Assembly (NCBI RefSeq): GCF_023517775.1
Contig: NZ_CP082904.1
Location: forward strand, 3,038,001 to 3,102,000
Direction: 5' to 3'
Source: Mixta hanseatica
Lineage (GTDB): Bacteria > Pseudomonadota > Gammaproteobacteria > Enterobacterales > Enterobacteriaceae
Length of the DNA: 64,000 nucleotides
Positions within the stretch are counted from its first letter, which is position 1. Each line of letters begins with the position of its first letter. The notes beneath the pieces are model-generated. The model did no database searches. It was not told where the DNA came from and saw nothing but the letters and a program-made list of their open reading frames with translations. Made by a program: the position numbers and the translations under genes. Of the stretch, positions 1 to 64,000 are shown piece after piece.

Positions 1-45
<45 letters not shown>

Positions 46-87
46 ACATCAGATGATTACCGTTACCAAACCTGTTGGGATAAGATT

Positions 88-163
<76 letters not shown>

Positions 164-196
164 ATACCGGATAATCGTGTCGTGTTGACGAAGCGC

Positions 197-225
197 ATGA
201 TATGAAACCGCCTCCAGGGTGTCAA
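197..225 (-). promoter_or_regulatory. sigma-70 promoter of the tRNA-Ala pair
   Basis: On the minus strand a consensus -35 TTGACA (plus-strand 220-225) is separated by 17 bp from a -10 TATCAT (plus-strand 197-202). It is followed by a GC-rich discriminator typical of stable-RNA promoters. Transcription would begin near 190 and run into the tRNA at 163. Confidence 0.8.
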
Positions 226-409
226 CGGCAAATTGAAAATCTGTGTTTGATCGCTGAAAAAGACGCCAAACAACATTTAACACCTTCTGCGCCAAAGGGC
301 CCGACTACCGGATAATCCTCCTTAAAATGCGCTTCTGTCTGCTGGCTATCGCGCCGGTTGCCGTTGGGAAAAGATTTATTACTGGCTGGCCCTGCAGATA
401 CTCGCCTCG

Positions 410-439
410 TTGTTAATATAGAGTTAACTTCTTTATAAA
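410..439 (+). promoter_or_regulatory. candidate promoter of the FNT transporter gene
   Basis: TTGTTA (410-415) and TATAAA (434-439) are separated by 18 bp, about 140 bp before the start codon at 582. The rest of 226-581 shows no gene. I see no convincing FNR palindrome here, although genes of this family are often controlled by oxygen. Confidence 0.35.
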
Positions 440-581
440 ATGATGCTTGTTATTGTTAATTTGCTATGCAAAACTTCGCACGCTAATTAATCTACTGGTT
501 GATCGAATCCGCTCTGGCTGCGTCCTGCCGCCGACGAGAAGCGAAAACCATCGTTACCCTTTGACTAACACCAGAGCTACT

Positions 582-1370
582 ATGTCCTTGCATTCACCTA
601 AAGAAATCGCTGCCATTGCTATCCAGGCTGGCGTGGCGAAAAGTCGTCTGTCTGTTTCGTCCCTGTTAATTCTTGGCTTTATGGCTGGCGCATTTATTGC
701 GACCGGTTTTCTGCTTGATCTGCATGTCATTAATAAACTGCCGGCGGACTGGGGTTCTTTTGGCGGTTTTCTTGGCGCTGCCGTTTTCCCGGTTGGCCTG
801 ATCCTGACCATTCTGGCCGGCGGCGAGCTGTTGACCGGCAATATGATGACCATGCCTATCGCCTGGTTTGCCCGTCAGGTAAGCGGCTTCAGCGTACTGC
901 GTAACTGGTTCTGGATCACCATTGCTAACTTTATCGGCAGCGTGGCCGTCGCCTGGTTTTTTGGTCATCTGCTTGGTATGACCGAAGGCGATTACCTGAC
1001 TAAAACCGTGGCGATCGCGACGGCTAAAGTCAATGCCGACTTTATGCATGCCTTTATCTCCGGCATCGGCTGTAACTGGCTGGTCTGCCTTGCCGTCTGG
1101 CTGGCCTTCGCCAGCAAAGATATGGTGGGTAAGATTTTTGGCGCCTGGTTCCCGGTGATGGCTTTCGTGGCTATCGGTTTTCAACACGTGGTTGCCAATA
1201 TGTTTATCGTTCCGGCAGCAATCTTTGCCGGCCAGCTTAGCTGGGCTGAGTATCTGCCGAATTTTATCGCCGTGTTTCTTGGCAATGGCGTTGGCGGTGC
1301 GGTTTTCGTCGCCCTCGCCTACTTCCTTGCTTTCCGTCCTGCGGTAGAAAGTGCATCTGCTTCACGCTAA
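582..1370 (+). CDS. formate/nitrite transporter family channel
   Basis: This inner-membrane protein of 262 residues belongs to the FNT family of pentameric channels for small monovalent anions such as formate, nitrite and hydrosulfide. Six hydrophobic segments are visible. The family signature GGELLTGN falls near residues 87-94, and a conserved histidine occurs in FQHVVANM, the position used for proton relay in FocA/NirC. The open frame reaches back to 447, but the first 45 codons are rich in basic residues and unlike the family; ATG 582 gives the normal FNT N-terminus. Sequence features do not let me choose between formate and nitrite. It stands alone beside the tRNA-Ala genes, away from the nar genes at the far end of the window. 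Confidence 0.85.
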   Translation: MSLHSPKEIAAIAIQAGVAKSRLSVSSLLILGFMAGAFIATGFLLDLHVINKLPADWGSFGGFLGAAVFPVGLILTILAGGELLTGNMMTMPIAWFARQVSGFSVLRNWFWITIANFIGSVAVAWFFGHLLGMTEGDYLTKTVAIATAKVNADFMHAFISGIGCNWLVCLAVWLAFASKDMVGKIFGAWFPVMAFVAIGFQHVVANMFIVPAAIFAGQLSWAEYLPNFIAVFLGNGVGGAVFVALAYFLAFRPAVESASASR

Positions 1371-1495
1371 TACTGTTTGTCCTCTGCCTGCGGGCAGAGG
1401 GCATCACCTTTCCTGTTAGTGATCCTCGTTAGTTAATCGCCTGACTTTTTCATGTAATATATTTGCCTGTTGCTTAAGTTTACAGGGACTGAAAC

Positions 1496-1849
1496 GTGAA
1501 AGAGGAATGGTTAACGCCGGATGAGCTTGCCCAACGGACAGGCTATACGCGTCAGACAATCAATAAATGGATTAAGCGCGAGCACTGGATAACGAAACCC
1601 AAGCCCGGCGTACAGGGCGGTAAAGCGCGCGTGGTGAAAATCGACGAACGGGTGGCGGCTTTTTTAGATGACACGCGCCATGCGGCGGAACCGGCCGGTA
1701 TCTATCTGGCGAAAACCAATACGCTGTCCGCCTTACTGAATACTTTTGTCCAGCAAATGACGCCGCAAGAACAGGAAAAGCTGCAGAAATTGCTGCTGCG
1801 TGAAGGCGTTAAAGGACTGCTTCAGCGGCTGGATATTGAGAGCAAATAA
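1496..1849 (+). CDS. yfeC: YfeC-like DNA-binding protein
   Basis: This is a 117-residue protein of the YfeC/YfeD family, putative transcription regulators with a winged helix like that of Mu-type repressors. The N-terminal half holds the helix-turn-helix (TPDELAQRTGYTRQTINKW, residues 7-25), followed by a basic wing with KPGVQGGKARVV. The C-terminal third is a charged helix. The start codon is GTG, preceded by an AGGGA ribosome site. In E. coli it lies between alaW and gltX as here; E. coli also has the paralogue yfeD, which is missing. Targets are not known. Confidence 0.85.
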   Translation: MKEEWLTPDELAQRTGYTRQTINKWIKREHWITKPKPGVQGGKARVVKIDERVAAFLDDTRHAAEPAGIYLAKTNTLSALLNTFVQQMTPQEQEKLQKLLLREGVKGLLQRLDIESK

Positions 1850-1855
1850 AAAAAA

Positions 1856-1880
1856 CCGGAAGCTTGCTTCCGGTTTTTTT
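1856..1880. terminator. bidirectional terminator between yfeC and gltX
   Basis: An 8-bp perfect stem, CCGGAAGC/GCTTCCGG, with a 2-base spacer is flanked by an A run before and a T run after. It can stop transcription of both convergent genes. Confidence 0.9.
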
Positions 1881-1899
1881 ATGCGTCGCGCAAAAAGCG

Positions 1900-3315
1900 T
1901 TAGCCCTGAGCTTCACGCTCGCTAATAAAGGCCAGCGCCTTTTCGATACGCGCCACTGCACGAGAGCGGCCAATCGCCTGCACCGTTACGTCCAGCGCCG
2001 GGGATTGCCCTGCACCGGTTACCGCCACGCGCAGCGGCATGCCTACTTTACCCATGCCTACTTCCAGCTCGTCCGCCGTCGCCTGAATAGCGTGGTGAAC
2101 GTTTTCCGCCGTCCAGTCGCTAATCGCCGCCAGTTTATCGCGCACCACTTCCAGCGGCTGACGCGCAACCGGACGCAGATGTTTTTTCGCCGCATCCGCA
2201 TCAAAGGCGTCGAAATCTTCATAGAAATAGCGGCAGCTGGCAGCCATCTCTTTCAGCGTCTTACAGCGCTCGCCAAGCAATTTTACCAGCTGCGCCAGTT
2301 CAGGCCCGGTACGGGTATCAATTTGCGCCTGCTCGATGTGCCATTGCAGATGCGTAGCGACATATTCCGCAGGCAGGCTATTAATGTAGTGATGGTTCAG
2401 CCACTGTAGTTTCTCGGTGTTGAACGCGCTGGCAGATTTGCTGACCGCATCTAAAGAAAAAAGCTGCTTCATCTCTTCAATAGAGAAAATCTCCTGATCG
2501 CCATGGGACCAGCCCAGACGCACCAGGTAGTTAAGCAGCGCTTCCGGCAGATAGCCGTCGTCACGATATTGCATCACACCTACTGCGCCGTGGCGCTTAG
2601 AGAGCTTTTTGCCGTCGTCGCCGAGGATCATAGAGACGTGCGCATAAACCGGCACCTGCGCGCCAATCGCCTGTAGGATGTTAATCTGGCGCGGCGTGTT
2701 ATTGATATGGTCTTCGCCACGGATAACGTGGGTGATCCCCATATCCCAGTCATCGATCACCACACAGAAGTTATAGGTCGGTGAACCGTCGGTGCGACGA
2801 ATAATCAGATCGTCCAGCTCCTGGTTACTGAATTCGATCGGGCCACGGATCTGATCGTCGAACACCACGGAGCCTTCCTGTGGGTTGCGGAAGCGCACCA
2901 CGTGCGGTTCATTATCAGCATGATGTTCATGGCTGTCACGGCAGCGACCGTCATAGCGCGGCTTTTCGCCGTTCGCCATTTGCGTTTCGCGCAGCTGCTC
3001 CAAACGTTCTTTCGAGCAGTAGCATTTATAGGCGGTACCCGCTTCCAGCATCTCGTCAATCACCGCATTGTAGCGATCGAAACGCTTGGTCTGATAATAA
3101 GGGCCCTCATCCCAGTCCAGATTCAGCCAGTTCATGCCATCCATAATGGCGTCGATGGCCTGCTGAGTGGAACGCTCCAGATCGGTATCTTCAATGCGCA
3201 GGACAAATTCACCGCCGTGGTTACGAGCAAACAGCCAGGAATAAAGCGCGGTACGTGCGCCGCCAACATGTAGATAGCCGGTCGGACTGGGCGCGAAACG
3301 GGTTTTGATTTTCAT
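1900..3315 (-). CDS. gltX: glutamyl-tRNA synthetase
   Basis: Class I aminoacyl-tRNA synthetase that charges tRNA-Glu with glutamate in the cytoplasm; 471 residues, the same length as the E. coli enzyme. The HIGH-type motif appears as [10 protein letters not shown] near residue 17 and the KMSKS-type motif as KKLSKRHG near 237. Cysteines in CYCSKE and CRDSHEHH match the zinc site of the proteobacterial form. The open frame extends 25 codons upstream to 3390, but the conserved start is [13 protein letters not shown], preceded by an AAGG ribosome site. It is convergent with yfeC and divergent from the tRNA-Val cluster, as in E. coli. Confidence 0.97.
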
Positions 3316-3541
3316 TGAGCTTGCCTTAGTGCGCAGATTTTCTGCGGAATGACAGAAAAGATGATTTTCATGCATTGTTTCAGTGCGCATATTCTAACAT
3401 CTACCCTTGATTCCTCAACGGCAAACCCGGCGTTGATGCGGCATGCTGCTGAATTTTCATGCATCAAGGTCTTGATTTCGGCTAAAAGCGCGACACACTG
3501 CCTAATTTTAAGACGAACAAACATTTTCGTTTTAAAAAGCG

Positions 3542-3569
3542 TTGACTCATTTCCAACTCTCCCTATAAT
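3542..3569 (+). promoter_or_regulatory. strong sigma-70 promoter of the tRNA-Val/Lys operon
   Basis: TTGACT (3542-3547), a 16-bp spacer and a perfect TATAAT (3564-3569) precede the first tRNA-Val by 17 bp. The GC-containing discriminator after the -10 fits stringent control of stable RNA. The 3316-3541 stretch upstream holds no gene. Confidence 0.9.
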
Positions 3570-3586
3570 GCGACTCCACACAGCGG

Positions 3587-3662
3587 GGGTGATTAGCTCA
3601 GTTGGTAGAGCATCTCCCTTACAAGGAGGGGGTCGGCGGTTCGAGCCCGTCATCACCCACCA
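3587..3662 (+). tRNA. valU: tRNA-Val(UAC), copy 1
   Basis: A 76-nt tRNA with encoded CCA and anticodon TAC. It differs from the two following copies at position 27 (T instead of C), giving a T-G wobble at the top of the anticodon stem, and shares G59 with copy 3 while copy 2 has A59. First gene of a four-tRNA transcript. Confidence 0.97.
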
Positions 3663-3703
3663 TCTCTAAGATGGCCCGCAGTGTAAGACAGAAGATAAAA
3701 GAT

Positions 3704-3779
3704 GGGTGATTAGCTCAGTTGGTAGAGCACCTCCCTTACAAGGAGGGGGTCGGCGGTTCGAACCCGTCATCACCCACCA
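3704..3779 (+). tRNA. valX: tRNA-Val(UAC), copy 2
   Basis: A 76-nt tRNA with anticodon TAC, encoded CCA, and an A rather than G after the TTCGA of the T loop. The 41-bp spacer from copy 1 is unstructured by eye. Confidence 0.97.
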
Positions 3780-3805
3780 TCTTTTATAGTTTGTCGCACC
3801 GAAAT

Positions 3806-3881
3806 GGGTGATTAGCTCAGTTGGTAGAGCACCTCCCTTACAAGGAGGGGGTCGGCGGTTCGAGCCCGTCATCACCCACCA
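3806..3881 (+). tRNA. valY: tRNA-Val(UAC), copy 3
   Basis: A 76-nt tRNA with anticodon TAC and encoded CCA. Only two bases separate it from the tRNA-Lys, so processing must cut inside a very tight junction. Confidence 0.97.
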
Positions 3882-3883
3882 TC

Positions 3884-3959
3884 GGGTCGTTAGCTCAGTT
3901 GGTAGAGCAGTTGACTTTTAATCAATTGGTCGCAGGTTCGAATCCTGCACGACCCACCA
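3884..3959 (+). tRNA. lysV: tRNA-Lys(UUU)
   Basis: A 76-nt tRNA starting GGGTCGTTAGCTC and ending CACGACCCACCA, with anticodon TTT. Last intact gene of the valUXY-lysV operon. Its final 18 bases and the downstream terminator are repeated at 4096. Confidence 0.97.
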
Positions 3960-3965
3960 GTGTAG

Positions 3966-3990
3966 AAAGGCGCCCTAAAGGCGCCTTTTT
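3966..3990 (+). terminator. terminator of the tRNA operon
   Basis: The stem AAAGGCGCC (3966-3974) pairs with GGCGCCTTT (3980-3988) around the loop CTAAA and runs into five T residues. Confidence 0.9.
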
Positions 3991-4012
3991 GCTATGTAAA
4001 AACGGCAGGATG

Positions 4013-4095
4013 AGAACCTGCAGCAGGTTCGGGCCGAGCGAAGCGAGACAACGTTGCCGGCGGCAACGGCCCGAAGGGCGAGGCGAAGCCGAGTT
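4013..4095 (+). other. palindromic insert within a split tRNA-Lys T arm
   Basis: GCAGGTTCG at 4023-4031 is the 5' half of a tRNA-Lys T arm, and ATCCTGCACGACCCACCA at 4096-4113 is its 3' half. About 64 bp separate them. The insert carries a 7-bp perfect hairpin (CGTTGCC/GGCAACG, 4052-4068) and alternating cgaagcg-type words. The 5' boundary also forms a hairpin, GAACCTGC/GCAGGTTC. This fits a small mobile repeat lodged in a decayed tRNA copy, but I cannot name the family. Confidence 0.5.
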
Positions 4096-4121
4096 ATCCT
4101 GCACGACCCACCAGTGTAGAG

Positions 4122-4144
4122 AGGCGCCCTAAAGGCGCCTTTTT
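4122..4144 (+). terminator. second copy of the tRNA operon terminator
   Basis: AGGCGCC (4122-4128) and GGCGCCT (4134-4140) form a stem around CTAAA and are followed by a T run. It copies the terminator at 3966-3990. Confidence 0.8.
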
Positions 4145-4278
4145 GCTATATAAAGATGGCAGGATGAGAACCCCGCCCTTTCTTTTCACTTTCTTAGCGC
4201 TTTTTTTACGCTTCGCACCCTGAAGTCTCATCTCCTGATAACCGATAAACGTATTGGTCTATAACCAAGGAGATAATC

Positions 4279-4638
4279 ATGACGGCAATCACTACCACCA
4301 CCCCCAGCGTAGGACAAAGCAGTAGCAGCAACGGCAGCAGTAGCGGTAGCGATGTTTCTTCGCAGATTTCGCGTATTACCAACCAGATTAACAAACTGCA
4401 AACACAGCTGAAGGATATCAGCAACACCAGCGGCACCGCCGAAGAGAAACAGAAACAGCAGGAGCAGATCCAGGCGCAAATCAAACTGCTGCAGGCGCAG
4501 CTGGCGCAGTTACAGCGCCAACAGGCTGAAGAAGCGACGAAAAAGCAGGAAGCGAAAGAAGGCAGCAGCGGCAGCGCAAAAATCGCTGATGGCGTAAATC
4601 GCCCTACTGCGGAAAATCAGATCAACGTTTATATCTAA
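4279..4638 (+). CDS. FlxA-like coiled-coil protein
   Basis: A 119-residue hydrophilic protein. Residues 1-25 are Ser/Thr/Gly rich and low in complexity. Residues 26-88 form a heptad-like coiled coil very rich in Gln, Lys and Glu. The C-terminus reads [13 protein letters not shown]. The composition and the [17 protein letters not shown] stretch match the FlxA-like family; in E. coli FlxA is a flagellum-class gene product of unknown role. A strong ribosome site, AAGGAG, lies 8 bases before ATG 4279. The gene is single and its 3' end overlaps the LysR gene by 4 bp, tail to tail. No flagellar gene is near. Confidence 0.7.
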
Positions 4639-5555
4639 AAAGCGGGCATTATTTGCCGCTGTTGCGTCAGCAGCGTTGCCTGCTGACGCACCTCCTGCCA
4701 GATCACCTCGGCGGCGGGCGTCAGAGAGCGATTTTTGCGCCGAATCAGCATCAGCGTCCGATTAATTTCCGGCAACAGCCGCCGTACCATTAATGGCCGC
4801 CCGGCGGGCAACGGCAACGCCAGCGCAGGCAGAATACTGATGCCTATCCCGGCTTCAACCATCGGATAAAGCGTAGTGGGATGGCCGATCTCCTGCACAA
4901 TTTCCGCCTCGACCTGCTGTTGTTTGAGCGCCTCATCGATTAATACCCGGCTGCCGGAAGCATAATCCTGCAGCACCATGGTGCGTCCGCTTAGCATCCG
5001 CCAGTGCAGATCTTCAACCTGTGCCAGCTTATCATCCTGACGGCACAATAGCAGGAACGGCTCATCAAGAATCGGCTGCGAGGCGAATTCGCCAGCGGCC
5101 AGCGGCCCGACCACAATGCCGAAATCCACTTCAGCATCGCGTACGCTTTGCAGCACCCATTGCTGCGGCCGATCGCGCAGCATCACTTTAATTTCAGGAT
5201 AATGTAGCTGGCTGGCCGCCAGGCACTGCGGCATCAGATGGGCGGAAATAGTCTGGCTGGCTGCTACCCGTACCGTGCCGCTGCGCTGCTGTCCAAAGCT
5301 GCGCGCATCCAGTAGCGTGGTATTCAACTCTTCCAGCAGACGTTCAAGCCGATTGGCCAGCTGCTGCCCGGCGCCGGTCAGAATGACCTCGCGCGTAGTG
5401 CGATCCAGCAAACGGATGCCCATTTCCGCCTCCAGCTCTTTAATGCTATGGCTGACCGCCGACTGGCTAAGACCAATCACCTGCCCTGCCTGGCTGAAGC
5501 TGCCGTGCTGCGCCACGGCCACAAACACCCGTAGCTGTCGGAGCGTATAATTCAT
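4635..5555 (-). CDS. yfeR: LysR-family regulator YfeR
   Basis: A 306-residue LysR-type transcription factor. Residues 1-60 hold the winged helix-turn-helix ([17 protein letters not shown] and [13 protein letters not shown]), and residues 90-300 the effector-binding domain. It is divergent from the transporter yfeH, the usual arrangement in which the regulator controls both itself and its neighbour. E. coli YfeR is reported to respond to osmotic conditions; the ligand here is unknown. The two genes are 93 bp apart, enough for one LysR binding region. Confidence 0.88.
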
Positions 5556-5648
5556 CTTTTTTATTCATCAATGGATGCAATAAATCAATTTTATTTCTAA
5601 ACCCGTCTGACGCACAATAGGCCATCGAATTTTAACCTGGTTTTAACA

Positions 5649-6665
5649 ATGCGAATTCTGCGTCTCGACCCGATGATGGTCAAATTGCTGATCGTGGTGC
5701 TGCTGGCGACCTTTTTACCGGCAAAAGGCGGCTTTGTTCCTTTTTTTGAATGGCTTACCACCGCCGCGATTGCGCTGCTGTTCTTTATGCACGGTGCCAA
5801 ACTGTCGCGTGAAAAAATCATTGCCGGCAGTAGCCACTGGCGGCTGCATCTGTGGATTCTGTTCAGTACCTTTGTGCTGTTCCCCATCCTCGGGCTGCTG
5901 CTGGTATGGTGGCATCCGGTGAACCTGAGCGATGAAATTTACACCGGCTTCGTTTACCTGTGCATTCTGCCAGCCACGGTCCAGTCCGCTATCGCTTTTA
6001 CTTCCATGGCAGGCGGTAACGTTGCAGCGGCGGTCTGTAGCGCCTCTGCTTCCAGCCTGCTCGGCGTATTCATCTCGCCGCTGCTGGTCAATCTGGTGAT
6101 GAATATTCATAGCGAGATGCCAGGCAACGGCCTGGAGCAGATTGGGCGCATTATGTTGCAACTGCTGGTGCCGTTTGTGCTGGGGCACCTGTCGCGCCGC
6201 TGGATTGGCGGCTGGGTTGAGCGCCATCGCAGCCTGATTGGCAAAACCGATCAAACGTCTATCCTGCTGGTGGTCTATTCCGCCTTTAGTGAAGCGGTAG
6301 TTAACGGTATCTGGCATCGGGTAGGCGTCATTACCCTGCTGTGGATTCTGGCGGGAAGTGTACTGCTGTTGGCAATTGTGTTGGTGATTAATGTGCTGGC
6401 GGCGCGACTGTTCGGCTTTAAGCGGGCGGATGAAATCACTATTCTGTTCTGCGGCTCGAAAAAGAGCCTGGCGAATGGCGTGCCGATGGCTAACATCCTG
6501 TTTCCCGCCGCCGCCGTGGGGATTATTGTTCTACCGCTGATGGTGTTTCATCAGATACAGCTGATGGTCTGCTCGTTTATCGCCCAACAGTATAAAAAGA
6601 AGAATGAAACTGAGCTGCAAGCCAGCATGCCGAAAGGCAAAGCGGTAGTAGAGTCGCAGAAATAA
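5649..6665 (+). CDS. yfeH: bile-acid:sodium symporter family protein YfeH
   Basis: A 338-residue integral inner-membrane protein with about ten hydrophobic segments. It belongs to the BASS/SBF-like family (the short bacterial YfeH form). Recognisable blocks include FFMHGAKLSREKI near residue 45 and FCGSKKSLANGVPMA near 270, the latter at the crossover region that binds ions in BASS proteins. The C-terminal 25 residues are polar and cytoplasmic. The substrate is unknown. Its regulator YfeR is divergent. Confidence 0.85.
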   Translation: MRILRLDPMMVKLLIVVLLATFLPAKGGFVPFFEWLTTAAIALLFFMHGAKLSREKIIAGSSHWRLHLWILFSTFVLFPILGLLLVWWHPVNLSDEIYTGFVYLCILPATVQSAIAFTSMAGGNVAAAVCSASASSLLGVFISPLLVNLVMNIHSEMPGNGLEQIGRIMLQLLVPFVLGHLSRRWIGGWVERHRSLIGKTDQTSILLVVYSAFSEAVVNGIWHRVGVITLLWILAGSVLLLAIVLVINVLAARLFGFKRADEITILFCGSKKSLANGVPMANILFPAAAVGIIVLPLMVFHQIQLMVCSFIAQQYKKKNETELQASMPKGKAVVESQK

Positions 6666-6670
6666 CCCTG

Positions 6671-6693
6671 ACGCGCCGTCGTTGACGGCGCGT
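6671..6693. terminator. hairpin between convergent yfeH and ypeB
   Basis: A 10-bp perfect stem, ACGCGCCGTC/GACGGCGCGT, with a GTT loop. There is no T run, so termination may be weak or Rho-assisted. Confidence 0.6.
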
Positions 6694-6694
6694 A

Positions 6695-8942
<2,248 letters not shown>

Positions 8943-8949
8943 TCAGAGA

Positions 8950-8975
8950 AAGAAAACCCCCGGCAAGCGGGGGTT
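8950..8975 (-). terminator. terminator between zipA and ligA
   Basis: AACCCCC (8955-8961) and GGGGGTT (8969-8975) form a stem; on the minus strand it runs into TTTTCT. It lies just after zipA, so ligA probably also has its own promoter or depends on read-through. Confidence 0.75.
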
Positions 8976-9000
8976 CAGGGAACAAAGCGGGAACCGGCTA

Positions 9001-10056
9001 TCAGGCGTTTGCGTCGACAACGTCGCGAATACGCGCCTTATAGGTTTCCAGTTTTTGCGGCGTCATCATCCGACGCTCATCGTCCAGCACCACGCCGCCG
9101 ACATCGTCAGCGATGCGCTGCGCCGACTGCAGCATTAACTTAAAGTTTTGATGCGGATCGCCATAAGACGGCACCATCATAAAGATAGAAATGCCGGGCG
9201 TGCTGAAGTCTGACATGGCATCGGGATTGAAGGACCCCGGCTTCACCATGTTAGCCAGGCTAAATAACACCGGGCCGCTTCCCGCCGGGCTTAAATGACG
9301 ATGGAAGATATTCATTTCGCCAAACTGGAAGCCCGCCTGCAGAATACCCTGTAGCAGACTTTCACCGTTCAGCTCGCCGCCAGCATGAGCGGTAACATGC
9401 AGCACCAGCACGGTCTCTTTGCGACGCGCCTCTTCACGCGGCTGCGCGGCAGGCTCCGCCGCTGCGGGCGCAACCGGCGCATCGCTTTCAGCGGTCATAA
9501 CCGGCTCATCATCCAGCCACTGCGGTTCATCATCAAGTAACGGATCGGCAGGCTGCTGTAACGGCGCTTCAGGTTGGCGCGCTGGCGCCGGCTGCGGCGC
9601 ACGCGGTTCAACAGGCTGAGGCGCACGCGGCGCGGCAGGCTGGCGCTCGTCTGACGGTCGCGGTTCGAAAGCGTCACGATCGGCCGCGTCGGAAGGCGCG
9701 CCGTCAAACAGCGGATCGCGTTCCGGTTGCGGCGCCACGGGCACCGACGAACGCGTCGGTTGCGGCTTACGCGCAGCAGGACGTGGCGCTGGCTCTTCGT
9801 CTTCTGCAGTAAATCCATCAAAAGAAGGTTCGTTATGTGAAGATTTTGCCGGCGTACGTCGGACCCGAACATCACCCACACCGTTGGTGTCCTCTTCGGT
9901 CAGGCTATCTTCTTGATCCTGTTTCAAACGCTTGTGCGGGCGATCGCGAAACACAGATGAGCGCTCTTTACGGCTGGTCCACAGCCCGTGAAGCAGCAAC
10001 GCTATTATGGCGATCGCGCCAACAACGATTAATATCAGACGCAAATCCTGCATCAT
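9001..10056 (-). CDS. zipA: cell division protein ZipA
   Basis: A 351-residue inner-membrane protein that tethers FtsZ to the membrane and stabilises the Z ring. Residues 1-28 form the N-terminal anchor ([20 protein letters not shown]), followed by a short basic region and a long Pro/Gln/Ala-rich linker (about 60-210). The globular FtsZ-binding domain fills about residues 212-351 ([19 protein letters not shown]). The frame extends 13 codons upstream, but MMQDLRL is the conserved start. The linker is highly charged, with several DDEP repeats. It is divergent from cysZ. Confidence 0.97.
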
Positions 10057-10274
10057 TGTATTCTCTGTTGTTCCAATACCTTGCCACCACGGCAAACTTT
10101 ATCCTCTAACTGTATTTGTCCCGCTAAACAAGTGCAAGTCTGCACCGGCTTTTCTGACAAATAAGATAGAGCCACCCCGCTTTTTTGCTGTTTTTTCAGC
10201 CAAAAGGCGACTGGTAACAGAAAAAAGCCAGGTTATGATAGCCTGGCCTGTCAAACAGAGGAGAAAAACTGTCG

Positions 10275-11069
10275 ATGGCCCCGGTTCAACCTGCTTCCTA
10301 TAATGGTGTTCACTACTTTGCTCAGGGCTGGAAACTGATCCGCCTGCCGGGCATTCGCCGGTTCGTTATTATTCCACTGCTGGTGAATATTATTCTGCTC
10401 GGCGGCGCCTTTATCTGGCTGTTTTATCGCCTCAATGAGTGGATCCCCCAATTGATGTCGCATGTGCCTGGCTGGTTACAATGGTTAAGCTATCTGCTCT
10501 GGCCGCTTACCGTGCTCTCGATTGTGCTGGTATTCAGCTACTTTTTTTCCACTATTGCTAACTGGATAGCCGCCCCCTTCTGCGGGCTGCTGGCGGAGCA
10601 GCTGGAGGGACGGCTGACCGGCCAACCGATGCCAGACAGCGGCTGGCTGGCGCTGGTAAAAGATATTCCACGCATCATGAAACGTGAATGGCAAAAGCTC
10701 GCCTGGTATTTGCCGCGCGCGTTGGGGTTACTGCTGCTTTACTTTATTCCCGGTTTCGGCCAAACCGTGGCGCCGGTGCTGTGGTTTCTGTTCAGCGCCT
10801 GGATGCTGGCGATCCAGTACTGCGATTATCCCTTTGATAATCACAAGGTCAGCTTTCAGAAAATGCGTGGTGCCCTGCGCCAGCACAAAACGGCTAATAT
10901 GCAGTTCGGTGCGCTGGTAAGCCTGTTTACTATGGTGCCGCTGCTTAACCTGGCGATTATGCCGGTCGCGGTCTGCGGCGCCACGGCGATGTGGGTCGAT
11001 CGTTATCGTCAGCAGTTGGGCATGCCTGAGTTTCGCTCCGCGGATGCGCAGCGGGTAAGCACGCGCTGA
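10275..11069 (+). CDS. cysZ: sulfate transporter CysZ
   Basis: A 264-residue inner-membrane protein of the CysZ family that takes up sulfate for cysteine synthesis. It has four hydrophobic regions and the conserved blocks [16 protein letters not shown] near residue 90 and [20 protein letters not shown] near 170. The ribosome site AGAGGAG precedes ATG 10275. The C-terminus has about ten more residues than E. coli. It lies upstream of cysK in the same direction with a 144-bp gap. Confidence 0.95.
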
Positions 11070-11145
11070 CAGCGACGTTACACCGACCTTATGCATTTTC
11101 GCTACGGCTTATTTCAGCTAAACATATACATATACTATTTCCTTC

Positions 11146-11174
11146 CTTCCTTGCGAAACTGGAAAAGGTATGCT
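11146..11174 (+). promoter_or_regulatory. candidate cysK promoter
   Basis: A -10 like TATGCT at 11169-11174 lies 40 bp before cysK, with only a weak -35 (11146-11151) 17 bp upstream. A weak -35 fits an activator-dependent promoter, and CysB control of cysK is well known. The AT-rich run at 11121-11140 could be part of the CysB site. I cannot define that site by eye. Confidence 0.35.
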
Positions 11175-11213
11175 TTCACGGTTCCCTGAAATTCATACAG
11201 TTAAGGACAGGCT

Positions 11214-12182
11214 ATGAGTAAGATTTATGAAGACAACTCTTTGACAATCGGTCATACGCCGCTGGTTCGTCTGAACCGCATCGGCAATGGACGCATTCTG
11301 GCGAAGGTTGAGTCGCGCAATCCCAGTTTTAGCGTCAAATGCCGTATCGGTGCCAATATGATATGGGACGCTGAAAAGCGCGGAATTCTGAAACCGGGCG
11401 TGGAGCTGGTAGAGCCCACCAGCGGAAATACCGGTATCGCTCTGGCCTATGTTGCGGCGGCCCGCGGCTATAAGCTGACGCTGACCATGCCGGAAACCAT
11501 GTCGGTTGAACGTCGTAAACTCCTGAAAGCGCTGGGCGCCAGTCTGGTATTAACCGAAGGCGCAAAAGGCATGAAAGGCGCTATTGCGAAAGCGGAAGAG
11601 ATCGTTGCCGGCAATCCGGATAAGTTTTTGATGCTGCAGCAGTTCAGCAACCCGGCTAACCCAGAAATTCACGAGAAAACCACCGGTCCGGAAATCTGGG
11701 AAGATACCGATGGCCAGGTCGATGTGTTTATTTCTGGCGTTGGCACTGGCGGCACGCTGACCGGCGTTACGCGCTACATCAAAAATACCAAAGGCAAAAA
11801 AGATTTGATCGCCGTTGCGGTCGAGCCGACCGATTCACCGGTTATCGCCCAGACGCTGGCAGGACAGGAAGTGAAGCCTGGCCCGCATAAAATTCAGGGC
11901 ATTGGCGCAGGCTTTATTCCAGGTAACCTGGATCTTAGCCTGGTGGATCAGGTAGTGGCGATTACTAACGAAGAGGCGATCTCTACTGCGCGACGTCTGA
12001 TGGATGAGGAAGGCATTTTGGCCGGTATCTCTTCCGGCGCCGCGGTTGCCGCCGCGCTCAAGCTGCAGGAAGATGAAGCGTACGCCAATAAAAATATTGT
12101 GGTTATCCTGCCCTCTTCCGGCGAACGTTATCTGAGTACGGCGCTGTTTGCCGACCTGTTTACCGAAAAAGAACTGCAATAG
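11214..12182 (+). CDS. cysK: cysteine synthase A
   Basis: O-acetylserine sulfhydrylase, 322 residues: makes cysteine from O-acetylserine and sulfide with pyridoxal phosphate. Lys42 in [10 protein letters not shown] is the cofactor lysine, [11 protein letters not shown] (near 66-76) binds the substrate carboxylate, and [11 protein letters not shown] (near 175-185) binds the cofactor phosphate. The protein is nearly identical to E. coli CysK. Such enzymes bind the C-terminus of CysE and, in some bacteria, activate CdiA toxins. It has its own terminator downstream. Confidence 0.98.
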
Positions 12183-12208
12183 TAGTGCCAGAGTGCCTGT
12201 ATTGTCGC

Positions 12209-12235
12209 AAAAAGCGCCTTTCGAGGTGCTTTTTT
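12209..12235 (+). terminator. cysK terminator
   Basis: AAAAAGCGCCT (12209-12219) pairs with AGGTGCTTTTTT (12224-12235) through one G-T pair around a short loop. Confidence 0.85.
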
Positions 12236-12368
12236 GTGGCCCACTTCAAATTTTTACCACCCCTGACATTGATTCACTCTGGTAGCTCTGGTATTTAAGC
12301 TGACAATTATTTCGAACCGCAAAATTAATCGCGGTTTGAACTGGATCAAGCTGAATCGATTTACTGAT

Positions 12369-12398
12369 TTGGCGGAATAGCGCAACACGCGGCATAAT
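12369..12398 (+). promoter_or_regulatory. ptsH promoter (P0-like)
   Basis: TTGGCG (12369-12374), an 18-bp spacer and CATAAT (12393-12398) match the layout of the E. coli ptsH P0 promoter, including the GCGGCATAATG block. The 12236-12579 stretch holds only this leader. The 180-base leader before ptsH may also hold the second promoter known in E. coli, which I cannot fix by eye. Confidence 0.6.
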
Positions 12399-12579
12399 GA
12401 GGAGTAGAGCAGCGAAGCGAAAACCCCTGTTTTTTTGCCCCGTCCGCTCTCATACCTTAATTGCGCATTTTTTGGTGAGTTCCGTACTCGAACCAGCGCG
12501 ACCTACACAGGCTAAAGTTTCGCCGCCAGGCTAGACTTTAGAGACAAAACACCAAACCTAATTAAGTTGGGGAAACATA

Positions 12580-12837
12580 ATGTTCCAGCAAGAAGTTACC
12601 ATCACCGCACCTAATGGCCTGCATACTCGTCCGGCTGCTCAGTTCGTTAAAGAAGCAAAAGCCTTTGCCTCAGAAATCACTGTGACTTCCAATGGTAAAT
12701 CCGCCAGTGCGAAAAGCCTGTTCAAGCTGCAAACTCTGGGCCTGACTCAGGGTACCGTGGTGACGCTGTCTGCCGAAGGTGAAGATGAACAGCAGGCTGT
12801 TGAGCATCTGGTTAAATTGATGGCTGAACTCGAGTAA
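12580..12837 (+). CDS. ptsH: phosphocarrier protein HPr
   Basis: An 85-residue general phosphocarrier of the sugar phosphotransferase system. It takes phosphate from enzyme I on His15 ([10 protein letters not shown]) and passes it to the sugar-specific EIIA domains. Ser46 lies in [12 protein letters not shown]. Length and sequence are as in E. coli. First gene of ptsH-ptsI-crr. Confidence 0.98.
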
Positions 12838-12994
12838 TCGTCCAGCCGCCGAAAAACCGTTTCATCAGGCAACTGAGTGCAAACATATTGATCGCGGACA
12901 TTATGTCCGCGTTGTTGCATCCGTAAAGTACGGTTCCGCAGGATCCTGGCACCTCGTTTCGCCTGGTAGGCATCGTTATAATAAAGGTAGGGTT

Positions 12995-14722
12995 ATGATT
13001 TCAGGCATTTTAGCATCACCGGGTATCGCTTTCGGCAAAGCACTTTTGCTGAAGGAAGATGAAATCGTTATCAACCGGAAGAAAATTTCTGCCGATCAGG
13101 TTGATCAGGAAGTGGCTCGCTTTCTTGAAGGTCGTGGTAAAGCAGCTGCCCAGCTCGAAGCCATTAAAATTAAAGCTGGCGAAACTTTCGGCGAAGAAAA
13201 AGAAGCGATCTTCGAAGGCCACATTATGTTGCTGGAAGACGAAGAGCTGGAACAGGAAATTATCAGCCTGATTAAAGACGAATTGGCCTCGGCCGATGCC
13301 GCGACCCACAGCGTCATCGAAGGTCAAGCCAAAGCGCTGGAAGAACTGGATGACGAATATCTGAAAGAGCGTGCTGCCGACGTACGTGATATTGGTAAGC
13401 GTCTGCTGCAGAATATCCTTGGTCTGCACATCGTCGACCTGAGCGCGATTAAAGACGAAGTCATTCTGGTCGCAAAAGATCTGACGCCTTCCGAAACCGC
13501 ACAGCTGAATCTGAAAAAAGTGCTGGGCTTCATTACCGATCTTGGCGGTCGTACTTCACATACGTCTATTATGGCGCGTTCGCTTGAGCTGCCTGCCATT
13601 GTCGGCACCGGTGACGTCACCAGTCGCGTTAAGAACGATGATTATGTGATTCTGGATGGCGTTAACAATAAAGTTTATGTTAACCCGACTGCTGAAGTCA
13701 TCGAAGAGCTGAAAGCAGTACAGCACCAATATCTGAGCGAGAAAAATGAACTCGCCAAGCTGAAAGATCTGCCGGCGATTACGCTGGACGGACATCAGGT
13801 TGAAGTCGGCGCCAATATCGGCACCGTCCGTGATATTCCGGGCGCGGAGCGTAACGGCGCGGAGTGCGTTGGCCTTTACCGTACCGAGTTCCTGTTTATG
13901 GATCGCGATGCGCTGCCGACCGAAGAAGAGCAGTTCCAGGCTTACAAAGCCGTGGCTGAAGCCATGGGTTCCCAGGCGGTAATCGTCCGTACTATGGATA
14001 TCGGCGGCGATAAAGATCTGCCCTATATGAACCTGCCGAAAGAAGAGAACCCGTTCCTGGGCTGGCGTGCTATCCGTATTGCTATGGATCGCAAAGAAAT
14101 TCTGCATGCGCAGCTGCGTGCCATCCTGCGCGCTTCCGCGTTCGGCAAGCTGCGCATCATGTTCCCGATGATCATTTCCGTGGAAGAAGTGCGCTTCCTG
14201 AAAGCGGAGCTGGAGATGTTAAAAGCCCAGCTACGTGAAGAAGGCAAAGCTTTCGACGAAACGATCGAAGTCGGCATTATGGTGGAAACCCCCGCCTCAG
14301 CGGTTATCGCCCGTCACCTGGCGAAAGAGGTCGACTTCTTTAGTATTGGGACAAACGACCTAACGCAGTATACTCTGGCTGTCGATCGCGGTAACGAACT
14401 GATTTCACACCTTTATAACCCAATGACACCGTCGGTTCTCGGTCTGATCAAGCAGGTTATCGATGCTTCCCATGCCGAAGGCAAGTGGACCGGCATGTGT
14501 GGTGAGCTGGCTGGTGATGAACGTGCTACACTACTGTTATTGGGAATGGGGCTGGATGAATTCAGCATGAGTGCCATTTCTATCCCGCGCATCAAGAAGA
14601 TCATTCGCAACACGAACTTCGAAGATGCGAAGGCATTAGCAGAGCAGGCTCTGGCTCAACCGACCGCGGAAGAGTTGATGAACCTGGTCAACAAGTTCAT
14701 TAAAGAAAAAACACTCTGCTGA
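12995..14722 (+). CDS. ptsI: PTS enzyme I
   Basis: A 575-residue phosphoenolpyruvate-protein phosphotransferase. It autophosphorylates on His189 ([11 protein letters not shown]) and donates the phosphate to HPr. The N-terminal HPr-binding and phosphohistidine domains cover about residues 1-250. The C-terminal PEP-binding barrel shows [13 protein letters not shown] and the catalytic-cysteine block [12 protein letters not shown] 157-bp gap separates it from ptsH; E. coli likewise has extra signals between the two genes. Confidence 0.98.
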
Positions 14723-14765
14723 TTCCGCGATACGCTGGCCCAACATTACTGCTTAGGAGAAGATC

Positions 14766-15269
14766 ATGGGTTTTTTATCCAAACTTTTTGGCGATAAAAC
14801 AGAAAGCGCATCTGGCACCATTGAGATCGTCGCCCCGCTGTCTGGTGAGATCGTAAATATCGAAGACGTGCCAGACGTAGTATTTGCGGAGAAAATCGTT
14901 GGCGATGGCATCGCTATCAAACCAGCAGGCAACAAAATGGTTGCTCCGGTTGATGGCACTATCGGCAAAATTTTCGAAACCAACCATGCATTCTCTATCG
15001 AATCAGATAGCGGCATTGAGCTGTTCGTTCACTTCGGTATCGATACCGTGGAGCTGAAAGGCGAAGGCTTTAAACGCATCGCGGAAGAAGGCCAGAAAGT
15101 GAAGAAAGGCGACGTCGTGATCGAGTTTGATCTGCCGCTGCTGGAAGAGAAAGCGAAATCTACCCTGACGCCGGTAGTGATCTCAAATATGGACGAGATC
15201 AAAGAGCTGACTAAGCTGACCGGTCAGGTGACCGTTGGCGAAACGCCGGTTATTCGTATTAAAAAATAA
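14766..15269 (+). CDS. crr: PTS glucose-specific EIIA
   Basis: A 167-residue EIIA-Glc, the cytosolic phosphocarrier for glucose transport and the main signal for inducer exclusion and adenylate cyclase control. His74 (ETNHAFSI) and His89 (LFVHFGID) form the active pair; His89 is the phosphorylated one. The N-terminus is two residues shorter than in E. coli. The ribosome site TAGGAGA precedes ATG 14766. Last gene of the pts operon. Confidence 0.97.
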
Positions 15270-15305
15270 TGATCTGCTCCCCTGCTGGTCGGGGGAGCTA
15301 ATGAT

Positions 15306-15381
15306 AAAAACCGCCTCGACGGCTGATGTTAGCGCTTTGGGCTTAAAGCCTGGGCACTGCTGAGCCAGAGGCGGTTTTTTT
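15306..15381 (+). terminator. crr terminator with an unusually large stem-loop
   Basis: AAAAACCGCCTC (15306-15317) pairs with GAGGCGGTTTTTTT (15368-15381), enclosing 50 bases that contain further inverted parts (GGCTGA.../...GCTGAGCC and GCTTTGGGCTTAAAGCC). A smaller hairpin GCTCCCC/GGGGGAGC precedes it at about 15276-15300. The T run supports termination. The remaining 15382-15609 is AT-rich non-coding DNA before the exporter gene. Confidence 0.65.
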
Positions 15382-15621
15382 ATATCCTGCCTGTGGCCTG
15401 GTTTTTAGCGCCTCCCTTTGGCTTTGATAAATGCCCCGTTTTTTCTTTGAACGCTATCCCTGATAGTACTATTGGTATTTTATTTTCCCTTTTTAACGCT
15501 TAAGACTTTCAATTTATATTAATACGTTTTAATTAACTCAAATACAATTGACTTCCTCTGGGCAAAACCCTCCAATTGGCTGAAATATAAAGTAAACCGT
15601 TAACTCAGGATGGGTTTCAGC

Positions 15622-16875
15622 ATGCCTGCCTCTCTGCTTTTTATCTCGCCACGGCGTGCAATATTATTTTGCCTGCTGCTCTCTTTATTCGAACTGCTTA
15701 CTTATGTCGGCAGTGATTTTATTATGCCCGGCATGCTTGATATTATTACCGAGCTGAATGCCGACCCGCGCTATGTTCCATTTTCGCTTAACGCCTATTT
15801 GCTGGGTGGTGTCGCCTTCCAGTGGCTGATTGGCCCTTTATCCGATCGCTTCGGCCGGCGGCCCTTATTATTAACGGGCTGCGCCCTCTTTGCTCTTACC
15901 TGCCTTGCCACGCTCTGGATAAAGGAGGTAAATCTGTTTACCCTGCTGCGCTTTTTCCAGGGCATCGGTCTGGGTTTTGTGGTTGTCGTCAGCTATCCCG
16001 CCCTACAGGAGAGCTTTAGCGAGGCGGATGCGGTGCGCCTGCTCGCCATTGTCGGCAATATCGCCCTGCTCTCTCCTCTGCTTGGCCCGCTGGTGGGCAG
16101 CGTACTGTTGTCGGTGATGGAGTGGCGCGCAATGTTTATTACTATTGCTCTGCTAAGCATGCTGGTATGGCTCGGTTTGTACTGGCTGATGCCGGAAACG
16201 GTCGACGTGCCCCGTAGAGAAGGCGGCACGATCGCCCCTACGCCGCTCCGGCTGCAGGATCTGCGCAATGATTATCTTAATTTACTGCGCAACCAACGCT
16301 TTATTGCCGGCTGTCTCGCTCTTGGTTTAACCGGGCTTCCGCTGCTTTCCTGGATAGCCCTCTCGCCGTTACTGCTTATGCACAACCTTGGCCTGAGCAC
16401 CTATGCCTATGCCTTGTGGCAGTTGCCGGTCTTTGGCGCGCTTATTTTCGGCAATTTCGCGCTGAATACACTGATAAAGCACTTCAGCATTGAGCAATTG
16501 CTGCGTATTTCACTGCTGCCGATGCTGGCCGGGATGGTGCTGGGGCTGATATTTACCTCTATTACCGCTCATATTCTGGCTTTGATCGGCGGGCTGGCCG
16601 TTTACGCCTTTGGCCTTGGTATCGGCAACGCCACGCTCTATCGCCTGACGCTCTATTCAAGCGAGAGCGGCAAAGGTTGCGTATCCGCTATGCTCGGCAT
16701 GATTTCAGTTGCGATATACGGTTTAGGTAGCGCCGCGCTCACGGCACTTGGCGCGGGAGAAAGCCTGACTGCTTTTAGCATCTCCGCCGCGATCTGCGCG
16801 ATTACCGCCCTATGGCCAGTGCTTTATATGTTATCCCGCGCCACCCCGGCGGGCGAAAGCGGCGTATCAATTTAA
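15622..16875 (+). CDS. MdfA-like MFS drug/metabolite exporter
   Basis: A 417-residue, 12-segment major facilitator. The acidic residue in TM1 (FELLTYVGSDFIMPGML), the loop motif GPLSDRFGRRPLL between TM2 and TM3, and the antiporter motif C region ALLSPLLGPLVG are those of the MdfA/MdtM group, which swap protons for drugs. An earlier ATG at 15610 is possible; 15622 has better spacing to AGGAT. It is followed after 40 bp by the LuxE-like gene, so it probably exports the product of the cluster or protects against it. In E. coli this place after crr holds pdxK in the opposite direction. Confidence 0.8.
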   Translation: MPASLLFISPRRAILFCLLLSLFELLTYVGSDFIMPGMLDIITELNADPRYVPFSLNAYLLGGVAFQWLIGPLSDRFGRRPLLLTGCALFALTCLATLWIKEVNLFTLLRFFQGIGLGFVVVVSYPALQESFSEADAVRLLAIVGNIALLSPLLGPLVGSVLLSVMEWRAMFITIALLSMLVWLGLYWLMPETVDVPRREGGTIAPTPLRLQDLRNDYLNLLRNQRFIAGCLALGLTGLPLLSWIALSPLLLMHNLGLSTYAYALWQLPVFGALIFGNFALNTLIKHFSIEQLLRISLLPMLAGMVLGLIFTSITAHILALIGGLAVYAFGLGIGNATLYRLTLYSSESGKGCVSAMLGMISVAIYGLGSAALTALGAGESLTAFSISAAICAITALWPVLYMLSRATPAGESGVSI

Positions 16876-17299
16876 TCCAGGCGCCGATTAATCATTCCAG
16901 GGAGGAATAAGTATTATGGCCAGTCTCGCCAATGTTGATGCGCTATGCGCGCTCGATCATCCTTATCTGCGTAACGCTGAGACGGATCGATTATTTGATG
17001 CCGCAATGCGTGAAATTACCTTACACCATCTTAATCACACCCCCTTTTATGACCGATGGTTGAGCGATAATGGCATTCAACCTGAATCGATAGACAATAT
17101 TCAATGCTGGTCGCAGCTCCCTCCGCTGTTCGCCAACTATTTCAAGCGCCGTCTTCTGCTGAGCGAAACTGGCAAAGAGGGTATGGAGCTGACCTCATCA
17201 GGCACGACCGGACAGAAAAGCCGTATGCGTTACGACAGCCGTAGTATTGGAGCGGCACAGGGCATGGTGGATCATATCTTCCGTTACTATGGCTGGGAG

Positions 17300-17326
17300 T
17301 GTAGTGGTTTACTGAATTTGGCCACC
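17300..17326 (+). repeat. IS left inverted repeat
   Basis: The 27-bp left end begins TGTAGTGGTTTACTGAATT. It matches the reverse complement of 18522-18548 at 20 or more positions, with differences in the middle only. Confidence 0.85.
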
Positions 17327-17371
17327 TGAACAGAGGTGATATGCTCACCTCAGAACATTACAGGTGCCTCA

Positions 17372-18548
<1,177 letters not shown>

Positions 18549-19302
18549 GAGACGCCGCAAGCCCCCTGCAATTATCTGCTATTGAGTTATGAACCGGCCG
18601 ACAGCATCACGCTGGGCACCGCTTATACCGATCAGTTTCTCTGTAAATATGCGCCAATCAAACGTTCGGTCTATGCGTTACGTTACAACGGGAAAGATAA
18701 TGAGTTCGATCCCTTTGGCGTGATTCGCGCTTTACAAGAGTTTGCGCAAGAAGGCGCTCCGGTCCGGATATTCGGTTTCCCCGCCTTTATGTGGTTTGTG
18801 CTGGAACGTATGCGTGATATGAACCTGCCCACGCTGAAACTTCATCCCGACTCGCTGGTTTTCTTTGGCGGCGGCTGGAAAACCTATGCCGATCGCGAGA
18901 TCCCCAAAAGCCAGCTCTATGCCCGTTTGCAGCAACAGCTGGGTATCCCGGATAGTCGCTGTCGGGATGGCTATGGCGCCGTTGAGCACTGTGTGCCCTA
19001 TATCGAATGCCCGCATCATCACTTCCATTTGCCGATTTATGCCAGAGCTTACATTCGCGATACCGCGACGTTCGCCGTGCAGGCTTATGGTCAACGCGGC
19101 TTTATTCAGTTTGTTTCCCCTTATATTACATCCAGCCCGGCCCACAGCATTGTAATGAGTGATTTAGCGGTACTGCATGCAGGCGAAACCTGCGGATGCG
19201 GCATTAAGACCGACTGGTTCGAACTGCTGGGACGTGCCAGCACGCACAAGGCGCGCAGCTGTGCGCTGGCGGCGTCTGAACTGATTAAGGAGCGCAAGTA
19301 AT

Positions 19303-21720
19303 ATGTATCTTATCCAGGGGAAAACCTATGCCAATCTCACGCCTGAGCAGACGATAGCCCTACTGAATAAACGGTTGGATAACCCGCAAGATTACGCCTG
19401 CCATGCTGAAGCCGTTATCGCCTGCGCGGAGACGTTTATTCAGCGTCTGCAGGAAAGCGCCTTTATTCCGCAGTTGGATGCGTCACTGCGCCAGGAAATA
19501 ATAACCTTTTGCCAGCCGACGGCGCTGCGCAACAAGCTGGAGCGGGAACTGGGCGACAATCCTTTTTCTTTACGGCGCATCGACTATCATCTTCCCCATT
19601 TTGAAAGCTGGCGAGCCCTCGGCGTAGTGGTGCATATTACCCCGGCCAATGCGCCCCTGTTGCCTTTCTTCGCCCTGCTGGAAAGCCTGCTGGTCGGTAA
19701 CGTTAACTGGTTGCGCCCAAGCTCCAGCGATCGGGGATTAACGGCTCAGCTGCTACAGGCATTTCTCAAAGGCGATGACAGAGGCGAGCTGGCCAACTTT
19801 ATCGCGGTATTACCGGTTAGCGCCGAACAGCTGCCCCAGCTGATCGCCCTGGCGGATGGCGTGTCGGCCTGGGGAAGCGATACGGCTCTTACCGCCATTC
19901 GTCAAATGCTGCCCAACGGATGCCGCTGGATAACCTGGGGTCATAAAATCAGTTTCGCTTACCTTGTCCCCGATGCGCTGGATGACGCTATCTTTGATGC
20001 CGCCGTTGATGAAGTCTGCCGCTTCGATCAGCAGGCCTGCTCCAGCCCGCAGCTTATTTTTATCGACAGCGATGATCCCGCTATCTTGCAAACTACAGGC
20101 CAGCGGCTGGCGCAGGCATTTGAACGCCGCCACCCGCAATGGCCCGCCCTGACGCCCAGTGAACGGGAGGCGGCAGATATTACCAGCTACACGGCTTTTA
20201 CCCGTCTGGATCGCGCCTTTGCCACTGCCGAAAACAGCCTGTGGATCGGCAACGGCTGGCGTATCATCTGGCAGCATGAGACAGCAATAGAACCCTCTCC
20301 GCTTTTCCGTACGGTACTGCTGCGCCCGTTGCCCCGCCAGCAGCTTCTTCAGGCGTTGCGGCCGTGGCGCGCCCAGCTGCAAACCTGCGGTCTGGCAACC
20401 ACGCCGCAGGATATGGCGCCGCTAAGCCAGTTAATCATCAGCGCGGGCGTGAACCGCATTACGCCGGTGCAAAATATGCATGACGGCTACGCCGGCGAGC
20501 CGCACGATGGCGTATATGCGCTAAGCCGGCTAGCTAAACGCGTATCGGTTACGCTGGCTGTCGATATGCTGCCGCGCCAGGCGACACTCGACCTGCTGCC
20601 AGCTGCCCCGGCAATACCTGAGAACACGCCGATAATGGGTAAACAGCAATTTCTGCGGGATTCGCTACAGCCGTGCGCTCAACTGTTCTTTCGCAGCGGC
20701 GGCAGCAGCGGCGACCCGAAGCTGGCTGGGTTTACCTGGCGCGACTACCATCGTCAAATGCAGGCCGCCGCGGACGGGCTCTTCGCCGCCGGGCTCGATC
20801 CGGCATGCGATAAAGTGATGAATCTGATGTATGCCGGCAACCTTTACGGCGGCCTGCTGAGCTTTTTTACCCTGCTCGATAAGCTCAAGGCGACAAATTA
20901 CCCCATGGGCGGGCCGGATGATGGTAATTACGGCGAGGTGGCACGCCTTATTGTACAGCAAGGTATCGATACCCTAATCGGAATGCCAGCTACGATTTAT
21001 CAGCTGTTCCAGCGCGAAGCGGATACTCTAAGAGCCTACGGAGGGGTTAAAAAATTGCTGCTGGGCGGGGAGCATATCGGCACGGAGCTGCGCGCCTATC
21101 TTCAACGTTTTGGCGTCACCACTATTCGCTCGGCGATTTATGGTTCGGTTGATGCCGGCCCGCTTGGCTATGCCTGCCATGCCAGCCCGGACGGCATATT
21201 TCACCTGATGTCCGATATTCAGTGGCTGGAAATTGTCGATCTGGATCGTGATGAAGCTGTTAGCGACGGAGAGACAGGACGCCTGCTGTTTACGTCCAAA
21301 GCACGCGACGGGCAAAAAATTATGCGTTATGACATTGGCGATACCGGCCGCTGGGTAAAAGGGATCTGCGCCTGCGGCAACGCCAGTCCGCGTTTTGAAC
21401 TGCTGGAGCGTCACGGCAATCTGGTGCGTATCGGCACTATGTTTATCCAGCCTCAGCGCCTGGCGTCACTGGCGCAGGTGCCTGTCCAGTTGATCCTTGA
21501 ATACGCCCCTGGCGGAGGCGATCGCATACGTCTGCTGGCGGACGGTGATGCCGGGGAAGTGCGCCACCGGGTCATTACCGATGGCGAACTGGTCCTGGCG
21601 CTGAAAACCGCTTTGCTGGAGTTTGAGGTTATCAGCCAGCCTTTTGCTCTTTTCGAACGTCATGCCCAGAGCGGCAAAACCCCCTTATTTATCGATAAAC
21701 GCCTGCAAGCAGGAAAATAA
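19303..21720 (+). CDS. LuxC-like acyl reductase fused to an adenylate-forming domain
   Basis: An 805-residue two-domain protein. Residues about 1-440 match the LuxC acyl-CoA reductase family, which reduces an activated acyl group to an aldehyde with NADPH. HITPANAPLLPF (111-122) marks the nucleotide site and Cys246 in DQQACSSPQ the catalytic cysteine. Residues about 446-805 match PaaK/CapK-type adenylate-forming enzymes: phosphate loop FFRSGGSSGDPK (462-473), YGSVDAGPLGY (613-623) and MRYDIGDTG (674-682). Normal LuxC is about 480 residues and stands alone, so the fusion lets one chain activate and reduce a carboxylate. It starts one base after the LuxE-like stop, implying coupled translation. 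The substrate is not known. Confidence 0.85.
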   Translation: MYLIQGKTYANLTPEQTIALLNKRLDNPQDYACHAEAVIACAETFIQRLQESAFIPQLDASLRQEIITFCQPTALRNKLERELGDNPFSLRRIDYHLPHFESWRALGVVVHITPANAPLLPFFALLESLLVGNVNWLRPSSSDRGLTAQLLQAFLKGDDRGELANFIAVLPVSAEQLPQLIALADGVSAWGSDTALTAIRQMLPNGCRWITWGHKISFAYLVPDALDDAIFDAAVDEVCRFDQQACSSPQLIFIDSDDPAILQTTGQRLAQAFERRHPQWPALTPSEREAADITSYTAFTRLDRAFATAENSLWIGNGWRIIWQHETAIEPSPLFRTVLLRPLPRQQLLQALRPWRAQLQTCGLATTPQDMAPLSQLIISAGVNRITPVQNMHDGYAGEPHDGVYALSRLAKRVSVTLAVDMLPRQATLDLLPAAPAIPENTPIMGKQQFLRDSLQPCAQLFFRSGGSSGDPKLAGFTWRDYHRQMQAAADGLFAAGLDPACDKVMNLMYAGNLYGGLLSFFTLLDKLKATNYPMGGPDDGNYGEVARLIVQQGIDTLIGMPATIYQLFQREADTLRAYGGVKKLLLGGEHIGTELRAYLQRFGVTTIRSAIYGSVDAGPLGYACHASPDGIFHLMSDIQWLEIVDLDRDEAVSDGETGRLLFTSKARDGQKIMRYDIGDTGRWVKGICACGNASPRFELLERHGNLVRIGTMFIQPQRLASLAQVPVQLILEYAPGGGDRIRLLADGDAGEVRHRVITDGELVLALKTALLEFEVISQPFALFERHAQSGKTPLFIDKRLQAGK

Positions 21721-21809
21721 CACATTATCGGACCCGCGCCCGCCACGTTATGTAGCCGGGTCCTGCCGCAGAAAGCGGCGTAGCAGATACGGAAAGGAAA
21801 CCGCACATC

Positions 21810-23150
21810 ATGACCAACTCTATTTCCAGTCAAACCTGTAGTTCAGCCAGCGTCTTCACCGATACGCTGATGCAAAAACGGCTGTTATCCCCTGAGCAGC
21901 TGGTCGCCTTTGCCCGTCAGCGCTCCCCCTATTACGCTCATCTTTATCGCGATGTACCGCAAGCGGGCTGGCAGCTTGCCGATCTGCCCCTGACCGACCC
22001 GGTGACTTACTGGCAAGGTAACTTTAGTCTGCAAGACTGGTCGGTATTAACCGGGCCCGTCAACGAGGCTATCGTGTTCAAAACGGGCGGCACGACGGGC
22101 AACGCCAAGCTATCGATCTATTCGCGCGATGAGTGGCTTAGCTTCGTCACCGTCTTCGGCCGCAGCATGGACAATCAGCTTCAGCCGGGCGATCGCTTCG
22201 CCAATCTCTTTTTCGCGGGTGATCTTTACGCCAGCTTTCTGTTTATCCACGGTGCGCTAACCCATATGAAAGTACCGGTGTGCGAATATCCCTTTACCGG
22301 CACTATCGACTTCTCATCGTTAAGCGCTCAGCTGCTGCGGCATAAGATAAATGTGCTGGCGGGCATACCGGCAATGCTGCTGCGCTACGCGGCTGATCTG
22401 GCGACCAACGGACGCACATTGCCAGGCATTACGACCCTGCTTTATGGTGGAGAAAGCCTGTTCGACGAACAGTTGCGACTGTTTAAGCAGGTATTCCCTT
22501 GCGCGCGCATCGCCTCTATTGGCTGCGCCAGCGTCGATGCGGGACTGATCGGCGCCAGTACGATCGACTGTCAACTGGATGAGCATCGCAGCTTTGAACC
22601 CGAAACTATTGTAGAAATTATTGATGAGAGCACCGGTGAGACGATACAAGAGCCGCATCGCCCGGGCATGTTGGTAGTGACCAACCTGACGCGAACTTTG
22701 ACACCGCTTATTCGTTATCCCGTAGGGGATCTGGCGGCATGGGTCGAGCCAGAGGGAATAACAGCCCGCAAGTTTATCCTGCTGGGGCGCAGCAGTCTGG
22801 GGCACCGGATACGCGTAGGTTATACCTCGCTTTATCCGGACGAACTGGCGGTCCAGATCGGTGACGTGGTCGGCAATTATAGCTGGCAACTGCTAATCGA
22901 GCAGACCGGGAGTTGTCATCATCTTACGGTGCGCATCGCTTTTTCCGGTAATAACGCCCAGGCTGAAAGTCTGATACAGCGTATTACTGAGGATGATCCC
23001 AGTATCGCTAAGCAGTCTCAGGCGCATCAGCTGACGCTGAGAGTGCAATGGTGCCAACAGTCAGATTTGACGCTGCATCCGCGTACCGGCAAGCTACAGC
23101 GCATCGTCGATCGGCGTAACTATGGCGTTAAGGCGGGAGAAAAGGAATGA
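21810..23150 (+). CDS. PaaK/CapK-like adenylate-forming enzyme
   Basis: A 446-residue member of the family that includes phenylacetate-CoA ligase and coenzyme F390 synthetase. These enzymes activate a carboxylic acid as an acyl-adenylate. The phosphate loop FKTGGTTGNAK is at residues 90-100, with LLYGGESLFDEQ near 210 and IRYPVGDLAAW near 305. The C-terminal domain ends in LTLHPRTGKLQRI, with a lysine in the usual catalytic place. It is the third adenylate-forming unit in the cluster after the LuxE-like gene and the fusion protein. It overlaps the next gene by 4 bp (ATGA). The 89-bp gap before it holds no other gene. Confidence 0.85.
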   Translation: MTNSISSQTCSSASVFTDTLMQKRLLSPEQLVAFARQRSPYYAHLYRDVPQAGWQLADLPLTDPVTYWQGNFSLQDWSVLTGPVNEAIVFKTGGTTGNAKLSIYSRDEWLSFVTVFGRSMDNQLQPGDRFANLFFAGDLYASFLFIHGALTHMKVPVCEYPFTGTIDFSSLSAQLLRHKINVLAGIPAMLLRYAADLATNGRTLPGITTLLYGGESLFDEQLRLFKQVFPCARIASIGCASVDAGLIGASTIDCQLDEHRSFEPETIVEIIDESTGETIQEPHRPGMLVVTNLTRTLTPLIRYPVGDLAAWVEPEGITARKFILLGRSSLGHRIRVGYTSLYPDELAVQIGDVVGNYSWQLLIEQTGSCHHLTVRIAFSGNNAQAESLIQRITEDDPSIAKQSQAHQLTLRVQWCQQSDLTLHPRTGKLQRIVDRRNYGVKAGEKE

Positions 23151-24088
23151 GGCTCGCCGGGACGCCGATCGTTCGTGATTTCCAGGAAGGCGATGCGGAA
23201 AGCATCAGCAAGCTGTTTCGCATCATTTATGGCGAGCGCTATGTTTACCCTGAAGTTTATCTGCCCGCCATGATCCGCCACTATAATCAGCAACGACGCT
23301 GGCATACTCTGGTTGCCACGCTTAACGGACGTATTGTCGGCCAGGCCAGCCTGGTATGGGACAACGCAGGCTTCGACCATCCGGAGCTGGCGATGATGGT
23401 GGTGCATCCGCATTACAGAGGGGCTGGCGTGGCCACCTCTCTGGGCCGAGCCCTGTGTCACTATGCCCGGGAGCAGGGCGTCGCCGCGCTGACGATTAAA
23501 ATGGTATCAACCCATACGCAAACCCAACAGTTGGCTTGTCGGCTCGGTTTTTACACCACCGGTCTGCTGCTGGATTATGTCGACACCCCTTTTGATAATC
23601 AGGGGCGGGAAAGCATCATTCTGGGCATGCTGCCGCTTCAGCCCAGCCCATTGCCGCACGGTTTAATAGATGCCGCTGCGCCAGCCTGGCTCAGACAGCT
23701 GAGCAGACAATTCGGCACCGGCCCGTCGCTGCCCAGTAGAGAACGTACCGCGCCGTTACATATCGCCAGTTATGGAAGACGAGTCGACATCCGGTTAAGT
23801 AGCGCTGCTAATCAGCGCCTAATAGATGAGGTGGCCGATTTGCCCTCCGGCTGTCTGATTCACCTGCGCATTCAGATAACGCCTGCATTGCCGTCATTAC
23901 TGACGCGGTTGCATCAGGCGGGCTATGCCGATATGGGCATCGCGCCGGCGGCGGACAGGCAATGGTATTGGCTGCTACAACGCGGATATACGCTGGGCGA
24001 GCGCACGTTTCGCTGCCCTGTAGCGCAGGCTTTATACAACAGCATCAACAAGTCCGCTATCTTGCCTGCCAGTGCGGCAGACGGATAA
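23147..24088 (+). CDS. GNAT-family acetyltransferase
   Basis: A 313-residue protein. Residues about 5-165 form a GNAT fold: acetyl-CoA motif MMVVHPHYRGAGVATSL near residues 83-99, then KMVSTHTQTQQLACRLGF. Residues 170-313 form a second part of about 140 residues that I do not recognise. Its start overlaps the adenylating enzyme by 4 bp, so it belongs to the same operon and may N- or O-acylate the product. Its 3' end overlaps the histidine kinase on the other strand by 32 bp, tail to tail. Confidence 0.8.
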   Translation: MRLAGTPIVRDFQEGDAESISKLFRIIYGERYVYPEVYLPAMIRHYNQQRRWHTLVATLNGRIVGQASLVWDNAGFDHPELAMMVVHPHYRGAGVATSLGRALCHYAREQGVAALTIKMVSTHTQTQQLACRLGFYTTGLLLDYVDTPFDNQGRESIILGMLPLQPSPLPHGLIDAAAPAWLRQLSRQFGTGPSLPSRERTAPLHIASYGRRVDIRLSSAANQRLIDEVADLPSGCLIHLRIQITPALPSLLTRLHQAGYADMGIAPAADRQWYWLLQRGYTLGERTFRCPVAQALYNSINKSAILPASAADG

Positions 24089-25409
24089 TCATTTCTAATC
24101 CACCGTTACGTCCGTTAAGCGCCTGTACTTCGCCATGATGCGCCAGCACCACCTTACGCACGATAGATAACCCTAAACCGTAGCCTTTGCCCTGCATGGG
24201 CGAATTCACGCGCACAAAAGGATCGAAGATGCTGGAGAGCTTATCGGCATCCACCCCCGGCCCGCTATCGCTTACGCGAATGCTTAGCCAGCCGCCATCG
24301 GGCCTTAGGGTGACCCGCACTACCTGTCCCTGCACTGAATAGCGCAGCGCGTTGCGCACTACATTCTCCACCGCCCGGCGTACCAGCTCGGCGTTGCCTT
24401 TCACCGTGTAATCGACCTTCTCTTCTACTTCCAGCGCAATCTCTACGCCAGGCAGCTGCGCCTCATAACGCGCATCATTCACCACCGTTTCCAGCAGACC
24501 GTGAAGATCGAAATATTGCTCGTCAGGCATCTTTTCATTTTCGGCGCGCGACAGCGTCAGCAGCTCGCCGATCATTTTATCCAGCCGCCGCGCCTCTTCA
24601 TCAATACGATTGAGCGACGCGTTAACCGATTCCGGCGTCTGGCGAGCCAGGCCGGTTGCCAACTGCAGTCGCGCCAGCGGCGAGCGCAGCTCATGAGAGA
24701 TATCATGCAGCAACTCTTCACGCGCTTTTACCAGCACCGCCAGCCGCTCCACCATCGCATCGAAATCTCGCGCGACTACGGAAAACTCATCGTGACGACG
24801 ACGCATCTGCGGATAGAGGCGCACCGAGAGATCGCCATTGGAGACGCGGGTAAAGCCCAAACGTAATTGACGCATCGGACGCGTCAGATTCCAGGCGAGC
24901 AGAGAGCTGAACAGCAGGCCCATCAGTCCAGCGAACCAAAACACCGGTTCAGGAATATTGAGGATTTTACGCGGCGGCCCGCCCATCTCGCTATCTTCCC
25001 GCAGCCCTTTTACGTCATAACGTAGCTGGTATTGTTGGCCGTCCGCGCCGGTCACCCACTCGATAACCTGATCGGGAAAACCGTTGCCCGGCAGCGACGG
25101 CGTAAGCTGCTGACGCGGAATCTCCTGCGGCGGTCTCGCCATTGGCGTGACAGAGAAAAAGCGTCGATCGCCGGGCGACCAGTCCGACATCATATTATCC
25201 AGCGCCGGCAGACCGCCGTGCTGCAATACCGAAACGGCAGAGGCCATCTGTAGATTAACAATGCGTCGCGTAGCGATATGCTCCGGCGGCTCGCGATGCT
25301 TGCCATACAGCGTAAACCCGAGCCATAGCAGCTGGCTAATCAGAAAAAACACCAGCAAAAAACCAAACAGAATTTTCCAGAACAGGCGGCCAGGAAAACG
25401 GTTCTTCAT
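24057..25409 (-). CDS. CpxA-like sensor histidine kinase
   Basis: A 450-residue inner-membrane kinase. TM1 is at about residues 11-35, a periplasmic domain of about 115 residues follows, and TM2 is at about 153-174. Next come HAMP, the dimerisation domain with the phospho-accepting His239 (DISHELRSPLARL), and the ATPase domain with an N box (RRAVENVVRNALRYS), DSGPGVD and GLGLSI. It overlaps the response regulator by 4 bp, so the two are coupled. The sequence is nearest to CpxA-type envelope-stress kinases, but the true cpxA is expected elsewhere, so this is probably a paralogue. Confidence 0.88.
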   Translation of the reverse strand: MKNRFPGRLFWKILFGFLLVFFLISQLLWLGFTLYGKHREPPEHIATRRIVNLQMASAVSVLQHGGLPALDNMMSDWSPGDRRFFSVTPMARPPQEIPRQQLTPSLPGNGFPDQVIEWVTGADGQQYQLRYDVKGLREDSEMGGPPRKILNIPEPVFWFAGLMGLLFSSLLAWNLTRPMRQLRLGFTRVSNGDLSVRLYPQMRRRHDEFSVVARDFDAMVERLAVLVKAREELLHDISHELRSPLARLQLATGLARQTPESVNASLNRIDEEARRLDKMIGELLTLSRAENEKMPDEQYFDLHGLLETVVNDARYEAQLPGVEIALEVEEKVDYTVKGNAELVRRAVENVVRNALRYSVQGQVVRVTLRPDGGWLSIRVSDSGPGVDADKLSSIFDPFVRVNSPMQGKGYGLGLSIVRKVVLAHHGEVQALNGRNGGLEMIIRLPHWQAR

Positions 25410-26086
25410 CGAATGCGGTAACCAATGCTGCGTACGGTTTCAATATTGAGCGCGTCGCCGGTCAGGCTGGAGAGCTTCTGGCGAATATTGCTGATATGCA
25501 CATCCACGCTGCGATCGTATGCTTCGCGCGGACGTCCCAGCCCCTTCTCCGATAGCTCATCTTTTGAAACCACCCGATCGGGCGCGCGCAACAGCAGATC
25601 GAGCAAATTAAATTCCGACGCGGTCAGATCAAACGGCTTGTTTTTCCATTCGCTGATGCGGGTGGCGGGGTTAAGCGTAAGATCGCCCCAGCGCACCACC
25701 TCTTGTTTCTCCTGTTGCGCAGGCAGTTCATCGAAACGACGCAGCACCGCACGCAAACGCGCCACCAGCTCGCGGGGGTAACAGGGCTTGGGAACATAAT
25801 CATCGGCGCCCATTTCAAGCCCGATCACCCGATCGATATTATCCCCTTTCGCCGTCAGCATAATCACCGGAATGCGACTGCTTTGCCGCACCTGACGCAG
25901 CACATCGATACCGCTCATATCCGGCAGCATGATATCCAGGATCATCGCCTGGAACGCCCCGGACAGCGCGCCGTTAATACCGGCCTGCCCGGTCAGCACC
26001 AGCGAGGCATCGAAGCCCTCGCCCATTAAATATTCGCTGAGCATGGTGCCCAGCTCCAGATCGTCGTCAACTAACAGAATTTTCAT
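25406..26086 (-). CDS. CpxR-like response regulator
   Basis: A 226-residue OmpR-family regulator. The receiver domain covers 1-115, with acidic DDD at 7-9, phospho-acceptor Asp51 in MILDIMLPD and the lysine in YVPKPCYPREL. The C-terminal winged helix covers about 130-226 (FDLTASEFNLLDLLL, RSVDVHISNIRQKL). It is divergent from macAB with a 170-bp gap, so it may control macAB and itself. Confidence 0.9.
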   Translation of the reverse strand: MKILLVDDDLELGTMLSEYLMGEGFDASLVLTGQAGINGALSGAFQAMILDIMLPDMSGIDVLRQVRQSSRIPVIMLTAKGDNIDRVIGLEMGADDYVPKPCYPRELVARLRAVLRRFDELPAQQEKQEVVRWGDLTLNPATRISEWKNKPFDLTASEFNLLDLLLRAPDRVVSKDELSEKGLGRPREAYDRSVDVHISNIRQKLSSLTGDALNIETVRSIGYRIR

Positions 26087-26148
26087 GCGTACACTCTCAC
26101 AAACGGTTGACGTTATTTTGAGCTTAAGCGGAAAAGTACGCAGCAGAA

Positions 26149-26164
26149 TTTACTCAATCCTTAC
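26149..26164. promoter_or_regulatory. candidate CpxR-like binding box
   Basis: TTTAC, six bases and CTTAC read on the other strand as GTAAG-N6-GTAAA, close to the tandem GTAAA consensus of CpxR. It lies between the divergent response regulator and macA, where a control site would be expected. Confidence 0.4.
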
Positions 26165-26256
26165 AGAGATTGTTGCCTGATTGCGCTGCTGTTTCACTTT
26201 ATTGTGGCAGGCTTTTACGTTATACCAGTGCTTTCTTCGTACCAGGGATATTGTTC

Positions 26257-27453
26257 ATGGCATTACGCCGCACCTTATTCGGCCGTAAAAGGTTTTTACT
26301 GCTGGTGCTTTTGATTATTGTGGTGGTTATCGTTTGGGCGCTGCTGCCCCAGCGCAAGGCGCCTACCGAATTTTTGACCGCCACCGCTGAACAGCGTCCG
26401 CTACAGCAGGCGGTACTGGCAGACGGCACGCTTACCGCCAGTAAACTGGTGAGCGTCGGCGCGCAGGCTTCCGGTCAAATCAAGCGGCTGCGGGTCGAAT
26501 TAGGCGATCAGGTCAAAGAGGGCCAGCTGGTAGCGGAAATCGACAGCATGACGCAGCAAAACGCCCTGCAAAATGCCCAGGCGGCCTTAAAGAATATTGA
26601 AGCCCAGCGAGCGGCTAAACAGGCGCAGCTAAGCAATTATCGCGCGGCCTTTGCCCGCCAACAGGCGATGCTGGCTAAAAATCTGACTGCAAAAGCGGAT
26701 TATGATGACGCACAGGCGATCCTCGCTACGACCGAGGCGGAGATCCGCGCGTTGGATGCGCAGATTGTTCAGGCGCAGATTGAGGTAAACACCGCGCAGG
26801 TGAACCTCGGCTATACCCGCATCGTTTCCCCGATGGACGGCACGGTAGTTTCCGTACCGGTTGAGGAAGGCCAAACGGTTAACGCTGTCCAAAGCGCGCC
26901 GACGCTGATCAAAGTGGCTAATCTCGATACCATGACGGTAAAGGCGCAGATTTCTGAAGCGGACGTGATCAAAGTCGAGCCGGGGATGAAAGTCTGGTTT
27001 ACCATTCTCGGCGAGCCGCAGAAGCGTTATGAAGGCACGCTGCGCGCCATTGAACCCGCTCCGGATTCGATTAATAACGACACCAGCAGCAGCCTGACCA
27101 GCGCCTCCAGCAGTAGCTCCAGCGATAAAACCGCCATTTATTATTATGGCCTGTTTGACGTGCCGAATCCGCAGCATCGCCTGCGCATTTCGATGTCGGC
27201 AGAAGTGCATATCGTACTGGGCGAACGGCAAAATGCCGTAGTAATCCCCGCCACCGCGCTGGATAATCTGGATGGCAAAAGCTCGGTGCAGATAGTAGAT
27301 GCCAACCAGCAGGTAACGCGCCGTCAGGTTACGGTAGGCCTGAATAATAATGTCGAAGCGGAAATCCTTTCCGGCCTGAAGCCGGGCGAAAAAGTGGTGC
27401 TGGGTCAGCGCAGCACGGCGATAGCAAAGGCTGACGGTATGGGACCACGCTAA
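26257..27453 (+). CDS. macA: MacA, periplasmic adaptor of a MacAB-TolC pump
   Basis: A 398-residue membrane-fusion protein with one N-terminal membrane anchor ([18 protein letters not shown]). Next come a split lipoyl domain ([20 protein letters not shown] and [22 protein letters not shown]), a long coiled-coil hairpin (about 95-175, Ala/Gln rich), a beta-barrel and a membrane-proximal domain. A Ser-rich insert (residues about 275-288) breaks the barrel region. The frame opens at 26170 but ATG 26257 gives the family start after an AGGGAT site. It overlaps macB by one base (TAATG). The tripartite pump exports macrolides, peptides or siderophores in relatives. Confidence 0.92.
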
Positions 27454-29390
27454 TGGCGCTGCTACAGCTGAATAATATCTGCCGTTCGTTCCAGAACGGC
27501 GAGCAGCAGGTGCAGGTGCTGCGCAATATAAACCTGGCGATTGATTCCGGCGAGTTCGTGGCCATTGTCGGCCAATCCGGATCGGGTAAATCAACCTTAA
27601 TGAATCTTCTCGGCTGCCTGGATAAAGCCAGCGCTGGTGAATATCTTATTGCCAATCGCGCCGTCTCGGCGCTGGATAACGATGCGCTGGCGGCGCTGAG
27701 GCGCGAATATTTCGGTTTTATTTTCCAGCGTTATCATCTGCTAAGCGAGCTGACGGCGTTAGGCAACGCCGAGATGCCTGCCATCTATGCCGGCCAGGCG
27801 GTGCAGGCGCGTCGCGAACGAGCCACCGCTCTGCTTACACGCCTTGGCCTCGGTGAACGCCTGCATTATCGGCCCGGTCAGCTTTCCGGCGGACAGCAGC
27901 AGCGCGTCAGTATCGCGCGCGCCCTGATGAACGGCGGCGAGGTGATTCTTGCCGATGAGCCGACCGGGGCGCTTGATAGCCACAGCGGCGAAGAGGTGAT
28001 GCGCATTCTGCATGATCTGCATCAGCAAGGGCATACCATTGTTATCGTGACGCACGATATGCAGATTGCGCAGCATGCACAGCGCATTATTGAAATCCGC
28101 GACGGGGAAATTCTCAGCGACAGCCGCCGGCAACCGGCAGAATCCCGCCCGCGCCAAATCACCCAACGTACCGAAGGCAACGCCTGGCGCGCCGCGCGCG
28201 ATCGCCTGACCGAGGCGTTTCGTATGGCGCTGGTCTCTATGATGTCGCAGCGCTTACGTACTTTTCTTACCATGCTCGGCATTATTATCGGTATCGCTTC
28301 AGTGGTTGCCGTGGTGGCGCTGGGTAAAGGATCGCAGCAAAAAATCTTGCAGGAAATCAGTTCAATGGGTACCAGCACGCTGGAGATCTATCCCGGCAAA
28401 GATTTTGGCGATATGCACTCTTCGTCGATTCAGACGCTGCGCGCCAGCGATGCGGATGCGCTGGCTTATCAGCCCTATGTTCACAGCGTAACGCCGCTGC
28501 TTTCGACCAGTACCACACTGAAATATCGTAATCAGGCGCTAACGGTGTCGGTTAACGGTGTTGGCGAGCAGTTTTTTGCTGTGCGCGGCTATCAGATAAC
28601 CCAGGGAATGGCGTTCGATCGTCACAGCGTCGAGGATCTGGCGCAGGAGGCGGTAATTGATAAAAACACCCTCAAGCGGCTGTTTCCACAGGGTGAAAAC
28701 CCGTTAGGAGAGGTGGTAATTTTGGGTAATATGCCGGTGCGTATTATCGGCGTCGCCAGTCATCAGAGCAGTTTTGTCAGTGACAGCAACCTTAATATCT
28801 GGGTGCCCTATACCACCGTCATGAAGCGCATGGTCGGGCAAACCTGGCTCAGCGGCATTACCGTGCGGGTACGCGATAACGTTGATCTGCCGCTGGCGGA
28901 GCAAGGCGTCACGCGATTGATGATGCAGCGCCATACAAGCAAAGATTTCTTTATTTTTAACGCCGACAGCATTCGCCAGACGATAGAAAACACAACCAAT
29001 ACCATGACGCTGCTGGTGGCGATGATTGCATTGATTTCACTGCTGGTAGGCGGCATTGGAGTAATGAATATCATGCTGGTTTCGGTGACCGAGCGTACCC
29101 GTGAAATCGGCGTACGTATGGCGGTAGGCGCTCGCGCCAGCGATATTATGCAGCAGTTTTTAATTGAGGCGGTGCTGGTCTGCCTGACCGGCGGCATTAT
29201 CGGCGTATTATTGTCGCTGGTGCCGGGAGTCATACTGGCGCAGGCCACCAGCAGTTTCAGCATGATCTACTCGCCGTTCTCGATCGTGGCAGCGTTTGTC
29301 TGTTCCAGTCTGATTGGCGTTGTGTTCGGCTTTTTCCCGGCACGGCGCGCCGCAAGGCTCGATCCGATTCACGCGCTGGAGCGCGAATAG
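27453..29390 (+). CDS. macB: MacB, ABC transporter of the MacAB-TolC pump
   Basis: A 645-residue protein with an N-terminal ABC ATPase and a four-helix membrane domain. Walker A is [10 protein letters not shown] (near 39-48), the signature [15 protein letters not shown] (near 144-158) and Walker [15 protein letters not shown]1 is at about 270-295, followed by a large periplasmic domain and TM2-TM4 near 520-640. All motifs are intact. With MacA it forms a mechanotransmission pump. The position beside the LuxC/LuxE cluster and the CpxRA-like pair leaves open a role in export or stress defence. Confidence 0.95.
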
Positions 29391-29395
29391 CTCAG

Positions 29396-29412
29396 CGGCC
29401 CCTTCGGGGCCG
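29396..29412. terminator. hairpin between convergent macB and cysM
   Basis: CGGCCCC and GGGGCCG with the loop TTC lie 5 bp after the macB stop. There is no T run, so it may act as a 3'-end stabiliser as much as a terminator. Confidence 0.5.
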
Positions 29413-29490
29413 TATCTCCAGGCTATGCCGATCGTGCAGCGGCAAAGCCTTTATCGCTGAAGCGCCCTTCCGCGCTGGCTATAGAATACA

Positions 29491-30372
29491 TTACGCATAG
29501 ACGCCGGTTGAAAGATAACGGTCGCCGCGATCGCAAACGATGGCGACCACCACGCTGCCCGGATTTTCCGTCGCGATACGAATCGCGCCCGCCGCCGCGC
29601 CGCCAGAGCTTACGCCGCAGAAAATGCCTTCACGCCGCGCCAGCTGGCGCATAGTCTCTTCCGCTTCGCCCTGCCCCATATCGATTATGCGATCGATCAG
29701 TTCCGGGCGCCAGATGCCCGGCATATAGGCTGCCGGCCAGCGACGGATGCCCGGAATGCTGCTGCCTTCCTGCGGCTGTAGGCCAATGATCTCAACCTGC
29801 GGGTTTTGCTCTTTCAGATAGCGGCCGACACCGGTTATGGTACCGGTGGTGCCCATACTGGAAACAAAATGGGTGATGCGTCCGGCGCTTTGCTGCCAAA
29901 TCTCCGGGCCGGTGGAGGCATAGTGTCCCAGCGGGTTATCGGGATTATTAAACTGATCCAGCACTTTGCCTTCACCGCGCGCCGCCATCGACTGGGCCAG
30001 ATCGCGCGCGCCTTCCATTCCCTGCTCACGGCTGACCAGCACCAGCTCCGCCCCGTAAGCGCGCATCGCCGCCTGCCGTTCCTGACTCATATTATCCGGC
30101 ATCAGCAGCTTCAGTCGGTATCCTTTCATCGCGGCGATCATCGCCAGCGCAATACCGGTATTGCCGCTGGTCGCTTCGATAAGCAGATCGCCGGGCGTGA
30201 TTTCACCACGTTGTTCGGCGTGCTGGATCATTGACAGCGCCGCACGATCCTTCACCGAACCGGCAGGATTGTTGCCCTCCAGCTTTAGCCAGATCTCGCT
30301 GCCATTATCAGGCGTCAGGCGCTGTAGTTTAATCAACGGCGTATTGCCAATGGTGGTTTCCAGAGTCGTCAC
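29491..30372 (-). CDS. cysM: cysteine synthase B
   Basis: A 293-residue pyridoxal-phosphate enzyme making cysteine from O-acetylserine and sulfide, or S-sulfocysteine from thiosulfate. The cofactor lysine lies in NPAGSVKDRAAL (near residue 41), [11 protein letters not shown] (near 67) binds substrate, and SSMGTTGTITGV (near 172) binds phosphate. It starts with GTG. The C-terminus is about ten residues shorter than E. coli CysM and ends at YLSTGVYA. It follows cysA after 73 bp as last gene of cysPTWAM. Confidence 0.96.
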   Translation of the reverse strand: MTTLETTIGNTPLIKLQRLTPDNGSEIWLKLEGNNPAGSVKDRAALSMIQHAEQRGEITPGDLLIEATSGNTGIALAMIAAMKGYRLKLLMPDNMSQERQAAMRAYGAELVLVSREQGMEGARDLAQSMAARGEGKVLDQFNNPDNPLGHYASTGPEIWQQSAGRITHFVSSMGTTGTITGVGRYLKEQNPQVEIIGLQPQEGSSIPGIRRWPAAYMPGIWRPELIDRIIDMGQGEAEETMRQLARREGIFCGVSSGGAAAGAIRIATENPGSVVVAIVCDRGDRYLSTGVYA

Positions 30373-30399
30373 GATTTATTCCCGGCAGGCAAAATAACA

Positions 30400-30418
30400 G
30401 GGCGGGAAAATCCCGCCC
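30400..30418 (-). terminator. hairpin between cysA and cysM
   Basis: A perfect 8-bp stem GGGCGGGA/TCCCGCCC with a 3-base loop sits in the 73-bp gap, 28 bp before the cysM start. Without a strong T run it may be a processing or partial-termination element lowering cysM expression relative to the transporter. Confidence 0.5.
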
Positions 30419-30445
30419 AAACAAAATATGAGGCGTTAGAAAATA

Positions 30446-31534
30446 TCAGGCGCTTTCGGCAAAGGCAACCGCGCGCAGCGGCGTATTGCCCTGGTAGAGA
30501 CGCGCCTGTTGCAGGCCAACGTAAAGGCGCTCGCCGCGCTGCGGGGCGGTCTGGTCGCCATCAAACACCAGACTAAAAGGTTCCGTCTGCCAGCCTGCGG
30601 GCTGCACCAGCAGCTGCCAGAAGTGCCCGCGCGGACTGACTTCGAGGATCTGCACTGGCAGAGGGGTTTCCAGGCTGCTTTGCCGCGCCGCGTCAATCTC
30701 CCAGGGACGCAGGAATAGCTCGACTGCGCCCTGATGCGCTGGCGTATAGCCCAGCGGCCAGTGATGCGCGCCCACGTGGAACTGAGAGCCGTGTACCTCA
30801 CCATCAAAGCGATTCACTTCGCCAAGGAACTCCAGTACGAAACGGCTGGCCGGTTCGCGCCACACATCGTCCGGCGCGCCGACCTGTTCGATATTGCCCT
30901 GGCTCATCACCACAACCCGATCGGCCACTTCCATCGCCTCTTCCTGATCGTGGGTCACAAATACGCTGGTAAATTTCAGTTCTTCATGCAGCTGACGCAG
31001 CCAGCGACGCAGCTCTTTACGCACCTGCGCATCCAGCGCGCCGAAAGGCTCATCCAGCAACAGAATTTGCGGCTCTACTGCCAGCGCGCGCGCCAGCGCC
31101 ACACGCTGCTTCTGCCCGCCGGAAAGCTGGGCCGGATAGCGGTTTGCCAGATGACCCAGCTGTACCATCTCCAGCAGCTGCGTCACCTTTTGTTTGATCG
31201 CCGCCGCTGAGGGACGTTCGCGACGCGGCAGTACCGTCAGGCCAAAGGCGATGTTGTCGAATACCGTCATATGACGGAACAGCGCATAGTGCTGGAAAAC
31301 AAAGCCCACCTGACGATCGCGCGCATGTACGCGGCTGACATCTTTTTCATGAAAGCGGATCTGCCCGCTGTTTTGATGCTCCAGTCCAGCGATAATGCGC
31401 AGCAGCGTGGTTTTCCCGGAGCCGGAAGGCCCCAGCAGCGCCACCATCTGACCAGAAGGAATATCCAGCGAGATGTCGTTAAGCACTCGCGTACGGCCAA
31501 ACGATTTATTGATCTGCTTAATTTCAATGCTCAT
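30446..31534 (-). CDS. cysA: sulfate/thiosulfate ABC transporter ATPase
   Basis: A 362-residue ATPase of the CysPTWA importer. Walker [14 protein letters not shown] is near residue 34, the signature [15 protein letters not shown] near 133, and Walker [13 protein letters not shown] near 153. A C-terminal TOBE-like regulatory domain lies after residue 240. It overlaps cysW by 11 bp. Confidence 0.97.
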
Positions 31535-32399
31535 GATTTTCCTCCTGCTGTAAACGCTTCTGCTGGTTTTCTAATCGCCATTGCAGCGCGCTTTTCAGAA
31601 ACAGCGTCACTATCGCCATCAAAGTCAGCAACGCGGCGGCGGTAAACGCGCCCACGCTGTTGTAATCCTGATGCAGTAACTCAACCTGTAACGGCAAGGT
31701 ATAGGTCTCGCCGCGAATCGATCCCGATACCACCGAGACCGCGCCAAACTCACCAATCGCGCGGGCATTGGTCAGCACCACGCCATACAGCAGCGCCCAG
31801 CGAATATTGGGCAACGTCACGCGGCGGAACATCTGCCAGCCGGATGCGCCCAGCAGCACCGCGGCTTCATCTTCCTGGCTGCCCTGGCTAAGCATAACCG
31901 GCACCAACTCGCGCACCACAAACGGACAGGTCACAAAAACCGTTGCCATTACGATGCCAGGCCAGGAGAACATCAGCTGGATATGGTGCGCATCCAGCCA
32001 GCCGCCCGCCGGACCGTTGACGCCCCAGAACAGCAGATAAATCAGGCCAGCAACCACCGGCGAGACCGCAAAAGGAATGTCGAATAGCGTCAGCAGCAGC
32101 TGGCGGCCCGGAAAGGTAAAACGCGTAACCAGCCAGGCAAGCAGCGTGCCGAAAACCAGGTTAACCGGTACGGTAATCAACGCCACCAGCACCGTCAGCC
32201 AGATAGCATGCAGCATATCGCCGTCGCTCAGGTTGCTCAGCGCCGCGCCGAGGCCCTGCGCCAGCGCCTCGGTAAAAATAGCGATCAGCGGCACCACCAG
32301 CAGCAGGAAAGAGATCAGCACGCCGACGGCAATCAGCAGCCATTTGCCCCAGTTAATGCGCTGGCGTTCAACGCCATTCAGTTGGGTAACGTCAGCCAT
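31524..32399 (-). CDS. cysW: sulfate/thiosulfate permease CysW
   Basis: A 291-residue inner-membrane permease with six hydrophobic segments. The ABC-permease EAA loop appears as [21 protein letters not shown] (near residues 176-196). It pairs with CysT to form the sulfate channel. Its ATG overlaps the cysT stop by one base. Confidence 0.96.
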
Positions 32400-33232
32400 T
32401 AGTGACCTCCCAGACGACGGCCAAAGCGGCTTTGTAAGGTATTAATCGCGAACAGCAGCAGCAGCGAGGCGGCCAGGATAACGGAAGCAATCGCGCTGGC
32501 TGCCGGATAATCGAACTCCTGCAGACGAATAAAGATCATCAGCGAGGTGACTTCGGTCTTCCAGGCGATATTGCCGGCGATAAAAATAATCGCGCCGAAC
32601 TCGCCCAGGCTGCGGGTAAAAGAGAGCGCCGTACCCGCCAGCAGCGCCGGAGCCACTTCCGGCAGCACCACGCGGCGGAAACTTTGCCAGGGCGTGGCGC
32701 CCAGGGTTTGCGCCGCTTCTTCATATTCCGGCCCCAGCTCTTCCAGTACCGGCTGAACGGTGCGCACCACAAAGGGAATGCTGGTGAACGCCATCGCGAC
32801 GGCAATCCCCAGCCAGGTATAGGAAACCTTGATATCGAACTGCGCCAGCCACTGACCATACCAACCATTAACGGAAAAGAGCCCGGCCAGCGTCAGCCCG
32901 GCAACTGCGGTCGGCAGCGCGAAAGGCAGATCCATCAGCCCATCCAACAGGCTGCGCCCCGGAAAGCGGTAGCGCGTTAAAATCCACGCCATCAGCATGC
33001 CGAAAACCGCATTGAACAGCGAGGCCACCGCCGCCGACAGCAGGGTAACTTTATAAGCCGCCACCACCTGCGGGTTAGTGATTACGTCCCAATACTGCGC
33101 CAGCGACATTTGCGCCAGCTGCATGATTAAGGCGCTCATCGGCAACAGCAGGATCAGACAGGTAAAAAACAGGCTGCTGCCAAGGCTGATGCCAAAGCCT
33201 GGGAGTACACGTTTACTGCTTGCTACAAACAT
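32399..33232 (-). CDS. cysU: sulfate/thiosulfate permease CysT (CysU)
   Basis: A 277-residue inner-membrane permease. The EAA loop reads YEEAAQTLGATPWQSFRRV near residues 174-192. The N-terminal LPGFGISLGSSLFFTCLILL is the first membrane segment. It overlaps cysP by one base and cysW by one base, so the whole cysPTWA set is translationally coupled. Confidence 0.96.
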   Translation of the reverse strand: MFVASSKRVLPGFGISLGSSLFFTCLILLLPMSALIMQLAQMSLAQYWDVITNPQVVAAYKVTLLSAAVASLFNAVFGMLMAWILTRYRFPGRSLLDGLMDLPFALPTAVAGLTLAGLFSVNGWYGQWLAQFDIKVSYTWLGIAVAMAFTSIPFVVRTVQPVLEELGPEYEEAAQTLGATPWQSFRRVVLPEVAPALLAGTALSFTRSLGEFGAIIFIAGNIAWKTEVTSLMIFIRLQEFDYPAASAIASVILAASLLLLFAINTLQSRFGRRLGGH

Positions 33233-34242
33233 TAACCACGCCCCGCCGCTAACAGCTTATCCAGCTCGCCACCGCTGGCGAAGTGGGTTTTCATAATGTT
33301 TTCCCAGCTGCCGAAACGATCTTCCACCCGAAACAGCTCAGTTTGCGGGAAGTTTGCCTGCTGCATCAGCTGCGGGTTATTCACGCGATAATAGAATTTT
33401 GTCATTATCTGCTGCGCCGCCGGTGTATAGAGATAATTGAGATAAGCTTTCGCCGCCGCTTCGGTATGCTTTTGCGCCACGTTTTTATCCAGCCACGCGA
33501 CCGGGAACTCGGCAAGAATATCGGTTTTCGGTACCACCACTTCGTAACCCTGTGGCGCATACTGATTACGAATGTTGTTTACTTCCGATTCAAAGCTGAT
33601 CAGCACGTCGCCCAGGCCGCGTTCAACGAACGTGGTGGTCGCGCCGCGTCCGCCGGTATCCATCACTTCGACGTTTTTCATCAGCTGAGTCATAAACTGC
33701 GTAGTTTTAGCGCGATCGCCGTTGTTGGCTTGATCTGCCGCACCCCAGGCCGCCAGCCAGGTATAGCGCCCGTTGCCGGAAGTTTTGGGATTAGGGAAAA
33801 CCAGCTTCACGTCGCTGCGGATCAGATCGTTCCAGTCATGGATTTGCTTTGGATTACCTTTGCGTACCAGAAACGCCATGGTGGAGTAAAACGGCGAGCT
33901 ATGGTTGGGCAGGCGAGATTGCCAGTCGGCCGGCAACAGACGACCACGATCGTGCAGGATTTGCACATCGGTGACCTGGTTGTACGTCACCACATCGGCC
34001 TTCAGACCCTGCAGGATTGCCAGCGCCTGTTTCGACGAGCCGGCATGTGATTGATGAATGGTGAGTTTGTCGTTCGGGTGTTGCTCATCCCATTGCTGGA
34101 TAAAAGGAGCATTCAGCGCCGTAAAGAGTTCACGTGACACATCATAAGAGCTGTTTAACAGCTCGGTTGCCTGCGCGCTTGCGGCCAACAGCAAAGAGAG
34201 CGCCGCGCCGCCGAGAAACTTTTTCGCTACGGGAAAGGTCAT
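33232..34242 (-). CDS. cysP: periplasmic thiosulfate/sulfate-binding protein
   Basis: A 336-residue secreted binding protein. The N-terminal [19 protein letters not shown] is a Sec signal peptide cut near residue 25. The mature part shows family blocks [26 protein letters not shown] and [19 protein letters not shown]. It delivers thiosulfate and sulfate to CysTWA and is first in the operon. The 203 bp upstream (34243-34445) is AT-rich and should hold the CysB-controlled promoter, but I cannot fix the boxes. Confidence 0.96.
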
Positions 34243-34445
34243 TTCACACCCTGAGTATTGATCCGGCTCACATCACCGTATGCTCAGTGTATTTATAACT
34301 CAGGGCAAAGCTGTAACGGTTTTATATATCTTTTGCTGCTTTAAAAGTAGAAAAAAGCATAAGCGCGCGGCAAAGCTTAACGACAAAATAGCAAAGCCGC
34401 CACGCGTGGGCAAAACGCCGTAAACCAGGCGATACCGCCCACGAT

Positions 34446-35342
34446 TTATAATGCCAATAGCGCCTCGACAGAAGGCGCGAACCACCATGCGCCGCTCACC
34501 GGTTTCGTAAAGCGCAGCATAGCGTCATATTTGCCGTCACGTTCGCCAAACATACTTAATAGCTGCTGTTCAATATTATATAGCGTGGCGCAATAGGCGA
34601 TAAAATAGAGGCCGTTAGTGCCGCTGGCGGTGCCGTAAGGCAGGCTCTGACGCAGGATCTTTAATCCCTGCCCGTTCTCTTTTAGATCGACACGGCTAAC
34701 GTGGGATGTTGCAGGACGCGCGTCCCCTTCCAGCTCTTCATTGCTTAACTTAGTGCGCCCGATGATCTGTTCCTGCTTTGCAATCGGCAGGCGCTGCAGC
34801 TGCGATAAATTATGTTCCCAACGTTGGGTAAAGACGTAGCTGCCACCGGCATCCGCCCCGTTGGCGATGATCGCCACCTGTTGACGTTTTTCTCCCTGCG
34901 GGTTTTCTGTGCCATCAACAAATCCGGAGAGATCGCGATCTTCCGTCCAGCGAAAACCGTGCGTCTCTTCTTCAATGCGCACCGTCGGACCAAAGGCCGC
35001 CAGCGCCGCCTGCGCCAGGGTGAAGTTAACGTCGTGACGCAGAGATTGAATATGAATCAGCAAGTCGCGTTGAGTAGCGGGCGCCATATTTTTTCCCAGC
35101 GGCTGAAAATCCTTTAGCTCCGGCGCGCTGTCGCCTGGCTGCAGATCGCGCCAGAGCGCATTGCCGAAAGCGACGGTGGCGCCCAGCGCCGCTTCGGGAT
35201 AATCCGCCTGCAGCTGGGTTAACTGATGATAAAAGGCTTTAACGCCCTGACGAAGGGTATTTAGATCGCCCTGCACCCTGGCTTCCAGCCAGATGGCAAA
35301 ACGATTATGTTCGGGCAAAATGCCGCTCTGGTACGAGGACAT
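34446..35342 (-). CDS. yfeX: Dyp-type peroxidase YfeX
   Basis: A 298-residue heme peroxidase of the dye-decolourising family, cytoplasmic in E. coli. Asp143 in the signature GFVDGTENP acts in peroxide cleavage, and His214 in [10 protein letters not shown] is the proximal heme ligand. Length and order match E. coli YfeX. E. coli YfeX was proposed to remove iron from heme, which is disputed; peroxidase activity is accepted. It stands upstream of the cys operon in the same direction. Confidence 0.95.
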
Positions 35343-35493
35343 GCGGTGCTACTCCGGGAATGAAAAGGGTTGAAACAGGGCCATTATCATACCGGAAAAC
35401 AGCGGCAGTCATTGATCTTGCGCGTATTCTTTATGGCGACTTAATGACTGACATAAAACAGGACGCATAACCCACCGCGCCTTTGCTGACGCG

Positions 35494-35808
35494 CTACTGT
35501 TGCGCCAACTCTTTCAGATAAGAGGAGAGCCAGTTAAGAAAAACGGTTAGCGTTGGCGGGAAGCGCAACGAAAATCCGGGTAACCCAAAAATATGATCAA
35601 ATGCGGCAGATGCCGAACCATTATCAGGGTACTTTTTCAGAAATCCGTCTATATCATCGATAATATAGCCAAGATATTCATCCCTCCCTACCGAGTTTAT
35701 ATAGGTTAAAACCATTTCTGGATAAGAAGAACCAAAAGTATCTGAGGAAGTCGGCCCCCAAATGATATCAAACAATTCTCTCATTGATGAATAATCCTCA
35801 TTACCCAT
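35494..35808 (-). CDS. probable immunity protein of the adjacent RNase-like toxin
   Basis: A 104-residue acidic protein with Trp, Asp and Tyr rich segments (YPEMVLTYINSVGRDEYLGY). I do not recognise its family with certainty. Its start follows the toxin stop directly (35808/35809), the normal order and spacing of toxin then immunity genes. Base composition is more AT-rich than neighbours, a sign of transfer. It is assigned by position only. Confidence 0.55.
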   Translation of the reverse strand: MGNEDYSSMRELFDIIWGPTSSDTFGSSYPEMVLTYINSVGRDEYLGYIIDDIDGFLKKYPDNGSASAAFDHIFGLPGFSLRFPPTLTVFLNWLSSYLKELAQQ

Positions 35809-36570
35809 TTATACCTCCGGATAAGCTGACAAAATAAAATATGGTTTCCCGTTATTGTACTGACGGATCAGTACAATTTTAATACGGTTAGCGTTATAAA
35901 CAACGGTTGACCCCGGCTTAACGACGATGCCGACATTGCGATTGGCGGAATAAACAATCGTAAGCGAACGTTGTCGAGAGCCTAATGAGGCTGCTGACCA
36001 AGATTTGATCGTTGATCGTGCGTTTTTTAACGCAGCAGTGATAACTGTCTCGGCAAGGTCGAGAGATGTAAATGAACCAGCAGGTTGAGGATGTAGGTTT
36101 CCTGAGCGAATACTTTTCTCAATACGTTGAAACAGTTCTTCCGGCGTCTTCCCTACATGCCGGGCGATAGTATGCCCGCCGCCCGGTAACCCCTTAATCG
36201 CTTCATGTTCAATGAGCCGAATACGTCCCATACGCACTTTAGCAATTCGCACCGCGCCAATGGCCATCGCGGGGGCGAAAGGAACGGCAATATCAACCGT
36301 CAGCCCGATAGCCAACGCACTATCCTCGCTGGCACCCAATTGCTTAGCCAGGGCGGCGGCGGTCTGAAACGTTGCCGTACGAGTATTACGCCCGGTCAGA
36401 ATACGCTCAGCGGCGGTATTAATGGCGTCCATGCTGTGCGCGCCGGTAGCAACACAAGCAGCCTTGGTTAACAAGCTGGGATCAGGTGCCAGACATAAAG
36501 CTGTCGCGCCCATCAGCTCTACGGTCCCCTGGGCTAACTCCAGCCCGCCCAGCAGCCGGTTGCTAAGCAT
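35809..36570 (-). CDS. polymorphic-toxin fragment with RNase A-like C-terminal domain
   Basis: A 253-residue protein. Residues 1-125 are a hydrophobic Ala/Gly-rich leader (LLGGLELAQGTVELMGATAL), like parts found before polymorphic toxin tips. Residues about 127-253 resemble the bacterial RNase A-fold toxins seen in CdiA C-termini: GGHTIARHVGKTPEELF with a candidate catalytic His, FTSLDLAETVITAAL, and the end motif FILSAYPE. The start at 36570 looks truncated: codons upstream still match the relic at 61645 (VTEAE before LSNRLLGG) but soon hit a stop, so the gene lost its original 5' end. No delivery domain is attached. Whether it is secreted or a stranded remnant is unclear. Confidence 0.65.
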   Translation of the reverse strand: MLSNRLLGGLELAQGTVELMGATALCLAPDPSLLTKAACVATGAHSMDAINTAAERILTGRNTRTATFQTAAALAKQLGASEDSALAIGLTVDIAVPFAPAMAIGAVRIAKVRMGRIRLIEHEAIKGLPGGGHTIARHVGKTPEELFQRIEKSIRSGNLHPQPAGSFTSLDLAETVITAALKNARSTIKSWSAASLGSRQRSLTIVYSANRNVGIVVKPGSTVVYNANRIKIVLIRQYNNGKPYFILSAYPEV

Positions 36571-36687
36571 TTCAGCTTCGGTAACGTTGTGTATACAAAA
36601 AATGCGCGAAAATCTTCATGGTTTAATGATCTAATTATCTGTTTGCTAAGGTTTAGCATTGCGCCAGCGCAGGCCAGCGATAAAACT

Positions 36688-36706
36688 GGCGGGCAAAAAA
36701 CCCGCC
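36688..36706 (-). terminator. yfeY terminator
   Basis: On the minus strand GGCGGG, TTTTTTG and CCCGCC form a 6-bp stem followed by AGTTTT, 14 bp after the yfeY stop. Confidence 0.7.
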
Positions 36707-36719
36707 TCTCTGTTTTCTC

Positions 36720-37328
36720 TTAACGCTGCCAGATAATTTTGCTGACCTGCCAGCTTTTTAGCACGTCATCGGGCGGGATCAGGCCTTGTGGGCCGGCCCA
36801 TTTGCCCTGATACAGATAGCTGATATGCACGCTGCCGGGCGCCTGACACAATACGGCGGAAGCGGCTTCATCACTGGCGGCCTGGCAATGACCAAAAGCT
36901 TTTTGATAATGGTCGCTGAAGAGATCGCCAATACGCGTGCCATCGGCGCTGGCGATATCCCGATCCGTGACGTCAATACGGCTCACGGTCTCTTTACCGC
37001 TAAAGGTTAGCTTTACTTCGTTTTCGGTCAGCGCCTGCCAGAAACTGACCACGCCGCCCTGTTCGCTGCGCATGCCCTGCCGCAGCCGATAGTCGCCGTT
37101 CAGCCCCTCGTTAAGAGCATCTTCCTGCAGCGGCGTAGTGCCATTAATGGCTCCCACGCCCTGCTCGGTTACCGTCAGGGAAGAGCCAAACCAGTTGCCG
37201 GGCCACAGCGTGGACCATGACCAGTCAAGCGGATTCCACCAGCTTGATGCGCTGCTGTTTGAGCCGTGGCTGGCGCAGCCCGCCAGCAATAAAGTGGCGA
37301 CGATCAAAGCCGGACGTAGTGATTTCAT
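36720..37328 (-). CDS. yfeY: YfeY lipoprotein
   Basis: A 202-residue lipoprotein of the DUF1131 family. The signal peptide ends in the lipobox LLAGC with Cys18 as the lipidated residue; Ala and Ser follow, favouring the outer membrane. Mature-part blocks include LTVTEQGVGAINGTTP and GSVHISYLYQGKWAGPQGLIP. E. coli YfeY is RpoE-controlled and of unknown role. The frame opens 20 codons earlier, but MKSLRPALIV is the signal-peptide start. Confidence 0.9.
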   Translation of the reverse strand: MKSLRPALIVATLLLAGCASHGSNSSASSWWNPLDWSWSTLWPGNWFGSSLTVTEQGVGAINGTTPLQEDALNEGLNGDYRLRQGMRSEQGGVVSFWQALTENEVKLTFSGKETVSRIDVTDRDIASADGTRIGDLFSDHYQKAFGHCQAASDEAASAVLCQAPGSVHISYLYQGKWAGPQGLIPPDDVLKSWQVSKIIWQR

Positions 37329-37394
37329 TGCAGCTCCTGTAGTGATTACACAACGTTTTCCAGTGTGGTTGGAGTCGCGTAAGCGCAAAAAGTT

Positions 37395-37862
37395 TTATTC
37401 CGCCTGATTGAGCTGCGTATTAAAGCAGGCTTTCAGGCGGCGACTAAGCAGTAGCCAGAGCAGCGCTAACAGATCAAACAGCGCGGGCAGCCACAGCGCA
37501 AACGACGAAATATCGCCTTCCTGCGCGCTTTGCCACAGCACCAGCGCCAGGCTCAGCAGCAAAGTCGCGCACAGCACCCAGCGCCAGGCTTGCCAGAGCG
37601 CGGGCCAGCGTTGGCGGTAACCCGTGAGCAGCAGCCCGACGGCGGCCGGGATCCCCAGCGCCATCCCTATCCAAAAGATATTTCTGTCAGGATAAAAGAG
37701 TTCCAGCAGTTCAGCGCCCTGCTGGCGCGACGCGCCGGCCATAATAAACAGCACCCAGGTGCGCGCCTGTAACAACAGAATCAGCCAGAACGTGAGCGGC
37801 AGCCGCAACTGCCCCTTGCTGTCATAGTCATCAGGAGTGAAAAGCATCATACGAAAGGACAA
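37395..37862 (-). CDS. yfeZ: YfeZ inner-membrane protein (DUF2919)
   Basis: A 155-residue protein with four hydrophobic segments and the family opening FTPDDYDSKGQLRLPLTFW, then LLLQARTWVLFIMAGASRQQG. The function is unknown. It follows ypeA and precedes yfeY as in E. coli. Two in-frame ATGs lie close (Met5/Met6), so the start may be a few codons later. Confidence 0.88.
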   Translation of the reverse strand: MSFRMMLFTPDDYDSKGQLRLPLTFWLILLLQARTWVLFIMAGASRQQGAELLELFYPDRNIFWIGMALGIPAAVGLLLTGYRQRWPALWQAWRWVLCATLLLSLALVLWQSAQEGDISSFALWLPALFDLLALLWLLLSRRLKACFNTQLNQAE

Positions 37863-37889
37863 TCGCCGCGCTGACGCGGCCCGGCAACA

Positions 37890-38315
37890 TTAATACTCAC
37901 GATCTTCAATCAGCCGCTTGCCCAGGCAGACCGCATCCTGCATCTCGTAATCAAGCTTTTCATAAAAACCAATGACCGCGTCGTTTTCTTCGCGCACGAT
38001 CAGATTAATTTTCGGGCAGCCACGCGCAATCAGCTTTTTCTCCAGTCGGTTAAGCAGCGCGTTGGCAAAGCCGCGTCCACGATAATCGGGATGCACGCCA
38101 AGGTAGTAGACCGAGCCGCGATGGCCGTCATAACCCCCCATTAAAGTGCCAACGATTTCGCCGCCGACCACCGCAACCAGAAAGAGATCGGGATCGTGAT
38201 TGAGTTTACGCTCAATATCCATTTCCGGATCGTTCCAGGGACGCAGCAGATCGCAACGTTCCCAAAGCGTAATGACTTCTTCAAAGTCTTCCTGGCGGAA
38301 TGCGCGGATTTCCAT
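37890..38315 (-). CDS. ypeA: GNAT acetyltransferase YpeA
   Basis: A 141-residue GNAT enzyme, the same length as in E. coli. The acetyl-CoA motif reads [20 protein letters not shown] (residues about 68-87), followed by [21 protein letters not shown]. The substrate is unknown. Divergent from amiA. Confidence 0.92.
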
Positions 38316-38516
38316 GAAATTTTCTCAGAGTTACTTACAATTCGCTGATTATCACGCATTCTTTGCCTGGCGCAACCCTCGTGGCGCCTCCGATGGGAAA
38401 AAAATTCGCGTCTGCTGCTTATTTAGCTGAAATAAATGGTAAAAGGCTGAAACAGGTTGTCGGTCGAAGCCCTTCTGCTGTCATGTTATAACGTTATTTT
38501 AACGTTGGACGCCGCC

Positions 38517-39371
38517 ATGAAAAAATTCTCTCCATTAACGACCCGACGCCAGCTGCTGCTTTCCGGCGCGGCTTTGGCGCTGCTGCCAGCTACGCGCGCG
38601 CTGGCGAAAAGTGAACCGGCCTCGCTGGCGCCGCGTCCACAGGCGAAATCATCACGGCCCGCCGACGGTAAAAAAATCGTTATGCTCGATCCCGGTCATG
38701 GCGGTGTTGATTCCGGCGCAGTGGGTAAAGAAGGCAGCGAAGAAAAACATATCGTGCTGGAGATAGCGCATAATGTGCGTCAGCAGCTGGGTCAGCACAG
38801 CCATATCGAGGTGCGCCTGACGCGTGAAAGCGATCATTTTATCCCGCTGGCCGAGCGGGTAGAGATTGCGCATCAGCACGGGGCCGATCTGTTTATGTCT
38901 ATTCACGCCGACGGTTTTACCAGCCCAAGCGCCAACGGCGCATCGGTATTCGCCCTGTCGAACCGTGGCGCCAGCAGCGCAATGGCGCGTTATCTGTCGG
39001 AGAAAGAGAACGCGGCGGATAAGGTAGGCGGCGTTAAGGTGCAAAGCGATAATCCTTATTTGCAACAGGTGCTGTTTGATCTGGTGCAGACGGATACCAT
39101 TAAAAATAGCCTGACGCTGGGCAGCCATATTCTTAAGCAGATCCGTCCGGTTCATCATCTGCACAGTCAGCACACTGAGCAGGCCGCGTTTGCCGTGCTG
39201 AAATCCCCGTCGATTCCTTCCGTGCTGGTAGAAACGTCTTTTATTACCAATCCAGAAGAGGAGCGTCTGCTGGGCACCACCGCTTTCCGACAAAAGATTG
39301 CCAGCGCCATCGCCGACGGCATCGTGAGCTTTTTTGCCGAATTTGACCGCCACAATCAGCGTCCGGGTTAG
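38517..39371 (+). CDS. amiA: N-acetylmuramoyl-L-alanine amidase AmiA
   Basis: A 284-residue periplasmic zinc amidase that splits septal peptidoglycan during cell separation. The N-terminus has a twin-arginine signal (TTRRQLLLSGAALALL), as in E. coli AmiA. Zinc ligands are His61 in DPGHGGVDSG, Glu76 in GSEEKH and a His in MSIHADGF; the catalytic Glu lies in LVETSFITNPEEE. No separate division-site domain is present, as in E. coli AmiA. ATG 38517 is chosen over the frame start at 38457 because it opens the Tat signal. Confidence 0.95.
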   Translation: MKKFSPLTTRRQLLLSGAALALLPATRALAKSEPASLAPRPQAKSSRPADGKKIVMLDPGHGGVDSGAVGKEGSEEKHIVLEIAHNVRQQLGQHSHIEVRLTRESDHFIPLAERVEIAHQHGADLFMSIHADGFTSPSANGASVFALSNRGASSAMARYLSEKENAADKVGGVKVQSDNPYLQQVLFDLVQTDTIKNSLTLGSHILKQIRPVHHLHSQHTEQAAFAVLKSPSIPSVLVETSFITNPEEERLLGTTAFRQKIASAIADGIVSFFAEFDRHNQRPG

Positions 39372-39421
39372 GTATAATCCTTACACTGAAGCAAAAGGCC
39401 AGATGATGACCTTTTTTATGA

Positions 39422-40351
<930 letters not shown>

Positions 40352-40407
40352 ACCGGGCAGGCGGGAAGAGACTGCTGGGGGATTACGTTCACTATCCCTG
40401 ACAGCTC

Positions 40408-40433
40408 GTCCCGCGCCCTCCATAGCGCGGGAC
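40408..40433. terminator. hairpin between convergent hemF and maeB
   Basis: A perfect 9-bp stem GTCCCGCGC/GCGCGGGAC with an 8-base loop lies in the 150-bp gap. It is followed by only a short T stretch (GCTTTGC), so it is probably a moderate bidirectional terminator. Confidence 0.6.
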
Positions 40434-40501
40434 GCTTTGCTGTTCTGCCTGCACTCCCCGCGCTTTAAGCTCTGGCATCGTCTGGGGGCCACGGCATACA
40501 G

Positions 40502-42781
40502 CTAGAGCGGCTGCGTTTGCGCCTCCACTACCGCCAGCGCCACCATATTCACAATGCGCCGTACCGATGAGATGGGCGTCAGGACATGAGCCGGCTTAGC
40601 GATACCCATCAACACCGGTCCGACGGTCACCCCTTCCGAGCTGGAAACGCGCAGCAGGTTATAACTGATACGCGCCGCCTCGACGTTCGGCATAATCAGC
40701 ACGTTGGCCGAGCCTTTTAACGGGCTGTCGGGCATCAGATCCTGACGTATGCTCTCTACCAGCGCCGCATCGCCGTGCATTTCGCCATCAATTTCCAGCT
40801 CCGGCGCTCGGGCGTTAACCAGCGCCAGCGTTTCACGCATTTTACGCGCTGCCGGTGCGTCAGAAGCGCCAAAGCTGGAGTGCGACAGCAGCGCCACTTT
40901 AGGCTCGATACCAAAGCGCCGCACCGTTTCCGCTGCCATTATCGTCAGCTCCGCCAGCTGCTCTGGCGTAGGGTTTTCATTAACATAGGTGTCGGCAATA
41001 AAGGTGTTGCCACTGGGCAACAGTAGCGCGTTCATCGCGCCCGCCACGTTAATGCCCGGCCGGAAACCAAACACCCGCTCGACGATGGTGTAATGCTCAT
41101 GATAATCGCCGACGGTGCCGCAGATCAGCGCGTCCGCTTCGCCGCGATGCACCATAATCGCCCCGATCAGTGTAGGATTGCCGATTACCGCGCGCTGCGC
41201 CTGCTCAGGCGACACGCCGCGCCGCTTCATCATCTGATAATATTCGTTCCAGTAGGCCTTAAAACGCGGATCGGATTCATTGTTGACCACCTCAAAATCT
41301 TTACCCGCCTCTATTTTCAACCCAAGCTTTTGCAAACGCATCTCAATAACGTTGGGACGACCAATCAGAATCGGCTTTGCCAGCCCCAGCGAGACTAACT
41401 CTTGGGTGGCATGCAGCACGCGCGCCTCTTCGCCTTCCGCCAACACTACCCGCTTAGGCTCTTTACGCGCCTGGGCAAATACCGGCTTCATAAACAGATT
41501 AGTTTTATACACAAACTCGGTCAGCTTCTCGCGGTAGGCATCGAAATCGCTGATTGGCCGGGTCGCCACGCCCGACTCCATCGCCGCCTGCGCCACCGCA
41601 GGCGCAATTTTTACAATCAGGCGCGGGTCAAACGGTTTAGGGATCAAATATTCAGGGCCGAAAGAGAGCTCCTCATCGCCATAAGCGGAGGCCACGACTT
41701 CGCTCTGCTCCGCCAGCGCCAGTTCGGCAATAGCATGCACCGCCGCCAGCTTCATCGCCTCATTAATGGCCGTTGCGCCCACATCCAGCGCACCGCGAAA
41801 AATAAATGGGAAACAGAGAACATTGTTCACCTGATTAGGATAGTCGGAGCGGCCAGTGCAGATGATCGCATCCGGGCGTACCGCCTTCGCCAGCGGCGGC
41901 AGAATTTCCGGCTCCGGGTTGGCCAGCGCCAGAATTAGCGGATTAGGCGCCATGCCCTGCACCATCTCGGGCGTCAGCACTTTCGGGCCGGAACAGCCAA
42001 GGAAAATATCGGCACCGACAATCGCCTCGGCCAGCCGACGCATGCCGTTATCGGCAATAGCGTAGGCCGCTTTGGTTTCCGCCATATTTTCTTCACGCCC
42101 CTGCCAGATCACCCCTTTCGAATCGCAAACAATGATATTGCGCCGTTGCAGGCCCAGCTCCACCAGCAAATTCATACAGGCGATGGCGGAGGCCCCGGCA
42201 CCGGAAACCACCAGCCGCACATCGGAAATGTTTTTCTTCACGATGCGCAAGCCGTTCAGCACCGCAGCGGTGCAAATAATCGCCGTACCGTGCTGATCGT
42301 CATGAAACACCGGGATTTTCATACGTTCGCGCAGCGCTTTCTCAATATAGAAACACTCCGGCGCTTTGATATCTTCCAGATTAATGCCACCGAACGTCGG
42401 CTCAAGCGCGGCGATAACGTTAATGAGCCGATCGGGATCTTGCTCATCGACTTCAAGATCGAAAACGTCGATGCCGGCGAACTTCTTAAACAGCACGCCC
42501 TTGCCTTCCATCACTGGCTTACCCGCCAACGCACCGATATTACCCAGCCCAAGTACCGCCGTGCCGTTGGAGATCACGGCAACCAGGTTGCCGCGTGCGG
42601 TATATTTATGCGCGGCCAGCGGATCTTCAGCGATCTCCAGACAGGGCGCGGCCACGCCCGGTGAATAGGCCAGCGCCAGATCGCGCTGCGTTGCCAACGG
42701 TTTGGTAGGAGAAACCTGTATTTTCCCTGGCTGCGGATACTGGTGAAAATCGAGCGCGCTCTGCTTGAGTTGATCGTCCAT
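40502..42781 (-). CDS. maeB: NADP-dependent malic enzyme MaeB
   Basis: A 759-residue two-domain enzyme. Residues about 1-430 form the malic enzyme ([31 protein letters not shown] and the nucleotide motif [13 protein letters not shown]), which oxidises malate to pyruvate. Residues about 430-759 form a phosphotransacetylase-like domain that senses acetyl-CoA rather than catalysing. Length and order are as in E. coli. Divergent from talA. Confidence 0.97.
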
Positions 42782-43026
42782 CGTCGCTTCCTTCGGTTAA
42801 TAATGCGTAATAAAACATCAGCTGAGCAGTATAGGAGCGCGCCGCGGCGGAAAAACTTGAGATAGTCCAAAGAATTGCCATCTCTGCCCGCTACTGGACC
42901 GGAAAGAGACGTCCAGCTACGTTATTTTTTACTTCTGCTATGCTTTTTAGTGGCCTGCACGCTGTTTCAGCCTGGGCAATAACGTATTGCCTGACGCTGG
43001 CGCAACAGGCACGGGTTATCAAGTCC

Positions 43027-43068
43027 ATACTTTATCGCCGTGGCATCCTGTCGGTGGCGATAAAGTAT
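43027..43068. repeat. 13-bp perfect inverted repeat upstream of talA
   Basis: ATACTTTATCGCC (43027-43039) and GGCGATAAAGTAT (43056-43068) face each other around 16 bases. It lies in the 499-bp gap between maeB and talA, 212 bp before talA, with only a weak T run after it. It could be an operator or an RNA hairpin. The rest of 42782-43280 shows no convincing gene, and the open frame at 42940-43203 spans this repeat and is not supported. Confidence 0.6.
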
Positions 43069-43280
43069 CGGCAGGGTTTTAAGCACCGCCAGGCCGCATC
43101 ACGACTGGCGCGGCTCTCGCTATTGAATGGGCCCATTGCAACAATCAGAGAAAACGCATTTCCACGGGAGAGCGGCTGGTGCAATGTGGTTCGTCTGAAA
43201 TAAAGGACCGGGTTTAACAGGCAACGCCTGCAAGCCACGTTTACATTTGCACTACCCTTCGGTTATCAAGGAGCTAAGAG

Positions 43281-44231
43281 ATGAATCAGCTAGATGCACT
43301 GAAACAATTCACTACCGTTGTGGCAGACAGCGGCGATATTGAATCCATTCGTAACTATCATCCTGAAGACGCCACTACCAACCCGTCTCTGATCCTGAAA
43401 GCCGCCGGCCTCGAATCCTATAAGCACCTGATTGACGACGCGATTGAATATGCGAAAAAGCAGGGCGGCAGCAAAGAAACGCAGATTATCAACGCCAGCG
43501 ATAAAGTCGCTGTGAACCTCGGCATGGAAATCCTGAAAAGCGTGCCGGGCCGTGTTTCGACCGAAGTGGATGCGCGCCTCTCCTTCGATCGTGGCATGTG
43601 CGTCACTAAAGCGGAAAAACTGGTAAGAATGTACGAAGACCACGGCATCGACCGTTCGCGCATTCTGATTAAACTGGCCTCCACCTGGGAAGGCATCCGC
43701 GCGGCAGAAGAGCTGGAGAAAAACGGCATCAACTGTAACCTGACGCTGCTGTTCTCTTTTGCTCAGGCGCGCGCCTGTGCCGAAGCGGGCGTTTTCCTGA
43801 TTTCACCGTTTGTAGGCCGTATCTATGACTGGTACAACAGCCGTCAGCCAATGGACCCGTACAATGTGGATGAAGATCCGGGCGTGAAATCAGTGCGTGC
43901 GATTTACGATTACTATAAATCTCACCGTTATAAAACCATCATCATGGGCGCAAGCTTCCGTAAAACCGAGCAGATCCTGGCGCTGGCAGGCTGCGATCGC
44001 CTGACTATCTCCCCGAACCTGCTGCAGGAACTGCAGTCCAGCGATGCGCCGGTAGAACGCAAGCTGACGCCGTCCACTCAGGGCTTCCATGAGCCGGCCC
44101 CGCTTTCTGAATCAGAGTTCCGTTGGGAGCATAACCAGGATCCGATGGCGGTAGAGAAACTCTCTGAAGGTATCCGTCAGTTTGCCGCTGACCAGATCAA
44201 GCTGGAAGAGACGCTGGCAGCACGGCTGTAA
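43281..44231 (+). CDS. talA: transaldolase A
   Basis: A 316-residue transaldolase of the pentose phosphate pathway that moves a three-carbon unit through a Schiff-base lysine ([19 protein letters not shown]). Blocks [12 protein letters not shown] near residue 31 and [11 protein letters not shown] near 177 are intact. It is paired with tktB, as in E. coli, where both are induced by RpoS in stationary phase; the downstream gap is 81 bp. Confidence 0.96.
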
Positions 44232-44312
44232 CAGCCGCATTAATGATTGATTCAGGGGCGAATTTTCGCCCCGTTTTCATCCCCCTCTACATTTCCTTTA
44301 AGGGAGAAAAAC

Positions 44313-46313
44313 ATGTCCTCACGTAGAGAACTGGCGAATGCGATTCGTGCGCTAAGCATGGACGCGGTACAAAAAGCAAAATCAGGCCATCCGGGTGCGC
44401 CGATGGGCATGGCGGATATCGCCGAGGTGCTGTGGCGCGACTTCCTGAAACATAATCCGACCAACCCCGCCTGGGCTGACCGCGACCGTTTTATTCTCTC
44501 TAACGGCCACGGTTCCATGCTGCTGTATAGCTTGCTGCATCTGAGCGGCTACGATCTGCCGATTGAGGAATTGAAAAACTTCCGCCAACTGCACTCGAAA
44601 ACGCCGGGCCACCCGGAAATTGGTTATACGCCAGGCGTGGAAACCACCACCGGGCCGCTGGGTCAGGGTCTGGCTAACGCCGTTGGTCTGGCGATCGCTG
44701 AACACACGCTGGCGGCGCAGTTTAATCGCCCTCAGCATGAGATTGTTGATCATTTTACCTACGTCTTCATGGGCGATGGCTGCCTGATGGAAGGCATTTC
44801 GCACGAAGTGTGCTCGCTGGCCGGTACGCTGGGGCTTGGCAAGCTGATCGGCTTCTATGACCACAACGGTATTTCTATCGATGGCGAAACCGAAGGCTGG
44901 TTTACCGATGATACAGCGAAGCGTTTTGAAGCCTATAACTGGCATGTCGTCGGCGATATCGACGGTCACGATCCAGAAGCGGTTGCGGCGGCGATTAAAG
45001 AAGCGCAAAGCGTGACCGATAAGCCATCGCTGATTATTTGCCGTACCATTATCGGCTTCGGTTCGCCGAACAAAGCGGGTAAAGAAGATGCGCACGGCGC
45101 GCCGCTGGGTGACGAAGAGATCGCGCTAACGCGTAAAGAGCTGGGCTGGAACCATGCGCCGTTTGAAATTCCGCAGGATATTTATCAGCAGTGGGATGCC
45201 AAACAACGCGGCGAGCAGCAGGAAAAAGCCTGGAACGAGAAATTCGCGGCATATAAAGCGGCCTTCCCGGAGCTGGCGGCGGAATATACGCGTCGTATGA
45301 CCGGCGGCATGCCGGAAAACTGGCAGCAGGAAACGCAGAAATTCATTGAGCAGCTTCAGGCTAACGCCAATAAAATTGCCAGCCGTAAAGCATCGCAAAA
45401 CGCGCTGGAAGCTTACGGTAAACTGCTGCCGGAATTCCTTGGCGGCTCAGCGGACCTGGCGCCCAGCAATCTGACGATCTGGTCAGGCTCGAAATCGATC
45501 AAAGACGATCCGGCCGGTAACTATATTCACTATGGCGTACGTGAGTTCGGTATGACGGCGATTGCCAACGGTATCGCGCATCATGGCGGCTTTGTGCCTT
45601 ATACCGCCACCTTCCTGATGTTTGTGGAATATGCACGTAACGCGGCCCGTATGGCGGCGCTGATGAAGGCGCGACAGATTATGGTTTATACCCATGATTC
45701 TATCGGCCTGGGCGAAGACGGCCCCACCCACCAGCCGGTTGAACAGCTGGCCAGCCTGCGCCTGACGCCGAATATGAGCACCTGGCGCCCTTGCGATCAG
45801 GTAGAAACCGCCGTGGCGTGGAAACATGCGATTGAGCGTCATAACGGTCCTACCGCGCTGATTCTGTCGCGTCAGAACCTGATGCAGCCGGAGCGTACGC
45901 CGCAGCAACTGGCGGACATTTCCCGTGGCGGCTATATCCTGCGTGACAGCGAAGGCACACCGGAAGTCATTCTGATCGCGACCGGCTCCGAAGTGGAAAT
46001 TACGCTGGGCGCTGCAGAAAAACTAACGCGTGCCGGTCATAAAGTGCGTGTGGTTTCTATGCCGTCAACCGACATGTTTGATAAGCAGGATGTGGCTTAT
46101 CGTGAATCGGTTCTGCCTTCCACCGTTACCGCTCGTGTGGCGGTAGAAGCGGGCATTGCGGATTACTGGTACAAGTATGTCGGCCTGAACGGCGCCATTG
46201 TTGGCATGACCACTTTCGGTGAATCCGCGCCGGCAGATAAACTGTTCGCCGAGTTTGGCTTTACCGTGGAAAATATCGTTAGCCATGCCGAAGCACTGTT
46301 AAAACCGCATTGA
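44313..46313 (+). CDS. tktB: transketolase B
   Basis: A 666-residue thiamine-diphosphate enzyme that moves two-carbon units in the pentose phosphate pathway. The cofactor motif [20 protein letters not shown] (near residue 155) and the C-terminal-domain motif [19 protein letters not shown] are intact. The frame opens at 44247, but ATG 44313 follows AGGGAG and gives the family start [17 protein letters not shown]. Second gene of talA-tktB. Confidence 0.96.
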
Positions 46314-46351
46314 TGCATTAATGTTTAAATCGCATTAACTGGTTAATAAAT

Positions 46352-46380
46352 AAAAAGCACGCTATCAGGCGTGCTTTTTT
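46352..46380 (+). terminator. tktB terminator
   Basis: AGCACGC (46356-46362) and GCGTGCT (46369-46375) form a stem with A residues before and a T run after. The remaining 46381-46670 is AT-rich with no gene seen. Confidence 0.9.
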
Positions 46381-46670
46381 ATGGGCTGAATGTCTCTTCC
46401 CATACACATACAGAGAAACTTTCTTTTTAATCTCGCAAAGCGAGATATTTCACCGCCCTCTTTGAGGCCGCAATAAAATAAATCAGCCGACATAATAAAA
46501 GAAGCATTTAATTATAACCAGTTACTTACCTCACTATTAATATCACCATCCAATCCCCGTCTGATTAAAATAAACCAGCCTGCTTCACAATTTTATTTAT
46601 TTTATCTTCTTTCAGTTTTCTAACTGCACTAACCTGAACGCTAAGGGTAGTCATTAAAAGGAACTTAACG

Positions 46671-46935
46671 ATGGCCGAAAATATCTTATCGCCAGCGATA
46701 ATCCTGCCGCATCTGCTTTTAGCCACGCAGCATTCTATAGATGATTACGGTGCGCCCAATATGCTGTATGGCGACCTCTCCGCTGAGGTGCTGCGCCAGC
46801 AATATCATCTGCGCGATATTTCGGCGCGCGTTGATCCTTTTACCCACCCCAGCCGGGAAGAAAATATGGCGCTCCAATGGTCATACCGAATACGTCACTA
46901 AAAACATTTTTCAGCGTTTTCTTCAGCATTTTTAA
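46671..46935 (+). pseudogene. internally deleted DUF3289/DUF943 relic
   Basis: The first 64 codons match the DUF3289 genes at 47547 and 49103 (GAPNMLYGDLSAEVLRQQYH, then DPFTHPSREE). A deletion then joins this, out of frame, to the last 19 codons of a DUF943 gene (GHTEYVTKNIFQRFLQHF). The first frame stops at 46901 and the second at 46935. It is the scar of a lost module, not a functional gene. Confidence 0.85.
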
Positions 46936-47001
46936 CGAGCATAAAATAGAGAACTGCCGGATGCAGTTCACCGTGGTTAATCAACGTAACAGGAGTTAAG
47001 G

Positions 47002-47484
47002 ATGAGCATCGATCTTTTTTTGAAAATCGACGGTATAGAGGGAGAAGCAAAGGATGCCAACCATAAAGGATGGATTACGCTCTCTGGTTTTAACTGGGGG
47101 GCCAGTCAGCCCGGCAATATGCAAACGGGCGGAGGGGGCGGCGCAGGCAAGGTGACCTGGCGCGATCTGACGGCGAATGCGCTGATTGATCGGGCGACGC
47201 CGGCGATTATGCGCTGCCTTTCCGGCGGTAGGCATCTTAATAAAGTCGAGCTTGCTGCCTGTAAGGCGGGCGATCCACAGATTGAATATATGCGCATTAC
47301 CCTGGAGGAGGTGCTGTTAACCGGCATGACTTACAACGGCACCGGCGCCAGTGAACGGGTTAACATGACCTATAACTTTCAGGCGGCCAGAGTGCGTCAG
47401 CAATACTGGGAACAAACGGAAAAAGGCGGCAGAGGCGCTGAGATAGCGGCTGGCTGGAATATTAAAGAAAACAAAGAAATGTAA
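47002..47484 (+). CDS. hcp: Hcp-family type VI secretion tube protein
   Basis: A 160-residue Hcp, the hexameric ring that stacks into the T6SS tube and carries small effectors in its lumen. The opening MSIDLFLKIDGIEGEAKD and the C-terminal YNFQAARVRQQYWEQ are typical. The loop GGGGGAGKVTW is glycine rich. The ribosome site AGGAGTTAAGG precedes ATG 47002. The gene is an orphan here, with no tssB/C or vgrG nearby, so it must work with a main T6SS cluster elsewhere. It is followed after 62 bp by a DUF3289 gene, its likely cargo. Confidence 0.9.
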   Translation: MSIDLFLKIDGIEGEAKDANHKGWITLSGFNWGASQPGNMQTGGGGGAGKVTWRDLTANALIDRATPAIMRCLSGGRHLNKVELAACKAGDPQIEYMRITLEEVLLTGMTYNGTGASERVNMTYNFQAARVRQQYWEQTEKGGRGAEIAAGWNIKENKEM

Positions 47485-47546
47485 GCTGTCTGCCGTCGCT
47501 TTCCTGCGGCGGCTTTTTCAATAAGGTTGCTAAACGGAGCTTAGCC

Positions 47547-48332
47547 ATGACAGAAACATTAATATCGCCCACGTTAAAACTGCCCTGCCTGCTTTTCGCC
47601 ACGCAGCATGCCATGGATGATTACGGTGCGCCCGATATGCTGTATGGCGACCTCTCCTCTGAGGTGCTGCGCCAGCAATATCACCTGCGCGATATTTCGG
47701 CGCGCGTTGATCCTTTTACCCACCCCAGCCGGGAAGAGAGTGCACGCATACTGTTTGATGAGTTTCGCGATCTGTCAGATATGTTTTCATTTTATGACGA
47801 CTATAAAAGCCTGGCGAGAATGATGATTACGCATATGCAGTATGGCAACGGCGCCGTTTTCAGCCATCCGCTGCTGGATCAGGCAATGGCAGAACATAGT
47901 TCTATGAAAAGTTCTCTTAATGCTATTTTAGTAGCCATTCAAACCTATATTGATTGGGAAGAAAATTTCTTACCCACGTCTGCCATTAAGGATATAACAG
48001 ATTCAATAGAAGAAACCTCTTTACCCAGATTCAACAATTTTACAGATAGGTTTAACGGTTTAGGTATCACGGTACATGGCACTTGGGCTACCCATATTAG
48101 CCTGGAAAGCTTGCTGATCAAGAAGGGGGTCTTTACCGCAGTTATAAAATATCATATTCAGGATCACTTTGGGCTGGACGCTGCAGATATAAATAATAAC
48201 TTTTATCGCCAGTTTCGTATCTTCAGGATCTGGTTTTATCTTCAACACATAAAAGATAACGCTTTTAAACCATTCATTAGCGACATAACCTTAACAAAAA
48301 AGATCAGTGTGGGCCGCTATGATAAGATATAA
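47547..48332 (+). CDS. DUF3289 protein, putative T6SS effector, copy 1
   Basis: A 261-residue protein. Residues 1-124 are nearly identical to copy 2 (GDYKSLARMMITHMQYGNGA against DDYKSL...), whereas residues 125-261 differ widely though still homologous (FGLDAADINNNFYRQFRIFRI). The second half is AT-rich. No signal peptide or clear membrane span is seen. DUF3289 is of unknown biochemistry; genes of this type sit beside hcp in many enterobacteria, so an Hcp-carried effector is inferred. It overlaps the DUF943 gene by 14 bp. Confidence 0.75.
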   Translation: MTETLISPTLKLPCLLFATQHAMDDYGAPDMLYGDLSSEVLRQQYHLRDISARVDPFTHPSREESARILFDEFRDLSDMFSFYDDYKSLARMMITHMQYGNGAVFSHPLLDQAMAEHSSMKSSLNAILVAIQTYIDWEENFLPTSAIKDITDSIEETSLPRFNNFTDRFNGLGITVHGTWATHISLESLLIKKGVFTAVIKYHIQDHFGLDAADINNNFYRQFRIFRIWFYLQHIKDNAFKPFISDITLTKKISVGRYDKI

Positions 48333-48747
48333 TCTCTTAATTTTTATAGTAATATCTCTGCTATTTACAGCATATCGAGTGCTACTGCCTGTGGAGGTTG
48401 TCGGTATTCATAAACCTGGGGAAACATCAACCATCGTTATTGTAAAACACTTCCCTATAACAAGAGCAGGAAAAATATCATGGTGGAAAAAAAACCGTAG
48501 TAAACTTGGCAAACAATTCCCATTTATTTTATCAGCAAAAAATCACAGGGTTGTATTCTTCGAAACTGAATATAAAAAAGATTCCGGCACCGATCAGGAC
48601 AGTGATTTGCTTTGCTTTAAGGATATACCAGGTGAAGTTAACTGCGTATCCAAACAAAACCGCCCGCTATTAGTCAGGCACTACCCCGATGGCCATACCG
48701 AATATATCACGGAAAACATGTTTCAGCGTTTTCTTCGACATTTTTAA
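48319..48747 (+). CDS. DUF943 membrane protein, putative immunity, copy 1
   Basis: A 142-residue protein with one N-terminal membrane segment (LLIFIVISLLFTAYRVLL) and a soluble rest, probably periplasmic. The conserved core KKDSGTDQDSDLLCFKDI and the C-terminal HTEYITENMFQRFLRHF belong to the enterobacterial DUF943 family. ATG 48319 aligns with the start of copy 2. Its start inside the DUF3289 gene and single membrane anchor fit an immunity protein facing the periplasm; no direct evidence exists. Confidence 0.7.
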   Translation: MIRYNLLIFIVISLLFTAYRVLLPVEVVGIHKPGETSTIVIVKHFPITRAGKISWWKKNRSKLGKQFPFILSAKNHRVVFFETEYKKDSGTDQDSDLLCFKDIPGEVNCVSKQNRPLLVRHYPDGHTEYITENMFQRFLRHF

Positions 48748-48782
48748 CGAGGTAAATAAAAGAACTGCCGGACGCAGTTCAC

Positions 48783-49040
48783 GGCAGGCATCTTAATAAA
48801 GTCGAGCTTGCTGCCTGTAAGGCGGGCGATCCACAGATTGAATATATGCGCATTACCCTGGAGGAGGTGCTGTTAACCGGCATGACTTACAACGGCACCG
48901 GCGCCAGTGAACGGGTTAACATGACCTATAACTTTCAGGCGGCCAGAGTGCGTCAGCAATACTGGGAGCAAACGGAAAAAGGCGGCAGAGGCGCTGAGAT
49001 AGCGGCTGGCTGGGATATTAAAGAAAACAAAGAAATGTAA
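48783..49040 (+). pseudogene. hcp fragment lacking its N-terminal half
   Basis: The 85 C-terminal codons match hcp at 47002 almost base for base (one change, Asn to Asp, near the end). The first 75 codons are missing: the junction at about 48782 joins the DUF943 hairpin directly to codon 76 or so of hcp. An internal ATG at 48846 would give 64 residues, too short to form an Hcp ring. Confidence 0.85.
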
Positions 49041-49102
49041 GCTGTCTGCCGCCGCTTTCCTGCGGCGGCTTTTTCAATAAGGTTGCTAAACGGAGCTTAG
49101 CC

Positions 49103-49882
49103 ATGACAGAAACATTAATATCGCCCACGTTAAAACTGCCCTGCCTGCTTTTCGCCACGCAGCATGCCATGGATGATTACGGTGCGCCCGATATGCTGTA
49201 TGGCGACCTCTCCTCTGAGGTGCTGCGCCAGCAATATCATCTGCGCGATATTTCGGCGCGCATTGATCCTTTTACCCACCCCAGCCGGGAAGAGAGCGCA
49301 CGCATACTGTTTGATGAGTTTCGCGATCTGTCAGATATGTTTTCATTTTATGGCGACTATAAAAGCCTGGCGAGAATGATGATTACGCATATGCAGTATG
49401 GCAACGGCGCCGTTTTCAGCCATCCGCTGCTGGATCAGGCAATGGCAGAACATAGTTCTATGAAAAAAACTGTTGAATTAATAGCTGCCATATTATCTCA
49501 ATATAGTGTGGCTTCGAAAAACGGTACAGTTAATATATCTTTTGATGGGATAATAAAGGATATTAATGAAATAAGACTTCCGAAATTCGATAAATTTCCG
49601 GATAACTTCAATAGCTTAGGTATTACCATACATGATATATGGTCTACTCAAATTTATCTTGATTCGTTTGAAGTCAAGGATCATAATTTCAAAGTCATTA
49701 TACGGTTTAAGTTCCAGGATCATTTTGGCTTAGATACTACAGATATTAGCAATAATTTTTACCGCAACTTTCGTATATTTCGCATTTGGTTTATTTTGCA
49801 AAGATGGAAGGGATATGGCTTCCGTCCGTTTATTTCGGAAATAAATACCACCTTAGAAATAAAAGGATCATTAAAAAAATGA
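49103..49882 (+). CDS. DUF3289 protein, putative T6SS effector, copy 2
   Basis: A 259-residue homologue of the gene at 47547. The first 121 residues differ only at a few sites (DISARID, YGDYKS); after SSMK the sequence diverges (KTVELIAAILSQYSVASKNG) and meets copy 1 again at FGLDTTDISNNFYRNFRIFR. The second half is strongly AT-rich. With its own hcp truncated, it would rely on another Hcp. It overlaps the next DUF943 gene by 4 bp (ATGA). Confidence 0.75.
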   Translation: MTETLISPTLKLPCLLFATQHAMDDYGAPDMLYGDLSSEVLRQQYHLRDISARIDPFTHPSREESARILFDEFRDLSDMFSFYGDYKSLARMMITHMQYGNGAVFSHPLLDQAMAEHSSMKKTVELIAAILSQYSVASKNGTVNISFDGIIKDINEIRLPKFDKFPDNFNSLGITIHDIWSTQIYLDSFEVKDHNFKVIIRFKFQDHFGLDTTDISNNFYRNFRIFRIWFILQRWKGYGFRPFISEINTTLEIKGSLKK

Positions 49883-50289
49883 AAAGGTTAATAATTATAT
49901 TTTTGACAATAATCTCCGTGGTTGTTAGCTACCGTTTTTGTTTTCCACCCAAGATCATTGGCATACATCACACGTCAAAACATATAATAGTAATGGTTGT
50001 TGAATATTTCCCCTGGACAACTAAGGGAAAAATCAGGTGGTGGGAGAAGCATCGCGAAAACATTTTCAATAAATTAGACTTCAATGAAAACATTTACTCA
50101 ATATATATCTACAACACCCATTACAAAAAAGACTTTGGTACCGATCAGGACAGCGATCTGCGCTGCTTTGAGGAAATGGATACAGAAGCCAATTGTATTT
50201 CTAAAGAGAACCGACCACTAATAATCAGACAATATAATGACGGCCATACCGAATACAAAACGGAAAGTATTTTCCGCCGTTTTTATTAA
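49879..50289 (+). CDS. DUF943 membrane protein, putative immunity, copy 2
   Basis: A 136-residue protein with an N-terminal membrane segment (LIIIFLTIISVVVSYRFCF), the core YKKDFGTDQDSDLRCFEEM and a C-terminal GHTEYKTESIFRRFY. It differs widely from copy 1 between these blocks, as its DUF3289 partner does. The open frame extends upstream to 49786 inside the DUF3289 gene; ATG 49879 aligns with copy 1. Very AT-rich. Confidence 0.7.
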   Translation: MKRLIIIFLTIISVVVSYRFCFPPKIIGIHHTSKHIIVMVVEYFPWTTKGKIRWWEKHRENIFNKLDFNENIYSIYIYNTHYKKDFGTDQDSDLRCFEEMDTEANCISKENRPLIIRQYNDGHTEYKTESIFRRFY

Positions 50290-50689
50290 CGGCTCAGATA
50301 AAACAGCGATACGACTATGTCATGTGTGATGCGTTTCGTACCGATGCTGTCGGGATCCTCTGGTGGTAAAGAGGCTCTGGTCGTCCACAATCCCGTGGGT
50401 ATCGCCATGCAACTGACACCTCGCTAACAGACAAAAAATTCTTATGTTCCCCCTTTCCGTTATTAGTAAAACGATTACTATACCCATCATGTTGCAGGTG
50501 CGTTGGCATTACCCGGCCCTTTGAGCCTCGCTCTAAAGGGCCGCCGCAAGCGGCGTTCAAATCACCTTAGCCGATTTGTCCGCGCGTCCCGCGTCGCTTA
50601 CTGCTGTAAGCTCCCGGGATTTACCCTATCGCCGCCTTGCTGCAACTCAAATTATTTGGGGTAATATCATTTACCTTTCGCTAAACCTG
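50290..50689. other. 400-bp intergenic stretch with two hairpins, no supported gene
   Basis: Between the DUF943 gene and ampH I see no convincing gene. A frame on the minus strand (50315-50560) has no family look. GGCCCTTT/AAAGGGCC (50515-50542, with GAGC/GCTC inside) and CGCCGC/GCGGCG (50542-50555) make adjacent hairpins. The stretch tgcaactcaaattatttggg near 50640 resembles sequences I recall upstream of many enterobacterial genes, but I cannot verify this. Confidence 0.4.
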
Positions 50690-51871
50690 ATGGATTCGTC
50701 CCCGTTGAAAACTCGTTTTTATCTGCTGGCTGCTCTTTTTGCCACGCTGCCGCTGCGCAGCCAGGCGCAATCTTCGCCCGATCCGCTTCTGGCTTCACAA
50801 ATTGTCGATCGTTATGCTGAACATATTTTCTATGGCAGCGCCGCTACCGGTATGGCGCTGGTCGCTATTGATGGCAATCAGCGGGTTTTCGCCAGCTTTG
50901 GCGAAACCCGTCCCGGCAATGAGACGCGCCCGCAAAAAGACTCATTGATCCGTATAGCTTCGCTGAGCAAACTGATGACCAGCGAAGTGATGCTTAAAAT
51001 GGCGGAACGGGGACAGGTAAAGCTGGACGATCCGCTGGCTAACTATGCGCCGCCCGGCTCACGCGTACCCAGCTATGCCGGACAACCGATGCGCCTAATC
51101 CATCTGGCCACGCACACCAGCGGTCTGCCGCGTGAGCAGCCCGGCGGTAAAGCGGGACGGCCGGTTTTTGTCTGGCCAACCAAAGCCGATCGCTGGAGTT
51201 GGCTGCAACAGGCACAGCTGAATACGCCGCCTGGCGTACGCGCCGCCTATTCAAATATCGCCTATGACTTACTGGCAGATGCCCTTGCGCGTGCAGCAGG
51301 CACGCCTTATCCGGTGCTGCTTCGCCAGTTGATTACCCGTCCGCTGGGCATGAAAGATACCACCTTCACTCCTTCCCCCGAACAGTGCAAACGTCTGATG
51401 GTGCCGGAGCGCGGCGCCAGTCCCTGTATTAACACCCTTGCCGCCATCGGCAGCGGCGGCGTGTACTCCACGCCGGAAGATATGGGCCGATGGATGCAAC
51501 AGTTTTTGAATTCCGATATCCATACGCGCACGCCGCAAACTGACCGCCTGCAAACGTTGATATATCAGCGCAGCCAGTTAACGAAAGTGGAAGGTATGGA
51601 TGTGCCTGGCAAAGCGCAAGCGCTGGGTATGGGCTGGGTTTATATGGCGCCGGAGAACGGCCATCCGGGCATTATGCAAAAGACCGGCGGCGGCGGCGGA
51701 TTTATTACCTATATGGCGATGATTCCGCAGTATAACGTTGGCGTATTTGTGGTAGTCACCCGCACCAGTCTGACGCGTTTTCGCGCCATGAGTGATGGGG
51801 TCAATGATCTACTGACCGAACTGGTTGGCAACCAAAAAGGCTCGCCGATACGGGTGCAGGAAATTCGCTAA
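50690..51871 (+). CDS. ampH: penicillin-binding protein AmpH
   Basis: A 393-residue class C-type low-molecular-weight PBP: DD-carboxypeptidase/endopeptidase in peptidoglycan remodelling. The serine site is SLSK (Ser91-Lys94), YSN is in PGVRAAYSNIAYD, and KTG is in IMQKTGGGGGFITYMAMIP. YAEHIFYGS and the DTTFTPSPEQCKRLMVPERG block are those of E. coli AmpH rather than AmpC. A signal peptide is present (LLAALFATLPLRSQAQ). A TTG at 50704 would give the shorter start KTRFYLL, closer to E. coli; neither has a strong ribosome site. Confidence 0.92.
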   Translation: MDSSPLKTRFYLLAALFATLPLRSQAQSSPDPLLASQIVDRYAEHIFYGSAATGMALVAIDGNQRVFASFGETRPGNETRPQKDSLIRIASLSKLMTSEVMLKMAERGQVKLDDPLANYAPPGSRVPSYAGQPMRLIHLATHTSGLPREQPGGKAGRPVFVWPTKADRWSWLQQAQLNTPPGVRAAYSNIAYDLLADALARAAGTPYPVLLRQLITRPLGMKDTTFTPSPEQCKRLMVPERGASPCINTLAAIGSGGVYSTPEDMGRWMQQFLNSDIHTRTPQTDRLQTLIYQRSQLTKVEGMDVPGKAQALGMGWVYMAPENGHPGIMQKTGGGGGFITYMAMIPQYNVGVFVVVTRTSLTRFRAMSDGVNDLLTELVGNQKGSPIRVQEIR

Positions 51872-51900
51872 GGCCGCGCGGCGGATTAACTATTCGCCGC

Positions 51901-52962
51901 TCAGGGCTGCGGCGGGCGCTGGCTTACCCATAGAGTGGGCCATTCGTCGCTGCCATGCCAGGCGTCACAGGTGCTCTCTTCAGCATATTCGGCCAGCGCA
52001 AACTCCTGACCGTTAAACTGCCAGCGGGTGGCAATCCCACAATCGCCCAGGCCACGTCCCTTAGCATAGGTAAAAAGCTGCGCATTAGCCGCATCATATT
52101 CCGCATTGATGATTTCCAGCTGCCTGTCGTTGCGCCCTGGCGGGGAAAAAGGCAACGATAGCGTCAGGCGACGCGATTGCCAGGGCTGGCTGCGGGTAAC
52201 CTCAAAGGCTAAATCAATCATGTTGTAAGCGCCCATCTCACAGCTGACCAGCAGCAGGGCCTTGCTGTCGGTTAATGGCGCCACGCTGACTTCACGTCGC
52301 ATCGGATCCAGCGAACACTCATCGGCATTCACGCGCCAGGTGCCGTAATCGATCAGACCAGTGGTCTCCTCCCGGGTTAACGGTGCCGCAGGGCGGCCAG
52401 GAAGACGCATTAACGGCGCGGCCGGTTCCGGCGGCACATCCCATACGCTACGGCTGCCGCGCTTAACCCAGGCGCTCAGACTACCGACACGCCCCTGAAT
52501 ATCATCCATCAGCAACAGCGCCGCCTTCAGCCCGTGCAATGAAATGGTAGACTGGGGCCGCCATGTTACCTGGATATTATCGGCATCCATGATTTGTGTC
52601 AGGAACTCATCAATGGCGATGGGATGCGCGGTAGCCAGATGGTGCGGCTCTACCGTCCAGTGCTTGAAATCAGGCTTTAGACGCTGCTGATCAAGTAGCA
52701 GGTTATCCTGTAATGTCGCACCCTTCAGGTCGCCGGTATAGCGATTGCCATAGTCAATACGCAACAAAGGACGATCGTTAACGCCGGCATAGCGGGAAAG
52801 GCTCATCACTAAACCATTTTCGCCTGGAATATTCCGCGCCACACAATAATTAAGGTTATTACAGGTAATCTGCCAGTCGGTAAATATTTTCTGTAACGGA
52901 GCCGCCTGCACGCTGGCAATGAAAAGAAAAGGCAACAACAGCGATTTCATCCAGTAAGGCAT
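51901..52962 (-). CDS. DUF1176 periplasmic protein
   Basis: A 353-residue secreted protein with a signal peptide (MKSLLLPFLFIASVQAAP, start perhaps at Met5) and the DUF1176 opening FTDWQITCNNLNYCVARNI. Internal cysteines occur in pairs (CNNLNYC, LGDCGIATRW, ESTCDAW), as expected for periplasmic disulfides. The C-terminal half reads WRVNADECSLDP, then VSCEMGAYNMIDLAFEV. Function unknown. Convergent with ampH, 29 bp apart. Confidence 0.85.
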   Translation of the reverse strand: MPYWMKSLLLPFLFIASVQAAPLQKIFTDWQITCNNLNYCVARNIPGENGLVMSLSRYAGVNDRPLLRIDYGNRYTGDLKGATLQDNLLLDQQRLKPDFKHWTVEPHHLATAHPIAIDEFLTQIMDADNIQVTWRPQSTISLHGLKAALLLMDDIQGRVGSLSAWVKRGSRSVWDVPPEPAAPLMRLPGRPAAPLTREETTGLIDYGTWRVNADECSLDPMRREVSVAPLTDSKALLLVSCEMGAYNMIDLAFEVTRSQPWQSRRLTLSLPFSPPGRNDRQLEIINAEYDAANAQLFTYAKGRGLGDCGIATRWQFNGQEFALAEYAEESTCDAWHGSDEWPTLWVSQRPPQP

Positions 52963-53159
52963 TTAATAACCCAATCCCTAAATTAGTTCATTGATGATAG
53001 CGCAACGACAGCGGTTCACCATGCCTTTCTCTGGCAATAAAAGAAAACAGGCCTGAAACCGGGGAACAAACCAGGGTGATCACCTAACGATACGATTTAT
53101 CATCCTTTGCCGCTTAGCTTACCTCAATCAGATTTCTCGGACTCTGCAAGCGGATCATC

Positions 53160-53196
53160 AAACGGTCATATCCGCATAAACGGTCATCTTCGGTCA
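53160..53196 (+). repeat. three CGGTCA repeats upstream of the sugar operon
   Basis: AAACGGTCAT occurs at 53160-53169 and 53178-53187 (18-bp period), followed by a shorter CGGTCA at 53191-53196. They lie about 80-110 bp before the CRP site, in a 469-bp gap (52963-53431) with no gene. They may be operator sites for the DeoR-type regulator or another factor. Confidence 0.5.
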
Positions 53197-53268
53197 CGTT
53201 ATTTTGCCTGCGAAAAAACAGAGGCTATGGCATTAATACGCTCTGACGGGCGAAATTAGCGGGTTATT

Positions 53269-53284
53269 TGTGATGTAAGTCACA
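53269..53284 (+). promoter_or_regulatory. CRP-binding site of the sugar operon
   Basis: TGTGATGTAAGTCACA is a perfect TGTGA-N6-TCACA match. A possible -10 (CATAAT, 53312-53317) lies downstream, which would place the site centre about 47 bp before transcription start; the true start is uncertain. It implies activation by cAMP-CRP and thus control by the PTS genes described above. Confidence 0.8.
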
Positions 53285-53431
53285 TAAAAATGATACTGAT
53301 AACTTCGTTTTCATAATTATCACGAGCCCACTCACTTAATTAGCCGTCACGTTTTCGCCGGTCCTGGAGTTTTGTCCAGGGCACATTTTGCGATCTCGCT
53401 ATCCCTTACTTTTAATACACCGGAGGTCACC

Positions 53432-54262
53432 ATGTTACCGATTGAGCGTCAGCGGCAAATCATTGAAGAATTAAATCTGAATGGTCGGGTGCTGGTTGCC
53501 GAACTGGTTAAGTTATTCCAGGTCTCGCAGGAAACTATTCGTCGCGATCTGGCGCAGCTGGAGAAAAAAGGCATTTTACAGCGCAGCCACGGCGGCGCGG
53601 TTATTAACCGCCCCTCACCGGGGGAACATAATTATCGCCGTACTGTATTGAATGAATATGAGGCCACCTTTCGCCAGAGAATGAATGAAAACGAGCAGCA
53701 GAAAATGCAAATAGCCAAGCGGGCATTAGATTTTATTTCCGTTGGCGACTGCCTGCTGTTGGATAGCAGTACCACCTGCTGGTTTCTGGCGCGGCAGCTG
53801 CCGGATATCGAACTAACGGTGTTAACCAATTCCCTGCGCACCATCCAGGCGCTGGCGGTAAAAAGTCATATACGCACCATCTGCCTGGGAGGGGAATATT
53901 CTGAGCGTTATGAAGACTTTCACGGCATCGTCGCGGAATTACCGTTAAAGGAGTTTTTGATTAATAAAATTTTCTTTTCCTGTAGCGGCTTAGGCGGCGA
54001 CGGTTATTTACGTGAAGGCAATGAAAACGGCGCGCATTTAAAACAGCAAATGCTGCTGGCCGCTGAAAGAAAATATTTACTGATGGATGCCAGTAAATTT
54101 TCCCGGCCCTCTTTTGCCCGTATTTGTCACTACCGTGATGTGGATTTTCTGATAACCGACAATCTGAAAGATAAAGCGTTACAGCAGGAGCTGGCCTGGA
54201 ATGGCGTGAATGTTATCGACTGTTCACAACGCGCTCAGGCAGTACAGCTGATCAATTACTGA
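53432..54262 (+). CDS. DeoR-family sugar-operon regulator
   Basis: A 276-residue regulator. Residues 1-57 form the DeoR winged helix (IERQRQIIEELN, VSQETIRRDLAQLEKKGILQ, SHGGAV), and residues 75-250 the sugar-phosphate sensor (LLDSSTTCWFLARQL, GGDGYLREGNENG). The ribosome site GGAGG precedes ATG 53432; the frame opens 20 codons earlier without family look. It heads the operon and probably represses it until a phosphosugar binds. E. coli als uses an RpiR-type regulator instead. Confidence 0.9.
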   Translation: MLPIERQRQIIEELNLNGRVLVAELVKLFQVSQETIRRDLAQLEKKGILQRSHGGAVINRPSPGEHNYRRTVLNEYEATFRQRMNENEQQKMQIAKRALDFISVGDCLLLDSSTTCWFLARQLPDIELTVLTNSLRTIQALAVKSHIRTICLGGEYSERYEDFHGIVAELPLKEFLINKIFFSCSGLGGDGYLREGNENGAHLKQQMLLAAERKYLLMDASKFSRPSFARICHYRDVDFLITDNLKDKALQQELAWNGVNVIDCSQRAQAVQLINY

Positions 54263-54282
54263 TGCAACCCGACGGAGTTACG

Positions 54283-55266
54283 ATGAAAAAAACCTCTACC
54301 CTCTGCGTTCTGCTCGCGATACTGGCGGCCTCTCCTGCTTTAGCCGCAGACAAACTGCGTATGGGCATCGTCGTTAAAATCGGCGGCATTCCCTGGTTTA
54401 ACGCCATGGAGGCGGGCATTAAAAGCGAGGCGGCCAAACGCGGCATCGATGCCTGGCAGGTTGGTCCAACCGCTGCCGATCCCGCCTTACAGGTGCGCGC
54501 CATTGAAGATCTTATTGCGCAGAAAGTCGATATTATCGGCGTGGTGCCTAACGATCCACAGGTGCTGGAACCGGTGTTGAAGCGGGCACGCGATGCCGGG
54601 ATCAAAGTTATTACCCATGAATCTCCTGGACAGAAATACGCCGACTGGGATTTCGAGCTGATCGACGCGACCACTCATGGCGTTAACCATATGAAGGCGC
54701 TGGCGCAGTGCATGCATGAAGAGGGCAAGTATGCCATGTATGTCGGCAGCCTGACCGTGCCGCTGCATCAGCAGTGGACCGATGCCGCCCTGCACTATCA
54801 GCAGCAACACTATCCCAAAATGCAGCTGGTAGCGGATAAATTCGGCGTGGGCGAATCGCTGGATGGTTCTATCCGCACGACCAATGAGCTGATGTCTAAA
54901 TACCCCGATCTGAAGGGCATTATGGCATTCGGTTCGCAGGGCCCTATCGGCGCTGGCCGCGCGGTGATGAACCGCCATAAAACGCAACAGGTTTGCGTTA
55001 TCGGCGCATTCAGCCCTGGCCAGGGCGCGTCTCTGGTTAAACGCGATGCGATTAAAGGCGGCTTTATCTGGAATCCGATGACCGCCGGGGAAGTGTTTGT
55101 GCGCATCGCCGACATGATGCAGAAAAAAGCGCCGATTACCGACGGCATGATCATTGAAGGGCTGGGAAAAGTGAAGGTGGATGAAGCCCAACACACCATT
55201 CTTGGCAATAACAGTGAGAGTCTGGATAAAACCAACCTGCCGAAACTGGTCAAAATGGGGCTGTAA
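54283..55266 (+). CDS. periplasmic sugar-binding protein
   Basis: A 327-residue binding protein of the RbsB/LsrB/AlsB type. The signal peptide KKTSTLCVLLAILAASPALA is cut before ADKLRMG. The peripla_BP_4 fold shows MGIVVKIGGIPWFNAMEAGI, DIIGVVPNDPQVLEPVL and VITHESPGQKYADWDFELID. The genes that follow point to a hexose such as allose or allulose. ATG 54283 has a GGAG site; an earlier in-frame ATG at 54262 overlaps the regulator and precedes no signal peptide. Confidence 0.9.
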   Translation: MKKTSTLCVLLAILAASPALAADKLRMGIVVKIGGIPWFNAMEAGIKSEAAKRGIDAWQVGPTAADPALQVRAIEDLIAQKVDIIGVVPNDPQVLEPVLKRARDAGIKVITHESPGQKYADWDFELIDATTHGVNHMKALAQCMHEEGKYAMYVGSLTVPLHQQWTDAALHYQQQHYPKMQLVADKFGVGESLDGSIRTTNELMSKYPDLKGIMAFGSQGPIGAGRAVMNRHKTQQVCVIGAFSPGQGASLVKRDAIKGGFIWNPMTAGEVFVRIADMMQKKAPITDGMIIEGLGKVKVDEAQHTILGNNSESLDKTNLPKLVKMGL

Positions 55267-55268
55267 TC

Positions 55269-56771
55269 ATGAAACAGCAACAACCTCAGGCGCTGATTGC
55301 GCTGGAAAACCTGTCGAAAACCTTTGGCGGCAATCGCGCGCTGAACGCCGTTTCGCTCAGCCTGATGCCGGGTGAAGTTCACTGTCTGGCCGGCACCAAC
55401 GGCTGCGGTAAAAGCACGTTGATTAAGGTGATCTCCGGCGTCTATGCGCCGGATAGCGGTGCGCAGATCAGGCTGCAGGATGGCAGCTGCTGGCCGCGGC
55501 TAACGCCAAAACAGGCACGCGCCTTCGGCATTCAGGTGATTTATCAGGATCTGTCATTGTTTCCTAACCTCAGCGTGGCGGAGAACATCGCTTTTGAGCA
55601 TAACCTGGATGGCCTGCTGAGCTGGTACAGCGCGCGTCGCCTGCGCGCTACCGCCGAGCGTATCGTTAACGAACTGGGCTTCACCCTGCGGCTGGATGAA
55701 AAAGTCGCGGCGCTTTCTATCGCTCAACGGCAGCAGGTTGCTATCTGCCGTGCGCTGGTCGCGGAGGCAAAGCTGGTGATTATGGATGAGCCGACCGCCT
55801 CGCTGACGCGCACCGAGGTCAATCAGCTGCTGCGCACCGTACGCTATCTAAAAGAGAAGGATATCTGCGTGGTGTTTGTCAGCCACCGGCTGGATGAGGT
55901 ACTGGAGATATCCGATCGGGTGACGGTGATCCGTGATGGCAGCAAGATGGGCAGCTGGCCCGCCAGTGAAATGGACAGCCATCGATTGACCGAGCTTATG
56001 ACCGGGCAAAAGCTGGATTATCAGCTTAAAACGCCTACGGCTCGCCAACAGCTGCTGCTGGAGGTAGAGAACCTGGCCCGGGCCGGCCAGTATCACGGTA
56101 TCAACTTTCGCCTGTATAAAGGCGAAGTGCTGGGGCTATGCGGCCTACTGGGATCGGGCCGCACCGAGCTGGCGCTGTCGTTGTTCGGCATGACGCGGCC
56201 TGACAGCGGCAAGATCTGGCTGGACAGTAAACCGGTGCGCTTCCGCAGCCACGAAGATGCGATTAAAGCGGGAATTGGCTATGTCTCTGAAGATCGGCTG
56301 ACGCTGGGGCTGGTACAGCAACAGTCGGTGGCGGACAACATGGTGATCTCCATTCTTGATCGGCTGCAGAACCGCTTCCACCTGATTGATGAATACCGCA
56401 AAAACAAACTGATCCTACAGTGGATCCAACAGCTTGGGGTGCGCGTCGCCGATCCCGGGCAAGCGATCTCCACCCTTTCCGGCGGCAACCAGCAAAAGAT
56501 TGTGCTGGCGAAGTGGGTGCTGACGCAGCCGCGCATTTTAATCCTTGATTCACCGACCGTCGGCGTCGATGTGGGTGCCAAAGCCAGCATCTATCAACTG
56601 ATTCATCAGCTGGCGCAGGAGGGGCTGGCCATCATCCTGATTTCCGATGAGGTGCCGGAGGTATGGTACAACTGCGACCGTATTCTTCACTTCCGCGACG
56701 GCACTATCCATGCCGAATATCAGCCGGGCAACGTGGCGCAACAGCAGCTACAGGAGGTGATCAATGCCTGA
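55269..56771 (+). CDS. sugar ABC transporter ATPase (duplicated)
   Basis: A 500-residue protein with two fused ABC domains, as in RbsA/AlsA. Domain 1 has Walker A AGTNGCGKSTLIKVI (near 42-56), signature LSIAQRQQVAICRAL and Walker B LVIMDEPTASL. Domain 2 has the degenerate GLLGSGRTELALSL, the signature LSGGNQQKIVLAKWV and ILILDSPTVGVDVGA. The weak second Walker A is normal in this family. It begins 2 bp after the binding-protein stop and overlaps the first permease by 8 bp. Confidence 0.94.
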   Translation: MKQQQPQALIALENLSKTFGGNRALNAVSLSLMPGEVHCLAGTNGCGKSTLIKVISGVYAPDSGAQIRLQDGSCWPRLTPKQARAFGIQVIYQDLSLFPNLSVAENIAFEHNLDGLLSWYSARRLRATAERIVNELGFTLRLDEKVAALSIAQRQQVAICRALVAEAKLVIMDEPTASLTRTEVNQLLRTVRYLKEKDICVVFVSHRLDEVLEISDRVTVIRDGSKMGSWPASEMDSHRLTELMTGQKLDYQLKTPTARQQLLLEVENLARAGQYHGINFRLYKGEVLGLCGLLGSGRTELALSLFGMTRPDSGKIWLDSKPVRFRSHEDAIKAGIGYVSEDRLTLGLVQQQSVADNMVISILDRLQNRFHLIDEYRKNKLILQWIQQLGVRVADPGQAISTLSGGNQQKIVLAKWVLTQPRILILDSPTVGVDVGAKASIYQLIHQLAQEGLAIILISDEVPEVWYNCDRILHFRDGTIHAEYQPGNVAQQQLQEVINA

Positions 56772-57753
56772 CTTATCCCGCTTTAAACCGCAAAGCAGCC
56801 AGGGCTGGCTCGCCTGGGTGCTGCTGGCTTTTATGCTGTTCTTTGCGCTGGCCAGCGATCAGTTCCTCAGCGTGCAGAACCTGCTTGACCTGGCGGAAAG
56901 CTATGCCGTGACCGGTATTTTTGCCCTGGGGTTGTTTGTCGTGCTGGTCACCGGCGGCATTGATATCTCCTTCGCCGCTGTCGCCTCGGTGGTGCAATAC
57001 CTGATCGCCAGCCTGTTTATTCACTTCCAGTTCGATAGCGCGCTGCTTAGCATCGGCCTCGCCATCCTGTGCGGTACGCTGTTCGGCATGATTAATGCGC
57101 TGCTGATCGCCTCGCTGCGCGTTGTCTCCATCATTATCACTATCAGTATGCAATCGCTGCTGTTTGGTCTGCTGATGTGGCTGACCGACGGACGCAGCCT
57201 GTATGACCTGCCGGAATGGTGGATTACGCTGCGGGAGGTGCTGCCCTTTACGCTGAACGGGCAGAGCTATCAGATCGGTCTGCCGCTGGTGATGATGCTA
57301 ATTATTGCCGCCATCAGCTGGCTGTTGCTGAATAAAACCCACCTTGGCCGCCAGCTGTATGCCGTCGGCGGCGATGCGGAATCGGCGCGGCGCGTCGGCA
57401 TCCGCGTCACGCTGATCACGCTGTTCGCCTACGGCTGGCTGGGCGCGATGGCGGCTATTAGCGGGATGTTGCAGGTCTATCGTATGGGCGAGGTGGTGCC
57501 GAACGCACTGGTGGGCGGCGAGCTAGATGTGCTGGCGGCAACGGTGCTGGGCGGCGCCAGCCTGATGGGCGGCAAAGGCACGGTCACCGGCACGCTGATG
57601 GGCGTCTTTCTGATCGCCATCCTGAAGAACGGCCTCAACCTGATCGGCGTCTCTAACTACTTCATGAACATTGTGGTGGGCGGCGTGATCATGATTGCCA
57701 TCGCCGTCACCCATTACAAAAAACGCAAAGAAACCGATGTCAGCTTCGTCTGA
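56764..57753 (+). CDS. sugar ABC transporter permease 1
   Basis: A 329-residue inner-membrane permease of the RbsC/AlsC family with eight or more hydrophobic segments. The family block ALGLFVVLVTGGIDISFAAV is near residue 55 and GELDVLAATVLGGASLMGGKG near residue 252. It overlaps the ATPase gene by 8 bp. Confidence 0.92.
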   Translation: MPDLSRFKPQSSQGWLAWVLLAFMLFFALASDQFLSVQNLLDLAESYAVTGIFALGLFVVLVTGGIDISFAAVASVVQYLIASLFIHFQFDSALLSIGLAILCGTLFGMINALLIASLRVVSIIITISMQSLLFGLLMWLTDGRSLYDLPEWWITLREVLPFTLNGQSYQIGLPLVMMLIIAAISWLLLNKTHLGRQLYAVGGDAESARRVGIRVTLITLFAYGWLGAMAAISGMLQVYRMGEVVPNALVGGELDVLAATVLGGASLMGGKGTVTGTLMGVFLIAILKNGLNLIGVSNYFMNIVVGGVIMIAIAVTHYKKRKETDVSFV

Positions 57754-57771
57754 TCGGTGGGAGAAGAGATG

Positions 57772-58821
57772 ATGAAACCACGCCATTCCTGGCTGCCTGA
57801 CGGCACCAATAGCGGCCTGATACTGCTTATCGCACTGGCGCTGGCGCTGTTTGCCCTGCTGTTGCCGGGGCGCTTTTTTACCGGCTCGACCTTTATGAGT
57901 ATGGCTTTTCAGTTGCCGGAACTCGGCCTGTTAACGCTGGCGATGTTTATCGCCATTCTCAGCGGCGGCCTTAACCTGGCGATTATCGCCACCGCTAATC
58001 TTACCAGCCTGTTTATCGCCTGGCTGCTGCTGCATTTTCTGCCGGCCTCTGCCGGCACGGCGATGCAACTGCTGTGGCTGGGCCTTGGCCTGGCCGGCGC
58101 ATTGCTGATCGCCACGCTGATCGGCGTGATTACCGGCCTGATGGTCACACGCATTGGCGCCCATCCGATTCTGGTCACGTTGGCCACCATGATGACGCTG
58201 AACGGTATCGGCATCTGGCTGACCAAAGGCACGGCGGTTAGCGGTATGCCGGAGACGGTACGGGCGCTGGGCGCCGATACGCTGCTGGGCGTACCGCTGC
58301 CGCTGTGGCTGTTCCTTGCCGCCGCCGCGCTGCTGGCGCTGTTTCTGGGTAAAACCCGCACCGGCAAGTGCATCTATATGGGCGGCAGTAATATCAACGC
58401 TACCTGGTTTAGCGGCGTCAATACGCACCGCATGCTGATAGTGGTGTATGTCATCTCCAGCTGGCTGTGCGTGCTTGCCGGTCTGGTAATGATGGCGCGT
58501 TTTAATTCCGCGCGCATGGGCTATGGCGACGCCTATCTGCTGCTGACAGTGCTGGCGATCATTCTTGGCGGCGCCGATCCCAACGGCGGCTTTGGCCGCG
58601 TGACCGGCGTGGTGCTGTCGCTGATCGCGCTACAGATCCTCTCTACCGGCTTTAACCTGATGAATATCAGTCAGCATTTCAGTCTCGCCATGTGGGGCGT
58701 AGTGCTGATCCTGGTGCTGGCGATCAAACATGGCAAAGGCCGCTGCCACGCTTATCTGACGCTGCGACGCAGCCAGCTGCGTAGCCGCCTGCCCCACTTA
58801 ACTGAAAAAAAGGAAGTGTAA
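57772..58821 (+). CDS. sugar ABC transporter permease 2
   Basis: A 349-residue second RbsC-like permease, with MFIAILSGGLNLAIIATANL near residue 58 and LTVLAIILGGADPNGGFGRV near 260. Two different permeases suggest a heterodimer like LsrC/LsrD rather than the single AlsC of E. coli. ATG 57772 has the best spacing to GGGAG; ATG 57769 and a GTG at 57757 are alternatives. It overlaps the epimerase gene by one base. Confidence 0.9.
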   Translation: MKPRHSWLPDGTNSGLILLIALALALFALLLPGRFFTGSTFMSMAFQLPELGLLTLAMFIAILSGGLNLAIIATANLTSLFIAWLLLHFLPASAGTAMQLLWLGLGLAGALLIATLIGVITGLMVTRIGAHPILVTLATMMTLNGIGIWLTKGTAVSGMPETVRALGADTLLGVPLPLWLFLAAAALLALFLGKTRTGKCIYMGGSNINATWFSGVNTHRMLIVVYVISSWLCVLAGLVMMARFNSARMGYGDAYLLLTVLAIILGGADPNGGFGRVTGVVLSLIALQILSTGFNLMNISQHFSLAMWGVVLILVLAIKHGKGRCHAYLTLRRSQLRSRLPHLTEKKEV

Positions 58822-59513
58822 TGACTATCCAGATCTCCCCTTCGCTGATGTGTATGAATCTGATGGAAATCAAGCAGCAGTTGTCGGTGCTGAATACGCG
58901 GGCAGATTTCCTGCATGTGGACATCATGGATGGCCACTATGTGAAAAACATTACGCTATCGCCCTTTTTTATCGAGCAGATCCGCCCGTATACGCCGGTG
59001 GCGATTGATGTGCATCTGATGGTGGAAACGCCCACCGACTTTATTGCGGCCGTAGCGCAGGCGGGCGCGGATTATATCTGCCCACATGCGGAAACCATCA
59101 ACCGCGACGCTTTTCGCGTTATTAACCAAATTCGTGCGTTGGGTAAAAAGCCCGGCGTGGTGCTGAATCCTGCCACGCCGGTTTCTTGGATCCATCACTA
59201 TATGCACCTGCTGGATAAAATTACCGTCATGACCGTCGATCCGGGCTATGCCGGCCAGCCTTTTATCCCGGAAATGGTGAAAAAAATTGCCGAACTAAAG
59301 GCGCTGAAGGCGCAGCACGGCTATCGCTATCTGATTGAGATTGATGGCTCCTGTAACCAAAAAACCTACGGCACGCTGCTGGAAGCGGGCGCGGAAGTGT
59401 TGATCGTCGGCACCTCCGGGTTGTTTAACCTGCATCAGGAGCTGGAAAGCGCCTGGGATATGATGATGAGCAATATTACTCAGGCGCAAAGCCTGTTGCG
59501 GGAGTCAGCATGA
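58821..59513 (+). CDS. alsE: D-allulose-6-phosphate 3-epimerase (AlsE-like)
   Basis: A 230-residue TIM-barrel epimerase of the ribulose-phosphate 3-epimerase family. Metal ligands His32 and Asp34 (LHVDIMDGHYV), His65 (DVHLMVE) and Asp175 (EIDGSCNQ) are present. ISPSLMCMNLME, VMTVDPGYAGQPFIPEM and VGTSGLFNLHQE follow E. coli AlsE more closely than Rpe. It would turn allulose 6-phosphate into fructose 6-phosphate. It overlaps the kinase gene by 4 bp. Confidence 0.88.
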   Translation: MTIQISPSLMCMNLMEIKQQLSVLNTRADFLHVDIMDGHYVKNITLSPFFIEQIRPYTPVAIDVHLMVETPTDFIAAVAQAGADYICPHAETINRDAFRVINQIRALGKKPGVVLNPATPVSWIHHYMHLLDKITVMTVDPGYAGQPFIPEMVKKIAELKALKAQHGYRYLIEIDGSCNQKTYGTLLEAGAEVLIVGTSGLFNLHQELESAWDMMMSNITQAQSLLRESA

Positions 59514-60406
59514 CGGCAAGCTGGCTTGGTATCGATATTGGCGGCACCAGCACCCGGCTGTTGTTAATGGATGCGCAGCATCAATGGCACGGTTTTCGTA
59601 AGGTGGCGACCGCCAGCTGGGCGCAGCAGCCGCAGGCGCTGGATGCGCTGGCCGAGCTGATTAACGCCACGCTGGAGCAGCAAAGCGTCAGCGGCGTGAT
59701 GCTCGGCCTGCCGGGCATTCTCAGCCGCGATCGTCAGCAGGTGATTTCATTGCCGTTTATCCAGGCGCTGGATCACCAGCCGGTGGCGGCATTGCTGGCG
59801 CAGCGGCTGGGCGTGCCGGTAGCGATGGATAAAGATGTTAATCATCTGATGCTGTGGGATTTGCTACAGCTGGCAACGCTACCCAACCACGCCGTCGGCC
59901 TTTATCTGGGCACCGGCATGGGCAACAGCCTGTGGCTAAACGGTGGTTTTTATCATGGCGAGCACGGCGGCGCGGGCGAAATCGGTCATATGCCGTGGCG
60001 TGATAGCGATCTGCCCTGCCCGTGCGGCAATCGCGGCTGTGTGGAAACCCTGACCTCCGGCAGCTGGCTGGCGCACTGGGCAGCGCAACACCAGCCGGAT
60101 GTGCCGCTGGCGCAGCTGTTTACCCTTCACGGCAATCACCCGGCGCTACAGGCGTTTATTCAGCGTCTGGGGCAAACCATCGCCGGTGAAATGAATATTC
60201 TCGACCCGGAATATTTAGTATTAGGCGGCGGCGTGCTGGCGATGCGCGACTTCCCTCTCGCAGCGCTGCGGGAAACTATTTTTACTCATCTGCGTCCCCC
60301 GGCTACGCGTCAGGGTTTAAAAGTGATTTTTAGCAGCGTGACCGATCAAACCGGCTGCCGTGGCGCCTGTCTGGCCGCTGAACGCCACTTCAGGAGGCTA
60401 AAATGA
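59510..60406 (+). CDS. alsK: ROK-family sugar kinase (AlsK-like)
   Basis: A 298-residue ROK kinase. The phosphate loop GIDIGGTSTRLLL (residues 7-19), the GTGMGNSLWLNG block and the zinc motif CPCGNRGCVET are present; the catalytic Asp lies in AMDKDVNHL. The protein resembles E. coli D-allose kinase AlsK, and its place beside alsE supports a hexose such as allose or allulose. It overlaps the neighbours on both sides by 4 bp. Confidence 0.85.
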   Translation: MTASWLGIDIGGTSTRLLLMDAQHQWHGFRKVATASWAQQPQALDALAELINATLEQQSVSGVMLGLPGILSRDRQQVISLPFIQALDHQPVAALLAQRLGVPVAMDKDVNHLMLWDLLQLATLPNHAVGLYLGTGMGNSLWLNGGFYHGEHGGAGEIGHMPWRDSDLPCPCGNRGCVETLTSGSWLAHWAAQHQPDVPLAQLFTLHGNHPALQAFIQRLGQTIAGEMNILDPEYLVLGGGVLAMRDFPLAALRETIFTHLRPPATRQGLKVIFSSVTDQTGCRGACLAAERHFRRLK

Positions 60407-61368
60407 AAGGTAAAGTATGTGTTTTCGGCTCGTTTAATCTGGATATCGTGGCCGGCATGAGCCGCTTTCCCCTGCCGGGTGAATCATTAATTGCGCGTCA
60501 CAGTATGATGGGGCCAGGCGGTAAAGGCGCGAATCAGGCCACTGCCGCACTTCGGGCCGGGGCGCGCGTTCACTACATTGGCAAAATCGGTCAGGACGAC
60601 TTTGGCCAGTTTGCCCGTCGTCATCTGGAAAAAACCGGTTTTGACGCCATTACGCTATTCACCTGCAAAGAAAAACCCACCGGCAATGCGCTGATTTACG
60701 TTGCGGGCAACGATGCGGAAAATATGATTTCCGTTTACCCAGGCGCCAATCTGACCGTTACCGCAGCGGAAGTCACCCGCTGCCAGCCGACCGTTGCCGC
60801 TGCGGATATCTTACTGATGCAGCTGGAAAATAATCTGAGCGCCATTCAGCGTATGGTAGATATTGCCCGGGCGGCGGGCACTTTTGTGATTATTAATCCT
60901 GCGCCGTGGCAGAAAGTCAGCGCTGCGCTGTTAAGCAAGGTGGATCTGCTCACGCCAAACAGCACGGAGGCCACGCTGTTAAGCGGCGTGACGGTCAATA
61001 ACCTTGATGATGCGAGACAGGCAGCCACCGTACTGCATGGCAAAGGGGTACGTCAGCTTATTATTACGTTGGGGATGCAGGGCGCGTTGCTCTCCGACGG
61101 CGAGGCGATGTACCGTATTCCGCTGTTTCCCGCCCAGCCGGCAGACAGTACTGGCGCAGGCGATGCGTTCAACGGCGCGCTGGCGGCGCGGCTGGCGGCT
61201 GGCGAACCGCTGAAGCAGGCGGCGCTGTTTGCCTCCGCCTATGCTTCGCTGTGCGTGGAGCGGCCTGGCGCAGCCAATTCCATGCCGTTATATGCCGATG
61301 CGCTGGCCCGGCTGCAGGCTTATCCGGCGCTGCAGGTGGAGCGAATTGATCAGCAAAATGCCGCGTAG
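60403..61368 (+). CDS. PfkB-family sugar kinase (ribokinase-like)
   Basis: A 321-residue PfkB kinase. The N-terminal GSFNLDIVAGMSRFPLPGE and GPGGKGANQATAALRAGA match ribokinase; the catalytic base lies in PADSTGAGDAFNGAL (Asp near residue 252). E. coli als has no such gene, so the operon carries two different sugar kinases. It may phosphorylate a second sugar or the same sugar at another position. Last gene of the operon; no clear terminator follows. Confidence 0.88.
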   Translation: MKGKVCVFGSFNLDIVAGMSRFPLPGESLIARHSMMGPGGKGANQATAALRAGARVHYIGKIGQDDFGQFARRHLEKTGFDAITLFTCKEKPTGNALIYVAGNDAENMISVYPGANLTVTAAEVTRCQPTVAAADILLMQLENNLSAIQRMVDIARAAGTFVIINPAPWQKVSAALLSKVDLLTPNSTEATLLSGVTVNNLDDARQAATVLHGKGVRQLIITLGMQGALLSDGEAMYRIPLFPAQPADSTGAGDAFNGALAARLAAGEPLKQAALFASAYASLCVERPGAANSMPLYADALARLQAYPALQVERIDQQNAA

Positions 61369-61396
61369 TAGAGCAAAAGCGCGGCGGTTTGTGAGG

Positions 61397-61645
61397 CTAC
61401 GTTTGTCCCGCATTCCATATGAGTTCCAGCGCCTTGTCTCCGCGCTCAGTATTCGCCCAGCGAATAATTTCTAATCGTTTCGCCAGGCACAGGGCCGTTG
61501 CACCCATCAGCTCGACGGTTCCCAGCGCCAGCTCCAGTCCGCCCAGCAGCCGGTTGCTGAGGGCTTCCGCTTCAGTCACAGAATGAGGCGATAAAACGGC
61601 GGCGAGCTGAACCGGGCTTAAGGCAAGGTTTAAACCTTCTTCCAT
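61397..61645 (-). pseudogene. polymorphic-toxin N-terminal relic
   Basis: An 82-codon frame. Codons 1-55 (VQLAAVLSPHSVTEAEALSN, then RLLGGLELALGTVELMGATA) match the start of the toxin gene at 36570, where the same region reads VTEAE.LSNRLLGGLELAQGTVELMGATAL. After LCLA it switches to an unrelated tail (KRLEIIRWANTERG...) and stops. The toxin part is gone, so this looks like a rearranged toxin locus that lost its C-terminal domain. The start MEEGLNLALSP may be the original N-terminus that the 36.5-kb gene lacks. Confidence 0.7.
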
Positions 61646-61768
61646 GATGATGTCGCTCCACTATTGAATGGCCTTAACATCCTGGAGCAAACTGGAACGG
61701 GCGTATAAAAACAGACAAAAAAATGAGGCGACGGACAGGGTTTGCCGCCGCCGGTAAGTTTCATCGCC

Positions 61769-62347
61769 TCAGGCGCGCAGCCAGCCTGCCTGTTGCGCGT
61801 ACTGCAGCAGCATAATGGTTTTGCCATCGCGGATTTCACCGCTTTTGATCATCTCCAGCGCCTGCGGGAAAGGCAGCTCCAGCACCTCGATCGATTCATC
61901 TTCCACGCCGCCGCCAGCGTTATCCCGCTGCGACTCATCATACTCGGCGGCAAAAAAATGCAGCAGTTCCGTCACGCCGCCGGGCGACATATAGGCTTCA
62001 AACAGTTTTTCCACCTGGCCGACGGCGTAGCCGGTCTCTTCAATCGCCTCTTTACGAATGCAGTCTTCCGGCGAATCATTGTCCAACAGCCCAGCGCAGG
62101 TTTCGATTAGCATGCCGCTCTCATTGCCATTAACAAAGGTCGCCATACGAAACTGGCGGATCAGCACCACGCTATTCTTTGCGCGGTTATAAAGCAGGAT
62201 GGTAGCGCCGTTGCCGCGATCGTATACCTCGCGCTTGTGACGCAGCGTTTCACCGCTGCTGGTGGTGAGTTCATAGGTATAATTACGTAAGACAAACCAG
62301 TTTTCTGACAGCAGCTTATCTTTGATCAGCTTGATATGGGCGGGCAT
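61769..62347 (-). CDS. nudK: Nudix hydrolase NudK
   Basis: A 192-residue Nudix enzyme that in E. coli cleaves GDP-mannose and related nucleotide sugars. The Nudix box is [20 protein letters not shown] followed by GY, with the metal-binding glutamates. [24 protein letters not shown] and [12 protein letters not shown] match NudK. The frame opens at 62383, but [11 protein letters not shown] aligns with the E. coli start. Confidence 0.94.
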
Positions 62348-62468
62348 AGCGGCTCCGAAAATCAACAGGGAGCCTGCAATCATAGAACTGCCGCAGCGAG
62401 AAAACTATCCGAATTGCGCCAGGGATAAAGGGGAAGCGTGTGACAAAGCGGGAAACAGCGAATGGAGA

Positions 62469-62494
62469 TGCCGCAGGCCGAACGACCTGCGGCA
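62469..62494 (-). terminator. terminator of the nar operon
   Basis: A 9-bp perfect stem TGCCGCAGG/CCTGCGGCA with an 8-base loop lies 8 bp after the narI stop. No T run follows on the minus strand. Confidence 0.65.
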
Positions 62495-62501
62495 CAAGCT
62501 A

Positions 62502-63179
62502 TCAGTGGCGGTTACGCACCAGCTGATAACGACGGGTCAGATACTCTACCGGCGCGCTCCAGATATGCACTAAACGACAGAACGGGAACAGCAGGAACAG
62601 CGTCATGCCCAGCACCATGTGGATTTTATAGATCAGCGCCACCCCTTCCAGATGCGCTGCCGCACCGGCATGGAACGTCACGATTGCCTGCGCCCAGCCT
62701 ACCAGCTTCATCATCTCGCTGCCGTCCATATGTTGAGCAGAGAAAACAATCGTCAGCAGGCCCAGCGCAGCCTGAATCACCAGCAGCGTAATGATAAGAA
62801 TATCACCGGTGCTGCTGGTGGCGCGTACGCGCGGATTGGTCAAACGACGTTTCAGCAGCAGACCGCCGCCAATCAGCGTCATCGCACCGAAGATACCGCC
62901 CGCAACCATCGCCAGCAGCTGTTTCATCGCAATCGGCAGGAACGATTCATACATCCAGTGCGGCGTCAGCATGCCCACCAGATGGCCAAAAAAGATGCCG
63001 ATAATACCGATATGAAACAGGTTAGATGCCAGACGCATCCCTTTTTTATCCAGCATCTGGCTGGAGCCTGCGCGCCAGCTGTACTGTCCATAGTCGTAAC
63101 GCAACCAGCTGCCGACCAGGAAAACCGTACCGGCCAGATAAGGATAGATATTAAAGAAAAACAGATTCAAGAATTGCAT
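62502..63179 (-). CDS. narI: respiratory nitrate reductase gamma subunit NarI
   Basis: A 225-residue membrane cytochrome b with five membrane segments. It takes electrons from quinol and passes them through two b hemes to NarH. Conserved histidines occur in [19 protein letters not shown] (segment 2) and [23 protein letters not shown] (segments 4-5). It starts 2 bp after the narJ stop on the minus strand. Confidence 0.96.
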
Positions 63180-63181
63180 GA

Positions 63182-63904
63182 TCAGCGTCCCGTCATTCCT
63201 GTGGTGGCTTGCGCCACGTCAAGATACTGTGGCGCAACGGCACCGGCAAAGCGGCGCTGATGCGCTTCCTGCTGTGCTGAGGCGCAGCCCTGTTCACCAA
63301 GGAAGCGGATCTGTTCCTCTTCCCAGACCGCATCCAGCGCCTGCGGCGTATCGTCGCGCGCCTCCTGCGCCACCTGCGGCTCCAGCGTATCGGCAACGAC
63401 GCCGCTGCCGGAAAGCGCCAGCAGCACGTCAAGCAGATCGGCCCAGCGGCTGTTGCGCTGCCGCAGCCGCGCGCCCAGCAGCGCTAAAATCGGCGCGATA
63501 TCCACCAGCCCTTCACGTGCCTCTTCCGGACTGCGGCTGCTGAGATATTCCAGATAAAGCGGCAGGAAATCCGGCAGTTCGCGACTATCCAGCTCCAGTC
63601 CGGCTGCGCGATACTGCTCCAGCAGATCGACCATCGCCTGCCCGCGATCGCGGGATTCACCGTGAACGTGTTCAAACAGCAGCAGCGAGGTAGCGCGTCC
63701 GCGATCAAACAGTTCACAGTAATCCGCCTGCAGATCGAGCAGCGGCCGAGCGCTGAAATCACGCACCACGGCCATGAGCTGCGCACGCTGTTGCGCGTTT
63801 AGCTCGCGGGCATCAGCCAGCGCCTCCTCCAGCTCCTGCTGATGCTCGAACAACGCCCGATCGGGATAGTCCAACAGACGGCCAATAATTCTTAGCGCCA
63901 TCAT
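63182..63904 (-). CDS. narJ: nitrate reductase assembly chaperone NarJ
   Basis: A 240-residue cytoplasmic chaperone that helps insert the molybdenum cofactor into NarG before the complex is anchored. Family blocks are [38 protein letters not shown] and [20 protein letters not shown]. It overlaps narH by 4 bp. Two adjacent ATGs are possible starts. Confidence 0.95.
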
Positions 63905-64000
63905 GAGGCATCCTCCCGGTTCTCGGTTTTGCGCGTAATATCAATCGCATCGATGCGGCGAGCATTAAACAGGTTAAATTTGCTGTCGCTGCCGTGGCAG
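63901..64000 (-). CDS. narH: nitrate reductase beta subunit NarH, C-terminal end (partial)
   Basis: The last 32 or so codons of the iron-sulfur subunit are in the window: CHGSDSKFNLFNARRIDAID, then [12 protein letters not shown] and stop. This is the known NarH C-terminus, with a slightly different tail from E. coli. The rest and narG lie beyond the right edge. Confidence 0.9.
   Translation of the reverse strand, partial: CHGSDSKFNLFNARRIDAIDITRKTENREDAS

What the first reader, a model, noticed from the sequence alone, without database searches (positions are those of the whole stretch)
15622..24088. LuxC/LuxE/PaaK gene cluster without luciferase: possible undescribed small-molecule pathway
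Seen: an MdfA-like exporter, a LuxE-like gene, a LuxC-adenylation fusion, a PaaK-like enzyme and a GNAT acetyltransferase in one direction with 1-bp gaps or 4-bp overlaps between most genes. Known: LuxC and LuxE together turn an acyl group into an aldehyde; PaaK-type enzymes activate carboxylic acids. Inferred: the cluster activates one or two acids, reduces one to an aldehyde or alcohol, acylates the product and exports it. There is no luxA, luxB or luxD, no NRPS or PKS and no carrier protein, so this is not bioluminescence and not a standard assembly line. It occupies the crr-cysM interval, where E. coli has pdxK/yfeK/yfeS.
Basis: partly seen in the sequence, partly recalled or inferred. Interest (0 to 1): 0.82.

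Follow-up and report, generated by a model that had tools for sequence, protein, structure and literature searches.

The report
Leupeptin gene cluster, one gene interrupted
This five-gene group is a relative of the already published gene set that makes leupeptin, a small protease inhibitor, and in this isolate one of its genes is split by a jumping gene, so it is a new case of a known system rather than an unknown pathway.

Summary
They match the leupeptin cluster (leupABCD plus adjacent transporter) published from Klebsiella michiganensis. Two printed leupA/leupB primers translate to peptides found at the predicted positions in P0125 (LuxE-like) and in Klebsiella LuxC-AMP proteins (P0007). 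The window's relatives are 74% (LeupA, via intact P0121) and 65% (LeupB) identical to these. So LuxE = LeupA, LuxC-AMP = LeupB, and by order PaaK-like = LeupC, GNAT = LeupD. A-B-C-D order holds in 15 of 15 LeupB-bearing genomes among 392 sampled in the family. Active-site cysteines are invariant. The product is probably leupeptin or a close peptide aldehyde; this is inferred, not measured.

In this isolate leupA is split by a 1,249-bp IS3-family element (27-nt imperfect ends, 3-bp duplication). No second leupA was found in the genome, so the strain is probably a non-producer. A nearly identical intact LeupA (P0121) is in the protein database. The genus is Mixta. Its seven other held genomes lack the cluster at this site, and a LeupB tree rejects pairing with Mixta theicola, so horizontal arrival is likely. 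Salmonella conjugative plasmids carry the cluster; Streptomyces replicons carry the same parts.

The parts
15610..16875 (+). MFS (MdfA-like) transporter, counterpart of the 'adjacent transporter' of leupABCD; proposed exporter
   Evidence: directly upstream of leupA in 5 of 15 family genomes (one of them broken)
16916..17299 (+). leupA, 5' piece (LuxE-like), interrupted
   Evidence: 99.2% identical to residues 1-128 of P0121; weak LuxE Pfam match, 20.2 bits against 24.9
17300..18548 (+). IS3-family insertion element with 27-nt imperfect inverted ends (81%) and GAG duplicated at its edges
   Evidence: six places in the own genome at 100% reported identity
17372..17674 (+). IS3-family orfA (HTH_Tnp_1)
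17701..18540 (+). IS3-family orfB (rve integrase core)
18549..19301 (+). leupA, 3' piece (LuxE-like), interrupted
   Evidence: 99.6% identical to residues 128-377 of P0121; LuxE Pfam 72 bits
19303..21720 (+). leupB: LuxC-type reductase fused to a PaaK-like adenylation domain
   Evidence: 65% identical to K. michiganensis P0007
21810..23150 (+). leupC: PaaK-like adenylating ligase
   Evidence: assigned by position
23147..24088 (+). leupD: GNAT acyltransferase with a C-terminal extension of unknown role
   Evidence: assigned by position

Best explanation
A horizontally acquired leupeptin-type cluster (transporter-leupA-leupB-leupC-leupD) of a Mixta species, interrupted in this isolate by an IS3-family insertion in leupA. 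Proposed working of an intact copy: LeupD (GNAT) N-acylates leucine; LeupC, the PaaK-like half of LeupB and LuxE-like LeupA activate carboxylates with ATP and join them without carrier proteins into acyl-Leu-Leu-Arg; the chain passes, probably through the conserved C-terminal Cys of LeupA, to the Cys of the LuxC half of LeupB, which reduces it to the aldehyde; the MFS protein exports it. Shown here: family identity, gene order, conserved catalytic residues, the break. Reported by others for homologues: leupeptin from the leup operon. Inferred: which ligase takes which amino acid, hand-over between the two cysteines, export by the MFS, loss of production in this strain.
For: Published primers leupA_f and leupB_r (PMC8283571 passages) encode EDSDSQ and EQLKDHA, found at residues 19-24 of P0125 and 47-53 of P0007, P0015 and P0016, at the positions the printed coordinates predict. 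P0121 v P0125 74%; window LeupB v P0007 65%. A-B-C-D order in 15 of 15. Xenorhabdus bovienii, named as a leup-pyrazinone producer in PMC11480411, has the same A-B-C-D cluster (L055). LuxE and LuxC are the best solved relatives (7xc6), with their Cys aligned and invariant in 114 of 114 and 116 of 116 homologues aligned. In the LeupB tree the window lies in a clade with K. michiganensis, with X. bovienii in the sister clade.
Against: Product not measured. K. michiganensis LeupC and LeupD were not found under that name; they are assigned by order and total length (5,921 bp without the insert against 5,831 published). AMP-binding of LeupB is below the Pfam cut-off (27.9 against 29.9). The MFS gene is absent upstream in 8 of 15, so a dedicated exporter is not part of every cluster. 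LeupD is the least conserved (36-47% in the full-length matches). Enzyme-level roles rest on recall of Li et al. 2020, which was not held.
Confidence: 0.87

Rival explanations
1. A leup-like cluster that makes a different peptide aldehyde (other residues or acyl cap), or whose real product is a pyrazinone signal derived from it.
For: LeupB is only 65% and LeupC 60-64% identical to most named relatives; K. michiganensis makes a Lys analogue and pyrazinones from the same operon.
Against: The tree places the window between published producers; motif residues around the LeupB adenylation site are conserved.
Confidence: 0.1
2. One reading: one or two fatty or aromatic acids activated, reduced and acylated to an undescribed product.
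For: Domain names (LuxC, LuxE, PaaK) read literally.
Against: The same genes in the same order have a published peptide product.
Confidence: 0.02
3. Part of a Vfm-like quorum-sensing locus together with the adjoining two-component system and MacAB-like genes.
For: Sensor kinase, response regulator and macAB-like genes follow directly.
Against: Vfm rests on NRPS-type genes (vfmO, vfmP) in a 26-gene cluster; no NRPS domain is seen in the scanned cluster ORFs. The kinase gene neighbours crr in the 7 other genomes of the genus, which lack leup at that site, so it is old neighbourhood.
Confidence: 0.01

Closest known systems
leupABCD leupeptin cluster of Klebsiella michiganensis (CAV1374, CP011636.1 315353-321183; PMC8283571, PMC11480411)
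   Same: LeupA and LeupB types identified through the printed primers, 1-bp gap between them implied by the printed coordinates, similar total length, transporter adjacent
   Different: 74% (LeupA) and 65% (LeupB) identity; other chromosomal site; leupA interrupted here
leup clusters of Xenorhabdus bovienii and Photorhabdus
   Same: A-B-C-D in order (X. bovienii locus L055); Photorhabdus LeupA homologues at 74-75%
   Different: LeupB about 54%; the upstream stretch of L055 is too short to judge the transporter
lux fatty-acid reductase LuxE-LuxC (PDB 7xc6)
   Same: LeupA is homologous to LuxE and half of LeupB to LuxC, with aligned cysteines
   Different: No luciferase; LuxC fused to a PaaK-like domain; peptide chemistry, by inference
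NRPS- or tRNA-enzyme-made small peptide aldehydes of Streptomyces (antipain, livipeptin; PMC10548850 passages)
   Same: Acyl-peptidyl aldehyde protease inhibitors, as the proposed product here
   Different: Made with NRPS or tRNA-utilizing enzymes per that paper; none seen here

Membership tests
leupeptin (leup) cluster | LuxE-like LeupA and LuxC-AMP LeupB homologous to the published ones | tested here: met
   Primer-encoded peptides in P0125 and P0007; 74% and 65% identity
leupeptin (leup) cluster | leupC and leupD follow in order, cluster of about 5.8 kb | tested here: met
   Order and 5,921 bp without the insert (arithmetic); no direct comparison with the K. michiganensis LeupC/LeupD proteins
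leupeptin (leup) cluster | Adjacent transporter | tested here: met
   MFS 15610-16875; sequence of the Klebsiella transporter not compared
leupeptin (leup) cluster | Active-site cysteines of the LuxE-type and LuxC-type enzymes present | tested here: met
   the catalytic roles are recalled
leupeptin (leup) cluster | All four biosynthetic genes intact | tested here: not met
   leupA split by an IS3-family element in this isolate; a nearly identical intact LeupA exists in the database (P0121)
leupeptin (leup) cluster | Leupeptin produced | not testable with these tools
   Needs LC-MS
lux bioluminescence operon | luxA/luxB luciferase and luxD in the cluster | tested here: not met
   No such domain among the eight scanned ORFs
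Vfm quorum sensing | NRPS-type biosynthesis genes vfmO/vfmP | tested here: not met
   No NRPS domain among the eight scanned ORFs; definition from PMC9306890 abstract and passages

The most novel reading that the evidence does not exclude
The leup-type route (discrete LuxE/PaaK-like ligases plus a LuxC-AMP reductase, no carrier protein) is a widely travelling peptide-aldehyde system, on conjugative plasmids in Salmonella and, with a rearranged gene order, on Streptomyces replicons. Its products may differ by lineage, and it may account for some Streptomyces peptide aldehydes now attributed to NRPSs; the Mixta copy may make a variant aldehyde or pyrazinone signal.
Probability: 0.2. Interest if true: 0.5.

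Novelty: new member of a known kind. Interest (0 to 1): 0.25.

Why it matters
It replaces 'unknown small-molecule pathway' with a specific, testable product, a protease-inhibitor aldehyde. It adds a leup cluster in another genus, at a new site, then interrupted by an insertion element in one isolate. Database names such as 'acyl-protein synthase', 'long-chain-fatty-acyl-CoA reductase' and 'phenylacetate--CoA ligase' hide this pathway in many genomes.

Tried and rejected
Vfm quorum sensing was my first idea because of the neighbouring two-component and MacAB-like genes. It was dropped after seeing that Vfm uses NRPS-type genes and that the kinase gene neighbours crr in the 7 other genomes of the genus.

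The leupA primer, with up to one mismatch, gave 0 hits in 392 family genomes; K. michiganensis is evidently not in that sample, so the link was made through proteins. E. coli genomes gave no DNA match to leupB. dN/dS between the two Mixta clusters is uninformative, synonymous sites being saturated or nearly so. Promoter-like sites upstream are at chance (2 found, 2.2 expected); terminator-like sites were 6 against 3.2. One paper search for a leup-type cluster in Streptomyces found 0 papers; the leup operon terms returned 2 papers. These cover open-licence PMC papers only. Two further papers mention leupeptin only in their reference lists.
Full report
WHAT IS THERE. ORF listing and Pfam scans confirm five gene types in one direction: an MdfA-like MFS transporter (15610-16875), a LuxE-like gene, a LuxC-AMP fusion (19303-21720), a PaaK-like ligase (21810-23150) and a GNAT enzyme (23147-24088). 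They lie between crr (14766-15269) and cysM (29491-30372, minus strand). The LuxE-like gene is interrupted: its 5' piece ends at 17299 and its 3' piece resumes at 18549. Between them is a 1,249-bp element with 27-nt inverted ends that are 81% complementary, GAG at each edge and IS3-family transposase genes. The same element is found at six places in this genome, all reported at 100% identity. A search of the own genome with an intact LeupA found only these two pieces at E<=0.001.

WHAT IT IS. PMC8283571 (passages) gives the leupeptin cluster of K. michiganensis CAV1374 as 315353-321183 of CP011636.1, with an adjacent transporter, and prints a leupA forward and a leupB reverse primer. Read in frame, the forward primer encodes EDSDSQ; P0125 (375 aa, no name given by its source) has HEDSDSQR at residues 18-25. 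The reverse primer's complement encodes EQLKDHA; the Klebsiella LuxC-AMP proteins P0007, P0015 and P0016 have it at residues 47-53. If leupA starts at the printed 315353, is 375 codons plus stop and is followed by a 1-bp gap, the leupB peptide begins at 316620, the printed primer position, and the leupA primer ends at the printed 315425 (my arithmetic; the printed forward span is two bases longer than the primer). So LuxE-like = LeupA and LuxC-AMP = LeupB; by order PaaK-like = LeupC and GNAT = LeupD. The intact relative P0121 is 74% identical to P0125, and window LeupB is 65% identical to P0007. PMC11480411 (introduction in full, otherwise passages) reports leupeptin, a Lys analogue and pyrazinones in K. 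michiganensis ATCC 8724, attributed to the leup operon, a leup deletion strain, and induction by Neu5Ac. PMC10548850 (passages) cites a MIBiG entry for leupeptin in gammaproteobacteria (Li et al. 2020). That founding paper was not held; what I say of its enzyme-level claims is recalled.

CO-OCCURRENCE. In 392 sampled genomes of the family, 15 have LeupB at E<=1e-60. All 15 have A, B, C and D in the same order and orientation, counting the window (A interrupted) and G184 (B and C truncated against each other). The MFS gene is directly upstream in 5 of 15 (one broken, G316). No MFS match above 60 bits lies in the upstream 4.5 kb or more in 8 of 15. In 2 (G019, G400) the contig ends too soon to tell. 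Outside the family, Pseudomonas brassicacearum L029 has all five in order. Two Salmonella enterica plasmids typed as conjugative (IncFIB, IncFII) have A-B-C-D with an 81-residue fragment of the MFS gene; in CP053580.1 leupD lies in two frames. By exact sequence matches to named proteins, G004 is Mixta theicola, G124 Morganella, G400 Xenorhabdus bovienii and G316 a Cedecea (short or full matches).

HOW IT WORKS (proposal). LeupA, LeupB and LeupC each carry an adenylate-forming unit, and no carrier domain was found in the scanned ORFs. A tripeptide aldehyde needs several activations, an N-acyl cap (GNAT) and a reductive release (LuxC). Cys365 of LeupA is invariant in 114 of 114 homologues aligned (114 of the 120 listed had 360 residues or more; the list itself is the best 120 of 897) and aligns with a Cys near the C-terminus of LuxE in PDB 7xc6. 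Cys246 of LeupB is invariant in 116 of 116 (of 120 listed, of 1251) and aligns with the DQQAC motif of LuxC. Hand-over between these thiols, as in LuxE-LuxC (recalled), is the likeliest last step. Which ligase takes which amino acid is not shown here.

HISTORY. G004's LeupA and LeupB are identical to Mixta theicola proteins, and the tool gives G004 as same genus, so the window's genus is Mixta. Of 8 genomes held in the genus, only the window's species and M. theicola have LeupB at E<=0.001. In the 7 others, M. theicola included, crr and the sensor kinase gene lie about 70-180 bp apart (coordinates), so the window's site is empty there; M. theicola carries its cluster on another contig. The kinase is 96% identical between the two species but LeupB only 65%. 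A quick LeupB tree of 27 chosen rows pairs the window with Yersinia rochesterensis (SH-aLRT 95) and rejects a Mixta pair (p-AU 0.0024; LG+G4). This points to separate horizontal arrivals in the genus. An intact LeupA 99.2% and 99.6% identical to the two pieces (P0121) and a LeupB with 6 differences (P0001), on contigs of other lengths than the window's, indicate close relatives that have a LeupA without this insertion.

RESULTS AGAINST. AMP-binding in LeupB is below the Pfam gathering score (27.9 against 29.9) and the 5' LeupA piece is below that of LuxE (20.2 against 24.9). The MFS is below the MdfA cut-off and is missing upstream in 8 of 15 relatives. LeupD is the least conserved part. K. 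michiganensis LeupC and LeupD were not compared directly. The product was not measured. With leupA split, this isolate probably makes none.

VERDICT. Observation confirmed. 'Undescribed pathway' is not supported: this is a leupeptin-type cluster in a further genus, interrupted in this isolate.

Noticed in passing
L038 (NZ_CP108162.1, Streptomyces sp. NBC_00158 plasmid) 893-8334; L039 (Streptantibioticus cattleyicolor pSCAT) 1010-8487: Streptomyces replicons carry leup-like parts in the order PaaK, MFS, GNAT, LuxE, LuxC-AMP. LeupA 50-51%, LeupB 38-39% and LeupC 38-41% matches in both; MFS and GNAT by Pfam in L038, but only by reading the ORFs in L039. Annotated I36-type peptidase inhibitors follow in L038. 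PMC10548850 (passages) describes Streptomyces leupeptin as NRPS-made.
   Followed up: partly
L036 (CP054717.1) 4455-10630; L037 (CP053580.1) 4455-10611: leupABCD on plasmids of Salmonella enterica typed as conjugative, with only an MFS fragment, next to recombinase and toxin-antitoxin genes; leupD lies in two frames in CP053580.1.
   Followed up: partly
L052, L062, L063 and the window: Decay recurs: among the 15 family genomes the window has leupA interrupted, G184 has leupB/leupC truncated, G277 has leupB in two frames and G316 has a broken MFS. Frame breaks in draft genomes may be sequencing errors.
   Followed up: partly
window 24057-29390: A CpxA/CpxR- or CreB-like two-component system and macAB-like genes directly follow the cluster, the kinase gene convergent with leupD; family models score below their cut-offs.
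   Followed up: partly
own genome G000:C1: Six places with the same IS3-family element, all reported at 100% identity, which suggests recent spread; the other five insertion sites were not examined.
   Followed up: no
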